A stretch of 64,000 nt of DNA from the NCBI RefSeq assembly GCF_002335445.1, contig NZ_BDME01000006.1:59528-123527 (forward strand), given 5' to 3'. The stretch comes from Lebetimonas natsushimae. Lineage in GTDB: Bacteria > Campylobacterota > Campylobacteria > Campylobacterales > Nautiliaceae. This document shows, in pieces, positions 1-64,000 of this stretch (position 1 is the stretch's first letter; each line of letters begins with the position of its first letter). The translations under genes were made by a program, and so were the position numbers. The notes below the pieces were generated by a model. It worked only from the letters and a program-made list of their open reading frames with translations. It searched no databases and had not been told where the DNA came from.

Positions 1-1596
1 CAGGGTCAGGAAGAAATTCAGATTATTCCCGTTGAAGATATAATGCTTGACGGTGCTCCTATTGAAAACACAATAGTTAATTATAAAACCAATGAGATAA
101 AAGAAGATGATTTGATCGAAATTTTAAAAGTGGCTCAAAATGCAATAAAAGAAGGTGTTAAAGTTTATGAAGATGCATTAAAACCGTTTAAAAAAGAGCC
201 TGTTACCTTTGAAGAAAGGGCAGAAAAAGACCCTAGTGAGTATGTAAAAATCATAAAAGAAAAATATATTGATGAATTAAAAGAAATTATTAAACATTTA
301 AGTAAAAGTGAAAGAGATTATCTCCTTAAACAGTTTGCAAGAAAAATTGCAAAAGTTTTAGATAAAGAAGAGGATTTTGATGTTATATTAAAGGCTGTGA
401 AGCTTGTAAAAAGAGAGATAGTAAGAGGTATGATTCTGGATGAAGGAATCAGGGCTGATGGCAGAAAACTTGATGAAATCAGACCAATTAGTATTGAAAC
501 AAATGTACTGCCAAGTGCCCACGGAAGCTGTCTGTTTACAAGAGGTCAGACCCAGGCTTTGGCCGTTGCGACTCGAGGCGGCGATATGGATGCCCAGGTT
601 TACGGAAATCTTACTGACAAAGAAGAAAAACTTGAAAAATTTATGCTTCATTATAATTTTCCGGCATTTTCTGTCGGTGAGGCTGAGAGACTTGGGCCGC
701 CAAGCAGAAGGGAATTGGGACACGGAAATCTGGCAAAAAGAGCAATAGAGCCGTTAATTGATCCCGAATTTGATGAAACTGTAAGGGTTGTGAGTGAAAT
801 ACTTGAGAGTAACGGAAGCAGTTCAATGGCAACAATATGTGCAAGTTCACTTGCTATGAAAGCTGCAAAAGTCCCTCTTTTAAAACTGGCTGCAGGAATA
901 GCAATGGGGCTTGTTACCGAAGGTGATAGATATGCAATTTTAACTGATATTATGGGTCTTGAAGACCATGACGGGGATATGGATTTTAAAGTAGGCGGAA
1001 CTTATGACGGAATAACTGCCATGCAGATGGATATTAAACTCGGAGGTGTTCCCCTTGAAATATTAAAAGAGGCTCTTTATCAGGCAAGAGATGCAAGGTG
1101 TTATATACTTGAACTCATGGAAAAAGCTGCAAAAGAGATTAAATACAATGAAGATGTATTGCCAAAAGCAATAAGCTTTAAAGTTGAACCAGACAAGATT
1201 ATTGATATTATTGGAACTGCCGGAAAAACTGTAAAAGATATTATTGCAAAATTCGGGGTTACAATCGATCTTGACAGGGAAACAGGAAAAGTAAAAGTTT
1301 ATGGTGATTCTCATGAACAGTTGGAAGAAACCAAAAATTATATTTTAAATGTAATCTGTAAAGATGACAAGCCAAAAATTCCTGAATTTAAAATAGGGGA
1401 GATAATTGAGGGAAAAGTTACAAGAGTTGTGGATTTCGGTTTATTTGTTGAATTAGTTCCCGGAGTTGAAGGTTTGCTTCATAAGTCAAAATTAAATGGT
1501 AAAAATCCTGAAGATTTCAACGAGGGAGATAAAATTAAAGTAAAAGTTTTATCTCAAAGCGGATTTAAAATTGAACTTGCTTTAGTGGAGGGGTAA
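1..1596 (+). CDS. pnp: Polyribonucleotide nucleotidyltransferase (PNPase), 5' truncated by the window edge
   Basis: PNPase degrades RNA 3' to 5' by phosphorolysis. The frame is open from base 1, upstream of the ATG at 43, so the gene enters from outside the window; about 531 codons are seen against the family's roughly 700, so most of the first RNase PH domain is missing. Visible are the all-helical linker, the second RNase PH domain (from the GIRADGR stretch near base 445), a KH domain (IIGTAGKTVKDI, near base 1200) and a C-terminal S1 domain (near base 1390, DFGLFVEL). The stop TAA shares one base with the next start (TAATG), which points to translational coupling with the aminotransferase. 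Confidence 0.97.
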   Translation, partial: QGQEEIQIIPVEDIMLDGAPIENTIVNYKTNEIKEDDLIEILKVAQNAIKEGVKVYEDALKPFKKEPVTFEERAEKDPSEYVKIIKEKYIDELKEIIKHLSKSERDYLLKQFARKIAKVLDKEEDFDVILKAVKLVKREIVRGMILDEGIRADGRKLDEIRPISIETNVLPSAHGSCLFTRGQTQALAVATRGGDMDAQVYGNLTDKEEKLEKFMLHYNFPAFSVGEAERLGPPSRRELGHGNLAKRAIEPLIDPEFDETVRVVSEILESNGSSSMATICASSLAMKAAKVPLLKLAAGIAMGLVTEGDRYAILTDIMGLEDHDGDMDFKVGGTYDGITAMQMDIKLGGVPLEILKEALYQARDARCYILELMEKAAKEIKYNEDVLPKAISFKVEPDKIIDIIGTAGKTVKDIIAKFGVTIDLDRETGKVKVYGDSHEQLEETKNYILNVICKDDKPKIPEFKIGEIIEGKVTRVVDFGLFVELVPGVEGLLHKSKLNGKNPEDFNEGDKIKVKVLSQSGFKIELALVEG

Positions 1597-2687
1597 TGTT
1601 TGAAAAATATCCTTTTGAAAAATTAAACGAATTACTAGAAAATATTTCTCATCCAAATGAGGTAATATCTTTAACAATAGGTGAGCCTCAGTTTGAAACT
1701 CCGGAATTTATTCAGAAAGAATTATGTAAAAATGCAAAATTTTTAAATAAATATGCAAAAACAAGCGGTGAAGAAGTTTTAAAAAAATCTCAGAGGGATT
1801 TTGTAAAAAGAAGATTTAATGTAGAATTAGATAAAGATGAATTAATTCCAACGTTTGGAACAAGGGAAGTTTTATTTAATTTTCCTCTTTTCCTAAGACC
1901 CTCAAAAACAGCTTTTCCCAATCCTTTTTATCAAATATATGAAGGTGCAGCCATTGCTGCTGGAAGTAAAATAAATTATTTGGAACTGAATGAAAAAAAT
2001 AATTTTAAACCAAGTTTAAACCAGCTTGATGGGGATGAAGATTTTATTATATTAAATTCTCCAAATAATCCTACGGCAAGTGTTATGAGTTTGGATGAAC
2101 TGTGTGAGTGGGTAGAATATGCCTTGAAAAAAGATGTTGTAGTTTTGAATGATGAATGTTACAGCGAAATTTATACAAACAACCCTCCGCCATCAATTCT
2201 TGAAGCAAGTATAAAAATAGGAAATAAAAATTTTAAAAATGTTTTAGCGATTAATTCCATTTCAAAAAGAAGTTCGGCACCGGGCCTTAGAAGTGGATTT
2301 ATTGCGGGAGATAAGAGAATACTTAAAGATTATCTTAATTTTAGAACCTATACAGGGTGCGCTATTCCGCTTCCTTTGCAGTATGCTGCTAAGCTGGCAT
2401 GGGACGATGAAAAGTATCCGGCTATTTTTAGAGAAGAATATAAAAAAAATTTTGAAAGAGCTGAAAAAATTTTAGGAATTGAAATTCCTGAAGCTACTTT
2501 TTATATCTGGTTAAAAGTGGGTGATGATATAGATTTTACAAAAGAAGCGTATAAAAGGGGTGTAAAAGTACTGCCGGGCAGATATATGGGAAGAAACGGA
2601 GCCGGTGAGGGATATGTAAGGATAGCCTTGGTTTATGATGAGGAAAAAACAAAAAAAGCGCTTAATATTTTAAAGGAGATTTTATGA
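1596..2687 (+). CDS. dapC: PLP-dependent class I/II aminotransferase, probable succinyl-diaminopimelate aminotransferase
   Basis: This is a fold-type I aminotransferase of 363 residues. Visible marks are SPNNPTAS, the LNDECYSEIY strand, and the Schiff-base lysine K224 in SISKRSSAPGLRSG, with the phosphate-binding arginine after it. The lysine/peptidoglycan branch (DapC) is inferred from resemblance to the epsilonproteobacterial aminotransferase found beside murC; the sequence proves the fold and PLP chemistry, not the substrate. It overlaps pnp by one base and the next gene by four (ATGA), so it sits in the pnp-murC operon. An aspartate- or other amino-acid aminotransferase remains possible. 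Confidence 0.7.
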   Translation: MFEKYPFEKLNELLENISHPNEVISLTIGEPQFETPEFIQKELCKNAKFLNKYAKTSGEEVLKKSQRDFVKRRFNVELDKDELIPTFGTREVLFNFPLFLRPSKTAFPNPFYQIYEGAAIAAGSKINYLELNEKNNFKPSLNQLDGDEDFIILNSPNNPTASVMSLDELCEWVEYALKKDVVVLNDECYSEIYTNNPPPSILEASIKIGNKNFKNVLAINSISKRSSAPGLRSGFIAGDKRILKDYLNFRTYTGCAIPLPLQYAAKLAWDDEKYPAIFREEYKKNFERAEKILGIEIPEATFYIWLKVGDDIDFTKEAYKRGVKVLPGRYMGRNGAGEGYVRIALVYDEEKTKKALNILKEIL

Positions 2688-3145
2688 GTTTGGTAGATAA
2701 ATATAAAAAACTAGATGAATTGGTGGTTAAAGACAAAGAAGAGGAGGTTAATGATACTTTTAAGGAAATTTTGGAAGAGACTTTTAAAAAAATAAATAAA
2801 AAAATAGAAGAACAAAAAACACTTGATATAAAAAATCCTGAAGAAAAAATGGCAGTTAGAGCTATGATGGAATATATGCTTGAACTTTGGGATGAGGGTG
2901 CTACAGATGAAGCTAAACAGGTCGGATATGATATGGTTTATTTAGTGGATGATGCCAGACTAAAAGAAATGTTTACACTTTTTGTAATAGGAATATTGGC
3001 CGGTTTAAGCCTTGATAAATTTTTTGAAAAATATATTGATTTAAGAGAAATTTATGAAGATTACTTTTTTACCGGTTTTAATGATGAAATAGATGAACTT
3101 GTAGAAAAATATAAAGACCAGTTTGTAAAAGAGTTTCAAGAGTGA
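2684..3145 (+). CDS. Conserved-looking helical protein of unknown function
   Basis: I do not recognise this 153-residue protein. It is acidic, lysine- and glutamate-rich and predicted mostly helical, with a possible short coiled coil at residues 20-50 and no signal peptide or clear membrane segment. A moderately hydrophobic helix lies near residues 97-112 (FTLFVIGILAGLSL). It begins inside the aminotransferase stop (ATGA overlap) and ends inside the murC start (GTGA overlap), so it is translated as part of that operon. The position suggests a cytoplasmic accessory role near cell-wall precursor synthesis, but nothing in the sequence gives an activity. Confidence 0.8.
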   Translation: MSLVDKYKKLDELVVKDKEEEVNDTFKEILEETFKKINKKIEEQKTLDIKNPEEKMAVRAMMEYMLELWDEGATDEAKQVGYDMVYLVDDARLKEMFTLFVIGILAGLSLDKFFEKYIDLREIYEDYFFTGFNDEIDELVEKYKDQFVKEFQE

Positions 3146-4446
3146 AATTATATTTTATCGGTATTGGCGGGATTGGGCTCAGTGCACTGGCTAGATGGTG
3201 CAAAAAAAAAGGTTTTGATGTTAAAGGAAGTGATATACATTCTACCCCGTTAACCCAAAAACTACAAAATGAGGGAATAGAAGTTTTTATTCCTCAAAAA
3301 GAAGAAAATATCAATGGTGATATAGATTTAATTGTATATACTGCAGTTGCAAGGGAAAATAATCCTGAAAGGGTTGCAGCCAAGAAAAAAGGTGTTAAAA
3401 TTCTTAGCAGACGTGAATTCCTACCATTTATATTGAATGATAAAAAAGTTCTTTCAGTTTGTGGAGCGCATGGCAAAAGCACTACTACTGCAATATTAGC
3501 TTCTATTTTACCTAATGCTAATGCTTTAATTGGAGCAGAAAGTAAAGATTTTAATTCAAATGCAAAATTTAGTAACAGTGAATTAATGGTGTTTGAAGCG
3601 GATGAAAGCGACGGTAGTTTCATAGATTCAAACCCCTATGTTGCGGTTGTTACAAATACTGAACCCGAGCATATGGAATTTTATAATCACGATTTAGAGC
3701 TTTTTTATTCTCATTATGAAAAATTTTTAAAAAAAGCACAAATCAGGGTGGTAAACGGAAATGATGAATTTATAAAAAAACTTGATTTACCTATGAAAAA
3801 AGTGTATTTAAAAGATGCAAGAAATATAAGATACGAACTGAGGAATGATTTGCCAAAAACAATATTTGAATACAGGGGATATGAATTTGAGGTATATGGG
3901 TTTGGCGAACATTTGGTTTTGGATGCCCTTCTTGCAATCGAAGCTGCGAATGAGTTTATTTCACTTAATGAGATTGCAAAAAATATTAAAAATTATAAGG
4001 GAATCAAAAAAAGATTCGATATCCTGCAGCAGGATGATGATTTTATTTTAATCGATGATTACGGACACCATCCTACAGAAATAAAAGCGACATTAAGCAG
4101 TGCAAAAAAATATGCCATGCTTAACGGCATAGATAAAATAACTGCAATCTGGCAGCCTCATAAATATTCAAGAACTGTTGATAATCTTCAAGGCTTTATA
4201 GAATGTTTTGAAGGGGTTGATGAACTCGTGATATTGCCTGTATGGTCGGCAGGGGAGGAAAAAGTTGAAATTGATTTTGAAAAATATTTTGCAAAATATA
4301 AACCTATTTTTGCTGATAAAATTAAAGCTGACAGAAAAAATATTATGTTAATTAGAGATGATGAAATTATAAAAAAAATTAATGATGGTTTGATAATAGG
4401 TTTTGGAGCGGGGGATATTACTTATCAGTTGAGGGGAAATAAATAG
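3142..4446 (+). CDS. murC: UDP-N-acetylmuramate--L-alanine ligase
   Basis: MurC adds L-alanine to UDP-MurNAc, the first peptide step of cytoplasmic peptidoglycan precursor synthesis. At 434 residues it has the family's usual size. The N-terminal Rossmann part shows GIGGIGLSALARW, and the Mur-ligase ATP loop is GAHGKST at residues 108-114; the central EADESDGSF and NTEPEHME stretches and the C-terminal DDYGHHPTEI motif are also typical. The start is GTG at 3142, overlapping the previous stop as GTGA. It is the last housekeeping gene before the SIR2-HerA insert, which follows after 17 bases. Confidence 0.95.
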   Translation: MKLYFIGIGGIGLSALARWCKKKGFDVKGSDIHSTPLTQKLQNEGIEVFIPQKEENINGDIDLIVYTAVARENNPERVAAKKKGVKILSRREFLPFILNDKKVLSVCGAHGKSTTTAILASILPNANALIGAESKDFNSNAKFSNSELMVFEADESDGSFIDSNPYVAVVTNTEPEHMEFYNHDLELFYSHYEKFLKKAQIRVVNGNDEFIKKLDLPMKKVYLKDARNIRYELRNDLPKTIFEYRGYEFEVYGFGEHLVLDALLAIEAANEFISLNEIAKNIKNYKGIKKRFDILQQDDDFILIDDYGHHPTEIKATLSSAKKYAMLNGIDKITAIWQPHKYSRTVDNLQGFIECFEGVDELVILPVWSAGEEKVEIDFEKYFAKYKPIFADKIKADRKNIMLIRDDEIIKKINDGLIIGFGAGDITYQLRGNK

Positions 4447-4463
4447 GAAAAAGGTCAATTTAA

Positions 4464-5780
4464 ATGATTTATTTTTATAAAGGTAAAAATAATATTTTAG
4501 AAAACAATAAAAAAAATACTCATAATAAAAATTCTGATAAAGAAGAAGATTATAAAAATATTATTCATATTATTCAAAAAGAATTTTCAAAAGTTTTAGA
4601 TGTTCAGAATTTATCTTTTTTAATCGGTGCTGGGTGTTCTTCTTTTTTAAATAAAAATGATGAAGAAATAGGTGTTCCCACAATGCAACCTATGGCAAAA
4701 GAATTTTATAGTAATCTTTCTAACGAGGATAAAAATTTTATTAAGAATGAAATAAAAATTAATATTAATGATGAACAATTAGAAAAAAATTTAGAAAAAT
4801 TTTTAGAAATTTTATATGCTTATAAATTTTTATTAGATAATCAAGCTCAAGATATAAAAAAAATTTCAAATTTAATTAATAAAACAAAAGAATTTATATT
4901 TAATAAATGTAATATTAAATCTAAAGAAGTAATTGAAATTTATAAAAAATTTTATAGAAAACTTTTATATAGAGATAATAATTTAACTAAAACTAATATC
5001 TTTACTACTAATTATGATATTTTTAATGAAATTGCTCTAGAACAATTAGGTGTTATTTATACAAATGGATTTACTGGATTTATTGAGAGGTATTTTAATC
5101 CTTCAACTTTTAATTATGCTTATGCTGAACAATTAGATTTAAATAATAAAAAATGGAATGTTATAGATAATTTTATTTATTTATATAAATTACATGGCTC
5201 TATTACATGGATAGAAGATGAAACAACAAATGCATTATTTAAAATAAAAGAGATTCAAAAGCCACAATTTCAAGAAGAAAATAATTATATGATTTATCCA
5301 ACTCCAATGAAACAAAATTCAAGCTTTGGTTCTCCGTATTCTGATTTATTTAGAGAGTTTCAAAAAAAATTAATGCAAAATAATAATGTCTTAGTAACGA
5401 TAGGTTATAGTTTTAGTGATGAGCATATCAATAATTTAATATATCAAGCTTTGACAATTCCTACTTTTAGATTAATAATTATAGGAAATTATAAAAGTAA
5501 AAATATTAATAAATTATTTAATTTAGATGATTCAAGAATATGGATTATTGGAGAAGAAAATAGACTTCTTTCAAAACTAAGGAAAATGAAATTTGATCAT
5601 TTCTCAAAACAACTAACTTTTAAAGACTTTGATTACCAATGGACTGAGTTTTGTAAGAAGTCTAATGAAATACCCTTACATTTTTTTAATAAATTTATTG
5701 ATGAAATTATGCCTGATATGGAAGAAGAAAAAATTGAAGAGAAAATAAAACAAATTTCTAAATTGTTTATGGGGCAATAA
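4464..5780 (+). CDS. SIR2-like NADase component of a SIR2-HerA defence pair
   Basis: This 438-residue protein carries a SIR2-like domain. The NAD-binding loop GAGCSS is at residues 55-60, TTNYD at 181-185, a LHGS with the likely catalytic histidine H244 at 243-246, and GYSFSDEH at 314-321. Residues 1-45 form a Lys/Asn-rich extension. In known bacterial SIR2 defence proteins such domains deplete NAD+ on phage infection; here that is inferred from the motifs and from the partner. The TAATG overlap with the HerA-type ATPase shows a two-gene unit. Base composition is much poorer in G+C than the flanks (8 G/C in 4501-4560), which suggests acquisition by transfer. The start at 4464 has only a weak AAGG upstream. 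Confidence 0.88.
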   Translation: MIYFYKGKNNILENNKKNTHNKNSDKEEDYKNIIHIIQKEFSKVLDVQNLSFLIGAGCSSFLNKNDEEIGVPTMQPMAKEFYSNLSNEDKNFIKNEIKININDEQLEKNLEKFLEILYAYKFLLDNQAQDIKKISNLINKTKEFIFNKCNIKSKEVIEIYKKFYRKLLYRDNNLTKTNIFTTNYDIFNEIALEQLGVIYTNGFTGFIERYFNPSTFNYAYAEQLDLNNKKWNVIDNFIYLYKLHGSITWIEDETTNALFKIKEIQKPQFQEENNYMIYPTPMKQNSSFGSPYSDLFREFQKKLMQNNNVLVTIGYSFSDEHINNLIYQALTIPTFRLIIIGNYKSKNINKLFNLDDSRIWIIGEENRLLSKLRKMKFDHFSKQLTFKDFDYQWTEFCKKSNEIPLHFFNKFIDEIMPDMEEEKIEEKIKQISKLFMGQ

Positions 5781-7711
5781 TGTATTTTGATAATAAAGAA
5801 AGAGTAATAGGAAAAGTAATTTCAATAAATAGTGAAAAGTTTGGAGTGGAATTATTAAAAGGAATAAAAAATTTTAATATAAATGGTTTTGATGATATTC
5901 ATTATTTCGCACAATTAAATAGTTATGTTGTAATACCTTATCAAAATTTTTATATTGTGTGTGAAGTAATTAGTATTAGAGAAAAAGATGAAAATAATTA
6001 TCAAACTTCAAAAGAACAAGAAATTAACAAAATTTTATCTAATAAATATTTAGATGTTTATCCTTTAGGAACTATTAAAGATAATAAATTTGAATTTGGA
6101 GTTTCTGTTTTTCCTACTCTATATAGCGATGTTTTATATATAAAAGATGAAGAATTAGATATTATTTTTAACATTTCAAGTATAGAAGAAGAAATAGATG
6201 GAAATAATACTAAATTAAATTCACTTTCAATAGGAATGTCTTCAGTATTTAAAGATTATGATATAAAAATAAATATTGATAATTTTTTTGGTTCTCATAG
6301 TGCAGTTTTAGGAAATACTGGAAGTGGAAAATCTTGTACTATTGCTTCAATGCTTCAACAATTATTTAAAAAGAAAAATTTTTCTGCAACTGGAGCGACT
6401 TTTATTATTTTTGATACAAATGGAGAATATAAAAAAGCATTTGAAAAATTAAAAACGCAAAATAATGATGTAGATATTTATTATACATCTTTAAATGATG
6501 AAAAAAATCCTTTTTATTTACCACATCATTTTATGAATATTGAAGAATGGGAACTTTTATTACAAGCGAGTGAAAAATCTCAATTGCCTATTTTAAGAAA
6601 CGCTTTAGGATTTGCCACTTTATTTGAAGAAAATAATAATGAAAATTATAAGAAAAAAATAAAAAATCATATTATTGCTTCTTGTATTTTAGAAATTTAT
6701 ACTTCAGAACCATCTCCTATAGCTAAATATCAGAAGATTAAAAGTTTATTTAATAAAGCTGAATTTGATAATTATGATACAATAGAAGGATATAATGGTC
6801 AATATGGAAATTTTTCAGATGAGAAAAAAGAAGCAGAATTTTTAAATGTTATGAAAGAAAATTTATTAAATGAAGAATTTAAAATTCCTAATTATAAAGA
6901 AGGGGTATATTTTGAATTTGATAAATTAAGTGAATATTTGGAATTAGCAATTTTGTATGAAGAAGCAAATGGAAATAAACAAATACGGAATTATTGTGCT
7001 CCTTTATTGACACGGACTGAAATTATTCAACATAGAGAAGATTTTAAATTTTTAAAAAAAGAAAATGAAAAAATTGAAGATTATTTGTTGAAATTTTTAG
7101 GAATTGTAAAAATGCCTATTTTTAAAGAATTTAGCCAATATATTAAAAAAACTCAAATTACAATTATTGATTTAAATGAAGTAGAAGATGAAATTGTAGA
7201 AATAATTTCATCTGTATTTACAAGGATTATATTCGATTTTTTAAAAAAACAAAAAGATAGAAATGTTTTTCCGATAAATTTAATTTTAGAAGAAGCACAT
7301 AGATATATTGCATATGATTCTAAACGAACATTTTTAAGAGCAAGTCAAATTTTTGATAGAGTAGCTAAAGAAGGTAGAAAATATGGCCTTTTCTTAATGA
7401 TTTCATCTCAAAGACCAAGTGAATTATCTAAAACTGTTTTATCCCAATGTAATAATTTTATTGTCCATAGAATTCAAAATCCTGATGATTTATTGCATAT
7501 AAGACAAATGACTCCTCATATTTCTGATACAATTTTAAAAAAATTGCCATCTATCCCTACACAACATGCTTTAATTTTTGGTAATGCAGTTAATATACCA
7601 GCTTTATTTAAAGTCAATGAGGCTAATCCTTTACCAAAAAGTGATAATAATGAAATATCTAAAAATTGGTTTGTTGAAAAAAATAAAGATTATAAATTTT
7701 TATTTGATTAA
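5780..7711 (+). CDS. HerA-type ATPase/translocase, partner of the SIR2 protein
   Basis: This 643-residue protein has the HerA/FtsK-like layout: an N-terminal beta-rich HAS-type barrel (roughly residues 1-130), Walker A GNTGSGKS at 178-185, a long central insertion, Walker B LILEEAH ending near residue 507, the ISSQRPSEL sensor-type motif, and a C-terminal segment (QHALIFGNAVNIPALF) typical of HerA. In SIR2-HerA systems the ATPase forms a hexamer that binds the SIR2 protein and governs its NADase or nuclease activity; that is family knowledge. It starts in the SIR2 stop codon. Its stop lies 12 bases inside the convergent recG 3' end. No NurA nuclease is nearby, so a stand-alone DNA-end resection role is less likely. 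Confidence 0.9.
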   Translation: MYFDNKERVIGKVISINSEKFGVELLKGIKNFNINGFDDIHYFAQLNSYVVIPYQNFYIVCEVISIREKDENNYQTSKEQEINKILSNKYLDVYPLGTIKDNKFEFGVSVFPTLYSDVLYIKDEELDIIFNISSIEEEIDGNNTKLNSLSIGMSSVFKDYDIKINIDNFFGSHSAVLGNTGSGKSCTIASMLQQLFKKKNFSATGATFIIFDTNGEYKKAFEKLKTQNNDVDIYYTSLNDEKNPFYLPHHFMNIEEWELLLQASEKSQLPILRNALGFATLFEENNNENYKKKIKNHIIASCILEIYTSEPSPIAKYQKIKSLFNKAEFDNYDTIEGYNGQYGNFSDEKKEAEFLNVMKENLLNEEFKIPNYKEGVYFEFDKLSEYLELAILYEEANGNKQIRNYCAPLLTRTEIIQHREDFKFLKKENEKIEDYLLKFLGIVKMPIFKEFSQYIKKTQITIIDLNEVEDEIVEIISSVFTRIIFDFLKKQKDRNVFPINLILEEAHRYIAYDSKRTFLRASQIFDRVAKEGRKYGLFLMISSQRPSELSKTVLSQCNNFIVHRIQNPDDLLHIRQMTPHISDTILKKLPSIPTQHALIFGNAVNIPALFKVNEANPLPKSDNNEISKNWFVEKNKDYKFLFD

Positions 7712-9445
7712 TTGATTCAAATATCTTTTAACATCCTCCAAAATTTTTAAATCCTTTGTTTCATCAAAATAATTAAATTTTTCTCCGCTTTGTTTTGTTC
7801 CATCTAATAAATCACCCGATTTTCTAAATTTTAAATCAAGCTCGGCTATTTTAAATCCATCAAGCGTTTTTGAAAATTCAATTAGTCTTTTATTGTTTTT
7901 ATCGTGAGTGTATAAAAAGCAGTATCCTTTTTGTCCATATCTTCCGACTCTTCCTCTTAGCTGATGCAGTGTGGCAAGTCCGAGCCTTTCAGCTCCCACT
8001 ATTACAATGGTGGTCAGTCTAGGCAGTGAAATTCCAACTTCAATAACGGTGGTTGTAATTAAAATATTTCCTTTTTCCCTGAATTCCACCAAAACATCTT
8101 CTTTGTTTTTGTCTTTTCCGTGGGTTATATATACTCCGTCAAAATATTTAAGCCAGAAATCTTTCCCTTCTTCTATGCTTTGATAATTAAAATTTTGAGA
8201 CTCTTCTACTAAAGGATAAACTATTACAATTTGATTTCCAAGAGTTATTTCTTTTTGAATATGGGCTATTAAATCTTTAAAATCGCTTTTATCAATTATT
8301 CTGGTTTCAATATTTTTTTTAAAAGGCAGTTCTTTAATTAAACTGACATTTACAAAACTGCTGAGAATCAAAGCCTGGGTTCTTGGGATCGGTGTTGCGC
8401 TGAATTGAAAATAATGGGGTAAAATATTGCCGTTGCTTGTGAGTTTTTCAAGTTTTGCCCTCTGGTTTGTTCCAAACCTGTGCTGCTCATCTACCATTAC
8501 GGCATTAAGTTTGGGTAAATTTTGATATAAAAGAGCGTGAGTTCCTATCAAAAGATCTGCATTTTTTAAATCTTCTTCTGTAAATTGACTTTTTTGTGTA
8601 ACCAATACCACTTTAAATAATTTTCCATTTTCCATTCTCCATTTTCCATTTAAATATTTATTTGCTTCTTCGTAAATCTGATTGGCGAGTATTGAAGTCG
8701 GGGCCATAATGGCACTTTTTTTTGCCATAAAAGCAGTTGCAAGCATTATAATTGTTTTACCGCTTCCGACATCCCCTATAACAACCCTTCTGGCCTGCAT
8801 GGGGTTTGATAGGTCATTTTTTATTTCATTTATTACTTTAATCTGGTCGTTTGTAAGGGTAAAAGGAAGAGAATTTATAAAAGGGGTTGGGTCTGATGTT
8901 ATAGGATTTGCCGGAAAAGTCTTTTTTTTGTTCTGAAGCTTATATAAATATAAAAAAATTTCCGTCCATTTAAGTGCATAATTTATTTTTTTTTCGTCTA
9001 TATCATCAGGAGAAAGTGGGAAATGCATTTTTATAAGCGTTTTTGCAATATTTTCAGGCAAAAGTTTTATGTTTTCATATGTTACATGTTTTTTTATTTC
9101 ATTTTTTATTTTGGTAGATGAATAAACGGGAACTATTTCATTGATTCTACTTATAGGTTTTGGCTGGATTAACTGGTTGTTTCTAATTTCCCCTCTAATG
9201 AAGAGAGTTTTTCCTGTTTTAAATACAGCCTGATGCCATTTTTTAAAAACAAAAAACACTCCCCACATAATCTGGTTTATATTTTTTAAAAAAAATTTGA
9301 TTCTGGTTGTTTTAGAGGATTTTTGAATATCAAGTATTTCAGCCTCAAAAGCTTGAGACCTGTTTAATATATAGGGATATAAATGATTGTCTTCCCAATC
9401 TTTAGGTTTTATAATGGCAAGTTCAATCGGTTTTAGATTATTCAT
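7700..9445 (-). CDS. recG: ATP-dependent DNA helicase RecG
   Basis: RecG is a superfamily 2 helicase that remodels stalled forks and branched DNA. Visible are an OB-fold wedge near the N-terminus, Walker A GDVGSGKT, the DEQH box (VMVDEQHRFG), motif III FSATPIPRT and motif VI GRVGRYGQKG. At 581 residues it is short compared with E. coli RecG (693) but close to other epsilon forms. An in-frame heptad array (8623-8650) adds about ten residues (NGKWRMENGK) between the Walker A helix region and the VTQK strand. It overlaps the M16-like gene by 8 bases upstream and HerA by 12 bases downstream. The shared stop region may have been altered by the insert. Confidence 0.94.
   Translation of the reverse strand: MNNLKPIELAIIKPKDWEDNHLYPYILNRSQAFEAEILDIQKSSKTTRIKFFLKNINQIMWGVFFVFKKWHQAVFKTGKTLFIRGEIRNNQLIQPKPISRINEIVPVYSSTKIKNEIKKHVTYENIKLLPENIAKTLIKMHFPLSPDDIDEKKINYALKWTEIFLYLYKLQNKKKTFPANPITSDPTPFINSLPFTLTNDQIKVINEIKNDLSNPMQARRVVIGDVGSGKTIIMLATAFMAKKSAIMAPTSILANQIYEEANKYLNGKWRMENGKLFKVVLVTQKSQFTEEDLKNADLLIGTHALLYQNLPKLNAVMVDEQHRFGTNQRAKLEKLTSNGNILPHYFQFSATPIPRTQALILSSFVNVSLIKELPFKKNIETRIIDKSDFKDLIAHIQKEITLGNQIVIVYPLVEESQNFNYQSIEEGKDFWLKYFDGVYITHGKDKNKEDVLVEFREKGNILITTTVIEVGISLPRLTTIVIVGAERLGLATLHQLRGRVGRYGQKGYCFLYTHDKNNKRLIEFSKTLDGFKIAELDLKFRKSGDLLDGTKQSGEKFNYFDETKDLKILEDVKRYLNQLIK
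8623..8650 (-). repeat. Heptad array, four AATGGAR units, inside recG
   Basis: On the minus strand the bases read as four tandem 7-mers (three AATGGAA, one AATGGAG). The array lies in frame within recG and encodes a short Trp/Met/Asn/Gly-rich peptide. The same unit occurs five times inside the bioV-like gene at 18464-18498. Confidence 0.85.
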
Positions 9446-10583
9446 TTGTAAGAATTGAAAAACTCAAATTTTTTATGTTTTGATATTTTTTTATGAAATT
9501 ATTTACCTCATCAATGGATGTGTTTTTAATCAGATCAAGCTCTTTTTTGTAATAATCTTTTGGGAGTTCTAAATATATTTCATTAAATTTTTTAAGTAGT
9601 CTTTGTGCAAGAGTTTCATTTCTGAGCGGTTCGCTTCCAAGCAGGAATTTTTTTGCATCGCTAAGTTCTTCTTTTGTAATTCCTTTATCTATAAAATCAT
9701 TGATAATATTTTTTAGGGTATTAATAGCATCTTCTGTATTTTCAAGTTTTGTCTGCATATATCCGCTAAGAAGTTTATGGGTTTTTTTGAAAGTATTAAA
9801 TGCATATGCCGAATATGCATATCCTTTTTTTACTCTAATCTCTTCCATTATCCTGCTTCCAAATCCGCCGCTTCCTAAAATAAAAGTCGCTATTTTTGCC
9901 AGGTGCAGTTCGTTTTTATTGATATTAAAATCACTTGCAAAATAGATATAGCTTTGCTGCAGTTTCTTGGTTTCTTTGATATCTTTTTGTTTTGGATGGA
10001 AAAAAGGGTATTTTTCTTTTTTCCCTTTTGGCAGGATATTTAAAAATTTTTCGTATTCAAATTCTGCCCCGCCGTTTATTAAGATGGTATTTTGGGTGAG
10101 TTTTTCTGATATAAAGTTTTTTACATCGTATAAAGTGATATTTTCAATATCTTCACCTATTACAGGTAATGCAAGAGGAGTGTTTTCAAAAACGGCACGG
10201 TAGAGATTTTTATTTGCAATATAATCGTTGTTGTTTTTTAAATTTTCTTTTTTTGCAATTATCTCTTTTTTTGTTTTTTCAAAAGCCTCCTCGGTTAAAT
10301 TTAAATTACTGAAAAGCTCCGTAAGTTTATCTATTGCTTTTTTTCTTTTTGAATTTAAACATTTAAGAGATACTGTAAAATATTCATGATTTACATTAAA
10401 ATTAATATTTATCGCATCTTCTTCCAATTCATTAAAAAATCTTTCTTTTTTTTCTTTTGTCCCCCTGTTTATTATTTCTTTTGCAAAATTTGCAACTCCG
10501 TCAGGGGCAAATATGCTGCCGGCATTTAAAAAAACTATTTCTAAAAAACTTCTGCCAAGACTATCTTTTTCATAAATTAACAT
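9438..10583 (-). CDS. M16-family peptidase-like protein lacking the zinc-binding motif
   Basis: This 381-residue protein resembles M16 (pitrilysin/processing peptidase) proteins: the N-terminal strand, AGSIFAPDG before the motif helix, and the C-terminal region with GSGGFGSRIMEEIR and the KGYAYSAYAF stretch, like the GxxSRL and R/Y region of the family. The inverted zinc motif HxxEH is replaced by N32-F-A-K-E36, so all metal ligands of that helix are gone. It may be a non-catalytic subunit, as seen for one partner in two-chain M16 enzymes, or a diverged protein with another job. No active M16 partner is in the window. It overlaps recG by 8 bases; the start has AAGGAT upstream. Confidence 0.8.
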   Translation of the reverse strand: MLIYEKDSLGRSFLEIVFLNAGSIFAPDGVANFAKEIINRGTKEKKERFFNELEEDAININFNVNHEYFTVSLKCLNSKRKKAIDKLTELFSNLNLTEEAFEKTKKEIIAKKENLKNNNDYIANKNLYRAVFENTPLALPVIGEDIENITLYDVKNFISEKLTQNTILINGGAEFEYEKFLNILPKGKKEKYPFFHPKQKDIKETKKLQQSYIYFASDFNINKNELHLAKIATFILGSGGFGSRIMEEIRVKKGYAYSAYAFNTFKKTHKLLSGYMQTKLENTEDAINTLKNIINDFIDKGITKEELSDAKKFLLGSEPLRNETLAQRLLKKFNEIYLELPKDYYKKELDLIKNTSIDEVNNFIKKYQNIKNLSFSILTNE

Positions 10584-10591
10584 TTATATCC

Positions 10592-11140
10592 TTAATGTGG
10601 AATTTTTAGCAAAATTTTAGCAGAATTATTTAAAATAAATGCTTTTTTTAAAGCTTCTTTTATATCCCTGCTTATTATAAATATACTTTGTGCTTTGATA
10701 ATTGTTATTTCATCTTTTTTAAGTGTTTCCAGTAATTTATTCAAATTTTTTTCATTATTATAATCTTCAATAATTTTTATATTGTTAAAATATTTTCTTC
10801 CGTGAGCATCCATTGGATTAAATTTTTGATGCATTATACTGTATGCGACTATATCCGGTAAAAAAATATTTAAAATTGTTTTGGCATATGAGATTTCTTT
10901 ATAAATTTTGGAATGAATATCCACATCTTCATTGGATTCTTTGTATGCCAGCGTTTTATTATTTATGTTCACTTGAATATAAAAATTTTCTTCTTTTATA
11001 CAGGTATCTTTTTTATTGATTATCATTGTATCGGTGCCTGTCTTTAAAGAAATACTTCCAAAACCTATATTTAACATATTTTTTTCCTGCAGAACCCTTG
11101 CGGCTAAAATAAATTCATTTATATAAAAATCTACGGGCAA
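10592..11140 (-). CDS. Class II aldolase/adducin-like protein
   Basis: This 182-residue protein resembles class II aldolase/adducin-fold proteins: GFGSISLK near the N-terminus corresponds to the family's GNxS turn, followed by DVDIHSKIYKE and a SIMHQKF/MDAHGRKYF stretch. The usual set of three zinc histidines is not obvious, so an enzymatic role is uncertain. The start is TTG at 11138-11140 with AAAGG upstream. It is the first gene of the minus-strand unit running into the M16-like gene (8-base gap) and recG. A divergent promoter pair separates it from rsmH. Confidence 0.6.
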   Translation of the reverse strand: MPVDFYINEFILAARVLQEKNMLNIGFGSISLKTGTDTMIINKKDTCIKEENFYIQVNINNKTLAYKESNEDVDIHSKIYKEISYAKTILNIFLPDIVAYSIMHQKFNPMDAHGRKYFNNIKIIEDYNNEKNLNKLLETLKKDEITIIKAQSIFIISRDIKEALKKAFILNNSAKILLKIPH

Positions 11141-11154
11141 ACTTAACCTTTTTT

Positions 11155-11184
11155 TTAGACAAATTATATCAAATTTAGTATAAT
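11155..11184 (+). promoter_or_regulatory. Sigma-70-type promoter of rsmH
   Basis: TTAGAC (11155-11160) and TATAAT (11179-11184) are 18 bases apart. The -10 box ends 17 bases before the rsmH ATG, which would give a very short leader. Confidence 0.5.
11163..11171 (-). promoter_or_regulatory. Extended -10 promoter for the aldolase-like/M16/recG unit
   Basis: The minus strand reads TGATATAAT, a TGn plus perfect -10 box, 22 bases before the TTG start at 11140. It interleaves with the plus-strand rsmH promoter, so the two divergent units share about 30 bases of promoter DNA. Confidence 0.5.
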
Positions 11185-11201
11185 TGTAAAAAAAGGTTAT
11201 T

Positions 11202-12101
11202 ATGCAAACTCCTCATATACCGGTGCTTTTAAATGAAGTTATAAATTTGTTTTGTCCAATGAAAGAAGGATATTTTATTGACTGTACATTAGGATTCGGC
11301 GGTCACAGTGAGGCAATCCTTAAAAAATTTCCAAATATCAAATTAATAGGCATAGACCAAGACATAGATGCCCTTAATTTTGCAAAAAAAAGATTAGCCC
11401 CTTTTTCTAACAGGGTTGAATTTGTAAATAAAAGGGCAAGTGAGGCTTTGAAAAATTTAAAAGGGCTTGATATTGCCGGAATTTTGGCAGATATTGGGGT
11501 CAGTTCGTTTCAGCTTGACAATGAAGAGAGGGGTTTTAATTTTGAATCTGACACACTTGATATGAGAATGAATAAAAATCAGGAACTCAGTGCGTATGAG
11601 GTAATCAATTATTACCCAAAAGATGAAATTGAGAGAATTTTAAGAGATTATGGGGAAGTTAGAAATTATAAAAAAGCCGCAAATGCTATTGTTTCAAACA
11701 GAGTTATTAAATCAAATCGTGAACTTGCCGATATATTGGGAAAAGTAGGGATTAAAGATAAAAAAAATCTGGCAAAAGTTTTTCAGGCTATAAGAATAGA
11801 AGTCAATAATGAGTTAAATGAACTTGAAAATTTGCTAGAAAATGCCAAAAATATTGCAATAAATGGTACAATTTTAGGTATAATTAGTTTCCATTCATTA
11901 GAAGACAGAATTGTTAAGAATAAATTTAGAGAATGGTCTAAAAACTGTATATGTCCGCCCGAAGCAATAAAATGCGAATGTGGTGGAAATCATGCACTCG
12001 GTAAAATTATTACCAAAAAACCTGTTACTGCTACAAAAGAGGAAATAAAAATGAATCCAAGAAGCAGAAGTGCTAAACTCAGGGGGTTTTTATTTAATTA
12101 A
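11202..12101 (+). CDS. rsmH: 16S rRNA (cytosine-1402-N4)-methyltransferase
   Basis: RsmH (MraW) methylates N4 of C1402 in the ribosomal P site using S-adenosylmethionine. The 299 residues start with HIPVLLNEV, then the SAM loop DCTLGFGGHS, DIGVSSFQLDNEERGFNF, and the C-terminal SFHSLEDRIVK and NPRSRSAKLR motifs, all family hallmarks. It begins at an ATG after AAAAGG and leads into the small FtsL-like gene 9 bases on, the usual mraW-ftsL order of division clusters, although no other dcw genes follow here. Confidence 0.96.
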   Translation: MQTPHIPVLLNEVINLFCPMKEGYFIDCTLGFGGHSEAILKKFPNIKLIGIDQDIDALNFAKKRLAPFSNRVEFVNKRASEALKNLKGLDIAGILADIGVSSFQLDNEERGFNFESDTLDMRMNKNQELSAYEVINYYPKDEIERILRDYGEVRNYKKAANAIVSNRVIKSNRELADILGKVGIKDKKNLAKVFQAIRIEVNNELNELENLLENAKNIAINGTILGIISFHSLEDRIVKNKFREWSKNCICPPEAIKCECGGNHALGKIITKKPVTATKEEIKMNPRSRSAKLRGFLFN

Positions 12102-12110
12102 GGAGAAAGG

Positions 12111-12386
12111 ATGAATGAAAAAGAAATTTTGTTAGATGAAGTTTCTAAAGTAATTGAAGAGGATTCTTTATCTGTTTCGTTTGTTAAAAATGTAGTTTTT
12201 GCAATTATATTTTCTTTAGCAATTTTGTTTCCTAAAATTTATATTGCAAATAACATTTATACATATTCTCTAAAAATTAACAAACTTTTAAACGAATATT
12301 ATTCCCTAAAAGCAGAACAGTTTATTTTAACTTCAAAAATAGAAAAAATTAAATTTAAAAACAGACTTCAAAGACTTACTTTTTAA
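12111..12386 (+). CDS. Small single-pass membrane protein, FtsL candidate
   Basis: This 91-residue protein has a cytoplasmic N-terminus, one membrane segment (about residues 27-45, NVVFAIIFSLAILFPKIYI) and a periplasmic segment with heptad-like hydrophobics (INKLLNEYYSLKAEQFILTSKIEKIK). That topology and the place directly after rsmH fit FtsL, the division protein that pairs with FtsB, but FtsL is poorly conserved and the call rests on position, size and topology. It has a strong site, AAGGAGAAAGG, just before the ATG. The C-terminal tail is short. Confidence 0.6.
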   Translation: MNEKEILLDEVSKVIEEDSLSVSFVKNVVFAIIFSLAILFPKIYIANNIYTYSLKINKLLNEYYSLKAEQFILTSKIEKIKFKNRLQRLTF

Positions 12387-12405
12387 TTCTTTTTTTATAT
12401 ATCTA

Positions 12406-12414
12406 TGTTAAAAT
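12406..12414 (+). promoter_or_regulatory. Extended -10 promoter of the RND gene
   Basis: TGTTAAAAT fits TGn-TAAAAT and ends 21 bases before the RND start; it lies in the 49-base gap after the FtsL-like gene and suggests a separate transcription unit. Confidence 0.45.
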
Positions 12415-12435
12415 AGCTTCAAAAAAAGAGGTTTA

Positions 12436-15400
12436 ATGAAAAAATTTATAGAATTTTTTATAAAAAATGCCGCATTTACACATTCCTTATTTATAGTTAT
12501 TATGATTACGGCGTTTTTATCCTATAAACATGTTCCAAAAGAATTATTCCCTCCCGCAGAACTTGATAAAATATTAATTACGGGCGGCTATCCTGGGGCT
12601 TCTCCTTCTACTCTTGATAAAATGGCTGTGGATGAAATAGAGGATGATATAAAATCGTATTCCGAAGTGGATTCAATAGAAAGTGTGGTGTCTAATGGAA
12701 ATTTTTTAATAACAGTAAATTTAAAGCCCGGAAGTAACAAAAATGAACTTTTAAGTGAATTTCAAAGTATTGTTTCAAACCTGAAAAAAGATTTGCCTGG
12801 AGATATGGATCTTCCCAGTGTTACTATTGCCAAAAAGAAGTTTCCTTTAATGTTTATTTCTGTCGGAAGTGAAAAATTAAATAAAGACGAACTTTTAAAG
12901 ATAGCTGATGAAATAAAGAAAAAACTTTTAAAATTAAAAGATTTAACACAGGTTGATATAAGGGGAGAGAGCGATAAAAATATTTATATTGATTTAAATT
13001 CCAAAAAAATTGAAGCATTGGGAATTAATAAAAATGTTTTAAATAACATAATTTCTTCCTTGTCTACTATTTTTCCGGCGGGATATATTGAAGGAAGTAA
13101 ACATTTTTTTATAAGTATGGCTAATGTTGATGTTGAAAAATTAAAAAACACAATAATTGATATAAATGGTAAAAAAATCAGATTATCGGATATAGCGGAT
13201 ATTAAAAAAGAATATGACACGCCTACACAGATTGGAAAATATAACGGTGTGCCCACACTTACAATTGATGTAAGAAAAGGGGAAAGCGGTGATGCTATCG
13301 CTTTGTCAAATAAAATTAGAAATATTTTAAAAGAATATCATCAAAAACATCCTGAGGTTATTTTTGGAATTTCCACAGATACAAGTAAATGGGTCAGAAA
13401 CAGGTTTAATACGGTTGTAAGTAATATAATTTTCGGGCTTATTCTGGTGTTTTTTGTAATGTGGATTTTTTTGAATGCAAGAATATCAATTGTTGTTACT
13501 CTTGGAATTCCGACATCTTTTGCTATTGCCTTAATAGCACTTGATTATTTTCATTATTCTTTAAATCTGCTTTCAATGCTCGGGATGCTGATTGCACTTG
13601 GTATGATTGTGGATGAAGCGATTGTGGTGGGTGAAAATATTTACAGACACTTATCCATGGGAAAAGACAGGGTAACGGCTGCAGTTGATGGGGCGAGTGA
13701 AGTTTTCTGGCCCGTTATGGCATCCGCAACTACTACAATTTTGGCATTTTTGCCTATGCTTTTGATTCAGGGTGAAATAGGTAAATTTATGAAAATTTTA
13801 CCTATAATGATTACGGTTTTAGTGCTTTCATCTTTATTTGAAGCATTTGTGTTTTTGCCTCTTCATTCAAAAGAGATTTTAAAGGTTGCATATTCCAAAA
13901 AAGACAAACTCTGGGAAAATTTTTCAAAACTTTATAAAAAAATTCTTTTTTTCTTTTTTAGATACAGATATTTAACTTTAATATTTTTTTTAATTGTCGT
14001 GCCAGCTTTAACTGTTGTTGGCTTTAAACATTCAAAATTTCAGCTTTTTCCGGATTTTGACACATCCCAGCTTTATGTAAACGGAAAATTCGATAGTAAT
14101 TATACCATCGAAGAGACTTCGGAAGCTATAAAACCAATTGAGCATATTTTAAAAAAATATCTTGGGGATAATGTTGAAGGATTCACCACTGTTGTGGGAA
14201 TGCAGATGAATAATAAAGGTGAGGCCAACAGGGGGGAAAATTATTTTCATATATTTGTGGATTTAAAAGACAGGGTTCCTCAAGATTTTTATAATAAATT
14301 CATAGCCCCCCTTTTTCAACCTATAAAAGTTACAGGACAGACAAGAAGACTCAGTGCAAAAGAGCTGGCTGTGCAGATGAAAAAAGATTTGAAAAATTTA
14401 AAAATTAAAGGTTTAAAAGAACTTAATGTAATCGTGCCTCAGGCGGGGATTGTAAAAAGTGATATTGTAATTTCCCTTGGAGGTGACAATAAAAAAGTTT
14501 TAGAAGCAATAAAAGAGCTTGAAAATAAAATGTATAAAATAAAAGGAGTTTATAATGTATATGATGATGCGGAGATGGGAGCGAGTGAACTTAAAATAAA
14601 TATAAATCAATATGGAGAAAAATTAGGTTTTAATCAAAAAAATCTTTTTTCTCAAATCAGACCGTATTTTGCAAAAGCCGAATTTGATAAAACATTTGAT
14701 GAAAATGGAATAATAAGGCTTAAATTTTATGATAAAAATAAAGATAAATTAGAATTTTTAAAAAATTTCAGGGTAAATGTTCCAAATACAGATCAATATA
14801 TAGATCTCAGTAAGATTGCTGAGTTTCAAATTATCAAGCAGTTTAAAAAAATACATAAATATGACGGTATAAGTGCAAAAACTGTATATGCGACACTTAA
14901 TAAAAAGATTATTACCGTCAAAGATTTTTATCAAAAAATAAATCCGCTTTTAGAAAAATTTAAAAAGAAAGGATTAACTGTTTTAATAGGAGGGGCCGCT
15001 AAAAAAAGCAGAGAATTTATGAAAAATATAAAAGAATCGATGATTGTCGCAATCTTGCTTATATTTTTGGTTTTGGTTTTAATGTTTAATTCCATCTTTT
15101 TACCGTTTGTTATAATTTCTGTAATACCTCTTTCGTTTTTGGGGGTGATTTTGGGAAATATGATAATGGGAATGAATCTTACAATGCTTGGAATGATTGG
15201 AATCGTTGGGCTTGCAGGGGTAGTCGTAAATGACGGAATTGTAATGATTGATTTTATTAAAAAAGCAAAATCACTTGAAGATATTTTAACTCTTGCATCT
15301 TTTAGACTAAGACCGATCCTTTTAACTTCACTTACAACCTTTTTTGGTTTAATAACATTAATGTTTTTCCCCTATGGACAGTCCCAGATACTTCAGCCGC

Positions 15401-15522
15401 TTGCAATTGCGCTTGGTTTTGGTATTATGTGGGGGACAGTGCTTAATTTGTTTTATCTGCCGGTATTTTATTTTGTAATAAATAAAAAATTAAAAATTAA
15501 TCTAAAAACGGAGAATGGATAA
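12436..15522 (+). CDS. RND-family efflux transporter permease (AcrB/HAE1-like)
   Basis: This 1028-residue inner-membrane protein has the two-fold RND plan: TM1 at the N-terminus, a large periplasmic loop, TM2-6 (around residues 330-470, with the LGMLIALGMIVDEAIVVGENIYRH signature spread over TM4), TM7 near residue 520, a second periplasmic loop, then TM8-12 (residues about 860-1015). The VDEAIVVGENI and VVNDGIVMIDF stretches carry the acidic proton-relay residues. It should export hydrophobic or amphiphilic compounds using the proton gradient. No membrane-fusion protein or TolC-type channel lies beside it, so either it recruits them from elsewhere or works alone. Its stop codon falls inside a heptad array. 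Confidence 0.93.
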   Translation: MKKFIEFFIKNAAFTHSLFIVIMITAFLSYKHVPKELFPPAELDKILITGGYPGASPSTLDKMAVDEIEDDIKSYSEVDSIESVVSNGNFLITVNLKPGSNKNELLSEFQSIVSNLKKDLPGDMDLPSVTIAKKKFPLMFISVGSEKLNKDELLKIADEIKKKLLKLKDLTQVDIRGESDKNIYIDLNSKKIEALGINKNVLNNIISSLSTIFPAGYIEGSKHFFISMANVDVEKLKNTIIDINGKKIRLSDIADIKKEYDTPTQIGKYNGVPTLTIDVRKGESGDAIALSNKIRNILKEYHQKHPEVIFGISTDTSKWVRNRFNTVVSNIIFGLILVFFVMWIFLNARISIVVTLGIPTSFAIALIALDYFHYSLNLLSMLGMLIALGMIVDEAIVVGENIYRHLSMGKDRVTAAVDGASEVFWPVMASATTTILAFLPMLLIQGEIGKFMKILPIMITVLVLSSLFEAFVFLPLHSKEILKVAYSKKDKLWENFSKLYKKILFFFFRYRYLTLIFFLIVVPALTVVGFKHSKFQLFPDFDTSQLYVNGKFDSNYTIEETSEAIKPIEHILKKYLGDNVEGFTTVVGMQMNNKGEANRGENYFHIFVDLKDRVPQDFYNKFIAPLFQPIKVTGQTRRLSAKELAVQMKKDLKNLKIKGLKELNVIVPQAGIVKSDIVISLGGDNKKVLEAIKELENKMYKIKGVYNVYDDAEMGASELKININQYGEKLGFNQKNLFSQIRPYFAKAEFDKTFDENGIIRLKFYDKNKDKLEFLKNFRVNVPNTDQYIDLSKIAEFQIIKQFKKIHKYDGISAKTVYATLNKKIITVKDFYQKINPLLEKFKKKGLTVLIGGAAKKSREFMKNIKESMIVAILLIFLVLVLMFNSIFLPFVIISVIPLSFLGVILGNMIMGMNLTMLGMIGIVGLAGVVVNDGIVMIDFIKKAKSLEDILTLASFRLRPILLTSLTTFFGLITLMFFPYGQSQILQPLAIALGFGIMWGTVLNLFYLPVFYFVINKKLKINLKTENG

Positions 15523-15530
15523 TCGGAAAT
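15510..15530 (+). repeat. Three heptads at the RND/mtaB junction
   Basis: The bases read GGAGAAT, GGATAAT, CGGAAAT. The RND stop TAA (15520-15522) and the first bases of the mtaB ATG (15529) lie inside this array, which also supplies the purine-rich bases ahead of mtaB. Confidence 0.6.
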
Positions 15531-16746
15531 GAATAAGGTTTTTATAAAAACATTCGGCTGCAGAAGTAATATTTATGATACAGAAATTATGAAGAATATT
15601 TTAAAAGATAAAATTGTAAATTCTGAAGAAGAAGCTGATATTATTATAATTAATTCATGTACCGTTACAAATTTTGCAGATAGGGATGTGAGACAGTATA
15701 TTAATAAAAGACAAAATAAAAAAATTATATTTACAGGATGCGGAGCATACACCCAGGGAAAAAAATTATTTGAAGAACACAAAGTTGATGCAGTACTCGG
15801 GCATAAATTTAAAGAAGAAATTGATAAATTTTTAAATTTTAAAGGTGTTAATTTAGGAGATTTTAATTTTGTAAATAAAAAAATAATAATAAATATTTCA
15901 ACGACAAAAGCGTTTGTAAAAATCCAGGAAGGCTGTGATTTTGAGTGTGCTTATTGTATTTTACCCAAAGTCAGGGGTTATTCAAGGAGTATGGATGAAA
16001 CAACAATACTTGAACAGATTGAATATTTGGCACAAAACGGAATAAGTGAAATAGTGTTAACAGGAATCAATATGGGAAGTTATGGGAAAGATACAAACAC
16101 ATCCCTTGCAAAACTTATTAAAAAAATTATAAAAATAGATAGAATCAAAAGGATAAGACTTGGTTCGTTAGAACCGACTCAAATAGATGAAGAATTGATA
16201 GAACTTGCTAGCGATTCAGTTTTAGAGAAACATTTTCATATAGCTCTGCAGCATACAAGTGACAGAATGCTGAGGATTATGAAAAGAAGAAATAGAGTTT
16301 CAAATACTCTTCCTCTTTTTGAAAAATTGGCTGGTCTTGGTTTTGTACTGGGGACTGATTTTATAGTAGGACACCCGGGAGAGAGCGAAGAGATTTGGCA
16401 AGAAGCGCTTGAAAATTTTAAAAAATATCCCTTAACTCATATTCATATATTCAGATTCACACCAAGAGACGGAACTTTAAGTGCTGAAATGAAACAGGAT
16501 GTAAGAGGGGATACGGCGAAAAAAAGGGCTAAGCAAATAGAAGAAATTGTTAAAAAAAATAATTATAATTTCAGACTCAAAAAAATGCCGCTTCTAGTGC
16601 ATATAGAAGAAAAAAAAGACGGATATTTTGTAGGGTTTGACGAATATTATAATAAAATGAAGATAAAAAGTGATAGAAATTTAAAAGGAGCTTGGGTGAA
16701 AGTAAAAGATTATGAAGTTAAGGAAGTAAATTATGCAAAAATCTAA
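15529..16746 (+). CDS. mtaB: tRNA t6A37 methylthiotransferase MtaB
   Basis: MtaB is a radical-SAM enzyme that adds a methylthio group to t6A at position 37 of tRNAs reading ANN codons. The N-terminal MTTase domain begins KTFGCRSN (C11) with further cysteines in NSCTVTN and FTGCGAY; the radical-SAM cluster motif is C136xxxC140xxC143 (GCDFECAYCILP). The 405-residue length and a C-terminal TRAM-like tail fit MtaB rather than MiaB. It is 6 bases after the RND gene and overlaps the FtsH paralogue by 14 bases, an arrangement also known to me from Helicobacter, where an MtaB-like gene precedes an ftsH-like gene. Confidence 0.93.
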   Translation: MNKVFIKTFGCRSNIYDTEIMKNILKDKIVNSEEEADIIIINSCTVTNFADRDVRQYINKRQNKKIIFTGCGAYTQGKKLFEEHKVDAVLGHKFKEEIDKFLNFKGVNLGDFNFVNKKIIINISTTKAFVKIQEGCDFECAYCILPKVRGYSRSMDETTILEQIEYLAQNGISEIVLTGINMGSYGKDTNTSLAKLIKKIIKIDRIKRIRLGSLEPTQIDEELIELASDSVLEKHFHIALQHTSDRMLRIMKRRNRVSNTLPLFEKLAGLGFVLGTDFIVGHPGESEEIWQEALENFKKYPLTHIHIFRFTPRDGTLSAEMKQDVRGDTAKKRAKQIEEIVKKNNYNFRLKKMPLLVHIEEKKDGYFVGFDEYYNKMKIKSDRNLKGAWVKVKDYEVKEVNYAKI

Positions 16747-18188
16747 AAAAAATCAAATTATAATTTCTGTTCTTTTCGGTGTTTTATTTGCACTTTTGGT
16801 GGCATGGGCTTTTAAGGGAAATTACGAAGAACTTTTAACTCAGATTGTGGCGGTTGTAATTGTTTTAATATTTTTTATTTTGTTTGTTATTCTTCTTAGA
16901 AAATCTATGCCATCAAATAATCCTCAACATCTACAGGTTGAAATGAATACGGGAATTGAAAAAGATTTTGTAATTAAACCTACAATTTCAAATGTTACTT
17001 TTAAAGATGTTGCAGGTATATCTGAGGTAAAAGAAGAATTAGTGGAAATTGTTGATTTTTTAAAAAATCCTGAAAAATATAAGGCTTTTGGTATTAATTT
17101 GCCAAAAGGTGTGTTATTGGTGGGGCCTCCTGGTGTCGGTAAGACATTAATTGCAAAAGCGCTTGCCGGTGAGGCTGGTGTGCCGTTTTTTTATCAAAGC
17201 GGAAGCAGTTTTGTACAGATGTATGTAGGTGTTGGGGCTAAAAGGGTTAGGGATTTGTTCTCCCGTGCAAAAGCAAGTGCTCCTAGTATTATTTTTATAG
17301 ATGAAATTGATGCCATAGGGAAAGCCAGGGGAAATTTAAGAAATGATGAAAGGGAAGCGACATTAAATCAGCTTTTAACTGAAATGGACGGGTTTGAAGG
17401 AAGTGAGGGGGTTATTGTAATAGGTGCTACAAATAAAGTGGAACTTTTGGATGAAGCGCTTCTCAGACCCGGTAGGTTTGACAGAAGGGTGTTTGTGGAA
17501 CTTCCGGGACTTAACGACAGAATTGAAATATTAAAGGTTCATTTAAGAGGTAAGCCGTTTAAAGGGAATTTGGAAAATATTGCAAAAATGACTGTTGGAT
17601 TTTCAGGGGCAGCACTGGCAAGCTTGGTAAATGAAGCAAGTATTCATGCATTAAAGCGGGGTAAAAGATATATCGAAGAAGAGGATTTTTATGCTGTAAA
17701 AGATAAAGTTTTAATTGGGAAAAAAAGACTTCAGACATATAATCCTAAAGAAAAAGAAATATTAAGCTACTATCAGGCGTCAAAGGCTGTAATAGCAGAA
17801 TGGCTGGGAGTTGAATTTGAGAGAATTTCCCTTGTCAAAGACGATTTTAAAGAAGAAGACAAGGAAATTATTTCAAAAACGGAAATAATGAATAAAATAA
17901 TGGTATATTTTGCCGGAAGAATTGCAGTGGAAGAAAAATACAGGGAAAAATTTTCAAACGCCCATATGGATATCAAAAAAGCAAAAGATTTGGCTGTTAA
18001 AATGGTAAAAGATTACGCAATGGGAGATAGTATAATAGGTGATGAAGCGGAAATTGCCAAAATTTTAAAATACGCAGAAGAGGAGGTAAAAAGTATATAT
18101 ACTTCCACCCAGGACTTAATTGAAAAGGTTTATGAATTTTTACTAAAAAACGAAGTGGTGCATAAAGAAGATATAAAGAAAATCAAAG

Positions 18189-18202
<14 letters not shown>
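16733..18202 (+). CDS. FtsH-like membrane AAA+ ATPase without the zinc protease motif
   Basis: This 489-residue protein has two N-terminal membrane helices (about residues 9-27 and 37-56), then an intact AAA+ module: Walker A GPPGVGKT at 131-138, Walker B IIFIDEID with D190/E191, and the SRH with LLRPGRFDRRV. The FtsH protease helix follows, but the HEAGH site reads Y347-Q-A-S-K351, so both zinc histidines and the catalytic glutamate are lost. Family length is about 640; the C-terminal part is shortened. I infer an ATP-driven membrane unfoldase or a regulatory partner of the true FtsH rather than a protease. It overlaps mtaB and the BioV-like gene by 14 bases each; AAGGAAG precedes its ATG. 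Confidence 0.88.
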
Positions 18203-18716
<514 letters not shown>

Positions 18717-18717
18717 A

Positions 18718-19833
18718 TTGGATATTGAGCCCAAGTCGCATATTATAAAAGAATATTGGGATATTTTTGTAGGATTTACATCATTTGTATTTGCTATTTT
18801 TTTTCATTTTGAGCATTTGACAGTTTTAGCTGCACTATTTGCAGCAATTGGTATAGGTAGTCTTGCTGTTACAATTTCAGAAATTGCTGAAATTCTAGCT
18901 GAAAGATTCGGTGAACCTTTTGGCAGTTTGGTTTTAACATTCAGTGCGGTTTTGGTTGAAATTTTAATTTTATTTATGGTTGTATTGGAGGCAAAACACC
19001 ATCCAGAAGTGATGGAAACAGTAAAAAACGGTATTGCAGCAACGGTTATAGTTGATTTAAATGCACTTTTGGGACTTGCCGTATTTGTAGGCGGTCTTAA
19101 TTTTAAAGAGCAAGTCCATAATGAAGACACATCTGCCAGTTATACCACAGTGCTTTTTGTTTCGGTTGCCATGCTTTTAGTTCCAACTACAATTTCTTTT
19201 CATGCAGACGATCAAGCATTACACAGTGCAAGTATCATTATTGCAGTTTTACTTTTTATCTATTACTTTTTTATTTTCAGATTCCAGACAGATACACATG
19301 TTCATTTTTTTAAATTTAAAAAAAGAAGCAGGGTTAAAAGATATATAGAGGAAGAGGATGAAAATTATTTTTTTGATAAAAAAAGCAATTTATTTAATAT
19401 ACTTTTTTTAATTTTTTTATTAGTGTTAATTGGAATGCTTTCAGAAATTTTTGCTAATGAAGGGGTAAAAGTATTTAAACAGTTTGGTTTAACTGCTGGA
19501 TTTGTGGGTATTTTAATTGCTTTTGTGACAGCTGCACCTGAACTTTTTACAGCAATCAGAGCTGCTAAAAATGATGAAATGCAAAGGGTCGTCAATATTG
19601 CTATGGGTGCAAGCACAGTATCAATACTTTTAACAGTTCCAAGTTTGATTTTCCTATCATTGATTGTAGGTGTTAAATTTACACTTGATTTTTCTCCTCT
19701 TCAGGTTGGTGCACTTCTTTTAACTATTTTACTTGTTTGGAAGACTACTGAAAATGGAGAAACAAACTATCTGGAGGGACTTTCGCATCTTATGCTGTTT
19801 CTAAGTTACGCAATAATAGCAATCTTTTATTAA
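18718..19833 (+). CDS. ChaA-type calcium/sodium:proton antiporter
   Basis: This 371-residue membrane protein has two halves of about five or six helices joined by a charged cytoplasmic loop (residues about 195-225, KKRSRVKRYIEEEDE). Each half has a CaCA-family alpha repeat: ERFGEPFGSLVLTFSAVLVEI in the first and FVTAAPELFTAIRAAKNDEMQR in the second, with the conserved acidic residues. It should extrude Ca2+ or Na+/K+ against protons. The start is TTG at 18718 with AAGGAG at 18707-18712, one base after the esterase stop, so it is probably cotranscribed with it. Confidence 0.85.
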   Translation: MDIEPKSHIIKEYWDIFVGFTSFVFAIFFHFEHLTVLAALFAAIGIGSLAVTISEIAEILAERFGEPFGSLVLTFSAVLVEILILFMVVLEAKHHPEVMETVKNGIAATVIVDLNALLGLAVFVGGLNFKEQVHNEDTSASYTTVLFVSVAMLLVPTTISFHADDQALHSASIIIAVLLFIYYFFIFRFQTDTHVHFFKFKKRSRVKRYIEEEDENYFFDKKSNLFNILFLIFLLVLIGMLSEIFANEGVKVFKQFGLTAGFVGILIAFVTAAPELFTAIRAAKNDEMQRVVNIAMGASTVSILLTVPSLIFLSLIVGVKFTLDFSPLQVGALLLTILLVWKTTENGETNYLEGLSHLMLFLSYAIIAIFY

Positions 19834-19859
19834 TTTTTTTAATTTTTTTTCTTTTTTTG

Positions 19860-19868
19860 TGCTAAAAT
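19860..19868 (+). promoter_or_regulatory. Extended -10 promoter of the TRAP binding-protein gene
   Basis: TGCTAAAAT (TGn-TAAAAT) follows a strongly T-rich stretch (19832-19858) typical of epsilonproteobacterial promoters and ends 30 bases before the ATG at 19899. Confidence 0.5.
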
Positions 19869-19898
19869 TAATTGTTAAAACCTAAAAAAGGAGATTTA

Positions 19899-20987
19899 AT
19901 GGATAGAAGAAAATTTTTAAAAGCAGCAGGTGTCACAGCTGTAGCCAGTACCGCTTTTACAACTAATCTGTATGCAAAAAGAATTACAAGACTTAAAGTT
20001 TGTCTTTCTTGGCCTAAAACTTTACCAATTATGGGTGAAGGTGCATTATGGTTTGCTGAGAGGGTAAAAGAACTCAGCGGCGGAAGTTTACAGGTTAAAA
20101 TATTTGGTGCAAACGAATTAGTACCCGCTTTAGGTGTATTTGATGCTTGTTCTAAAGGTTTAATTGACGGTTTTCACTCAGGTCCGTATTATTGGAAAGG
20201 TAAAAATATAGCATTTGCTCTTTTTAGTTCAGTACCTTTTGGAATGAACGCTGATGAACTTGAAGCGTGGTTTGATTTTGGTGGAGGAATGGATTTATGG
20301 AGAGAACTTTATGCTAAATATAATCTAATGCCGTTTAAAGGTGGAAATACTGGAAACCAAATGGGTGGATGGTTTAGAAAGCCTATTAAATCACTCGCCG
20401 ATATGAAAGGTCTTAAAATGAGAATTCCGGGTCTTGGCGGTGAAGTTATGGCAAAACTTGGAGTAAAACCTGTAAATATTCCGGGCGGTGAAATTTATAC
20501 AGCGCTTGAGAGAGGTGTAATTGATGCAACCGAATGGGTAGGGCCGAGTCTGGACATTATCATGGGATTCTATAAAGTTGCAAAATATTATTATACAGGA
20601 TGGCATGAACCGGCAAGTCTGCTTGAAATGACATTCAATAAGAAAAAATATGAAAAATTACCAAAAGAACACCAGGCGATTCTTGAAGCTGCAACTAAAG
20701 AAATGCATGCAAGAATATTTTCAGAGTTTCAATATCAAAACGCTGTCAAACTTCAAGAGATTCTTAAAGGTGAATATGGGGTTAAACTTGGTAATTTCCC
20801 TGATGACGTTAATGAAGCCGCTAAAAAGGCTGCTAAAAACTTATATGAAGAATATGCTAATAAATCAAAAGATTTTGCTAAAGTATATGAAAATATAAAA
20901 TCTTATATGCCTGTAATGAGAAAATGGACAGATACACTTCCAAAATGGTATCTTGATATGAGGGACAGCGGAACAATTGTGGTTTAA
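19899..20987 (+). CDS. TRAP transporter substrate-binding protein (DctP/TakP-like), Tat-exported
   Basis: This periplasmic binding protein of 362 residues has a twin-arginine signal (DRRKFLKAAG, then a hydrophobic stretch ending TTNLYAKR). The mature part shows the DctP-family features: LSWPKTLPIMGEGA, the GxHSGPYYW segment, LKMRIPGLGGEV with the ligand-gripping arginine, and GVIDATEW. Resemblance is to the TakP group that binds 2-oxo acids, but the ligand is not certain. The ATG at 19899 has AAAAGGAG upstream; an upstream TTG at 19872 would add nine residues before the signal and is rejected. No DctQ/DctM membrane genes are near. It overlaps convergent tcdA by 4 bases. Confidence 0.9.
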   Translation: MDRRKFLKAAGVTAVASTAFTTNLYAKRITRLKVCLSWPKTLPIMGEGALWFAERVKELSGGSLQVKIFGANELVPALGVFDACSKGLIDGFHSGPYYWKGKNIAFALFSSVPFGMNADELEAWFDFGGGMDLWRELYAKYNLMPFKGGNTGNQMGGWFRKPIKSLADMKGLKMRIPGLGGEVMAKLGVKPVNIPGGEIYTALERGVIDATEWVGPSLDIIMGFYKVAKYYYTGWHEPASLLEMTFNKKKYEKLPKEHQAILEAATKEMHARIFSEFQYQNAVKLQEILKGEYGVKLGNFPDDVNEAAKKAAKNLYEEYANKSKDFAKVYENIKSYMPVMRKWTDTLPKWYLDMRDSGTIVV

Positions 20988-21607
20988 ACAAAATCTTTTA
21001 ATACTTCGCTACAGAGGGCAAATCCAAATGCCCCTGTAACTCCAACAAAACTTCCCATATCGCAGTTTATAGGTTTTTCTATTGAATATACTACTTTAAA
21101 ATCATCTTTGAAATTTTCTTTTTTTAATCTGTCCCTTATTTTTTTTGCAAAAGGGTCGGTGTTAGTTTTCCATATCGAATCAATTTTAATTTTTGTAGGG
21201 TCTATTCTTTTAGCCGCGCCCATCGAAGATATTATTTTAGGATAGGCATTTAAAATAAGGGATATTTTTGCATTTACATCATCAATTGCGTCAATTACGA
21301 TATCATATTCTTTTAAATTAAGTTCTTTGATATTTTCAGGTGTCAATTTTAAATCAATCCCTTTTACATTATACATTTTACTTAAAACTTCAACTTTTTT
21401 TTGTCCTGTAAATTCACTTCCGATTTGTCTGTTTTGATTTGTTATATCGAATCTGTCATAATCTATGATGGTAATATTTTTAACTCCGCTTCTGCTGAGA
21501 CAATCCAGGGCATATCCTCCGACTCCCCCGACTCCCGCTATTAAAATTTTAAGTTCCTGTAATTTATGAAATTTGCCAAAAAGTTTTTTGCATCTGTCAT
21601 ACCTCAT
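20984..21607 (-). CDS. tcdA: tRNA threonylcarbamoyladenosine dehydratase
   Basis: TcdA uses ATP to cyclise t6A37 of tRNA to ct6A. The 207-residue protein has the E1/ThiF-like fold: the nucleotide loop GVGGVGGYA, DYDRFDITNQNRQ with the adenylation residues, DAIDDVNAK, and the TcdA-type segment GAAKRIDPTKIKI. It is shorter than E. coli TcdA (268), mainly at the C-terminus. It is the last gene of the surE-ycaO-tcdA unit and overlaps ycaO by 11 bases. Another ThiF-family adenylyltransferase is possible but no ThiS/MoaD partner lies nearby. Confidence 0.85.
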   Translation of the reverse strand: MRYDRCKKLFGKFHKLQELKILIAGVGGVGGYALDCLSRSGVKNITIIDYDRFDITNQNRQIGSEFTGQKKVEVLSKMYNVKGIDLKLTPENIKELNLKEYDIVIDAIDDVNAKISLILNAYPKIISSMGAAKRIDPTKIKIDSIWKTNTDPFAKKIRDRLKKENFKDDFKVVYSIEKPINCDMGSFVGVTGAFGFALCSEVLKDFV

Positions 21608-22844
21608 TTTTTTCCTTGAGAATTTGGGATAGCTTTAAGATATTCAAATATTTATCGGAAAATTCAATTTTTTGATTGTTTTTAATTATTTCTTTGAATC
21701 TGTCTATAAATAAAGGTTCTTTTGCAATAATTCCTATTAATGAATCAATCTGTGTAAAAGGATACAAAAGAGATATTTCTTCTATTAAATCGTTTATTTC
21801 CTGTTTTTCATAATTTTGATAATTTAAAATTTTATCTCTGAAAAATTTGGGATAGTTGATATTATTGTAAATTAAATCTTCAATCGGGTAAATCTCGCTG
21901 ATTCCGGGAATTATAACCTGCAGTGCAAAAATACCGCAACATTTATAAATTTTAAAATATTCTTTTTTATTAAATACGTCGTAGTTTGCAAAATTCCATT
22001 TACATACTTCAAAAAGAGGTCTTTTTAAAAAATTTTTATGTACATTTCCGCTTAAATCTATAAAATGGTTAATTAAATTAAATCTGTCTCTTACATCTTC
22101 TATATCTTCAATTATTTTTCCAAAATTATTTAGCCCTGATTGAAGCAGTTCAAAATATGCTTTTTTAATAGCTTTTTCTTGGTTTATATCGCATCCAAAA
22201 GCTAAAATGATATTATCATCCTCTATATAACTAGCCGCCATTACAGGGTATTTACCACCAAGAGAGGAATCATAAATCTGAATATTTTTTGAATTAAGAG
22301 GATGGTCTATTTTAGGAAGGGGCAGGGCATATTTTATAACTTCAAATTTTACAAACCTTTCAATTATTTCAGCTTTAGCATTTTTATAAGCTTCAATTAT
22401 GTCAAAATGGGCAGCCATTCCGTTGCTTGCATAAAGGTTTTGAATTAGGTTTATGGGAAAATATACTTTTTCTTTTGTGTCTCTGTTTAAAAACGGGATT
22501 GAGAGTATTTCAAAAGAATCTGAATTAAAATCAATTAGTTCTTCTTTTTGGAGAGAGTCTATTTTATAAAAGTGTTTCAGCTCTTTATTTAAAAACTCAC
22601 CTTCTTTTACATCAGGATATAGATTATTTACATAATATTCTTCAAAAAAATTGCGTGTCAGTATTCTCTCTGCCATTTCACCCTGTGCGCTGAGCAGGGC
22701 AAGATCTGGAGTTCCCCCTTTTCCAAAAGAGATAAAGGGGATATCTTTTAATTTAAGCTCACAAGTAAAAACATCATTTATTTGCTTAAATTCATAAAAA
22801 TATTCTAAATTTAACTTTTCAAAAAATAAATTATAATTTTTCAC
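21597..22844 (-). CDS. YcaO-family ATP-dependent protein
   Basis: YcaO proteins activate peptide amides with ATP; E. coli YcaO supports RimO-dependent methylthiolation of ribosomal protein S12. This 415-residue protein has GKGGTPDLALLSAQGEMAER near residue 41 and NGMAAHFDIIEAYKNAKAEIIER near residue 150, which match the YcaO ATP/Mg-binding helices with their glutamates. It is shorter than E. coli YcaO (586). No precursor peptide or dehydrogenase gene is near, so a ribosome-linked role is more likely than a thiazole/oxazole natural product. It overlaps surE by 4 bases and tcdA by 11; its start codon lies in a heptad array. Confidence 0.8.
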   Translation of the reverse strand: MKNYNLFFEKLNLEYFYEFKQINDVFTCELKLKDIPFISFGKGGTPDLALLSAQGEMAERILTRNFFEEYYVNNLYPDVKEGEFLNKELKHFYKIDSLQKEELIDFNSDSFEILSIPFLNRDTKEKVYFPINLIQNLYASNGMAAHFDIIEAYKNAKAEIIERFVKFEVIKYALPLPKIDHPLNSKNIQIYDSSLGGKYPVMAASYIEDDNIILAFGCDINQEKAIKKAYFELLQSGLNNFGKIIEDIEDVRDRFNLINHFIDLSGNVHKNFLKRPLFEVCKWNFANYDVFNKKEYFKIYKCCGIFALQVIIPGISEIYPIEDLIYNNINYPKFFRDKILNYQNYEKQEINDLIEEISLLYPFTQIDSLIGIIAKEPLFIDRFKEIIKNNQKIEFSDKYLNILKLSQILKEKNEV

Positions 22845-22862
22845 TTTTCACTTTTCATTTTT
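22835..22862 (-). repeat. Heptad array, four AAAAGTG-like units, at the surE/ycaO junction
   Basis: On the minus strand the units read AAAAATG, AAAAGTG, AAAAGTG, AAAAATT. They encode the surE C-terminal tail (KMKSEK) and include the ycaO start. The same unit recurs inside aroA at 59183-59210. Confidence 0.8.
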
Positions 22863-23611
22863 AATTGCTCTAATAATTTATAATCCGTTATATCCAAAGT
22901 TATCGGTGTAATTGAAATATACCCGTTTTTAACAGCCCAGAAATCAGTACCTTTTTCTTCTTTAAAATTTAGGGGATGAAGTCCAAGCCAGTAATATTCC
23001 TCGCCCCTTGGATTTATATGCTTATGGGCTTCATTACCGTAAATTCTGTATGCCAGTTTTGTAAACTGATAGCCTTTTATTTTTTTAGTGTTTGGAATAT
23101 TTACATTTAAAAGTTTTCTATGAGGGAGTGTAATTTTGTTTTCTAAAACTTTTAGGGCAATATCTTTTACAATTTCTTTTGTTTTTTCCCAGTCTATTTT
23201 GCTGGGAGGATTGTCATAGCTTTTTAAAACCTGGGAAAATGCAATAGATTTTATTCCATGAATCGCTCCTTCAGTTGCTCCTCCTACAGTTCCGGAATAA
23301 TTTACATCTTCTCCCATATTTGCACCGTGATTAATTCCGCTCACTACTAAATCGGGTAATTTATTTTTAAAAAATTCATTTAAAGCAAGATAAACACAGT
23401 CATTTGGGGTACCGTCTTCTAGTTTATAAAAATTTTCTTTAATTTTTTTAAACATAAGCGGTTTGGTGATTGTAAGGGATTTGGAACAGGCACTTTTGGG
23501 ATGAGCGGGTGCTACTACGATAGGGTCTCCTATTTCCCTCATGGCTTTATATAAAACTTCAAGTCCTTTAGCTTCGTATGAGTCGTCATTTGTTATCAGA
23601 ATTTTCGGCAT
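22841..23611 (-). CDS. surE: 5'-nucleotidase SurE
   Basis: SurE is a metal-dependent nucleoside-monophosphate phosphatase. The 256-residue protein opens PKILITNDDSYEAKG with the metal-binding DD pair, followed by APAHPKSACS, SGINHGANMGEDVNYSGTVG, all diagnostic. The ATG at 23609-23611 is preferred because it follows AAAGGAAAC and gives the family N-terminus; an ATG twelve codons upstream would add an unrelated peptide. The C-terminal six residues come from a heptad array. It heads the surE-ycaO-tcdA unit and is divergent from the small unknown gene. Confidence 0.95.
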   Translation of the reverse strand: MPKILITNDDSYEAKGLEVLYKAMREIGDPIVVAPAHPKSACSKSLTITKPLMFKKIKENFYKLEDGTPNDCVYLALNEFFKNKLPDLVVSGINHGANMGEDVNYSGTVGGATEGAIHGIKSIAFSQVLKSYDNPPSKIDWEKTKEIVKDIALKVLENKITLPHRKLLNVNIPNTKKIKGYQFTKLAYRIYGNEAHKHINPRGEEYYWLGLHPLNFKEEKGTDFWAVKNGYISITPITLDITDYKLLEQLKMKSEK

Positions 23612-23621
23612 TTGTTTCCTT

Positions 23622-23630
23622 TGGTATAAT
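23622..23630 (+). promoter_or_regulatory. Extended -10 promoter of the small unknown gene
   Basis: TGGTATAAT (TGn plus a perfect TATAAT) ends 18 bases before the ATG at 23649, in the 37-base gap that separates it from the divergent surE. Confidence 0.5.
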
Positions 23631-23648
23631 TTTATAAAAAGGCTCATA

Positions 23649-24131
23649 ATGAAATATTTAAGAGACGATATTGATATTAAGATTTTATCAAATTTTGAAA
23701 TGCCTTTTAGTGAAATTGAAAATAATTTTGAAAAATTTCAAGAAAAACTCAAAAATTATGATTTAGGTGTTTGGAGTAAAAATATTATGTTAAATGATTT
23801 TAACGACATTGATATATATAATAACAGAGGTGAAAAATTAGAGTGGGTTGATATCGTGCTGAATTATCTTAATTCTTTAAATGGATTTTTAAGGGAGCAA
23901 ATAGGTGTTTGTATTGAAAAAGAGATTCCCAGAATTTTAGACAATGAACTTACTTATCTCATCGTTCAGAGGAAAATAAAACCCGATTTTGATGAAAATT
24001 ATTTTATAGCTTTTGATAAAAAAATATATTTTCCAATGATTAGCAGGGATTTTGATTTAAAGTTTTCTATTGTAAAATTAGTTGAATGGGCTAAAAGAGG
24101 CAAGAAAAATTTGATAAAATTTCAAAACTAA
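23649..24131 (+). CDS. Unknown protein, 160 residues
   Basis: I do not recognise this protein. It is cytoplasmic by appearance, with no signal or membrane segment, acidic in the first half, and rich in Asn, Asp and aromatic residues. The ATG at 23649 follows a clear promoter; an in-frame upstream extension into surE is possible but would overlap the divergent surE start and is rejected. It has its own promoter and leads towards gpmA 15 bases on, but gpmA has a further promoter inside the 3' end of this gene. Confidence 0.75.
   Translation: MKYLRDDIDIKILSNFEMPFSEIENNFEKFQEKLKNYDLGVWSKNIMLNDFNDIDIYNNRGEKLEWVDIVLNYLNSLNGFLREQIGVCIEKEIPRILDNELTYLIVQRKIKPDFDENYFIAFDKKIYFPMISRDFDLKFSIVKLVEWAKRGKKNLIKFQN
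24112..24120 (+). promoter_or_regulatory. Extended -10 promoter of gpmA
   Basis: TGATAAAAT lies in the last codons of the upstream gene and ends 26 bases before the gpmA start at 24147. The same TGATAAAAT string precedes hisD, the sensor kinase gene and metX. Confidence 0.45.
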
Positions 24132-24146
24132 ACTTAAAGGATGGAT

Positions 24147-24836
24147 ATGGCAAAATTGGTTTTAGTCAGACACGGAAAAAGTGAGTGGAATAAACTTAAT
24201 AAATTTACAGGCTGGGTGGATGTGGATTTGGCGCCTGAGGGAATTGAAGAAGCTAAAAAAGCCGGAGAGAAACTAAAAGATGCCGGATTTGCTTTTGATG
24301 TCTGTTTTTCTTCATATTTAAAAAGAGCTATAAAAACTGGGATTATTATCTTAGAAGAGCTTGATTTATTATGGATAGACCATCTTAAAGACTGGAGATT
24401 TAATGAAAGATTTTACGGGGCGCTAACAGGTCTAAATAAAGATGAAGTTAAACAAGAACTTGGAGAGGAAAAATTCTTGCTTTACAGGAGAAGCTATGAC
24501 GTTCCGCCTCCGCCGCTTAGTGAAGATGATCCAAGACACCCTAGATTTGACCCTAAATACAAAAATTTCCCCATTGAGCTTATTCCAAATACAGAAAGTC
24601 TGAAAGACAATCAAATAAGAGCTATGGCAGCATTTCATGAAAGAGTGGCACCGCTTCTTGTAGAAGGAAAAGATGTGTTGATTACAGCGCATGGAAATAC
24701 GATAAGGGGAATGGTAAAAGAGCTTGACGGAATAAGTGATGAGGATATTCCTAAATTTGAAATTGCTACGGGTGTACCGAGAGTTTATGAATTTGACGAA
24801 TCATTACATATTAAAAAAGTTTATAATTTAGATTAA
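24147..24836 (+). CDS. gpmA: 2,3-bisphosphoglycerate-dependent phosphoglycerate mutase
   Basis: GpmA interconverts 3- and 2-phosphoglycerate in glycolysis and gluconeogenesis. The 229-residue protein opens LVLVRHGKSEWN with the phosphorylated histidine (H9), then FTGWVDVDL, SYLKRAIKT, ERFYGALTGLNK and the second histidine in ITAHGNTIRG. The ATG at 24147 has AAAGG six bases upstream; another ATG at 24141 would add two residues. The 3' end overlaps the convergent YaiI-type gene by 9 bases. Confidence 0.95.
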   Translation: MAKLVLVRHGKSEWNKLNKFTGWVDVDLAPEGIEEAKKAGEKLKDAGFAFDVCFSSYLKRAIKTGIIILEELDLLWIDHLKDWRFNERFYGALTGLNKDEVKQELGEEKFLLYRRSYDVPPPPLSEDDPRHPRFDPKYKNFPIELIPNTESLKDNQIRAMAAFHERVAPLLVEGKDVLITAHGNTIRGMVKELDGISDEDIPKFEIATGVPRVYEFDESLHIKKVYNLD

Positions 24837-25274
24837 TTTATCAAGCAGTTTGCTGAAACTGTTGGCAAAATTTTGAATATTCTTTTTGCTAAAGGGTTTT
24901 GGCCCTTTAGTAATTTCTCCGCTTTCCCTGATTTCGGCCATTAAATTTCTAATACTTAAAAAATTTTGAATAGAATTTTCATCGTAGATTTCGCCTCTGT
25001 GTCCTAAAGCTACTGCCCCTTTTTTTACGCATCTGTCAGCCAAAGGAATATCGGCGGTAATAATTAAATCATTTTTTTCTGTGCGCTTTACTATTTCATC
25101 ATCTGCTTTGTCTATACCTTCAGAAACCACGATATATTCTATAAAAGGGCTTTTGTCAAAAAATATTTTTTTATTGGAAACTACAATAGTTTTTAATTTT
25201 CTTTTATTTACTGCTCTATAAATTATTGGCTTTATTGCTTTTGGCAAGGCATCCGCGTCAATTAAAAGCTTCAT
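24828..25274 (-). CDS. YaiI/YqxD (UPF0178) family protein
   Basis: This 148-residue protein matches the YaiI/YqxD family: LLIDADALPKAIKPII at the start, VVSEGIDKADDEIV in the middle, ITADIPLADRCVKKGA and the LGHRGEIYDENSI segment. The aspartates are arranged as in PIN/NYN-type nucleases, so an RNase-like role is suspected but not established. It overlaps the FetB-type gene by 17 bases upstream and gpmA by 9 bases at the 3' ends. Confidence 0.9.
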   Translation of the reverse strand: MKLLIDADALPKAIKPIIYRAVNKRKLKTIVVSNKKIFFDKSPFIEYIVVSEGIDKADDEIVKRTEKNDLIITADIPLADRCVKKGAVALGHRGEIYDENSIQNFLSIRNLMAEIRESGEITKGPKPFSKKNIQNFANSFSKLLDKLI

Positions 25275-25983
25275 TTTTTACCTTAATAAAGAAATAACTT
25301 CCAAAAAGTGCTGAAAAAGTATTGATACTTACAAGCATATAAATAATTACTATTTGATAACTGACGGCTTTTAATGGGGATGCGCCGGCTAAAAGCATAC
25401 CGGTTGTTATTCCGGGAATTGCAACAACACCTATGGTCTGCAGCATATTGTTTACTGGTATCAGAGCCGCTTTTACAGCCTGTTTTTGCATAATTTTTAA
25501 AGCGTTTTGCAAAGTGTCGCCTATTGCTATAAAACTTTCAATAAGTTCTTTTTGAAGTGTTATTTCCCTTTTTAATCTTTCAATTGTCAGAGTGTATGTA
25601 TTAAGCGAATTTCCTATAATCATTCCGGAGATAGGAATAAATTCATACGGCTTAAAGGAAATTATTTTTAATAAAAGCATTGTGGTAAGAATTATTATTG
25701 TAGATAAACTTATAGAATAAAATGCGCTTGAAAATAAAAAACCGGTTCTTTTTTTAGCAATATAAGAGGAATAAAGAAGCATAAATAAAATTACGGGAAT
25801 ATAAAAAATAGGATTTTTAATTTTGAATAAAATTCCTAAAATAAAACCCAATAATGTGAGTTGAATTAATGCCCTGATGGAATTAATAAAAAGTTCTTTT
25901 TCTATATAGAGTCTATGTTTATAAGAAATAAAAAGAGGTATCAAAACTAAAACAAAACTGTATATGATAATATCTATTTTCAA
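25258..25983 (-). CDS. FetB-type (UPF0014) ABC transporter permease
   Basis: This 241-residue integral membrane protein has about seven hydrophobic segments. ISGMIIGNSLNTYTLTIERL in the middle and IPGITTGMLLAGASPLKAVSYQI towards the C-terminus match the UPF0014/FetB family, which in E. coli works with the ATPase FetA to export iron. No ATPase gene is adjacent, so the partner must be elsewhere or the substrate differs. It shares 17 bases with the YaiI-type gene. The 78-base gap upstream separates it from the divergent GGDEF/EAL gene. Confidence 0.82.
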   Translation of the reverse strand: MKIDIIIYSFVLVLIPLFISYKHRLYIEKELFINSIRALIQLTLLGFILGILFKIKNPIFYIPVILFMLLYSSYIAKKRTGFLFSSAFYSISLSTIIILTTMLLLKIISFKPYEFIPISGMIIGNSLNTYTLTIERLKREITLQKELIESFIAIGDTLQNALKIMQKQAVKAALIPVNNMLQTIGVVAIPGITTGMLLAGASPLKAVSYQIVIIYMLVSINTFSALFGSYFFIKVKNEAFN

Positions 25984-26029
25984 TCAAGTCCTTTTTTAGA
26001 ATTTTAACAAAAAAAAATAATTTTAATTT

Positions 26030-26038
26030 TGATATAAT
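26030..26038 (+). promoter_or_regulatory. Extended -10 promoter of the DUF3365-GGDEF-EAL gene
   Basis: TGATATAAT ends 23 bases before the TTG start at 26062. The 78-base intergenic region is otherwise A/T-rich with no hairpin that I can see. Confidence 0.5.
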
Positions 26039-26061
26039 AATAGTAAAAAAATGGGCTGAAT

Positions 26062-28128
26062 TTGGTAAGTATCAGAAAAGAATTCCACAAGACAGTTGTA
26101 ATAGGGTTTATATTAGCTTTTATAGTGCTACTGATTTTGTATTATGTTATTACTAAAATAGTTGTGGAACAAAAGCTTACAGCAGCAAGGCTTGAGGCTA
26201 AAACAATTATTTATTATAGACATTATATATCTTTTGTGGCTCCGAAAGTCAAAATAGTGGATTTAAATTTATCGCCTTTTGCACTTACACCTGCTTATGT
26301 AACAGATCAGGTGGCCAAGAAATTAAGGGATGATAAAATTTATTATATAAAACAGGTATCGGATAATTACAGAAATCCGTTGGATAAACCGAACAATATT
26401 GAATTAGAAGCTATAGAATATTTTAAAAAATATAAAGATAAAAATGAATATTATAAAACATATAAACCTGATAAAAATTTTAACAAACAGTATTTTTTTT
26501 ATGCTAAAAAACTTACAATAGAAAAATCTTGTCTTAAATGTCACGGAATTCCTTATAAAGATGTGCCCGCCGATATTTATAAAAAAATTGTTAAAATTTA
26601 TGGAAACGGGGCTTTTGGATACAAAAAAGGTGATGTAAGAGGTGTTCTTTCTATAGTCTTTCCTTATGAAAAAGTAATAATGAATGTAAATAAAATTTTT
26701 GCAATTATAATAGGAATAGGAGTACTTTTTTTTATAACCGGCCTTTTAATATTTTTTAAAGTGAATGAAAAAATTCAGGAAGACATTTATAAAATTTTAG
26801 AACATTTTAAATTTACAAAAGAGGGTAGATATCCTATATTAAAAGATCAAATGAAATTTATTGAATTTAAAGAATTGAAAAATCAGATTAACAAAACATT
26901 TTTTAAACTAAAAAAATATCAGGGTTATATTTATTATAAATACTATTATTACCCATTAACTAATCTGCCGAATAGGAATAAATTTTTGGAATTGGCAAGT
27001 GAAAAAAAATATCCCATTGTTTTGATTAATACAGATAAATTTAAAGAAATAAATTTTTATTTTGGCAGTGAAATAGGTGATAAATTAATAAAAAATATTG
27101 CGCTGAGACTTAAAAATTTAAGAAAAAAATATAGTTTTAAACTTTATCACATTGATATAGATGAATTTGCCTTAATATTTAAAAATGAACAAATTTCTAA
27201 AAAAGAATTGCAAGAAATTATAGAAGATATTATTAATTTTTTGGAAGAGCCTTATAATATTGATTCTAATAAGATAATTGTCAGATTTAGAGCAGGCGTT
27301 AGTTTATATAAAAAAGATTATATCAGAGCTAATATTGCACTTGATATGGCAAAAGAACTTAAAAAAGATATAGTTTTTGGCAGTGAAATAGAAAATTTAG
27401 ATAAATATAAAGAACATCTGAAATGGCTTAAAAAACTTCAGTGGGCATTAAAGAATGATAAAATCATTCCTTTTTATCAACCAATAGTAGATAAAAATAA
27501 AAACATTGTCAAATATGAGGCTTTGGTCAGATTAATAGATGAGAATGGAAAAGTGGTAAATCCTTTTTATTTTTTAGATGTTGCTAAAAGATCAAGATAT
27601 TATTTAGAAATAACAAAGAGGGTAGTTAACAAAGCCATTGAAAAGGTTATAGAAAAAGATACAGCCGTTTCAATAAATTTGACACTTGAAGATATAGAAG
27701 AAAGGGAAATGAGAAATTTTATTTTTGAAAAACTTAATTTATTAAGAGATAAATCAAAAATAACTTTTGAAATAGTTGAAAGTGAAGATGTCAGGGGAAA
27801 TAAATTAGTAAAAAACTTTTTATATGAAATTAAAACTACAGGCGCATTAATATATATTGATGATTTTGGAAGCGGCTATTCTAATTTTGATTACTTAATC
27901 AAATTGCATCCTGATGGGGTTAAAATTGATGGAAGTTTAATAAAAAATATATTGAATGATAAAAATTCCCAAATTATTGTAAAGACAATAGTTTCTTTTG
28001 CAAAAGAGATGAATATAAAAGTTATTGCTGAATTTGTTGAAAATAAAGAAATTTTTGAATATCTAAAAAAATTGGATGTTGATTATTTTCAGGGATATTA
28101 TTTTTCTCCTCCAAAAGGAGATATATAA
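26062..28128 (+). CDS. Membrane sensor with DUF3365 heme-site domain, degenerate GGDEF and EAL domains
   Basis: The 688 residues comprise TM1 (about 12-31), a periplasmic DUF3365 (Tll0287-like) domain with a c-type heme site C157-L-K-C160-H161, TM2 (about 214-234), a GGDEF domain and a C-terminal EAL domain. The GGDEF signature reads IDIDEF near 364-369, so cyclase activity is unlikely. The EAL domain looks intact: E486-A-L, D600-D-F-G-S-G-Y-S, KIDGSLIKN and FVENKEI. I infer a phosphodiesterase of cyclic di-GMP controlled by heme redox state or ligand. The start is TTG at 26062 with no good ribosome site, so the exact start is less sure. Confidence 0.9.
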   Translation: MVSIRKEFHKTVVIGFILAFIVLLILYYVITKIVVEQKLTAARLEAKTIIYYRHYISFVAPKVKIVDLNLSPFALTPAYVTDQVAKKLRDDKIYYIKQVSDNYRNPLDKPNNIELEAIEYFKKYKDKNEYYKTYKPDKNFNKQYFFYAKKLTIEKSCLKCHGIPYKDVPADIYKKIVKIYGNGAFGYKKGDVRGVLSIVFPYEKVIMNVNKIFAIIIGIGVLFFITGLLIFFKVNEKIQEDIYKILEHFKFTKEGRYPILKDQMKFIEFKELKNQINKTFFKLKKYQGYIYYKYYYYPLTNLPNRNKFLELASEKKYPIVLINTDKFKEINFYFGSEIGDKLIKNIALRLKNLRKKYSFKLYHIDIDEFALIFKNEQISKKELQEIIEDIINFLEEPYNIDSNKIIVRFRAGVSLYKKDYIRANIALDMAKELKKDIVFGSEIENLDKYKEHLKWLKKLQWALKNDKIIPFYQPIVDKNKNIVKYEALVRLIDENGKVVNPFYFLDVAKRSRYYLEITKRVVNKAIEKVIEKDTAVSINLTLEDIEEREMRNFIFEKLNLLRDKSKITFEIVESEDVRGNKLVKNFLYEIKTTGALIYIDDFGSGYSNFDYLIKLHPDGVKIDGSLIKNILNDKNSQIIVKTIVSFAKEMNIKVIAEFVENKEIFEYLKKLDVDYFQGYYFSPPKGDI

Positions 28129-28135
28129 AATATTT

Positions 28136-28144
28136 TGATAAAAT
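28136..28144 (+). promoter_or_regulatory. Extended -10 promoter of hisD
   Basis: TGATAAAAT, 20 bases before the hisD ATG at 28165, in the 36-base gap after the EAL gene. Confidence 0.45.
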
Positions 28145-28164
28145 TCTTAAAAAAAAGGTTTAAT

Positions 28165-29454
28165 ATGTTAGTTTTAAAAACAGATGCGGCAAATTTCAGA
28201 GTTAAATTTGAAGAAATTTTAAAGCGTGGTAAAATGGATATTGAAAATGTGGAAGATATTGTGAAAAATATTATAAATGAAGTAAGAGAAAGAAAAAATA
28301 AAGCATTATTTGAACATATTTCAAAATTTGATAAGTGGACTCCTATAAAAGATGATGATTTAGTAATTAGTAAAGATGATATGAAAAAAGCATATGAAAA
28401 TTTAGACGAAGATTTAAAATGTGCTTTGCATTTAGCATATGACAGAATTAAAGCATATCATGAAAAACAACTTCCAAAAACATGGTTGACTTTTGAGGAT
28501 AACGGAACAATTCTTGGACAGAAAGTAACTCCTGTAGAAAGGGCCGGTGTATATGTACCGGGTGGTAAAGCATTTTATCCTAGCAGTCTTTTAATGAATG
28601 TTATTCCGGCAATTGTTGCGGGTGTTGAAGAAATAGTGGTAACTACCCCTGTTATTGAAAATAAACCGAATCAGTTACTGCTTGCTGCTTTGTATATTTG
28701 TGGTATGCCAAAAGCATTTAAAGTAGGAGGGGCAAGTGCTGTTGCAGCAATGGCTTATGGGACAGAGACTATCCCTAAAGTTGATGTAATTACAGGTCCA
28801 GGCAATATTTTTGTAGCAACAGCTAAAAAACTAGTATACGGGGAAGTGAATATTGATATGATAGCGGGACCAAGTGAAATTGGAATTATTGCAGATGAAA
28901 GTGCAAAACCGAATTATATGGCAATAGATCTTTTATCTCAGGCTGAGCATGACGAAATGGCAAGTTCTATTATGATAACCCCATCAGAGAAACTTGCTCT
29001 TAAAACTAAAGAAAAAATATATGAATTTTTAGAAGAACTTGAAAGAAAAGATATAGCTGAAAAATCAATTGAAGAGAGGGGTGCAATAATTATTTGTAAA
29101 AATATAGATGAGGCAATCGAACTTATGAATGAAATTGCTCCTGAGCATTTGGAAGTGGTAACTAAAAACCCATTTGAGCTTTTACCAAAAATAAAAAATG
29201 CCGGGGCAATTTTTCTAGGGGAAAACACTCCAGAACCAATAGGTGATTATATAGCAGGGCCGAATCATACATTGCCTACAGGCGGAAGTGCCAAGTTTTA
29301 TTCTCCATTAAACGTTGAAATTTTTATGAAAAAAAGTTCAATTATTTCTTTTTCAAAAGAAGCTATTGAAAAAATGGGAAAAGATTGTGCCTTGTTAGCC
29401 AAAACCGAAGGACTTACAGCCCATCAGAAATCAGTTCTTGAAAGACTTAAGTGA
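28165..29454 (+). CDS. hisD: Histidinol dehydrogenase
   Basis: HisD carries out the last two NAD-dependent oxidations of histidine synthesis. The 429 residues show [13 protein letters not shown], the family signature around [12 protein letters not shown], the zinc ligands of [16 protein letters not shown] with the catalytic Glu-His, and [10 protein letters not shown]. The ATG at 28165 follows AAAAAAGGTTTAAT; the upstream in-frame TTG at 28135 falls in the promoter and is rejected. The stop TGA overlaps the GTG start of the small membrane protein. No other his gene is in the window. Confidence 0.96.
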
Positions 29455-29882
29455 ATTTTTTTAACACATTTGATTTTATAGAAAATTTTTTTCCAAACAC
29501 TCCTCTTGCTTTTTTGATTTTTCTTCTCTCTTTTTTTTTACTGACGACTATATTTGTTTTAATAACTGCAAAATTAATTAAAAAAGATAAAAAATTAAAA
29601 AAAAACAATCAGAAAAAGCAGCTCTCAATTGAAAATTTAATAGAAATTGCTAGAAATAAAAAATCTAATATTAACGATTTAGTATTTGCATTTAAATATT
29701 TTAATGAAAACTTTAAAGTTAAACAGTTTCCAGATAAAGCATTTGATTTTTTTAAATTAATACTTACACATAAAAACAGAGGTAAAGTTTTATTTGATAT
29801 TTTTCATAATAAAACAGTAAAATTAAATAAAGATTTTGAAGATCAATTAAATAAAATAGAAAAAGAATGTTTAAATAGATAA
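29451..29882 (+). CDS. Unknown single-pass membrane protein downstream of hisD
   Basis: This 143-residue protein starts at GTG 29451, inside the hisD stop (GTGA). It has one membrane helix (about residues 18-42, FLIFLLSFFLLTTIFVLITA), then a strongly basic stretch (KKDKKLKKNNQKK) and a helical cytoplasmic domain. The basic segment after the helix predicts a periplasmic N-terminus. The overlap ties its expression to hisD. I do not recognise the domain; epsilonproteobacterial genomes carry small proteins of this design but I cannot name a function. Confidence 0.75.
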   Translation: MNFFNTFDFIENFFPNTPLAFLIFLLSFFLLTTIFVLITAKLIKKDKKLKKNNQKKQLSIENLIEIARNKKSNINDLVFAFKYFNENFKVKQFPDKAFDFFKLILTHKNRGKVLFDIFHNKTVKLNKDFEDQLNKIEKECLNR

Positions 29883-29904
29883 AGATAGAGATTAAACTCT
29901 ATCT
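29875..29904 (-). terminator. Hairpin at the end of rpsO, possible terminator
   Basis: On the minus strand AGATAGAG, a 6-base loop and CTCTATCT form an 8-bp perfect stem (29883-29904) across the rpsO stop codon, followed by TTATCTATTT. The T tract is interrupted, so this is only a moderate terminator candidate. Confidence 0.45.
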
Positions 29905-30167
29905 CTAAGATTAAGTGCAGAAATTACTTCAAGATATTTATCGTGATCTTTTCTTTTTAAATATCTCATAAGTCTTTTTCTTTGTCCAACCAATTTTAAT
30001 AAACCTAATCTGCTTGAATGGTCGTGTTTGTGTGTTTGTAAATGTTCGTTAATTTGATTGATTCTTTCAGTCAATAGTGCGATTTGAACCGCAGGACTTC
30101 CAGTATCATTTTCATTATTTCCGAATTTAGCGATAATTTCTCTTTTTTTCGCCGAATCCAAAGCCAT
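29892..30167 (-). CDS. rpsO: 30S ribosomal protein S15
   Basis: S15 binds 16S rRNA early in small-subunit assembly. The 91 residues cover the four-helix protein: [48 protein letters not shown] in pieces, all family hallmarks. A strong AGGAGG lies 7 bases before the ATG. Upstream is a complete divergent promoter. In Campylobacter the rpsO-Rrf2-flhA neighbourhood is similar, here interrupted by a sensor kinase gene on the other strand. Confidence 0.97.
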
Positions 30168-30213
30168 GTTAGCCTCCTGATTGGTAAATTTTAGTTTTCA
30201 AACTAAGAATGAA

Positions 30214-30242
30214 AGTATATCTTTTTTTCTGCAAAAATGCAA
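30214..30242 (-). promoter_or_regulatory. Sigma-70-type promoter of rpsO
   Basis: On the minus strand TTGCAT (30237-30242) and TATACT (30214-30219) are separated by 17 bases. It lies back-to-back with the sensor kinase promoter at 30247-30255. Confidence 0.55.
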
Positions 30243-30246
30243 ATTT

Positions 30247-30255
30247 TGATAAAAT
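30247..30255 (+). promoter_or_regulatory. Extended -10 promoter of the sensor kinase gene
   Basis: TGATAAAAT ends 18 bases before the ATG at 30274, leaving a leader of about ten bases that holds the AAAAAAGGA ribosome site. Confidence 0.45.
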
Positions 30256-30273
30256 TATATAAAAAAGGATTGT

Positions 30274-32082
30274 ATGAAAAAACTGATATTTTTCTTTTTA
30301 ATTAGTTTTTCTTTTGCTACAAATGTTTTAATTTTAAATTCATATTCAGTAAAATTAAAATGGACAAGGAATGAACTTCAAGGAATTTTGGAAGAATTAA
30401 AAAATAAAGATTTAAATATTTATATTGAATTTATGGATACTAAAATATTTAGACCGACACCTAAAAGACTTAAATATTTATATGAATATTTATTTCAAAA
30501 ATATAGAAAAATACCTTTTGATATTGTAATTGTTACAGATGATAATGCTTTAAATTTTGTAAGAGAGCATTTAAATTCTCCTATTTTTATCAATGCCAAA
30601 GTATTTTTTGCCGGTATTAATAATTTGGATTTGGTTAATATTTTAGATAGAAACAGGTTTTGCGGTGTTTTTGAAAAAAAAGAACCACTTGTAAATTTAA
30701 ATTTTGCCAGAAAAATCGTGGATTTAAAAACTTTTTATGTAGTGGGGGATGATTCTACTTCTGCAAAAATTGTTATGAATCAGTATAAAAAAGCATATAA
30801 AAATTTTAAAAATATCGAATTTATTTATATTAATGAAAAATATTTAAGTCACATTCTGTATTATTTTAAAGATAATTTTTCTAAAAATTCAGCAATGATG
30901 CTTATTAATCCTTTTAGTTTTATTTTTAACGAACAACATATTTCTTATGAAAAAGCAATACAGTTATTATCAAAAATTTATAACAGACCAATTATCGTGC
31001 ATACCGATATACTTACAAACATTAAAAATTCAAACATTGTAGGCGGCAGGGTAAACGATTCTAAAAATCAGGGTAAAATTGCTGCAGTTAAAGTAAAAAA
31101 ATATTTAAACGGTGAAAAAATAAATAATATAGGGTTTACTTTTGAAAAAGCCAATAAAATGTATCTTAATGTTTTGAATTTAGAAAAATTTGGAGTAAAT
31201 GCATATGATTTAGGATATAAAGAAGCTATTTATGTAAATGCGCCTCAAACTATTTGGGAACAATATAAAAATCAATTAATTTTTGTAATTTTGTTTATAG
31301 TTTATTTGATTTTAATCATATTTATTTTAATATATAAAAACAGACTAAAAGAAAAATTAAATATAGAACTTCAAAAAAGAATAGATAAGGCGGTAAAAGA
31401 TATACAAAAAAAAGACAGACTCTTAGCAAATCATTCTAAATTTTTGGCAATGTCTGAAATGATAGGTGCTGTTGCCCATCAGTGGAGGCAGCCTTTGAAT
31501 GCATTGGCTCTTAATTTACAGGTATTACCCGATATTAAAGATAATGAGAAATTTGAAAACTTAATAAATAAAAATTTAAAAATTATAGAATTTATGTCTA
31601 AAACAATTGATAATTTTATTAATTTTTTTAAATCAACCGAAAATATTGTTAATTTTTCCGTTAAATCAGCTATATTTGAAACGATAGAATTAATTGATGC
31701 CCAGTTAAAATCTAAAGGTATAAAAATTATTATTAAAGGAGAGGATTTTTATATAAAAGGGAATAAAAATCAATTTAGGCAGGTAGTTTTGAATCTGATA
31801 AACAATTCTAAAGATGCTTTTTTAAATCAAGATGAGAAAGAAATAAAAATAATTTTAAAATCCAAAATAAAAAAAATTTATATTTTGGATAACGCTGGAG
31901 GAATAGATAATAAAATATTAGAAAGAATATTTGAACCATATTTTACAACAAAAGATTCTGGCAGTGGGCTTGGTTTATATATTAGTAAAATAATTTTAGA
32001 AAAATATTTTAATGCTACCTTGGAAATAAAAAATACAAAAATTGGAATAATTAATATAATTTCTTTTAATAGAAAAAAATAA
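30274..32082 (+). CDS. Sensor histidine kinase with periplasmic ABC-binding-protein-like domain, orphan
   Basis: The 602 residues contain a signal/anchor (1-16), a periplasmic domain like the ABC substrate-binding (TrpX/YtrC-type) fold (about 17-320, with ILNSYS at its start and GGRVNDSKNQG near its end), a membrane helix (about 331-350), a coiled segment, a dimerisation domain with phospho-acceptor H402 in HQWRQPLN, and a HATPase domain with N-box N510-N-S-K-D and G-box GSGLGLYI at 563-570. It should autophosphorylate when a small ligand binds outside. No response regulator is beside it, so its partner is elsewhere. The nearest downstream gene is the Rrf2 regulator, which has its own promoter. 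Confidence 0.9.
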   Translation: MKKLIFFFLISFSFATNVLILNSYSVKLKWTRNELQGILEELKNKDLNIYIEFMDTKIFRPTPKRLKYLYEYLFQKYRKIPFDIVIVTDDNALNFVREHLNSPIFINAKVFFAGINNLDLVNILDRNRFCGVFEKKEPLVNLNFARKIVDLKTFYVVGDDSTSAKIVMNQYKKAYKNFKNIEFIYINEKYLSHILYYFKDNFSKNSAMMLINPFSFIFNEQHISYEKAIQLLSKIYNRPIIVHTDILTNIKNSNIVGGRVNDSKNQGKIAAVKVKKYLNGEKINNIGFTFEKANKMYLNVLNLEKFGVNAYDLGYKEAIYVNAPQTIWEQYKNQLIFVILFIVYLILIIFILIYKNRLKEKLNIELQKRIDKAVKDIQKKDRLLANHSKFLAMSEMIGAVAHQWRQPLNALALNLQVLPDIKDNEKFENLINKNLKIIEFMSKTIDNFINFFKSTENIVNFSVKSAIFETIELIDAQLKSKGIKIIIKGEDFYIKGNKNQFRQVVLNLINNSKDAFLNQDEKEIKIILKSKIKKIYILDNAGGIDNKILERIFEPYFTTKDSGSGLGLYISKIILEKYFNATLEIKNTKIGIINIISFNRKK

Positions 32083-32088
32083 ATTGGG

Positions 32089-32094
32089 TATAAT
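32089..32094 (+). promoter_or_regulatory. -10 box of the Rrf2/flhA unit
   Basis: A perfect TATAAT in GGGTATAATTTTG ends 18 bases before the Rrf2 ATG at 32113, in the 30-base gap after the kinase gene. Confidence 0.45.
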
Positions 32095-32112
32095 TTTGAA
32101 AAAAGGTTTAAT

Positions 32113-32529
32113 ATGCTATTTACAAAATCAACAGCGTATACTCTGCAGGCTTTGATGGAACTTGCTAATTTTGATAAACCGGTAGATGTTGCAAAATTAG
32201 CGGAAATCACATCACTTCCAAAGCCTTTTTTGGCGAAACTATTGCAGACCCTTTCAAAAAAAGGTTATGTAAAATCTTTTAAAGGTATCCATGGGGGATT
32301 TTTACTTGAAAAAGCTCCAAAAGATATTAGGATTTTAGAATTGTTTAAAATTATTGAAGATAAGGACGCTTTAATATTTTACTGTTCCAAAGCACCTGAA
32401 AACTGTGTAAGAAACAGGGCTGATATATGTTGTGTTAGGCCTTTTTTTGTTTTTTTAGAAGATAAATTAAATTATATTTTAAAAGATATGACTTTAGAAG
32501 ATGTTATAAGGATGAAATCTGATAAATAG
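32113..32529 (+). CDS. Rrf2-family transcriptional regulator, probable Fe-S sensor
   Basis: The 138-residue protein has the Rrf2 winged helix (residues about 1-70: [41 protein letters not shown]) and a C-terminal dimer helix. Between them lie the cysteines of [10 protein letters not shown] and ICCVRPFF, spaced like the Fe-S ligands of IscR/NsrR-type members, so binding of an Fe-S cluster that senses iron, oxygen or nitric oxide is likely. It directly precedes and overlaps flhA, so it is cotranscribed with a flagellar export gene. Its target is not visible here. Confidence 0.88.
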
Positions 32530-34690
32530 AATAAAAAATTCACTTAAAGTATTAAGTGAAGTAACTGATTTAGGTGTTGTAGCTTTTGTTTTTGCAATAC
32601 TTTTAATTATAATAGTTCCACTACCCAGTGGAATATTAGATTTTTTCTTAACAATTTCTTTATCTGTCGGTATTTTGATATTACTACTTAGTCTTTATAT
32701 TCCAAAACCTACCGATTTTACAACATTTCCTACATTAATATTGATAGTTACTCTTTATAGATTGTCATTAAATGTAGCTACAACAAGAATGATTTTATCC
32801 AAAGGATATGAGGGACCGAATGCTGTAAGTAAAATAATTTCAGCTTTTGGGGAATTTGTAGTTGGCGGTAATTATATTATAGGAATTATTGTATTTATTA
32901 TTTTGGTAATTATAAATTTTATGGTTATTACTCAAGGTTCCACAAGGGTTGCTGAAGTTGCTGCAAGATTTACACTTGATGCACTGCCTGGTAAACAGAT
33001 GGCAATTGATGCAGATTTAAATGCCGGGCTTATTGATGAAAATGAAGCAAAAAAAAGAAGAATGGAACTTATCCAAGAAGCCAATTTTTATGGGGCTATG
33101 GATGGGGCAAGTAAATTTGTAAAAGGTGATGCGATTGCAGGAATTATTATTACTCTTGTAAATATAATTGCCGGGCTTTTAATAGGTATTTTTCAGCATA
33201 ATATGGATATTTCACAGGCCGCTTCAACATACACTATTTTGACAATAGGTGATGGACTCGTAGGACAAATCCCGGCTCTTATGACTTCAACTGCAACAGG
33301 TATTATTATTACAAGAGCAAGTAAGGATGAAAGTAATTTTGCAGAGGGTGTTATAAAGCAGCTGATGAGAGATTATAAAGTTGTTTTGATTGTCGGTATT
33401 TTGCTTATTTTTATGGCATTCATTCCAGGTTTTCCAAGCGGAAGCATGATATTTATCGGGATTGTTTTTTTAATAACAGGATATTTGATGATGGAAACAC
33501 AAAAAGGTGTGGACCCTATTGCCTCAATAATAGCAAAATTTAGAAAAAAACCACCACCTCAGCCTAAAAAAACAGCTGAAGAACTTGAACAAGAAGAAAA
33601 ACCTAAAAAATCACCTGAAGAGCTTGCTAAAGAAGAAGAACAGGTATTGGAAAATATATTAAAAGTTGAAATACTGGAGCTTGATATTGGTTATCAGCTT
33701 ATTAAAATTGCCGATCCCAACCAGGGCGGTGATTTGCTTGAGAGAATTAAAACCATGAGAAAAAAAATAGCAAGTGATTTCGGGTTCCTAGTACCCCAAA
33801 TAAGAATAAAAGACAATATTCAGCTTCAACCAAACGAATATCAGATTTTATTAAAAGGTGTTGAAGTTGCAAGAGGAGAGGTTTACCCGGATAAATATTT
33901 GGCAATGTCAACTCCTATGGTAATTGAAGAAATTGAAGGGATAGAGGTAAAAGAACCGGCTTTTGGAATAGATGCGATTTGGATTGATGAAGATAAAAAA
34001 GAAGAAGCTTTAATGAACGGATATACCGTTGTGGACGCATCAACGGTAATTGTTACTCATTTAAGTGAAATAATTAAGAAATATGCAGAAGAGCTTCTAA
34101 CTCGTCAGGATACACAAGCTCTGCTTGATAGAGTCAAAAAAGATTTTCCTGCCATTGTTGATGATGCCTTAAAAGTTGCAAATGTCGGATTGATTCAGAG
34201 AGTTTTAAAATCCTTGCTTCATGAAAAAATACCCATTAAAGATATGATTACAATACTTGAGACAATTGCAGATATAGCTGAATATACCAAAAATATCGAC
34301 ACTATTGTAGAACATGTAAGGAGTAATTTAAGCCGTGTTATTACAAAACTTTATGAAAGTGAAGACGGTACATTAAAACTTGTGACTTTTGATACCCAGA
34401 CGGAGCAGTTTTTACTTTCGAAACTGCAGCAGCAGGGGGATAACAAACAGTTTTTACTGACTGTTTCCGAAATGAATAAACTTGTTGAAGAAATAAGCAA
34501 TGCTGCAGCTGAAATTTTAAATAAAGGTATTGCCCCTGTTGTATTGATTGTAGACCCGTTAATCAGAAAGCCTCTCGCTGAAATTCTTGAAAGATTCGGG
34601 GTTGATGTAGTGGTACTTTCCCATGCTGAAATAGACCCTAATGCAAAATTTGAAGTACTGGGAAGTATAAGTATAAATTTCAAGGACTGA
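32519..34690 (+). CDS. flhA: Flagellar export gate protein FlhA, with non-standard start
   Basis: FlhA is the membrane export gate of the flagellar type III apparatus. The protein shows about eight TM segments in the first half, [19 protein letters not shown] (FHIPEP signature), [22 protein letters not shown] in parts, then the cytoplasmic FlhA-C domain. The conserved N-terminus ([31 protein letters not shown]) is open back to base 32516, but no ATG, GTG or TTG occurs before TTG 32675, which would remove about 52 residues and the first membrane helix. CTG at 32519 sits 6 bases after AAGGA (32508-32512) and ATA at 32522 is next; I place the start at 32519, giving 723 residues, the usual length. 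Confidence 0.9.
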
Positions 34691-34694
34691 TTGT

Positions 34695-36347
34695 ATGTTA
34701 AACAAAGTGGAAAAAGAATTAGTTAAAAAAATGTTTTTTTACCCTGTTTTTATAGTGGTAATTTCATTTATATTGGTCGTTTTTTCATCTTATTATACGT
34801 TATATACATTTAAAAGCAAAGAAGTTGATAAAAATACTAAAATATTAATAAATAATAAAAAAAATTATTTAAAAGAAAATGTAATAAATTTATCAAAAGA
34901 TATTGATAACGCTTTACAATTCAGTTTGGAAGAGACTAAAAAAAATGTAAAACACAGAGTTTATTTAATATATTATGCGATTAAAAGCCTTTATTCTTTA
35001 AATAAAAATAAAACGTTTATTATAAATTATTTAAACACTTTAAATACTTATTTAAAAAATCATTATATTTTTGCATATGATACAAACGGAATTGTTAAAA
35101 CTCATATATTAAAATCATTTATAGGAAAAAATACTAAAAAAATTTATTTAATCAATCATATGTCTGTATTTGAAAGAAATAAAAAAATTTTAAATAAAAA
35201 TAATGAAGGATTTATAAAAAAATATTTTTATAAACCTAATAATAAAAATAAAAAATTTTTAAAAATAGATTTTATCAAATATATACCTGAGCTGAATTTA
35301 ATTATTGGTTCAGGAGAATATGTGGATGAAATAAAAAATAAATTAGAAAAGCAGATTTTCCAAAGAATAATGATGAAAAGATACGGGAATGATTATTATT
35401 TTTTTATAATTAAAAAAGATGGAACATTAATATTAAATCCTACTTATAAAAGCGCGATAGGAAAAAATATTTTAAATTTAAAAGATATAAACGGAAAATA
35501 TTTTATAAAAGAAATGATAAAAAAAGCACTGGAAAACAAAAACGGATCATTTGTTGTTTATAAATGGATAAATCCGAAGACCGGCAAAATAGAAAAGAAA
35601 ATATCATATGTGCTTTTTAACAAAAGCATAGATGCGATAATAGGCAGCGGTTTATATATTCAGGAGGATATAGCAAAAAACATAAACGATATTAAAAAGA
35701 ATTTGAACGAAGAATTTAAAATATTTTATAGAAATTTAGTAATCATATTTTTAATTATTTTAATATTCTCTGTGTTTTTGTCATTTATTTTATTTAGAAA
35801 ATTGAAAAATGTTTTTTTTATATATGATAAATTATTAAAAGAAGAAAAGAAGAAAATTGAGTATGAATCTTTACACGACCCTTTAACCAAAATTGCTAAC
35901 AGAAGATTTTTTAATCAGAAAATTAAAGAAGAAATTTTAAGGGCGAAACGCTATAACCATACTTTTTCAATTGCAATGGTTGATATTGATTATTTTAAAA
36001 AAATAAATGATACTTATGGGCATGATATAGGGGATTTGGTTCTTAAAAAAATGGCTTCTTTTATTAAAAGACATATAAGAAGTACAGATATTTTTGCGAG
36101 ATGGGGCGGAGAAGAGTTTATGCTTATTTTCCCTTATACAGATTTACAAAAAGCTAAACAAATTTGTGAAAAACTGAAAAAAGAGCTGCAGGAGAATGAG
36201 TTTGTTCAAAGGCCGGTAAAATTTACAATAAGCTGCGGTATTACTGAATTTAGAAAAGATAACAATATAGAAAGTATTATAAAAAGGGCTGATGAAGCTT
36301 TATATGAGGCAAAAAACGGTGGGAGAGACAGAATAGTTCTCAAATAA
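34695..36347 (+). CDS. Membrane diguanylate cyclase with cache-type sensor
   Basis: The 550 residues comprise TM1 (about 15-37), a long periplasmic part with one or two cache-like folds (a GTLILNPTYKSAIGKNI segment and SFVVYKWINPKTGKIEKK near residue 275), TM2 (about 351-370), and a C-terminal GGDEF domain. The domain looks active: DPLTKIANRRFF, DIDYFKKINDTYGHDIGD and G471-G-E-E-F475. An inhibitory-site RxxD (R462-S-T-D465) lies at the usual spacing. It should make cyclic di-GMP in response to a small external ligand. It starts 4 bases after flhA, so it probably shares its transcript. Confidence 0.92.
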   Translation: MLNKVEKELVKKMFFYPVFIVVISFILVVFSSYYTLYTFKSKEVDKNTKILINNKKNYLKENVINLSKDIDNALQFSLEETKKNVKHRVYLIYYAIKSLYSLNKNKTFIINYLNTLNTYLKNHYIFAYDTNGIVKTHILKSFIGKNTKKIYLINHMSVFERNKKILNKNNEGFIKKYFYKPNNKNKKFLKIDFIKYIPELNLIIGSGEYVDEIKNKLEKQIFQRIMMKRYGNDYYFFIIKKDGTLILNPTYKSAIGKNILNLKDINGKYFIKEMIKKALENKNGSFVVYKWINPKTGKIEKKISYVLFNKSIDAIIGSGLYIQEDIAKNINDIKKNLNEEFKIFYRNLVIIFLIILIFSVFLSFILFRKLKNVFFIYDKLLKEEKKKIEYESLHDPLTKIANRRFFNQKIKEEILRAKRYNHTFSIAMVDIDYFKKINDTYGHDIGDLVLKKMASFIKRHIRSTDIFARWGGEEFMLIFPYTDLQKAKQICEKLKKELQENEFVQRPVKFTISCGITEFRKDNNIESIIKRADEALYEAKNGGRDRIVLK

Positions 36348-37061
36348 TTATTTAAAAGCTATAAATGTAGCAAAATTATTCCATCTGAAAATTACTTCAG
36401 CTTCTTTAAATCCGGCATTTTTAAGCATTTCCATGTTTTCTTCCATTGTATAAGGAATCAGCACATTTTCCAAGGCTTCCCTTTTTCTTGCTATTTCGTA
36501 TTCAGAATATCCCATTTTCTTTTTAAATTTATAATATTCATCAATCATTATTTTGTTCAGTTTTTTATGGTTTGTTATCAGTTTTTCACTCATAAAAAAA
36601 ATGCCTTCGTTCATTAGAGAATCATATATTTTTTTTATAAGCTTTTCTCTTTTTAGGGGTCTTATAAACTGAATAGTATAATTTGCAATCACGGCTTTTG
36701 AATCAGAAAAATCATAATTTAAAAAGTCCTCTTCAACAAATTTAATATCAACTCCAAATGCTTTTGCCTTATTTTTGGCCCTTTTAATCATGGCAGGGGA
36801 ATTGTCTATTCCGATTAAATCAAGTTTTTTATCTGTTTTTTTTGCCAGTTCTATTAAAAATGTACCTGTAGAGCTTCCCAAATCAACTATTTTGTCATTT
36901 TCATCTAAAAAATTTTTTAAAATATTAATTTGAAGATTTAAATTTTCTTTATAAAAAGGTACGCTTCTGCTTAACATATCGTCAAATACGCTTGCAACTT
37001 CTTCATCAAATTCAAACTGTTTTTCTATAGGTTTTGTAAAAACTTTATCTTTCAATTTCAT
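36348..37061 (-). CDS. cmoA: Carboxy-S-adenosyl-L-methionine synthase
   Basis: CmoA turns SAM and prephenate into carboxy-SAM, used by CmoB for uridine-34 modification of tRNA. The 237 residues open with [20 protein letters not shown] and VPFYKENL, which mark the family, then the SAM loop [10 protein letters not shown] and a typical class I methyltransferase fold. It has AAGGATG at the start. CmoB is not in the window. Its stop abuts the convergent GGDEF gene with no spacer, and it is divergent from metY. Confidence 0.88.
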
Positions 37062-37066
37062 CCTTA

Positions 37067-37075
37067 TGGTATAAT
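37067..37075 (+). promoter_or_regulatory. Extended -10 promoter of metY
   Basis: TGGTATAAT (TGn plus TATAAT) ends 31 bases before the metY ATG. The gap to cmoA is 45 bases, too short for an S-adenosylmethionine riboswitch. Confidence 0.5.
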
Positions 37076-37106
37076 TTTTAATAATTTTACTAAAAAAGGC
37101 ATTGTA

Positions 37107-38363
37107 ATGAAAGATTCAACACTAGCTTTGCACTGGGGATATGAAAAAGACAGACAAAAGGCAATGCAGGTTCCTATTTATATGACTACCGCATATGAAT
37201 ATGATTCAACCGAACATGCCGCAAGACTTTTTAATCTGGAAATTGAGGGAAATATTTATACAAGAATAGGTAATCCCACTACCAAAGTTTTTGAAAAAAG
37301 AATAGCAGCCCTTGAGAGAGGGACAGAAGCACTGGCGACTTCAAGTGGAATGGCGGCTATATTTTATTCACTTTCAAATTTAGTACAAACTGGGGATAAT
37401 ATAATAATTTCAAATAAACTATACGGGGGAAGTATTACGCTTTCAACCCATACTTTAAATAGACTTGGAATTAAAGCCAGATTTTTTGATGTTCATAATC
37501 CTGAAGAACTCAATGATTTAATAGATGATAAAACAAAAGCAATCCTTATTGAAAGTGTTTCTAATCCGGCTTTGGCTGTTCCTGATTTCGAAGGAATATC
37601 CAAAGTGGCAAAAGAAAGAGGGATTATTTTAATTTGTGATAATACAATAGCAACCCCTTACGGTGTTAAACCAATAGAGCTTGGTTGTGATGTAGTTGTT
37701 CACAGCGCGAGTAAATATATTGTGGGAAACGGAAGTGCAATAGGAGGGGTTATAGTTGAAGGAAAAAGTGCAAAAGAAAAACTTTTGACTTACAGATATC
37801 CTCAGTTTAACGAACCGGATGAGAGTTATCACGGACTTGTTTACAATGAAAAATTTGATGCACCTTTTATTGCAAGGGCAAGACTTGCACTTCTGAGAGA
37901 CTTTGGAGCAGTAATGTCTCCTTTTAATGCATGGCTTATGATATTAGGGCTTGAACATCTACATTTGAGGATTAAAGCTCACAGCGAAAATGCCCTTGAA
38001 ATAGCCAAATTTTTAAAATCTCAAAAAGATATAAAAAAAGTAAATTATCCGTTTTTAGAAGATAACGAAAATTATGTATATGCAAAAAAATATCTAAAAT
38101 ATACAGGAGGTATAGTCAGTTTTGTTGTGGAGAATTTTGAGAGGGCAAAAAATATTGCAAATTCACTTAAAATTTTTTCACTTGTAACAAATATAGGAGA
38201 TTCAAAATCAATTGTAACTCACCCTGCAAGCACGACACACCAGCAGTTAAGCAAAGAAGAGCTTATTAAAGCGGGGGTTGATGAGGGGCTTATTAGACTA
38301 AGCATTGGTCTTGAGGATGTTGATGATTTAATTGATGATTTAAAAAAGGCATTAAGTGATTAA
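37107..38363 (+). CDS. metY: O-acetylhomoserine sulfhydrylase
   Basis: MetY makes homocysteine from O-acetylhomoserine and sulfide, or methionine with methanethiol. The 418 residues show [27 protein letters not shown], the PLP-lysine segment [18 protein letters not shown] and the C-terminal [14 protein letters not shown], as in the Cys/Met metabolism PLP family. It acts with metX, found 2.2 kb downstream past an EAL-domain gene whose GTG start overlaps this stop by 8 bases. Confidence 0.94.
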
Positions 38364-40527
38364 AGATGTAAAAAAACTTAGCCTGATTCCTTTTATTTTA
38401 TTTTTAATATTTTCAATAATATTTTTTATAATTTTTTATTCCGTTTTACAGGATTATTTAAAAGAAGAAATTAAAGTAACTCAAAATAAAATTTTAAATA
38501 TAGAAAAAAATTATCTTAAGAAGGATGTTAAAAAGTTTAAAGATACTTTTAAATTGGCTTTTGATATTGCTTATACCGATGCACAATCAAATTTAGAAAT
38601 ATTTTTAAAAACAATGATTGAAAAAAATCTGATAAACGGTTTATTTGTTTCAAAAGACAATTATCTCATAATAGGAAAAATACCTAAAAATAAAAAATTT
38701 AATTATGAAATTTATGAAAACAAATATATTTTATTAAATCTTAATTCGCATAAATATTTAGTTTTTTTAATTGATAAAAGAGACAGTGTTTATATAGCGG
38801 GGATAAATAAGAAATATATTGATAATTTAGTATTTGAAAAAATAAGACACTATTTAGATAAGATTAACAAAAATAATCCGAGTTATATAGCATTGGGAAA
38901 AATAACAACATTTAATCCTGGAAAAGATGGGGTGTTTGGTTATTTATATTATATGCCTCCTAAATTAAAAGAAAAAGAGGGTATGATTTTATCAATTTAT
39001 AAACCTGATATAAAAGGTAGGTTTTTCAGGGAAAAATATTTTAAATCATTAAAAGAAAATAAAGATTGTTTTGTTGTTTATACGTTTAAAAATCCTAAAA
39101 CAAATAGATATGAAGAAAAAATCAGTTATTATAGTTTGATAAAACCTTTTAATTTCAGTGTATTAAAAGGAATATATGCTTCCCAAATAATTAAAAAAAT
39201 AGATAAAGAGGTTAAAGAAAAACAACAAGATCTAAAAAATATAGTATTTATCGGTATGTTTACATATTTACTTCTTATGGGTGTATATTTTTTTGTTATG
39301 AATAAACTTGTTCAGAAAATTAAATTAAAAATTTTTAAAGAATATGAAGAATTATTAAAAAAACTCAGACATAAACATTATCATGATTCACTTACCAATT
39401 TGCCAAACAGAATAAAATTAATAGAGGAATTAAATAAATATCAGGGACTTATATTAATAGATATCGATGATTTTTCAGATATAAACGATGTCTATGGATT
39501 TTTTACGGGAAATAAAATATTAAAGAGTATTGCAAATGATTTTAAGAAAAATTATGAAAATGTTTACAGGGTGGGAAGTGATGAATTTGTTATAGGATTT
39601 AACAGAAAAATAGACAAAACTGATTTATGTGAAATAGCCAACAGGGATTTTCAATATAAAATGGTAAAATTGACATTTACAGTAAGCGGAAGCAATCAAA
39701 AAGGCTCTCTTTTAAAAACGGCTGAGAGTGCATTGAAAGTAGCTAAGAAGAGTAAGGAAAATTGTGTTTTATTTACCAAAGATATTGAAGAGGCACAAAA
39801 AAACAGAATACGAATGATTCAAAAATTAAGGAAAGTATTAGAGAATAGAAAAATTATTCCTTTTTATCAATGTATAGAAGAGAAAGACAGAAAAGATAGA
39901 AAATATGAAGCCCTTATTAGAATTGAAATGGATAATAAAATTATTACTCCTTTTATGTTTATGGATTTGCTTAAAGAGGCAAGGCTTTATAATAAATTTT
40001 CACAGATAATAATTGAAAAAGTGTTTGATGATGTAAAAAATAATAAAATTAAAAATGTTTCGATTAATCTTTCCTTTATTGATATTATAGATGAAGATAC
40101 AAGAAATTTTATTTTTGATTTAATCGATAAGTGTAAAAAAAATAATGAAATAACATTTGAAATACTTGAGAGTGAAAGTATTGAAAATTTTGAAGTGGTA
40201 AAAAGTTTTATAGAAAAAGTAAAAAACAGGGGGATCAAAATAGCAATTGATGATTTTGGAAGTGGATATTCCAATTATATAAGAGTATTGGAACTGCAGC
40301 CCGATTTTATTAAAATCGACGGAAGTCTTATTAAAAATATACATGATAAAAAATATTTTGAAATAATAAGATTAATTGTCGAATTTGCAAAAAAATTTAA
40401 TATATATACGGTTGCCGAATTTGTAGAAAATGAAGAAATTTATAATAAATTAAAAAATTTGGGAATTGATTATTTCCAAGGATTCTATTTTTGTAAACCT
40501 GAGCCGCTTGAGAAAATAAAGAAATAG
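38356..40527 (+). CDS. Membrane cache-GGDEF-EAL protein, probable cyclic-di-GMP phosphodiesterase
   Basis: The 723-residue protein has TM1 (about 9-32), a periplasmic cache-like sensor, TM2 (about 295-315), a degenerate GGDEF domain (G407-S-D-E-F411, with a poor substrate loop) and an EAL domain with E518-A-L, NLSFIDI, ILESESI, D632-D-F-G-S-G-Y-S and KIDGSLIKN. The membrane-proximal sensor segment CFVVYTFKNPKTNRYEEK closely parallels the one in the cyclase at 34695, so the two sensors are paralogous. The GTG start at 38356 overlaps metY by 8 bases, and metX follows after 32 bases with its own promoter. Confidence 0.92.
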   Translation: MIKDVKKLSLIPFILFLIFSIIFFIIFYSVLQDYLKEEIKVTQNKILNIEKNYLKKDVKKFKDTFKLAFDIAYTDAQSNLEIFLKTMIEKNLINGLFVSKDNYLIIGKIPKNKKFNYEIYENKYILLNLNSHKYLVFLIDKRDSVYIAGINKKYIDNLVFEKIRHYLDKINKNNPSYIALGKITTFNPGKDGVFGYLYYMPPKLKEKEGMILSIYKPDIKGRFFREKYFKSLKENKDCFVVYTFKNPKTNRYEEKISYYSLIKPFNFSVLKGIYASQIIKKIDKEVKEKQQDLKNIVFIGMFTYLLLMGVYFFVMNKLVQKIKLKIFKEYEELLKKLRHKHYHDSLTNLPNRIKLIEELNKYQGLILIDIDDFSDINDVYGFFTGNKILKSIANDFKKNYENVYRVGSDEFVIGFNRKIDKTDLCEIANRDFQYKMVKLTFTVSGSNQKGSLLKTAESALKVAKKSKENCVLFTKDIEEAQKNRIRMIQKLRKVLENRKIIPFYQCIEEKDRKDRKYEALIRIEMDNKIITPFMFMDLLKEARLYNKFSQIIIEKVFDDVKNNKIKNVSINLSFIDIIDEDTRNFIFDLIDKCKKNNEITFEILESESIENFEVVKSFIEKVKNRGIKIAIDDFGSGYSNYIRVLELQPDFIKIDGSLIKNIHDKKYFEIIRLIVEFAKKFNIYTVAEFVENEEIYNKLKNLGIDYFQGFYFCKPEPLEKIKK

Positions 40528-40529
40528 TT

Positions 40530-40538
40530 TGATAAAAT
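40530..40538 (+). promoter_or_regulatory. Extended -10 promoter of metX
   Basis: TGATAAAAT, ending 21 bases before the metX ATG, lies in the 32-base gap after the EAL gene and would let metX be expressed apart from metY. Confidence 0.45.
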
Positions 40539-40559
40539 TTCATTTAAAAAAAGGAAAAT

Positions 40560-41660
40560 ATGAAACTTGAAACCAAAATAGCAAAATTTACGAAACCACT
40601 TTATCTTGAGAGCGGTAGAATACTTGAGCCATGGCAAATTATATATGAAACATACGGCGAACTTAATGAAAACAGAGATAATGTGATTTTAATAACCCAT
40701 GCACTTTCCGGCTCTCATCATGCCGCAGGAATGTATGAAGGGGACAGAAAGCCAGGATGGTGGGATGGTTTGATAGGAGATGGGAAAGCAATTGACACTA
40801 CAAAATATTTTGTAATAGCCACAAATGTGATAGGCAGCTGTTTCGGGTCAACAGGTCCTATCAGCCCGGTTTATCCGGGAAGTAGTGAAAGATACAGACT
40901 TAAATTTCCTGTAATTACAATTAAAGATATGGTTAAAGCGCAGAAAATATTACTCGATTCTCTTGGAATCAAACATTTAAAATCTGTTATAGGCGGTAGT
41001 ATGGGGGGAATGCAGGCTCTTAGATTTGCGGTAGATTATCCAGGATTTATTGAAAAAATATTCCCTATAGCAACGACGTATCAAACAAGACCTTATGTTA
41101 TAGCAATTAATAAAGCAATGATAGAGGCTGTTAGAAGTGACTGTGAATTCAAAAATGGAAATTATGACCCAAAAGAGATTAGAAAAAGAGGGTTAAAAGG
41201 TTTGGCAGCCGCAAGAATGATAGGATATTTAAATTATATTTCACCTGTAACATTCGATAAGAAATTCGGCAGGGATTATGTTAAAACAGACGGAATGTTC
41301 GAACTTTTCGGTAGATTTCAGGTTGAAAGTTATTTAGAATATAACGGAAGTAATTTTCCTAAATGGTTTGATCCGTTAAGTTATATCTATTTATTAAAAG
41401 CTATTTCTCTTTTTGATATAAGCAGGGGTTTTACTTCATTAAAAGAAGCTTTTTCTCAGATAAAAGACAAACTGGTTTTAATTTCATTTTCCGGTGATAC
41501 TTTGTTTTTTCCGGAAGAAATGAGAGAAATTAAAAAATATATGGATGAAGTTAACGGAAAGAGTGAATATTATGAAATAAAAAGTGATTATGGACATGAC
41601 AGTTTTTTAGTTGAGATTGATAAATTTGAAGATATTATTAAAAATGAATTAAATAATTAA
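40560..41660 (+). CDS. metX: Homoserine O-acetyltransferase
   Basis: MetX acetylates homoserine with acetyl-CoA, feeding MetY. The 366-residue alpha/beta hydrolase shows THALSGSHHAAG, GDGKAIDTTKYFVI, GSCFGSTGP, the nucleophile elbow GGSMGGMQAL, and the catalytic aspartate and histidine in FSGDTLFFP and SDYGHDSFL. A succinyltransferase activity cannot be excluded from sequence alone. AAAAAAAGGAAAAT precedes the ATG. xseB follows after 23 bases. Confidence 0.95.
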   Translation: MKLETKIAKFTKPLYLESGRILEPWQIIYETYGELNENRDNVILITHALSGSHHAAGMYEGDRKPGWWDGLIGDGKAIDTTKYFVIATNVIGSCFGSTGPISPVYPGSSERYRLKFPVITIKDMVKAQKILLDSLGIKHLKSVIGGSMGGMQALRFAVDYPGFIEKIFPIATTYQTRPYVIAINKAMIEAVRSDCEFKNGNYDPKEIRKRGLKGLAAARMIGYLNYISPVTFDKKFGRDYVKTDGMFELFGRFQVESYLEYNGSNFPKWFDPLSYIYLLKAISLFDISRGFTSLKEAFSQIKDKLVLISFSGDTLFFPEEMREIKKYMDEVNGKSEYYEIKSDYGHDSFLVEIDKFEDIIKNELNN

Positions 41661-41683
41661 AAATAGAAAATAAAAGGAAGGAT

Positions 41684-41860
41684 ATGGAAGATTTTGAAAA
41701 GAAATTAAAAGAGGCAAAAGAACTCCTTGAAAAGCTTAATGATCCAGAAATAACTTTATTTCAGGCGATGGAATATTATAAAAAAGGAGTTAAATTATTA
41801 GAAGAAGCGTCTAAAATGATAGAAGAGGCCAAACTTCAATTTAAAGAACTGACTAAATGA
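41684..41860 (+). CDS. xseB: Exodeoxyribonuclease VII small subunit
   Basis: A 58-residue helical protein: residues 1-20 carry FEKKLKEAKELLEKLND, then the family motif around LFQAMEYYKKGVKLLEEA, and a basic-acidic tail. XseB subunits coat the XseA nuclease, which degrades single-stranded DNA. AAGGAAGG lies just before the ATG at 41684. Its stop overlaps the nitrilase-like gene by 4 bases (ATGA). The large subunit xseA is not in the window. Confidence 0.88.
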   Translation: MEDFEKKLKEAKELLEKLNDPEITLFQAMEYYKKGVKLLEEASKMIEEAKLQFKELTK

Positions 41861-42633
41861 TAATAGCTTCTTTACAATGCGCTGATTTACCAATAAATAA
41901 AACAAAACTAGATTATTATATAAATATTGCTAAAAAAGAAAATGCAAAAATATTTGTTTTGCCTGAATATGTTTTAAATAGATTTTTCAATGAATTAGTT
42001 AAAACACCTAAAAATTTTATAATTGAACAATCAAGACATCAGTTGGAACTTCTTAAAAAATTATCTAAAATTTATAATATTACAATAATTGCTCCAATAG
42101 TTGCATATGAGGGAAAAAATTTTTTTAAAGTTATGATTAAAGCAAAAAACGGGAGGATTTTTAAATATTATCAACAGATTTTAATGCCATATTCCCATTG
42201 GAATGAAGAAAAATTTTTTTCTAAAAAAGATAATAATCTTTTGGTTTTTAATATTCAAAATATCCGTTTTGGTGTAATGTTTGGATTTGAAAGTCATTTT
42301 ACCCAGTTTTGGGATTATTTTGAAAATAAAAAAGTAGATGTTGTTTTGATACCGAGTATCGGAACTTTTAATTCATTTAATAGATGGTTTGAACTTCATA
42401 AAACATTTGCTTTTATTAAAAATTTTTATGTTTTAAGGGCTAACAGAATCGGCAGTTGGGGGGATTGGGAATTTTATGGTAAAAGTTATTTAGTCAATCC
42501 TTTTGGCGAGATTGAAAACATATTGGGTTCTAATGAAGAATTAATGTTATCCAGAATAGATAAAAATTTAATAAAGGAAGCAAGAAAAGAGTGGAAATTT
42601 AATAAATTAAGCAGAGAATTTAATTTAATGTAA
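41857..42633 (+). CDS. Nitrilase-superfamily protein lacking catalytic Cys and Lys
   Basis: This 258-residue protein has the carbon-nitrogen hydrolase fold: E37 in FVLPEYV, then FKYYQQILMP, and the FGVMFGFESHF strand-turn. In active members the second position carries a lysine and the third a nucleophilic cysteine (ICYE-type). Here Q106/Q107 and G143 stand in those places, so the Glu-Lys-Cys triad is reduced to Glu. A related protein that I recall from Campylobacter seems to share these changes, so this may be a conserved pseudoenzyme. It overlaps xseB and is convergent with mqnC. Confidence 0.85.
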   Translation: MIIASLQCADLPINKTKLDYYINIAKKENAKIFVLPEYVLNRFFNELVKTPKNFIIEQSRHQLELLKKLSKIYNITIIAPIVAYEGKNFFKVMIKAKNGRIFKYYQQILMPYSHWNEEKFFSKKDNNLLVFNIQNIRFGVMFGFESHFTQFWDYFENKKVDVVLIPSIGTFNSFNRWFELHKTFAFIKNFYVLRANRIGSWGDWEFYGKSYLVNPFGEIENILGSNEELMLSRIDKNLIKEARKEWKFNKLSREFNLM

Positions 42634-42693
42634 AATTGAAAAATATAGAATGGAGAATTTAATTTTACATTTTCTATTATCCATTTTTCAATT
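42634..42693. repeat. Inverted repeat of heptad-like sequence between convergent genes
   Basis: AATTGAAAAAT (42634-42644) and its exact complement ATTTTTCAATT (42683-42693) form 11-bp arms around a 38-base centre containing TAGAATGGAGAAT and, on the other strand, GGATAATAGAAAATG. It fills nearly the whole gap between the nitrilase-like gene and mqnC. It could act as a weak two-way terminator, but it has few G:C pairs. Confidence 0.6.
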
Positions 42694-43738
42694 AATCAAA
42701 GATTTCCAATATTTCGTATGCGGTATTTCTTTTTGCAGGTATTTCCCCTACATCTTTTATAAGTTCGATCATTTCTTTTTGATTCATTCTGTTTTGTGCT
42801 CCGGCACTTCTTACCACATTTTCTTCCATCATTGTTGAACCTAAATCATTTGCTCCGTAAAGTAGAGCCAGCTGCCCGATATAGCTTCCCTGTGTAACCC
42901 ATGAGCTTTGAATGTTTTTGAAATTGTCTAAAAAGAGTCTTGCTACGGCCAGATATCTTAAATATCTGTTTGACGAGGCTTTATATTTGACAATCCCTTC
43001 ATGATATAAAGCGGTGTTATAAGGCTGAAAAGACCACATAATAAACGCCCGAAAACCTCCCGTTTCATCCTGTAATCTTCTGATTTTTTCCCAGTGTTCA
43101 ACAATCTCTTCTACCGTTTCAACAGTTCCAAACATCATTGTGGCTGTTGTTTTCATTCCGATTTCATGAGCGCTTTTATGAACTTCCAGCCATTCGTCCG
43201 TACTTATTTTTTTAGGAGCGATTATGTCCCTTACTCTATCACTTAATATTTCTGCCCCCGCTCCCGGAATTGAACTGAGGCCTTTTTCTTTGAGCCTTAT
43301 TAAAACTTCTTTAATGGGTATTTTACTTATTTTACTAATATAATTTATTTCAGGTGCTGAAAATCCATGAATGGTAATACTGGGATATTTTTTATGGATA
43401 TGTTCCACTAAATTTTCATAAAAATCTATTTTTAAATTCGGATGAACGCCTCCTTGAAAAAGAATTTGAGTCCCTCCAATTTCAATTAACTCATCAATTT
43501 TTTTATCAATTTCTTCAAAACTTAAAACGTATGCATCGGTACTTTTTTTATGTCTGTAAAAAGCACAGAATTTACAGTTTACAAAACATATGTTGGTATA
43601 GTTAATATTTCTGTCTACAATAAAAGTTGTAATCTTTTTAGGATGAATTTCTCTTTTTTTTTCAAGTGCCATTTTTCCAAGCTTGATTAAATCTTCATTT
43701 TGTATTAATTCTATTGCTTTTTCTTTTGAAAGTCTCAA
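42692..43738 (-). CDS. mqnC: Cyclic dehypoxanthinyl futalosine synthase (menaquinone, futalosine route)
   Basis: MqnC is a radical-SAM enzyme that cyclises dehypoxanthine futalosine in menaquinone synthesis. The 348 residues show FIVDRNINYTNICFVNCKFC with the CxxxCxxC cluster site, GGTQILFQGGVHP, HGFSAPEI, GAGAEIL and ISTDEWLEVH, all matching MqnC. The start is TTG at 43738 with AAAGGAG nine bases upstream. No other mqn gene is in the window. It supports an epsilonproteobacterial origin, since these bacteria use this pathway. Confidence 0.94.
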   Translation of the reverse strand: MRLSKEKAIELIQNEDLIKLGKMALEKKREIHPKKITTFIVDRNINYTNICFVNCKFCAFYRHKKSTDAYVLSFEEIDKKIDELIEIGGTQILFQGGVHPNLKIDFYENLVEHIHKKYPSITIHGFSAPEINYISKISKIPIKEVLIRLKEKGLSSIPGAGAEILSDRVRDIIAPKKISTDEWLEVHKSAHEIGMKTTATMMFGTVETVEEIVEHWEKIRRLQDETGGFRAFIMWSFQPYNTALYHEGIVKYKASSNRYLRYLAVARLFLDNFKNIQSSWVTQGSYIGQLALLYGANDLGSTMMEENVVRSAGAQNRMNQKEMIELIKDVGEIPAKRNTAYEILEIFD

Positions 43739-43756
43739 AACAGCTCCTTTTTTTTG

Positions 43757-43774
43757 TATAATTGCTTTTATAAT
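43757..43774 (+). promoter_or_regulatory. Two -10 boxes ahead of the soluble GGDEF gene
   Basis: TATAAT occurs at 43757-43762 and again at 43769-43774, ending 30 and 18 bases before the ATG at 43793. Either could serve; the spacing of the second matches most promoters in this window. Confidence 0.4.
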
Positions 43775-43792
43775 ATCAAAAAAGGAAAAGTA

Positions 43793-44674
43793 ATGGAAGA
43801 AATTATAGAAAAAATTTCCGAAGAAACTATAAATGAATTAAAAAAAGCAGAAAAACCGGCATACCCCTTATATTATAAAGAAGTTTTTGTCAGTTTAACC
43901 AGGGAATATAAAATTTTTGAACAAATTAACCCCAAATTATTATGTGTGGATCCGAGTATAAGTGAGAATCTTATAAATAAAACCGCTGAAACTGTTAAAG
44001 ACATTCATAAAACCTCTTCCGATATAAAAAGGGAATCTATAAAATTGTTAGAAGATATTGAACCTGTGGAAACTGATGAACTTAAAAGTTTAGTGATACA
44101 ATATTCTTCCAAACTGCTTGAACAGATTAATAAAATGCATGAAAAAATAAGTGAATTAGAAACTGAGCTTGAGAAAGCGTATAAAGAATTGCTGATTGAT
44201 CCGTTAACTAAAGCATTAAATAGAAAAGCTTTGGAGAAAGAATTAAATGAAATTTTGGAAATTGGAAAAGAGAAAGATTTAGATTTGGCTCTGGCTGTTT
44301 TGGATTTGGATGATTTTAAAAAAATCAATGATACATACGGACATTTGATAGGAGATTTTGTATTAAAAAAAGTTGTTGACATAATTAAGAGATTATTGAG
44401 AAAAGAACATAAAATTTATAGAATAGGCGGTGATGAATTTGTTATATTAATGAATAGAATCGATTTGAAAATAGCAGAAAAAGTAATAGATAGAATAGTC
44501 TCAACCATCAGTAAAACAAAAATGAAATATAAAGATAATTTAATTGATGTTACTGTTTCAATAGGTTTAACAATGCATAGAAAAGGTGACACTATAGAGA
44601 GTATTATACGCAGGGCTGACGAGGCTGTTTATGAAGCCAAAAAAAGCAGAAATAAGTATGCGGTTAAATTATAA
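43793..44674 (+). CDS. Soluble diguanylate cyclase (GGDEF)
   Basis: This 293-residue protein has no membrane segment. Residues 1-130 form a helical N-terminal region ending in a coiled coil (LLEQINKMHEKISELETELEKA in parts). The GGDEF domain follows: DPLTKALNRKAL, LDLDDFKKINDTYGHLIGD and G212-G-D-E-F216, so it should be active. The RxxD inhibitory site is lost (R203-K-E-H206), so product inhibition at that site is unlikely. The ATG at 43793 follows AAAGGAAAAG; an upstream in-frame ATG at 43754 overlaps the promoter and is rejected. cvpA follows after 9 bases. Confidence 0.93.
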   Translation: MEEIIEKISEETINELKKAEKPAYPLYYKEVFVSLTREYKIFEQINPKLLCVDPSISENLINKTAETVKDIHKTSSDIKRESIKLLEDIEPVETDELKSLVIQYSSKLLEQINKMHEKISELETELEKAYKELLIDPLTKALNRKALEKELNEILEIGKEKDLDLALAVLDLDDFKKINDTYGHLIGDFVLKKVVDIIKRLLRKEHKIYRIGGDEFVILMNRIDLKIAEKVIDRIVSTISKTKMKYKDNLIDVTVSIGLTMHRKGDTIESIIRRADEAVYEAKKSRNKYAVKL

Positions 44675-44683
44675 GGTTTTTAT

Positions 44684-45205
44684 ATGTGGTTTGATGCAAT
44701 AATTATAGGAGTGACTTTAATATTGGCAATAAAAGGTTTTTTTAACGGTTTTGTTAAAGAGATAGCCGGACTTATAGGGATAATAGGGGGTCTTTATTTA
44801 GCAAGCCTGTTTTATCATCAGGCCGGAATTTATATAAATAACAATTTAATCGAAATAAAAAACGCTTCAGCAATAGATTTGGTTGGTTTTATAGCAGTTT
44901 TTGTCGGTTTTTGGATAAGTACGGTGTTTATAGGTTTTTTAATTAATAAAATTTTAAAAATCAGTGCCCTTAGTGCGTTAGATAGAATATTGGGTTTTAT
45001 TTTTGCGGGAGCAAAATTTTTTTTATTAATAAGTGTAATTTTAGCAATGCTTTATAAAGTGGAATTTATAAAGGAAAAAACACAAAAATATGTTAAAAAC
45101 AGTATTGTTTTTCCTGTTTGTATAATTGCCGGAAACAAAATTATAAACTTATCTCCTAAAGATTTAGAAAAATTATCTAAAAATGTTAAAATTTCAAAAA
45201 ACTAA
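44684..45205 (+). CDS. cvpA: CvpA family membrane protein
   Basis: The 173-residue protein has four hydrophobic segments and the CvpA pattern: FDAIIIGVTLILAIKGFFNGFVKEIAGL at the start, FWISTVFIGFLINKIL, and ALDRILGFIFAGAKF. CvpA is linked to envelope homeostasis and colicin V production in enterics; its molecular role is not settled. Spacing of 9 bases from the GGDEF gene and 9 from lysS fits an operon. In C. jejuni a cvpA-like gene also lies close to lysS-glyA. Confidence 0.87.
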   Translation: MWFDAIIIGVTLILAIKGFFNGFVKEIAGLIGIIGGLYLASLFYHQAGIYINNNLIEIKNASAIDLVGFIAVFVGFWISTVFIGFLINKILKISALSALDRILGFIFAGAKFFLLISVILAMLYKVEFIKEKTQKYVKNSIVFPVCIIAGNKIINLSPKDLEKLSKNVKISKN

Positions 45206-45214
45206 AGGAAGTTA

Positions 45215-46723
45215 ATGTTCAGTAACGAATACGTAAAACTCAGAATGCAAAAAGCAGATAAACTGAAAGAAGCGGGAATAAACCCTTATGGGCATAATGC
45301 AAAAAGGGATACCAAAATATCTGAATTTTTAGAAAAAAACAAAGATATTGAAAATCTTGAAAATAAAAGAGATGAAAACAGAATTTTTACAGTTGCCGGA
45401 AGAGTAAAATTTTTAAGACTTATGGGTAAAGCCGCATTTTTTAAAATCGAAGATGAAAGCGGTATTTTACAGGTATATATGAGTAAGAATGATTTGGGTG
45501 ATGATTTTAATCTTCTTAAAAAAAATTTGGAAGTAGGTGATATTGTAGAAGTTACGGGATATCCTTTTATTACTAAAACCGGCGAACTTACAATTCATGC
45601 ACAAAAAGTTAGAATTTTAACAAAAGCTATTCATCCTCTTCCTGAAAAATTCCACGGTCTTCAAGATACTGAAACTAAATACCGTCAAAGATATCTTGAT
45701 ATGATTATGAATAAAGATACGAGGGAGAGATTTAAATTAAGAAGTAAAATAGTAAGTTTAGTCAGGGAATTTTTCATTAAAAAAGGTTTTATAGAAGTTG
45801 AAACTCCAATGCTCCATACAATAGTGGGAGGGGCTAATGCCAGACCTTTTATGACGCATCATAACGCACTTGATATCGATATGAATCTTAGGATTGCACC
45901 TGAACTTTTTTTAAAAAGACTGATAGTAGGTGGTTTTGAAGCAGTGTTTGAGCTTAACAGAAACTTTAGAAATGAGGGAATTGACCATACCCATAATCCT
46001 GAATTTACTATGCTGGAATATTACTGGGCATATCACAATATGGAAGATTTAATGAATTTAACAAAAGAATTGTTTGATTATCTGCTTGAAAAATTGAATT
46101 TACCTAAAAAAATTCCTTTTGGAGATACAGAAATTGATTTTACCGATTGGAAAATTATTACTTATAGGGATGCGTTGATTAAAATAGGAAATATACCAGA
46201 AGAAATTTTAGACAATGTTGAAGCCATGAAAAAATACTTAAAAGACCATGGAGTTGAGGTTGAAGAGCATATTGATTCAAAAGGAAAACTCTGGGCTGAA
46301 CTTTTTGATGAGTTTGTTGAGCCTAAATTAATAAATCCTACTTTTGTAACAGAGTTTCCAGTAGAAATTTCACCACTTGCAAGAAGAAGTGATGAAAATC
46401 CGGAATTTGCGGAAAGATTTGAGCTGTTTATCGCAGGTAGGGAGATTGCAAACGGATTTAATGAATTAAATGATCCGTTAGATCAGTATGAAAGGTTTAA
46501 AGCCCAGCTTGAGGCAAAAGCAAAAGGTGATGAAGAGGTTATGGATATGGATTATGATTATATCAGGGCATTGCAGTACGGAATGCCCCCTACTGCCGGT
46601 GAGGGAATAGGAATTGACAGACTGGTTATGCTTTTAACCAATACACAATCTATTAAAGATGTAATTTTATTCCCGACAATGAAACCGAAAAAAGAAATTT
46701 TTGACAAAGACGATACAAAATAA
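45215..46723 (+). CDS. lysS: Lysyl-tRNA synthetase, class II
   Basis: LysS charges tRNA-Lys. The 502 residues contain an N-terminal OB-fold anticodon domain (about 55-160) and a class II catalytic core with motif 1 ([16 protein letters not shown]), motif 2 ([20 protein letters not shown] in parts) and motif 3 ([10 protein letters not shown]). AAAGGAAG precedes the ATG. glyA starts 16 bases downstream, the usual epsilonproteobacterial order. Confidence 0.97.
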
Positions 46724-46739
46724 ATATAAAGGAGAAATA

Positions 46740-47987
46740 ATGAGTTTAAAAGATTTTGATAAAGACGTGTTTTCAATTTTAGAAAAAGAGTTGGTTCGTC
46801 AAACAGACCATTTGGAAATGATTGCTAGTGAAAATTTTACACTTCCAGAAGTAATGGAAGCTATGGGTAGTGTATTTACAAACAAATATGCCGAAGGTTA
46901 TCCTGGTAAAAGGTATTACGGAGGATGTGAATATGCAGATATGGTAGAACAGCTTGCAATAGACAGGGCCAAAGCTTTGTTTGGATGTGAATATGCAAAT
47001 GTTCAGCCGCATTCCGGTTCACAGGCAAACGGAGCTGTTTATGTTGCATTAATGAAACCTTATGATAAACTTCTTGGGATGGATTTAAGTAACGGCGGGC
47101 ATTTAACACATGGGGCTAAAGTTAATTTTTCAGGAAAACATTATCACAGTTTCTCATATGGAATTGATGAAAAAACAGGTAGAATTGATTATGACAGGGT
47201 TAGGGATATTGCAAAAATTGTTAAACCTAAAATGATAGTATGTGGTGCAAGTGCATATCCGAGGGAAATTGATTTTGCAAAATTTAAAGAAATTGCCGAT
47301 GAGGTAGGTGCTATTTTAATGGCCGATGTTGCCCATATTGCAGGGCTTGTTGTAGCAGGTGAGCATCCAAATCCATTTCCACATTGTGACGTGGTAACCA
47401 CTACAACCCATAAAACATTAAGAGGACCAAGAGGGGGATTAATCCTTACTAACAATCCTGAATATGCTAAAAAAATTAATTCTGCAATTTTCCCTGGAAT
47501 TCAGGGAGGACCACTTGTTCATGTAATAGCTGCAAAAGCGGTTGGATTTAAAATGAATCTTGACGAAAGCTGGAAAGATTACGCCAAACAGGTAAAAGCA
47601 AATGCAAGAGTATTGGCCGAAGTACTGCTTGAGAGAGGATATGATTTGGTAAGCGGCGGAACAGACAATCATTTAGTACTAGTAAGTTTCCTTAATAAAG
47701 AATTCAGTGGAAAAGAAGCTGAAGAAGCTCTTGGAAGAGCCGGAATTACTGTAAATAAAAACACAGTTCCAGGGGAAAAAAGAAGTCCATTTGTCACAAG
47801 CGGCATCAGAATCGGCTCACCTGCACTTACAGCCAGAGGTATGAAAGAAGAGGAATTTAGATTTATTGCTAATAAAATAGCAGATGTTTTGGATGATATT
47901 TATAATGTAGAGTTACAAGAAAAAGTGGCAAATGAATTAAAAGAACTTGCAAGTAAATTTGTAATTTACGACAGACCTACTTATTAA
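46740..47987 (+). CDS. glyA: Serine hydroxymethyltransferase
   Basis: GlyA converts serine and tetrahydrofolate to glycine and methylene-tetrahydrofolate. The 415 residues show [27 protein letters not shown], the PLP-lysine region [16 protein letters not shown] and [13 protein letters not shown]. The ATG at 46740 has AAAGGAG seven bases upstream, which decides against an ATG 13 codons earlier inside the lysS end. A G:C hairpin follows the stop. Confidence 0.97.
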
Positions 47988-47991
47988 AAAA

Positions 47992-48007
47992 TTCCCCTTT
48001 TGGGGAA
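47992..48007 (+). other. Small G:C hairpin between glyA and the DUF1882 gene
   Basis: TTCCCC, loop TTTT, GGGGAA form a perfect 6-bp stem. No T tract follows; instead the AAGGAG ribosome site of the next gene begins at the last base of the stem, 5 bases before its TTG start. It could pause transcription, protect the upstream mRNA end or affect ribosome access. Confidence 0.55.
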
Positions 48008-48017
48008 AGGAGAAAAA

Positions 48018-48566
48018 TTGGCATATAATGTAGATATTTCGCTAATTAAAATTAACAGAAATTATTATTATGAATATAAAGGTAAAATAGTAAAGAAGAT
48101 TGTGTATAAAGGTAGGACTTTCTTTGATAAATATGAAAAAATTGACGAGCCTTTAACCTTTCAGGTTATGAATGACCATATCGAAAGAAAAAGAATTATA
48201 GCCCATGATTTGATTAACAGACAAAGAAATATTGTTGAAAATATTGTTTTTGACTATAACGGCAATAATCCAGAAATTTTTTGGAACAGGGCTTCTTTAT
48301 TATTAAGGGAGGAAGGTTTTTTAAATTTTACTGCATACAATTCAAAAACACCGGGCCATTTACATCTTTATATTCATAAAGGCCATACAACATTGAATGA
48401 AGGTATACAAATCGCTAAGAAATTATCTTTAAAATTAGCTGGAAAGTTGCCTAAACAATGGAGGGTTTTCCCCACTGATGAACTGCCGCCTGAATTTAAT
48501 ATCTTGAATTTGCCTTATGAATTGTATAAAAAAGAAAGGGGTGCCTCCTGGGCACGTCATATGTAA
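48018..48566 (+). CDS. DUF1882-family protein
   Basis: This 182-residue protein matches the position and appearance of the DUF1882 protein that follows glyA in Campylobacter: AYNVDISLIKINRNYYYEYKG in the first part, HDLINRQRNIVENIVFDYNG and KTPGHLHLYIHKGHTT in the middle. It is basic and cytoplasmic by appearance; the function is unknown. A region like a primase-type or archaeal-primase small domain (HLHLYIHKGH) might be suspected, but I cannot support it. The start is TTG at 48018 after AAGGAG, chosen over a TTG at 48000 that lies inside the hairpin. Confidence 0.8.
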   Translation: MAYNVDISLIKINRNYYYEYKGKIVKKIVYKGRTFFDKYEKIDEPLTFQVMNDHIERKRIIAHDLINRQRNIVENIVFDYNGNNPEIFWNRASLLLREEGFLNFTAYNSKTPGHLHLYIHKGHTTLNEGIQIAKKLSLKLAGKLPKQWRVFPTDELPPEFNILNLPYELYKKERGASWARHM

Positions 48567-48575
48567 GGAGATACC

Positions 48576-49268
48576 ATGGAAAAAGATGATTTGTTAAATA
48601 TAAAACCAAAAAAAAACATTAAAAAGCCTTTGGTGTACGGGGCAATAGCTTTTTTAATTTTTATTATTGCCGTAATTGCCTATGCAATTTATTCTAATTC
48701 TAAAGAGGAAAATGTTGTTTTGCCTCCTCAGGTAAATGAGCAGCCTAAAGAAAAAAGCAGTGAGTTTAAAGAAATTCCTATCGAAGAAAACACAAATACA
48801 TTATCTCAAAAATTAATAACGGATAATTCGGAAGAAATTAATGCTTCAGGTGAGAAAAAAAATAATTCAAATATTAATAACCAATCTGTGGAAAAAGAAA
48901 CGCTTAATCAAAAAAGCCCCGTTTCAGCAATAGAAAAAAAACCGGAAAATCAAGCTAAAAACACTGCTTCACATAAAACAGAAGTAAAAAAAATTAAAAA
49001 TATAAAAAAAGCTTTAAATGTCAAATATTATATTCAGGTAGCTGCATTAATGAAATATAAAACTCCAAACAAAAAGTTTTTAAATTTAATCAAAAAAGAA
49101 GGATTTAATTATACTTTTTATCATACATATATTAAAAAAAATAATAAAAAAATAGCGATAACTAAAATATTGATAGGCCCGTTTGAAAATGAAAAAACAG
49201 CAAGGGCTAAATTAAGAATTGTAAAAGAAAAAATCACTCAAAATGCTTTTATTTTTAAGGTAAAATAA
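48576..49268 (+). CDS. SPOR-domain membrane protein
   Basis: The 230-residue protein has a short cytoplasmic N-terminus, one membrane helix (about 21-42, LVYGAIAFLIFIIAVIAYAIY), a low-complexity periplasmic linker rich in Asn, Glu, Lys and Ser, and a C-terminal SPOR domain (about 149-230, starting KYYIQVAALM and ending NAFIFKVK). SPOR domains bind denuded septal peptidoglycan, so a division-site role is likely. AAGGAG lies before the ATG. It overlaps trpE by one base and matches the SPOR gene near aroE in C. jejuni. Confidence 0.85.
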   Translation: MEKDDLLNIKPKKNIKKPLVYGAIAFLIFIIAVIAYAIYSNSKEENVVLPPQVNEQPKEKSSEFKEIPIEENTNTLSQKLITDNSEEINASGEKKNNSNINNQSVEKETLNQKSPVSAIEKKPENQAKNTASHKTEVKKIKNIKKALNVKYYIQVAALMKYKTPNKKFLNLIKKEGFNYTFYHTYIKKNNKKIAITKILIGPFENEKTARAKLRIVKEKITQNAFIFKVK

Positions 49269-50671
49269 TGAAACATACAAAATTTTTGTTAGATGAATTT
49301 TCCGCAGTTGCCATATACAATCAAATTTCTTCTCTTTTTCCCAATGAAAAAAAATTTTTACTAGAAAGTGTTATTAATAATGATAACGGAAATTATAGCT
49401 TTATTTTTATTGGTGAAAAAGAAAGAATTGTTTATAAAAATAAAAAAACGGTTTATGAAACAGATGAAAAAAAAGAAATTTTTAATACAGATCCGTTTTC
49501 TTTTTTAAAAAAATACTATAAAAACCTAGATAAGGATTATTATAAAAAACTTGTAAAAGAATTAAATATCGGATTTGTAGACGGGTTTATAGGTTATATT
49601 GCTTACGACATGGTGGGTGTTTTTGAACCAGTTTTACAAAAAAATATGGAAAATCTTAAAGATGAAACAGACATTCCCGATTTTTATATGATTAGACCTA
49701 AAATAGTAATAGGTTATTCCCACAAAACTTCTGAAATAACAATCATAATAAATGATGAGAAATTAAATAATTATTTATATATTATAAAAGATTTGTTAAC
49801 ATCTTCATACAAGCATTTGCCGTTAAAACCTATAAATGTGTTAGAAGAACCTCATTTTTTATTTGATAAAGAGAAGTTTTTTGAAATTGTAGAAAATGCA
49901 AAAGAGAATATTAAAGCCGGAGATATTTTTCAGATAGTGCTTTCAAACAGATTATATTTGAAAGCTAAAATAGATAAATTTTCATTTTATAGAAAACTCA
50001 GAAGTAAAAATCCTTCTCCTTATCTATATTTTTTAGATTTTAACGAATTTTCAATAATAGGCAGTTCTCCAGAAGTAATGGTAAGGTTAACAGATGATGT
50101 CATTTTACTCAGGCCGATTGCCGGTACTAGGAAAAGAGGAAAAGATTTAAAAGAAGATATTGAAATGGAAAATGATATGTTGAATGATCCAAAAGAGAAG
50201 GCAGAACATGTTATGCTTGTGGATCTTGGAAGAAATGATGTCGGAAGAGTCAGCAGAGGGGGAAGCGTTGAAGTTGAAGATTTTATGAGGGTTGAGAGGT
50301 ATTCTCATGTTATGCATTTAGTAAGTGACGTAATAGGTTTAAAGAAAGAAAATATTGATATGTTTGATGTGTTTAAAGCAACTTTCCCGGCTGGAACTGT
50401 TAGCGGAGCCCCGAAAATCAAAGCAATGGAACTTATTGCCAATTATGAAGGTGTAAAAAGAAGTTTTTATGCCGGCAGTATCGGATATTTTGGATTTGAC
50501 GGAAATATGGATAGTGCAATTACGATAAGAACGGCCCTTATAAAAAAAGATAATATAATTTTCCAGGCGGGAGCAGGAATTGTTGCCGATTCGAAACCGG
50601 AACTTGAATTTAAAGAAATTAATAATAAATTAGGCGCTTTGGTCTCAACATTAAAAGAATTAAGTAAGTAG
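49268..50671 (+). CDS. trpE: Anthranilate synthase component I
   Basis: TrpE makes anthranilate from chorismate with ammonia from TrpG. The 467 residues contain the chorismate-binding domain: IKAGDIFQIVLSNRL, GSSPEVMVRL, RPIAGTRKRG, LVDLGRNDVGRVSRGG, and TVSGAPKIKAMELI. An aminodeoxychorismate synthase is less likely given the length and motif spelling. Its start lies in the stop of the SPOR gene (TAATG). No trpG or other trp gene is here; the site between the SPOR gene and aroE suggests an insertion of trpE and the next gene into an otherwise conserved order. Confidence 0.92.
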   Translation: MKHTKFLLDEFSAVAIYNQISSLFPNEKKFLLESVINNDNGNYSFIFIGEKERIVYKNKKTVYETDEKKEIFNTDPFSFLKKYYKNLDKDYYKKLVKELNIGFVDGFIGYIAYDMVGVFEPVLQKNMENLKDETDIPDFYMIRPKIVIGYSHKTSEITIIINDEKLNNYLYIIKDLLTSSYKHLPLKPINVLEEPHFLFDKEKFFEIVENAKENIKAGDIFQIVLSNRLYLKAKIDKFSFYRKLRSKNPSPYLYFLDFNEFSIIGSSPEVMVRLTDDVILLRPIAGTRKRGKDLKEDIEMENDMLNDPKEKAEHVMLVDLGRNDVGRVSRGGSVEVEDFMRVERYSHVMHLVSDVIGLKKENIDMFDVFKATFPAGTVSGAPKIKAMELIANYEGVKRSFYAGSIGYFGFDGNMDSAITIRTALIKKDNIIFQAGAGIVADSKPELEFKEINNKLGALVSTLKELSK

Positions 50672-50678
50672 GTGGAAA

Positions 50679-52049
50679 ATGGGGGTATTAAAAAGTTATA
50701 TTGGTAAAAAAGTTTTAATAAAACCTCAGGGGTTTTTAGATTCTCAAAATGCAGGAATGCTGATTACTCCTCAGGATATTAATAATTTTAAAAATAGAAA
50801 AGTTAAATATATAAGTGTTGATTTTTCAAAAATAATTAGTTCGAATCTTTCAGGAATTAGATTTTTAAATGATATTTTTGAAAAATTATATAAGGAAAAT
50901 ATTGAATGTGCAATTTTTTCTCCAAATAAGCAGGTGTTTGAAATTGCTTTAAGAATTGATAATAGATTTTTTAATATATATGAAAATGAAGAAGTTGAAA
51001 AAATTTTCACTTCTGAAGAAATGATTAATAAAGATATTTATATCTGTTGTATAAAAAATGAAGAAAACAGAAATTTGATTGTTTTTAATTTAGTTAAAAA
51101 AGGATATATGCCTTTAATTGTTGAAAGTGAAGATAAAATCAGTTCGGAAGATGTTATTGTTATAAAAAACAGTATTGTTTCGAAATTTTCAAATACTATA
51201 AGTGCGATAACTAAAAATGATATTGTGTATTTCTTTTTTGACGGTTTTTTGGATGCTAATATCGCTAATATGTTTGATATAGAATATTTTAGACGCTCTC
51301 TTATTATAGGATTTAGAATTTTTGTATTTGATATGAATAATGTAAAAGGATTAAATATTCATGCGGTAAGATTTCTTTCAAAACTTGGTGTTGAAGCTGC
51401 TGAATATGGTGCGCTGCTTGCAATCGTAGGTCTTAATACCAAAGGGGTTCAGCCAAAATTGCTGGAAGACTTAGAATTAGTCGGTTTTATGTTTTTTGCT
51501 GATGAAAAAAGTTTTATTGAAAGTGACGTGGTAAAAGAATCTAGAAATAATATGCAAGTAATTTATAAAACACAAAAGAAAATTACAAAAGAATTAGTGG
51601 AAATGTTGCCTTATTTTGTAAAATCGACTATTGAATCAATTGAACTTTTAACAGGAACTGAGGCAAAAAGAGAAAAAGCCGAGCTTTCAACTATAGAAAT
51701 AGATAAATCCAAAAACTATATTTCCAGTTCTATCGGTTTTTACGGCGATGTTGACGGACTTTTAGTTTTAATTTTCTCGGAAAAACTAAGCAAAAAAATC
51801 TCCAAAATTTTAATAGGGGAAGAGATAGAATCTAAAGAAGAACTGGTTGATATGGTAGGAGAATTTGCCAATATAATTGTGGGTAATGTAAAAAGCGAAT
51901 TTCAAAAAGAGGACATTGAAATAGAGCTTACACTTCCGAAGGTTTTTGAAGATCTTGAAAAATTAGAAGTATTGGTCCAAAACAAAAAAGCGTTGAAAGT
52001 TAAATTTTATTTTGAAGATGAAGAATTTTATATATATTTGACCAGATAA
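50679..52049 (+). CDS. STAS-STAS-CheX multidomain protein
   Basis: The 456 residues appear to hold a STAS-like domain (about 1-110; VDFSKIISSNLSGIRFL), a linker with a compact alpha/beta part, a second STAS-like domain (about 165-285; FVFDMNNVKGLNIHAVRFLSKLG) and a C-terminal CheX/CheC-like domain (about 310-456) with E395-F-A-N398-IIV-G402-N, as in CheY-phosphatase active helices. In the first STAS the SSNLSG turn keeps serines; in the second they are replaced (NIHAV). I infer a signalling hub that links a phosphatase module to anti-sigma-antagonist-like modules. No che gene is near. It lies 7 bases after trpE and 10 before aroE. Confidence 0.75.
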   Translation: MGVLKSYIGKKVLIKPQGFLDSQNAGMLITPQDINNFKNRKVKYISVDFSKIISSNLSGIRFLNDIFEKLYKENIECAIFSPNKQVFEIALRIDNRFFNIYENEEVEKIFTSEEMINKDIYICCIKNEENRNLIVFNLVKKGYMPLIVESEDKISSEDVIVIKNSIVSKFSNTISAITKNDIVYFFFDGFLDANIANMFDIEYFRRSLIIGFRIFVFDMNNVKGLNIHAVRFLSKLGVEAAEYGALLAIVGLNTKGVQPKLLEDLELVGFMFFADEKSFIESDVVKESRNNMQVIYKTQKKITKELVEMLPYFVKSTIESIELLTGTEAKREKAELSTIEIDKSKNYISSSIGFYGDVDGLLVLIFSEKLSKKISKILIGEEIESKEELVDMVGEFANIIVGNVKSEFQKEDIEIELTLPKVFEDLEKLEVLVQNKKALKVKFYFEDEEFYIYLTR

Positions 52050-52059
52050 TAACGAAAAG

Positions 52060-52848
52060 ATGATGACAATGGAAAATAAAAAAATATTTTTAATTTTTGG
52101 CAATCCTGTGTCTCATTCAAAGTCTCCGCTTATGCATAACTATTTTTTTAAAAAAGAGAACATCAATGCCTGTTATGGAAGATATTTACTAACAAACGGT
52201 AATGAAATTATCAGTAAATTCAAAGAGCTAAAAATAAACGGGGCAAATGTAACAGTCCCACATAAAGAATGGGCTTATAAAGAAGCGGATGAAGTCAGGG
52301 GGATTGCAAAAAAAATAGGAGCTGTAAATACATTGGTAAATGAGAACGGAAAAATTATCGGTTATAACACCGATGCTGAAGGTTTTTTAGAAGTTATTAA
52401 AGAATTTAATTATAAAAAAGTTTTAATAATAGGAGCGGGCGGAACTGCAAAAGCGCTCAGCTTTGTATTGCCAAAAGCCAATATATTAAACAGGAGTGAA
52501 GAAAGGCTCAAAGATTTTCAAGAAAAAGTTACTTTTACCTGGAATAATATTAATAATTTTGATTATGATTTAATTATCAATACTACAAGTGCTGGACTTA
52601 ATGATGATAATCTGCCGGCTCCGGCAATTATTTTGGAAAAACTTTTTAAAAAAGCTAGATATGCGGTAGATGTAATTTATGGGAAGGAAACGCCGTTTTT
52701 AAAGCTGGCAAAGAAATATAATTTAATTACAAAAAGTGGAATTGACATGCTGGTATATCAGGGGGTAATGGCTATGGAATATTTTTTAGGGAAAAAGTTG
52801 AATAGAAAAAAAGTAGCTGAAATTTATTTTGAAATTCTTAAGGGTTAG
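52060..52848 (+). CDS. aroE: Shikimate dehydrogenase
   Basis: AroE reduces 3-dehydroshikimate with NADPH. The 262 residues show [18 protein letters not shown], the catalytic lysine in [10 protein letters not shown], the aspartate of GYNTDAEGF, and the nucleotide loop [14 protein letters not shown] codons at 52060, 52063 and 52069 are all possible; the ribosome site is weak (GAAAAG) and the last would give the tidiest family N-terminus. The 3' end overlaps murA by 11 bases on the opposite strand. Confidence 0.94.
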
Positions 52849-54112
52849 GTTCGTTTAAAAGTTCCATTTTTGCGCCAATTTTTGAGAATTTGTCTAATAA
52901 TTTTTCATAACCTCTGAATAAATGGTAAATTCTGTGAACTTTAGTCTCACCTTCAGCTATCAGTCCTGCCAGAACCAATGCCGAACTTGCCCTGAGATCC
53001 GTTGCCATAACATCAGCACCGATTAATTTGCTCGGTCCTTTAATTGTTGCAATTTTCCCTTGAATTTGAATATTTGCCCCGAGTCTATTTAATTCCGGTA
53101 CATGCATGAATCTGTTTTCAAACAGTCTCTCTTCTATGGTACTCACTCCCTCAGCCTGGGTTGCCACTGCCATAAGCTGAGCTTGCATATCTGTTGGAAA
53201 TCCCGGATATTCTGATGTTATTATATTTACAGGATATATTTTTTTTGCAGGGAAAATTTCAACTTCATTTTCTCTAATTTCTATTGGAAATCCCATTTGT
53301 GAAAGTTTTACTATTACACTTTCGATATGTTCGGGTATTATGTTTTTTATTTTTATATTAGAATTTGTAATAGCACCTGCTGTTAGATAGGTGCCGGCTT
53401 CAATTCTGTCCGGAATTATATGGATTTCAGGAAAATTTAAAAGTTCCCCCTCACTTCCTGTAATTGTTAATTCATCGCTTCCGATACCTTCTATATCTAT
53501 TCCGGCTTTTTTTAATATTTCGCAAAGCTCAATAACTTCCGGTTCTTTAGCCACATTTATAAGACGGCTTTTTCCTTTTGCAAGAGCCGCAGCCATAATA
53601 ATGTTTTCACTGCCTGTAACTGTAACTTTATCAAAAATAATAGTAGCACCTTTAAGCCTTCCTCTTGCATGAATATATCCGCTCTCTATTGATATGTCAG
53701 CTCCCATAAGTTCAAGTGCTTTTAGATGCAAGTCAACGGGTCTTGCACCAATTGCACAGCCTCCGGGCAGTGAAACTTTTGCTTCATTAAATCTTGCAAG
53801 AAGAGGTCCCAATACCAAAATAGAGGCTCTCATCGTTTTTACTATTTCATAAACAGCTGTAGTGTTTTTTATTGTAGAAGCGTTAATTTTTAATTTGTTA
53901 TTTTCAAAATTATAATCAGCCCCGAGATATTTGAAAAGTTTAAGTAATGTTTTAACATCAGCTACTTCCGGGACATTTAAGAGTTTTACTTCATTTTTGG
54001 ATAAAATTGTTGAAGCAATAAGAGGCAGGGCTGCATTTTTTGCCCCGCTTATTTCCACGCTTCCGCTTAAGTTTGGAGAATTATAAATATGTAGATATTT
54101 ATACATTTTCAA
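52838..54112 (-). CDS. murA: UDP-N-acetylglucosamine 1-carboxyvinyltransferase
   Basis: MurA adds enolpyruvate to UDP-GlcNAc, the first committed step of peptidoglycan synthesis and the target of fosfomycin. The 424 residues show [28 protein letters not shown] with the catalytic cysteine C119 (fosfomycin-sensitive type), and [13 protein letters not shown]. Two starts are possible, at 54112 and 54106. It overlaps nfo by 14 bases, forming the minus-strand unit HIT-nfo-murA. Confidence 0.96.
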
Positions 54113-54944
54113 AACTTTTTAATAATTTTATTTCTTCAGCCCATATATCAGGGTCTATTGTTTCAAGAATTAAAGGAATATTATCTATCCTTTTGTCCTG
54201 CATTATGAATTTAAAAGCATCTATTCCTATTTCACCCTTACCCAAAGAATGGTGTCTGTCCACACGGCTGGCAAATTTTGCTTTTGAATCATTAATATGC
54301 ATTCCTTTTAAGTATTTAAATCCAACAATTTCATCAAATTTTCTCATAGTTTTTTCATAAGCCTCTTTTGTGCGTATATCGTATCCTGCAGCAAAAATAT
54401 GGGCGGTATCAATACATACGCCGATTCTTTCTTTATCTTTTATTTTGTCTATTATATAAGCTAAATGCTCAAATTTATATCCTAAATTACTTCCCTGACC
54501 CGCTGTGGTTTCTATTACAAAAATACAGCTTTCGGTTTCACTTATGGCTTTATTTACGCTTTCGCTTATTAAATCCAGGCATTCTTCTTCGCTTATTTTT
54601 TTAAGGTGACTTCCGGGATGAAAATTAAGGTATTTAAGTCCTAAGCTTTCCACTCTTTTAGCCTCGTCAATGAAACTTTTAAGTGATTTTTCCCTCTTTT
54701 CCTCTTCTGGGTGTCCCAGATTTATTAAATAACTGTCATGCGGTAATACTGCATCAGGAGTAAAATTATGTTCCTCCATATATTCCTTAAATTTTGCAAT
54801 GTTTTTTTCACTTAAAGGTTTTGCAAACCATTGTCTTTGATTTTTTGTAAACAGGGCAAATCCGTCTGCCCCTATCTTTTTAGCATTAATAACTGCATTT
54901 TCAACACCGCCAGCGGCACTTACATGAGCTCCGACATACTTCAA
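54099..54944 (-). CDS. nfo: Endonuclease IV (apurinic/apyrimidinic endonuclease)
   Basis: Nfo cleaves DNA 5' of abasic sites in base-excision repair. The 281-residue TIM-barrel protein shows the metal ligands in [48 protein letters not shown] and the [12 protein letters not shown] segment. All nine usual zinc-ligand positions appear occupied by eye. AAGGAGAAAT lies upstream of the ATG. It follows the HIT gene after 15 bases and overlaps murA. Confidence 0.96.
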
Positions 54945-54959
54945 AATTTCTCCTTTATT

Positions 54960-55295
54960 TTATGCAAGTTTGGGCCAGGCAAGTTTTCCGTTGGGATTTG
55001 CAACCATATGCACGTGTAAGTGAAACACTTCCTGACCAGCATTTTTACCGTTGTTTGTAATCAGTCTGTAATCAGTGATATTAAGTTCTTTTGCAACTTC
55101 TTTTATAAATTCTGCCATTTGGGGAAATAATTCAGCCGGGGTTGAGTCAAATTTTTCATAATGTTCTTTTGGAATAATAAGTATATGAACCGGTGCAACA
55201 GGGTTAATATCATGAAAAGCTAAAAATTTATCATTTTCTAAAACTTTTTTGCTTGGAATTTCACCTTTTACTATTTTACAAAAAATACATTCCAT
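54960..55295 (-). CDS. HIT-family nucleotide hydrolase/transferase
   Basis: This 111-residue protein has the HIT motif H92-L-H94-V-H96 and the N-terminal CIFCKIVKGEIPS segment typical of HinT-like proteins that hydrolyse adenosine phosphoramidates. CxxC at residues 3-6 may bind zinc. AAGGAGG lies before the ATG. It heads the minus-strand unit with nfo and murA, and is divergent from pheS; in C. jejuni a HIT gene also adjoins pheS. Confidence 0.93.
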   Translation of the reverse strand: MECIFCKIVKGEIPSKKVLENDKFLAFHDINPVAPVHILIIPKEHYEKFDSTPAELFPQMAEFIKEVAKELNITDYRLITNNGKNAGQEVFHLHVHMVANPNGKLAWPKLA

Positions 55296-55314
55296 TGAAA
55301 GCCTCCTTTTTTTT

Positions 55315-55323
55315 TGGTATTAT
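55315..55323 (+). promoter_or_regulatory. Extended -10 promoter of the pheS operon
   Basis: TGGTATTAT follows a T-rich stretch and ends 24 bases before the GTG start of pheS. The leader is too short for a tRNA-responsive attenuator. Confidence 0.45.
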
Positions 55324-55347
55324 ATCCAAAAATTTTAAGGAGACTAG

Positions 55348-56331
55348 GTGGATTTAAGTGAAATTAAAAACGCCCTTAATTTAGATGAACTTGAAAAATT
55401 AAGGATAAAATATTTAGGAAAAAATGGTCTTATAACTTCTGAATTTAAAAAATTAAAAAATTTAAGCGAAGAAGAAAGAAAAAAAGTAGCAAAAGAATTA
55501 AATGAATTAAAAGAAAAAGCAATCAATTTAATACAAAATAAAAAAACAGAGCTCGAAGAAAAACTACTTGATGAAAAAATGAAACTTGAAAAAATAGATG
55601 TTTCTCTTTATTCTCCAAAAAATACAGGGGCTATTCACCCTGTAACCGATACAATGAATAAAATTATCGAATTTTTTACAAGAATGAATTTTTCAGTAGA
55701 AACAGGGCCGCTTGTAGAAGATGATTTTCATAATTTTGAAGCCTTAAATCTTCCAAAATACCATCCGGCCCGCGATATGCAGGACACTTTTTATTTTAAT
55801 GACGGAAAATTACTTAGAACCCACACTTCACCTGTTCAAATCAGAACAATGGAAAAACAAAAACCTCCAATCAGAATGATAAGTCCGGGGGCTGTGTTTA
55901 GAAGAGATTATGATTTAACCCATACGCCTATGTTTCATCAGGTCGAAGGTCTTGTTGTCGATGAAAAAGGAAAGGTAAGTTTTGCTAATTTAAAATTTAT
56001 ACTTGAAAGTTTTTTAATTCATATGTTTGGAGATGTAAAAGTCAGGTTTAGACCTTCATTTTTCCCGTTTACAGAACCGAGCGCTGAAGTTGATATAAGC
56101 TGTATTTTCTGTGGCGGAGAGGGTTGTAGGGTGTGTTCGCATACAGGTTGGCTTGAAGTGCTTGGTTGCGGAGTAGTTGATCCGAATGTATTTAAAGCTG
56201 TCGGATATGAAAATGTGAGCGGATATGCTTTTGGGCTCGGAGTTGAGAGATTTGCAATGCTTATAAATAAAATAAATGATTTAAGAAGTATGTATGAGGG
56301 GGATATTAGACTAATGGAGCAGTTCAAATGA
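55348..56331 (+). CDS. pheS: Phenylalanyl-tRNA synthetase alpha subunit
   Basis: PheS forms the catalytic half of the alpha2-beta2 enzyme. The 327 residues have the N-terminal coiled coil (residues 10-85), then class II core motifs: [14 protein letters not shown], the [19 protein letters not shown] segment in parts, [19 protein letters not shown] in parts, and [12 protein letters not shown]-like [10 protein letters not shown]. The start is GTG at 55348 with AAGGAG at 55337. pheT starts inside its stop (ATGA). Confidence 0.97.
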
Positions 56332-58571
56332 TAGTAACAAGAAAATGGCTTGAAGAATTTATTAATTTAGACGGAATTTCAACAGATGAAATAATTAAAG
56401 CGCTAAATAGTATAGGTAATGAAGTTGAAGGGTATAAAAAAATTGAAATTCCTGAAAATGTAGTAATCGGTGAAGTTATTGAGTGTGAAAAACACCCGAA
56501 CGCCGATAAACTGAATGTATGTAAGGTAAATGTTGGCGATGAGACTCTTCAAATTGTATGTGGAGCTAAAAATGTGGCGGCGGGACAATATGTTGTTGTT
56601 TCAAAAGTCGGAGCATGTCTTCCTGAAATTAAGATAAAAAAAGCAAAACTCCGTGGAATTGAATCAAACGGAATGATTTGCGCCGCAAGAGAAATAGGAC
56701 TTCCTGATTTTCACGAAGGAATAATGGTACTTGACAATTCTTTAGGTGAGCTTAAAATAGGGGAATATGCCGGAAATTATTTTAATGATGAAATAATAGA
56801 ACTGGGTATTACTCCAAACAGGGGAGATTGCTTTTCAATTTATGGTATTGCAAGAGAGCTTGCCGCGGCTTTTAATAAAGATATTGTTTTTGATGAAATT
56901 ACATACGAGGAAATTCCGGAAGGTATAGGAAGAGTTGTAAAATTTGATAAAACCGATATAAAACATTCGTCTCATTTAATAAAGGCTTTTAACGGTACTC
57001 CTAAAAGTAATGTAAAAATTAAATATAGACTGTCTTTATGTGAAATTGATGCAAAAGACGATTTGGACGAAATTGTAAAATATGCAATTCATGCAACAGG
57101 TGTTTTATTAGTGCCGTCAGATATTAAAGGAAGTTTTGAAGAAGAAAATGGAGTTGACATATTAAAAACAAGTTTCGGAATTTATAGAGTGGGAATAAAA
57201 AATGATATAAATCTTGAAAATCCGAGTCAGTTTATTATTGATGCAAATTATATTGATCCTGAATATGTAAGTGAAATTGTATATAAAAATAAATTAAAAA
57301 CTGATGAATATTTTTACAGGGCAAGCAGGGGTAGTGAACCTGATTTAGAATTAGGTATCAATTATTTTATAAAAGAATCAAAATTAAAAGTATATTCTTC
57401 CGAAATGGATTTTGTTACCGAAAAAAAACCGTTGGTTTTAAATGTTTCTTCTAAAGAAATATGTAAAATTATCGGAGAAAACATCAGTGAAAATAAAATG
57501 GTTGAAATATTAAAAAAACTTGGATTTGTTGTTGAAATTATTGGTGAGGATGTTTTTAGGGTAAAGGTACCAGAATTCAGACCCGATATAAAAAATATAC
57601 AGGATATTTCAGAAGAAATTTTAAGAATTTACGGAATTGACAAAATAAAATCAGCTCCGCTTGTATTTGAAGAAAAAGACAGAACCAATGAAGTAATTAA
57701 AAAATTGAATTTTATAAATGAGTTGAAATTAAAAGCAGTCGCCAACGGATTTTACGAAGTGATACATTTTATTTTTGACGATAAAGAGAGACTTAAAAAA
57801 TATGGGTTTGAAATTTTAGAGGAAAAATTGGATTTGGCAAATCCTATTGTTAATGAACTTTCTACACTCCGTTCAACTCTGCTTTTACAGTTATTGGATG
57901 ATGTAAAAAGAAACAGGGCAAACGGATATAAAGTAATTCAACTTTTCAGTATAGGAAGTGTATATAATAAAAACAGGGAAGAAACTACAAAACTTGCATT
58001 CGTAATGAGCGGAAACAGCGAATTTGAGAATGTTAAAAACCAGGGGAAACCTAGAAAAGTTGAATTTAAGGATTTAGTGGATAAACTTGCCCAGGTTATC
58101 GGAGAATTTAAATTGGTAGAAAATGAAAATTATCCATTGGTTCATCCGTATCAAAGTGCTTCTATCATTAAAAATGGCATAGAGATTGGAGTAATAGCAA
58201 AATTGCATCCGAAAGTACAGAAAGATTTTGAACTGGATGAAACTGTTTTTGCAGAAATTGATTTGGATAGAATTAAAAATAATAAAAAAGAAGCCAAAGA
58301 GATAAATAAATTTCCAAAAGTAACCAGGGATTTATCCATTGTAATTGATAAAAACACCACATATAAAGAAATTTTTGAAATCATTGATAATTTAAAAATT
58401 AAAGAATTAGTCGATTTTTACCCAATTGATATTTATGATATGCAGCAAAATTACTCACTTACCATAAGATTTGTAATTCAAGGTAAAAAAACCTTAACAG
58501 ATAATGAAATAAATGATATAATGCAAAAAATCTTAAATTCGTTAGAAGAAAGAGGGTTTAGGTTAAGATGA
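56328..58571 (+). CDS. pheT: Phenylalanyl-tRNA synthetase beta subunit
   Basis: PheT carries the tRNA-binding and editing parts. The 747 residues show the EMAP-like domain (about 40-150, [24 protein letters not shown]), the B1/B5 region (ITPNRGDC), the B3/B4 editing domain, the inactive class II core and the C-terminal anticodon-binding FDX domain ([15 protein letters not shown]). It is slightly short for the family (about 795) mainly in the editing region. It overlaps pheS and aroA by 4 bases each. Confidence 0.97.
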
Positions 58572-59893
58572 ATCTTGAGATAGTTGCCGGTAAAAGATTT
58601 GATGAAGAGTTTATAGTTGATGCTGATAAATCCATTTCGCATAGATGTGCAATTTTTTCTTTGTTAACCGATGGAATTAACAGGATTAAAAATTACTTAA
58701 AAGCGGAAGACACTTTAAATTCTCTTTCAATTGCCGAGTCCCTCGGGGCTGAGGTTAAAAAAAACGATAATGAACTTTTAATAACACCTCCTAAAAATTT
58801 AAAAGAAGCCGATGATGTTTTATATTGTGGAAACTCAGGGACGAGTATAAGAATATATATGGGGCTGCTTGCCGGAATTGACGGTTTTTTTGTGTTAACT
58901 GGTGATAAATACCTAAGACGTCGTCCTATGGGGAGGGTTGCAAATCCTCTGAGACAGATAGGTGCTAAAATTGACGGCAGAGATAACGGAAATTTGGCAC
59001 CTCTTTGTGTGAGGGGCGGTAATCTAAAACATTTTGAATTTGAGAGTAAAATTGCTTCTGCTCAGGTTAAGTCAGCCCTTATTTTAGCAGGGCTTAACGG
59101 GGATGGTAAATCCGTTTACATTGAACCGTTTTTAAGCCGTGACCATACTGAAAGAATGTTAAGGGGTATGGGTGCGGATATTAAAAGTGAAAAGTTAAAA
59201 GTGAAAAATGAAGAATTTGGAAATGAAATTGAAAAAATTAAAATTGAAATAACTCCGCTTGAGAAAAAATTAACTCCGCTTGAAATAGAAGTTCCAAATG
59301 ATCCAAGTTCCGCTTTTTTCTTTGCAGTTGCAGCCGCAATTAACAATTCCCGTGCTGTTGTTAAAAATGTAACATTAAATCCTACAAGAATAGAAGCTTA
59401 TGAAGTTTTAAAAAGAATGGGCGCCAATGTCGAATATATTTTAAAAGAAAACAGATACGAGCCTATTGGTGATATTCTTGTCGAAGGAAATGAATTAAAC
59501 GGCGTTGAAGTCAGTTCAAATATTCCTTGGCTGATAGATGAACTTCCGGCTCTATCTATTGCAATGGCAGTTGCTAATGGAAAAAGTATTGTAAAAAATG
59601 CAAAAGAACTCAGGGTTAAGGAATCTGACAGAATAAAAGCAGTGGTGGAGAATTTAAAAAATTTAGGAATAGAAGCAAATGAATTCGAAGACGGATATGA
59701 AATAACAGGGGGCTTTCCAAAAAGCGGAACTGTAAATTCATATGGAGATCACAGAATAGCAATGAGCTTTGCAGTTTTAGGACTTTTATCACCAATAAAA
59801 ATAATTGATGTCGATTGTATAAATACTTCTTTTCCTAATTTTTTTAATCTGTTTGGCAAAATTGCCGAATACAGGATTGAAAATGCTGATTAA
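58568..59893 (+). CDS. aroA: 3-phosphoshikimate 1-carboxyvinyltransferase (EPSP synthase)
   Basis: AroA adds enolpyruvate to shikimate 3-phosphate. The 441 residues show [28 protein letters not shown] with the family's GNSGT loop, [21 protein letters not shown] and [11 protein letters not shown]. An in-frame heptad array (59183-59210) plus flanking codons adds about 18 residues ([18 protein letters not shown]) between GADIK and the ITPLEKKL strand, making it longer than the usual 427. It overlaps pheT by 4 bases and ispH by 11. Confidence 0.96.
59183..59210 (+). repeat. Heptad array, four AAAAGTG-like units, inside aroA
   Basis: The units read AAAAGTG, AAAAGTT, AAAAGTG, AAAAATG in frame with aroA and encode a Lys/Glu-rich peptide. 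The same unit set occurs at the surE/ycaO junction on the minus strand. Confidence 0.82.
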
Positions 59894-60719
59894 AAAAGCT
59901 AAAAGTTACGGATTTTGTTTTGGGGTAAAAAGGGCAGTTGAAATTGCAGAAGATTCAAAAAATGCGGTAACTCTCGGTCCTCTTATTCATAATCCACTGG
60001 AAATTAAGAGATTAGCCCAAAATTATAACGTAAATTATGTTGATTCAATTGATAAGATAGATGATAATATAAAAAGAGTGATAGTCAGGACTCACGGTAT
60101 TCCCAAAAAGGAATTGGAAAAACTAAAAAATAAGAATATAGAAATTATTGATGCGACCTGTCCATTTGTAAAAAAACCACAGGAAATTGTGGAGGAAATG
60201 AGTAAGGCCGGGTATGATATTGTGATTTTCGGAGACATTAACCATCCTGAAATAAAAGGTGTAATGAGTTACAGTGTACATGAAAGGGTTTTTGTCGTTT
60301 TAGATGTGAAAGAACTTAAAAATATTAAACTTAAAGAACACATTGCAACGGTTGCCCAAACTACAAGAAAAATTAATGATTATTTGAAAATTACAGATTA
60401 TCTCATTCAAAATTACAAGGAAGTCAGGGTTTTTAATACTATATGTAATGCTACATTTGAAAACCAGGATGCCGTAAGAGAACTTGCAAAAGAAGCCGAT
60501 ATTATGATAATTATAGGCGGTAAAAATTCATCCAACACCAAACAATTGTATAATATTGCCAGTGAATACTGTGAGAGTTATTTAATAGAAAATGAAAATG
60601 AAATAAATCCCGAGTGGTTTAAAAATAAAAAGCTCTGCGGTATAAGCGCTGGAGCTTCGACTCCGGAATGGCTGGTAGAAAAAATAATCTCAAAAATAAA
60701 GGAAGTGACATGGAATTAA
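59883..60719 (+). CDS. ispH: 4-hydroxy-3-methylbut-2-enyl diphosphate reductase
   Basis: IspH makes IPP and DMAPP in the last step of the MEP isoprenoid pathway with a 4Fe-4S cluster. The 278 residues keep the three cluster cysteines: C12 ([11 protein letters not shown]), C93 (DATCPFVKK) and C188 ([11 protein letters not shown]), plus VRTHG and VGGKNSSNT-like [12 protein letters not shown]. The ATG at 59883 gives the family N-terminus; an ATG ten codons upstream lies deeper in aroA and is rejected. It overlaps rpsA by 10 bases. Confidence 0.96.
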
Positions 60720-61867
60720 AAATTGGTGATGTAGTTGAATTTAAAATTGAAAAAATTATAAAAGGCGGCTTTATAGGTCATATTGACGATCAAGAAGTAT
60801 TTTTGCCAAAAAGTTTAAGCGGATTAAGAGAGGATGAAAGTGTAATAGGTAAAAATGTAAAGGCTAAAGTTAAGGAATTTAAGGAAAATTCGGTTGTGGT
60901 TGATAGAAAAGCTTATTTGAATGAAGTTAAGGAGAAATTAGAATCTTTAAAAGATAAAATTATTGTTGCAAAAGTTGTAAAAGTTAAAAATAACGGTATA
61001 GTTATTGATGTTGACGGTATCAGCGGATTTGTTCCAAAAGATGAAATTTTTTATAAAAAAATCGATCATAAAAAATATATAAGTGTTGATGATGAAGTGG
61101 AAGTTATGTTAATAGATCCTGTAAGAAGGATATTCTCCATAAAAAAAGCGCTGCCTAATCCTTGGGAAGAGGTTAAGGATTTAAATAAAGGTGACATTGT
61201 AAAAGTTACGGTTTCACATATAACCGAATACGGCGCTTTTGTTGATTTGGGAAACGGGGTTGAAGGATTTTTACACATCAGTGAGATTAACTGGGACGGG
61301 ATTAATGATTTGACAATCGGCGATGAAATAGAAGTTGAAATTGTGGAAATAATTCCTGAGGAAGAAAAGTTAAGAGTCAGCAGAAAAAATTTATTAAATA
61401 AGCCGGCAAGTGAATTTGCTAAAAAATATAAAGCCGGAGATATTGTAAAAGGAATTGTTACCAAATTTATCAATGTAGGGGCTTTTGTTGAAATTGACGG
61501 AATTAGCGTACTTTTGCCAAATAAATTTGTTAGCTTTAAAAAAGGTGAAAAAGCAAATGAAGTGTTAAATATCGGTGATGAAATTGAAGTTAAAGTTATT
61601 ACTATTGAAGAAGATAATAATAAGGTAATTGTTTCTAGAAAAGATGTTATGCCAAATCCTTACGAGGAATTTGCAAAAAAATATGAAATAGGCGACAGGG
61701 TAAGCGGAAAAGTAAAACATATTACAGATTTTGGAAGTTTCATTGATTTGGGTGATGTTGAAGCATTAGTCAGAAAAGAAGATTTAAAAAATGAATATAA
61801 TGTTGGTGATGATTTTGAAGGTAGAATAATAGAAATTAACGGAGATAAAATTAAGTTGGCTGAATGA
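60710..61867 (+). CDS. rpsA: 30S ribosomal protein S1, five-domain form
   Basis: S1 binds mRNA on the small subunit. The 385 residues hold five S1 repeats starting near residues 1, 72, 155, 243 and 329 (for example VSHITEYGAFVDLGNGVEGFLH and VKHITDFGSFIDLGD). Most proteobacterial S1 proteins, including that of C. jejuni at about 556 residues, have six. The reading frame ends cleanly at 61867 with an ATGA overlap to the next gene, so no obvious frameshift removed a domain. The order ispH-rpsA-unknown-serA matches C. jejuni, which supports orthology. GGAAGTGAC lies before the ATG at 60710. Confidence 0.93.
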   Translation: MELKIGDVVEFKIEKIIKGGFIGHIDDQEVFLPKSLSGLREDESVIGKNVKAKVKEFKENSVVVDRKAYLNEVKEKLESLKDKIIVAKVVKVKNNGIVIDVDGISGFVPKDEIFYKKIDHKKYISVDDEVEVMLIDPVRRIFSIKKALPNPWEEVKDLNKGDIVKVTVSHITEYGAFVDLGNGVEGFLHISEINWDGINDLTIGDEIEVEIVEIIPEEEKLRVSRKNLLNKPASEFAKKYKAGDIVKGIVTKFINVGAFVEIDGISVLLPNKFVSFKKGEKANEVLNIGDEIEVKVITIEEDNNKVIVSRKDVMPNPYEEFAKKYEIGDRVSGKVKHITDFGSFIDLGDVEALVRKEDLKNEYNVGDDFEGRIIEINGDKIKLAE

Positions 61868-62307
61868 AAATTATAATTTCTTTTTTAACCATTTTAATTT
61901 TTGCTTTATTAATTTTAACTTATGTTAAAATTTCAAAGCCGAATGTAAGTAATTATGAATTAAAAAAAAATGAAATAAATTTGTCAAAATTAAAATCCAA
62001 AGAAAGTTTAAATTTTACATATAAATATAATGCTCTTCCTGCAAGGGTGTTGTATGAAAAAATAAATTTTAAAAATATAAAAACAGTAATTTTTTATAAA
62101 TTAATTATTAAAAATGATGATAAATTTGCACTTTTTAATATTTTGGAAATTTTAAAAAGCAAAAAAATAACTTATTCAATGATTAAACAAAAAAACACCC
62201 AGATTTTTGTAATATTTAGAAGTTTAAAAGAAGCAGAAGATATTTTAAATTTATTTAAATTTTATAATTTTCCGGTAAAATTACAAAAATTTATAAAAAG
62301 GATATAA
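61864..62307 (+). CDS. Unknown membrane-anchored protein between rpsA and serA
   Basis: This 147-residue protein has one N-terminal membrane helix (about residues 2-22, IIISFLTILIFALLILTYVKI) and a basic C-terminal part of mixed strands and helices. I do not recognise a domain. A small gene occupies the same place between rpsA and serA in C. jejuni, so it is probably conserved in the phylum. It overlaps rpsA by 4 bases and abuts serA with no gap. Confidence 0.78.
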   Translation: MKIIISFLTILIFALLILTYVKISKPNVSNYELKKNEINLSKLKSKESLNFTYKYNALPARVLYEKINFKNIKTVIFYKLIIKNDDKFALFNILEILKSKKITYSMIKQKNTQIFVIFRSLKEAEDILNLFKFYNFPVKLQKFIKRI

Positions 62308-63876
62308 ATGAAAGTTGTAGTTTGTGATCCAATTCATGAAGCGGGATTTGAGATTTTAAAAAAAGCAAAAGATATAGAAGTTGTTAATGCAAGTAAAACT
62401 CCAAAAGATGAACTTTTAAAAGTTATTGAAGATGCCGATGGTGTGATTACGAGGAGTCCTACACCTGTTGATGAAAAATTTCTAACACACGCCAAAAAAT
62501 TAAAAGCAATTGTAAGGGCCGGGGTAGGTGTTGATAATGTGGATATAAAAGCATGTTCAAAAAGAGGTATTATTGTAATGAATGTTCCTACTGCAAACAC
62601 TTTAGCGGCTGTAGAACTTACAATGGCCCATTTATTAACAGCTGCCAGAAGTTTTACAAATGCGGTATGGAATCTGAAAAAAGAACATGTTTGGAACAGG
62701 GAAAAATGGCTTGGAATTGAACTTGCAGGTAAAAAGCTTGGAATTATCGGTTTTGGTAATATCGGTAGCAGGGTTGGAATCAGGGCAAAAGCGCTTGAAA
62801 TGGAAGTTATTACATACGATCCATACATCGATCCAAGCAAAGCAACTGATTTAGGTGTTAAATATACAACAGATTTTGATGAAATACTTAAATGCGATTT
62901 TATTACTATTCACACTCCAAAAACCCCGGAAACAATAAATATGATTACAAAAAAAGAAATTGAGAAAATGAAAGACGGAGTAGTACTTATTAACTGTGCT
63001 AGAGGTGGGCTTTACAATGAAAAAGACGTATATGAAGGATTAAAATCAGGAAAAATCAGATGGCTCGGAATTGATGTTTTTGAAAAAGAGCCGGTAACTG
63101 AGCATCCGTTTTTTGAGCTTGAAAATACTTCAGTTACACCTCATATAGGAGCAAATACTTACGAATCACAGGAAAGAATTGCGACTCAGGCGGCTCAGGC
63201 AATTATTGAAGCATTAAGAGGCAGCAGTTATCCAAACGCACTAAATCTTCCGATTAACACAGCAAATACACCTGAGTGGGTAATTGATTATTTAGAGCTT
63301 TCTCAAAAAATGGGATATATCCTTTCTCAGATTATTAAAAAATCTATTAAAAAAGTAAAAGTTAATCTCAGCGGCGATATTTCAAATGAAGACAAATCTG
63401 TTTTAACATTTACATTGGTAGGACTTCTTAAAAACATAACTGACAGTGTAAATTATGTAAATGCCGAGTTTCTTGCAAAAGAAAAAGGGATTGATTTAGA
63501 AGTTAATGAAATTAAAAATCCTACATACAAAAATTTTGTAAATATCAAAGTAATTACAGATGAAGGAGAATACTCAATAAGCGGTACTATGCTAGATAAA
63601 TATCCAAGAGTTGTGGAATTTAAAGGATTTGATTTAGAATTTGAGCCAAAAGGGAAAATGATTTTCTTTAAAAATACTGACGTGCCTGGAGTTATAGGAG
63701 AAGTCGGTATGACGCTTGCAAAATACAATATTAATATTGCGGATTTCAGACTTGGCAGAAACAAAGAAGGTCAGGCTATGGCCGTAATAATTGTTGATAA
63801 CGATGTAAATGAAGAAGTGCTTAGTGAACTGAGAAATTTAAAAGCCGCGCTTAGCGTAGCATATGCGGAAATTTAA
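62308..63876 (+). CDS. serA: D-3-phosphoglycerate dehydrogenase
   Basis: SerA oxidises 3-phosphoglycerate in serine synthesis. The 522 residues comprise the substrate and nucleotide domains (IVRAGVGVDNVD, GIIGFGNIGSRV, INCARGGLYNE, and the catalytic histidine in TPHIGANT), an intervening ASB domain (about 320-445) and a C-terminal ACT domain (about 450-522, DVPGVIGEVG), the long form regulated by serine. AAAAGGATATAA precedes the ATG. efp follows after 15 bases. Confidence 0.96.
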   Translation: MKVVVCDPIHEAGFEILKKAKDIEVVNASKTPKDELLKVIEDADGVITRSPTPVDEKFLTHAKKLKAIVRAGVGVDNVDIKACSKRGIIVMNVPTANTLAAVELTMAHLLTAARSFTNAVWNLKKEHVWNREKWLGIELAGKKLGIIGFGNIGSRVGIRAKALEMEVITYDPYIDPSKATDLGVKYTTDFDEILKCDFITIHTPKTPETINMITKKEIEKMKDGVVLINCARGGLYNEKDVYEGLKSGKIRWLGIDVFEKEPVTEHPFFELENTSVTPHIGANTYESQERIATQAAQAIIEALRGSSYPNALNLPINTANTPEWVIDYLELSQKMGYILSQIIKKSIKKVKVNLSGDISNEDKSVLTFTLVGLLKNITDSVNYVNAEFLAKEKGIDLEVNEIKNPTYKNFVNIKVITDEGEYSISGTMLDKYPRVVEFKGFDLEFEPKGKMIFFKNTDVPGVIGEVGMTLAKYNINIADFRLGRNKEGQAMAVIIVDNDVNEEVLSELRNLKAALSVAYAEI

Positions 63877-63891
63877 TAAAAGGAGTAATTT

Positions 63892-64000
63892 ATGGCGTAC
63901 AGTATGAGTGATTTGAAAAAATATCTGAATATTGAACTTGACGGAATCCCTTATAAAATAGTTGAATATCATCACGTAAAACCTGGAAAAGGTGCTGCTT
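63892..64000 (+). CDS. efp: Elongation factor P, 3' truncated by the window edge
   Basis: EF-P relieves ribosome stalling at proline runs. The first 36 codons show [20 protein letters not shown] and HVKPGKGAA, with the lysine of PGKG at the site that is modified in many EF-P proteins. AAAGGAG lies seven bases before the ATG at 63892. The rest lies beyond the window. Confidence 0.95.

What the first reader, a model, noticed from the sequence alone, without database searches (positions are those of the whole stretch)
4464..7711. SIR2-HerA (Nezha-type) defence pair in a housekeeping neighbourhood
The SIR2-like protein keeps GAG, TTNYD, LHGS and GYSFSDEH motifs, and the ATPase keeps HerA Walker motifs; the genes share a TAATG stop-start. 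SIR2-HerA pairs are an established phage-defence type, but they are little studied in Campylobacterota and the N-terminal Lys/Asn-rich extension (1-45) of this SIR2 is unusual.
Basis: partly seen in the sequence, partly recalled or inferred. Interest (0 to 1): 0.75.

Follow-up and report, generated by a model that had tools for sequence, protein, structure and literature searches.

The report
SIR2-HerA defence pair carrying in-frame mini-transposon
The two genes are an ordinary, probably horizontally acquired SIR2-HerA anti-phage system, but the SIR2 gene carries a 102-base mini-transposon inserted so that it is read through as 35 extra amino acids, and relatives of that element sit the same way in other bacterial defence genes.

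Summary
The pair is real. SIR2 (4464-5780) and HerA (5780-7711) match PADLOC SIR2 and HerA models at 9e-133 and 3.5e-254. They are adjacent in 15 of 16 orthologous loci (43-57% identity, mostly Bacteroidota), and NurA is absent from the genome. It is a SIR2-HerA (Nezha-like) NADase defence pair, AT-rich and in a variable murC|recG site. The "unusual N-terminal extension" is a family feature (IxFYKGxENVLE...).

The surprise is elsewhere. SIR2 codons 366-401 contain a 102-bp palindromic element (5562-5663) with exact 3-bp target duplications (AAT). All orthologs that can be compared lack it. Six further copies in three other genomes of the order are 102-103 bp, and each has an exact ANT duplication. 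102+3=105 nt, so the frame is preserved; one frame is open in all six 102-bp copies. In-frame copies lie in a SMEK-NACHT protein, an AriA-like ATPase between two methylases and, decayed, a Cas8b. Relatives of the ATPase and Cas8b lack exactly that segment. This is a Rickettsia-palindromic-element-like coding MITE family, apparently undescribed here, found so far in defence genes. Whether the SIR2 still works, and whether the defence-gene bias is real, is untested.

The parts
4464..5780 (+). SIR2-like NADase gene (438 aa including the 35-aa insert)
   Evidence: PADLOC PDLC04084 9.2e-133; Pfam SIR2_2 3.8e-11; PDB 8yhx 1.5e-35; orthologs 43-48%
4467..4598 (+). N-terminal segment, family motif IxFYKGxENVLE plus variable linker and helix; shared by orthologs, not an oddity
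   Evidence: alignment A1; N-termini printed
5004..5018 (+). TTNYD, with N183 at 5010-5012 (catalytic Asn by homology)
   Evidence: invariant in 13 aligned sequences; N168 of V. cholerae Nezha SIR2, a conserved active-site Asn, is required for immunity (PMC11559045)
5190..5201 (+). LHGS, with H244 at 5193-5195 (catalytic His by homology)
   Evidence: H244 invariant in 13 aligned sequences; H227 of V. cholerae Nezha SIR2 is required for immunity (PMC11559045)
5562..5663 (+). 102-bp palindromic MITE-like element, read in frame as RLLSKLRKMKFDHFSKQLTFKDFDYQWTEFCKKS
   Evidence: inverted arms 5561-5581/5644-5664, 90% complementary; 102 bp with exact target duplication; absent from orthologs
5559..5561 (+). 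left target-site duplication AAT (codon N366)
5664..5666 (+). right target-site duplication AAT (codon N401)
5778..5782 (+). TAATG stop-start overlap joining the two genes
5780..7711 (+). HerA/DUF87 hexameric ATPase gene (643 aa)
   Evidence: PADLOC PDLC04102 3.5e-254; Pfam DUF87 2.6e-21; PDB 8yho 4.9e-51
6311..6334 (+). Walker A GNTGSGKS
   Evidence: invariant in 17 aligned sequences
7277..7300 (+). Walker B region NLILEEAH
   Evidence: N500, L501 and L503-H507 invariant in 17 aligned sequences
3142..4446 (+). murC, left flank of the insertion site
   Evidence: same order in relatives
7700..9445 (-). recG-like gene, convergent right flank, overlapping the HerA end
   Evidence: relatives

Best explanation
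A two-gene SIR2-HerA (Nezha-like) anti-phage system that was acquired horizontally into the variable slot between murC and recG. By homology, HerA forms a hexameric ATPase that assembles with SIR2 and, on phage infection, SIR2 hydrolyses NAD+ and phage growth stops. After the lineage split from its Bacteroidota-type relatives, a 102-bp mini-transposon landed in codon 366 of SIR2, in a variable loop after the catalytic core. Because 102+3 nt is 35 codons and the element has one stop-free frame, the gene stayed open, so the protein most likely remains functional with a 35-residue insert. Shown: pair identity, motifs, element, target duplication, absence from orthologs, same element in other hosts. 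Inferred: NADase activity, complex, phage defence, horizontal origin, retained function.
For: Families. Adjacent HerA in 15 of 16 SIR2 ortholog loci. Catalytic N183/H244 conserved, equivalents required for immunity in V. cholerae Nezha (PMC11559045). GC 20-22% and GC3 8-11% against 32-36% and 20-24% in neighbours; HerA branches beside the Bacteroidota-rich clade, not with other genomes of the order. Variable or empty slot in relatives. Element: inverted arms, 102 bp with AAT/AAT, 35-aa gap in orthologs. Other copies with exact ANT duplications, same frame in other hosts, relatives of two of which lack it. No stop in the ORF and no frameshift.
Against: No activity, complex or phage test is possible here. 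The insert could damage HerA docking or stability; AlphaFold gave it pLDDT below 50 in an already weak model (mean 54). The element is single-copy in this genome and no transposase was found. The SIR2 gene, with the insert, could be on its way to being a pseudogene that happens to be open.
Confidence: 0.83

Rival explanations
1. The pair is a plain SIR2-HerA system, and residues 366-401 are just a lineage-specific loop whose DNA is palindromic by accident.
For: The site lies in a loop whose length varies among orthologs. The window copy has mismatches in its arms.
Against: Seven copies in four genomes share ends and length, and each has an exact 3-bp ANT duplication (about 0.027 per site by chance). 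Near-identical copies lie outside large genes in G024. Relatives of two other hosts lack exactly this segment.
Confidence: 0.03
2. The HerA-like ATPase and SIR2 serve DNA repair or genome maintenance rather than phage defence.
For: They sit between housekeeping genes, next to recG. HerA works with NurA in archaeal end resection (abstract of PMC12977600).
Against: No NurA in the genome. Best HMMs are PADLOC SIR2 and HerA. The slot holds unrelated genes or nothing in relatives, so this is an accessory insert. Homologous pairs lie on plasmids, most of them mobilizable or conjugative.
Confidence: 0.05
3. The insertion has inactivated SIR2; the locus is a decaying defence system kept open by chance.
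For: A 35-aa insert; very AT-rich gene; in one Bacteroidia MAG the orthologous SIR2 is interrupted by a transposase (L014).
Against: No stop or frameshift in either gene; catalytic and ATPase motifs intact. A much older in-frame copy is kept in an otherwise open Cas8b, suggesting that defence proteins can carry it for long.
Confidence: 0.2

Closest known systems
SIR2-HerA (Nezha) of E. coli, PDB 8j4u / 8su9
   Same: SIR2-like NADase plus adjacent HerA/DUF87 ATPase; conserved N and H; detectable by sequence and fold
   Different: Sequence distant (phmmer 3e-24 for SIR2); the N-terminal FYKG segment marks this subfamily and the 35-aa insert is specific here
SIR2/HerA of PDB 8yhx / 8yho
   Same: Closest solved relatives of both proteins (1.5e-35 and 4.9e-51); a GxGCS motif as here
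   Different: Only about 25% identical on the folded model; the insert lies beyond the aligned part
Bacteroidota-type SIR2-HerA pairs (e.g. L003 Cyclobacterium, L015 Chryseobacterium)
   Same: Same subfamily, same N-terminus, same gene order, 43-48% (SIR2) and 51-57% (HerA) identity
   Different: Lack the 35-residue insert
Rickettsia palindromic elements (RPE), Ogata et al. 2000/2002, as reviewed in PMC10969869
   Same: Short palindromic elements inserted in frame into protein genes, with a conserved peptide
   Different: 102 bp rather than about 150; 3-bp ANT duplication; in another phylum; hosts found so far are defence genes rather than metabolic genes; sequence relation not tested
IS5-family (ISL2-group) insertion sequences
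   Same: ANT-type 3-bp target duplication recalled for this group (own knowledge, not tested)
   Different: No transposase; parent element not found

Membership tests
SIR2-HerA (Nezha) defence system | SIR2-like protein with the Asn/His NADase pair | tested here: met
   N183 and H244 invariant in 13 aligned sequences; PADLOC SIR2 9.2e-133
SIR2-HerA (Nezha) defence system | Adjacent HerA/DUF87 ATPase with intact Walker A and B | tested here: met
   TAATG overlap; PADLOC HerA 3.5e-254; motifs invariant
SIR2-HerA (Nezha) defence system | Gene pair conserved across genomes | tested here: met
   HerA adjacent to SIR2 in 15 of 16 ortholog loci (the 16th, L014, split by a transposase) and in eight other genomes of the order
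SIR2-HerA (Nezha) defence system | Not a NurA-linked repair HerA | tested here: met
   No NurA in the genome, with positive controls
SIR2-HerA (Nezha) defence system | SIR2 fold | tested here: inconclusive
   Foldseek top hits are SIR2-HerA complexes (E 9e-8), but the model is poor (pLDDT 54, TM about 0.3)
SIR2-HerA (Nezha) defence system | 12:6 complex, NAD+ depletion, phage protection | not testable with these tools
   needs the bench
MITE (non-autonomous mini-transposon) | Terminal inverted repeats | tested here: met
MITE (non-autonomous mini-transposon) | Fixed-size target-site duplication | tested here: met
   7 of 7 copies have an exact 3-bp ANT duplication, plus one decayed copy
MITE (non-autonomous mini-transposon) | Several copies at unrelated sites in one genome | tested here: met
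   three in G024, two in G021; only one in the window's genome
MITE (non-autonomous mini-transposon) | A cognate transposase sharing the ends | tested here: inconclusive
   none seen in the four regions of G389 examined; other genomes not searched for one
RPE-like coding element | In-frame insertion encoding a conserved peptide in unrelated proteins | tested here: met
   SIR2, SMEK-NACHT, AriA-like ATPase, Cas8b
RPE-like coding element | Sequence homology to Rickettsia RPE families | not tested
   RPE sequences not at hand; membership of that family is not claimed
IS5/ISL2-group derivative | ANT duplication and an IS5-type transposase | tested here: inconclusive
   duplication met, transposase not found

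The most novel reading that the evidence does not exclude
A family of frame-preserving coding mini-transposons lives in Campylobacterota and is retained mainly in anti-phage defence genes, adding a conserved 34-residue peptide that may be tolerated, or even used, by these proteins. The peptide stays recognisable after the DNA palindrome has decayed (Cas8b).
Probability: 0.35. Interest if true: 0.75.

Novelty: new variant of a known kind. Interest (0 to 1): 0.55.

Why it matters
Coding palindromes were described as a Rickettsia peculiarity; a second such family in another phylum, with a length that keeps the frame after a 3-bp duplication, would make it a general route by which transposons donate protein segments. 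The recognisable hosts found so far are defence genes (SIR2-HerA, SMEK-NACHT STAND, AriA-like ATPase, Cas8b), which would tie mini-transposon spread to the traffic of defence genes and offers a direct test of what defence enzymes tolerate.

Tried and rejected
N-terminal extension as a novelty: rejected, it is a family segment. Repair HerA: rejected, no NurA. Element in viral contigs (none), plasmids (none) and phages (only a 40-nt AT-rich partial match, E 7e-3, taken as chance). Five viral contigs with the terminal repeat alone show no element. Parent IS in G389: regions with paired ends held cellular genes by eye, no transposase. Strict ends-only patterns missed the window copy because of its mismatches. 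Further peptide hits above E 1e-3 were not used as evidence. Type IIG enzyme in G349 (L084) and a 139-aa ORF in G016 (L085) resemble the peptide but lack a matching duplication; left as possible decayed copies. A PDB search did not settle L084.

Full report
Observation. All named motifs are there.

Identity. The first protein matches PADLOC SIR2 models (best 9.2e-133) and Pfam SIR2_2; the second matches PADLOC HerA (3.5e-254) and Pfam DUF87. By sequence the nearest solved structures are SIR2 family protein 8yhx and the E. coli SIR2-HerA complex 8j4u/8su9, and for HerA 8yho and the defence ATPases 9c1m and 8xau. AlphaFold models are weak (mean pLDDT 54 and 67), yet Foldseek puts SIR2-HerA and other anti-phage HerA complexes on top. 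No NurA exists in the genome, although the same search rings in seven of the 14 control genomes.

Relatives. A scan of genome contigs gave 16 ortholog loci, mostly Bacteroidota (43-48% identity for SIR2; the split SIR2 of L012 apart), with HerA next to SIR2 in 15 of them (51-57%); the sixteenth, L014, has a transposase in SIR2. In 150 genomes of the same order, more distant pairs were read in eight, and a ninth has a SIR2 cut by its contig end. The window's HerA branches beside the Bacteroidota-rich clade and not with the other pairs of its order (support 85/94; the former were sampled by similarity, so this is a lead). Both genes are poor in G+C (20-22%, third positions 8-11%) against 32-36% in neighbours. 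Between murC and recG, a congener has a cyclopropane synthase-like gene, other relatives an aspartate racemase-like gene, and two nothing (gene names by eye). So the pair is accessory and probably transferred; homologous pairs also lie on plasmids.

N-terminus. Residues 2-45 are not a special extension: orthologs share IxFYKGxENVLE, a variable charged stretch, and a helix leading to NLSFLxGxGCSS.

The insert. The ortholog alignment shows 35 extra residues near 366-401 of the window SIR2. The first-pass search had also matched that stretch to unrelated proteins. Its DNA is bounded by inverted arms 5561-5581 and 5644-5664. The element is 102 bp (5562-5663) between two AAT triplets. Six more copies, in three genomes of other families, are 102-103 bp, each flanked by an exact duplication of the form ANT (AGT, AAT, AAT, ACT, AAT, AGT); a 3-nt match is expected about 0.027 of the time. 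This is the signature of transposition. The own genome holds one copy only.

Frame. 102+3=105 nt, so insertion adds 35 codons and keeps the frame. Of six frames only one is free of stops in all six 102-bp copies, although the inner 66 bp of the three sequence types are only 50-64% identical; with the inner parts shuffled, the chance that all three stay open is about 0.001. Inside genes the duplicated triplet is a whole codon (Asn, Ser or Thr). The inner peptides are more alike than shuffled ones, although differences do not pile up at third codon positions alone, so selection on the peptide is not shown.

Hosts. In-frame copies lie in the window SIR2; a SMEK-NACHT protein (G011); an AriA-like AAA ATPase between two DNA methylase-like genes (G021, methylases named by eye); and, with decayed ends but an exact AAT duplication at 102 bp, a Cas8b (G081). 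Relatives of the ATPase and the Cas8b lack exactly this segment. In G024 two copies lie outside large ORFs and a third lies at the start of a 304-aa ORF of unknown family. Thus four of four recognisable hosts are defence or defence-like genes. The number is small and accessory genes tolerate insertions, so bias is a hypothesis. G021 has 8% estimated contamination and shares an identical element with G024, so one of these may be a stray contig.

Mechanism. By homology (PMC11559045) the pair makes a 12:6 SIR2-HerA complex that depletes NAD+ on infection; N183 and H244 are the expected catalytic pair. The insert lies after the last conserved strand of the core (RIWIIG) and before the C-terminal helix, in a loop of variable length, away from the catalytic motifs in sequence. 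I expect it to be tolerated; this is inference.

Novelty. The defence pair is a new member of a known kind. The coding mini-transposon resembles Rickettsia palindromic elements in behaviour (PMC10969869), but I found no description of such an element in Campylobacterota in the open library, which lacks many papers. The parent transposase is unknown; the ANT duplication recalls the ISL2 group of IS5 (own knowledge).

Noticed in passing
L014: 9240-10592: In a Bacteroidia MAG the orthologous SIR2 is interrupted by a transposase-like gene of about 450 aa; HerA downstream is intact.
   Followed up: partly
G389 (L131, L134, L136-L138): More than 50 matches to the same terminal repeat (AGACTTCTTGCAAAAC), many paired about 100 bp apart with an unrelated GC-richer centre: another mini-transposon family sharing the ends.
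   Followed up: partly
L084: about residue 494-528 of the ORF: Type IIG restriction-modification enzyme with a segment resembling the element's peptide, no matching duplication; perhaps a decayed copy.
   Followed up: partly
window 4447-7699 (murC|recG gap): The slot between murC and recG holds different genes in relatives (cyclopropane synthase-like, aspartate racemase-like, nothing): a small variable site in a housekeeping cluster.
   Followed up: yes
L072: 4203-4927: A second genome of the order (G087) has a Bacteroidota-type SIR2 start (FYKG motif), cut by the contig end right after a gyrA-like gene.
   Followed up: no
window 26062-40527: Several long, low-GC GGDEF/EAL-like sensor genes lie among housekeeping genes (by eye from the translations).
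   Followed up: no
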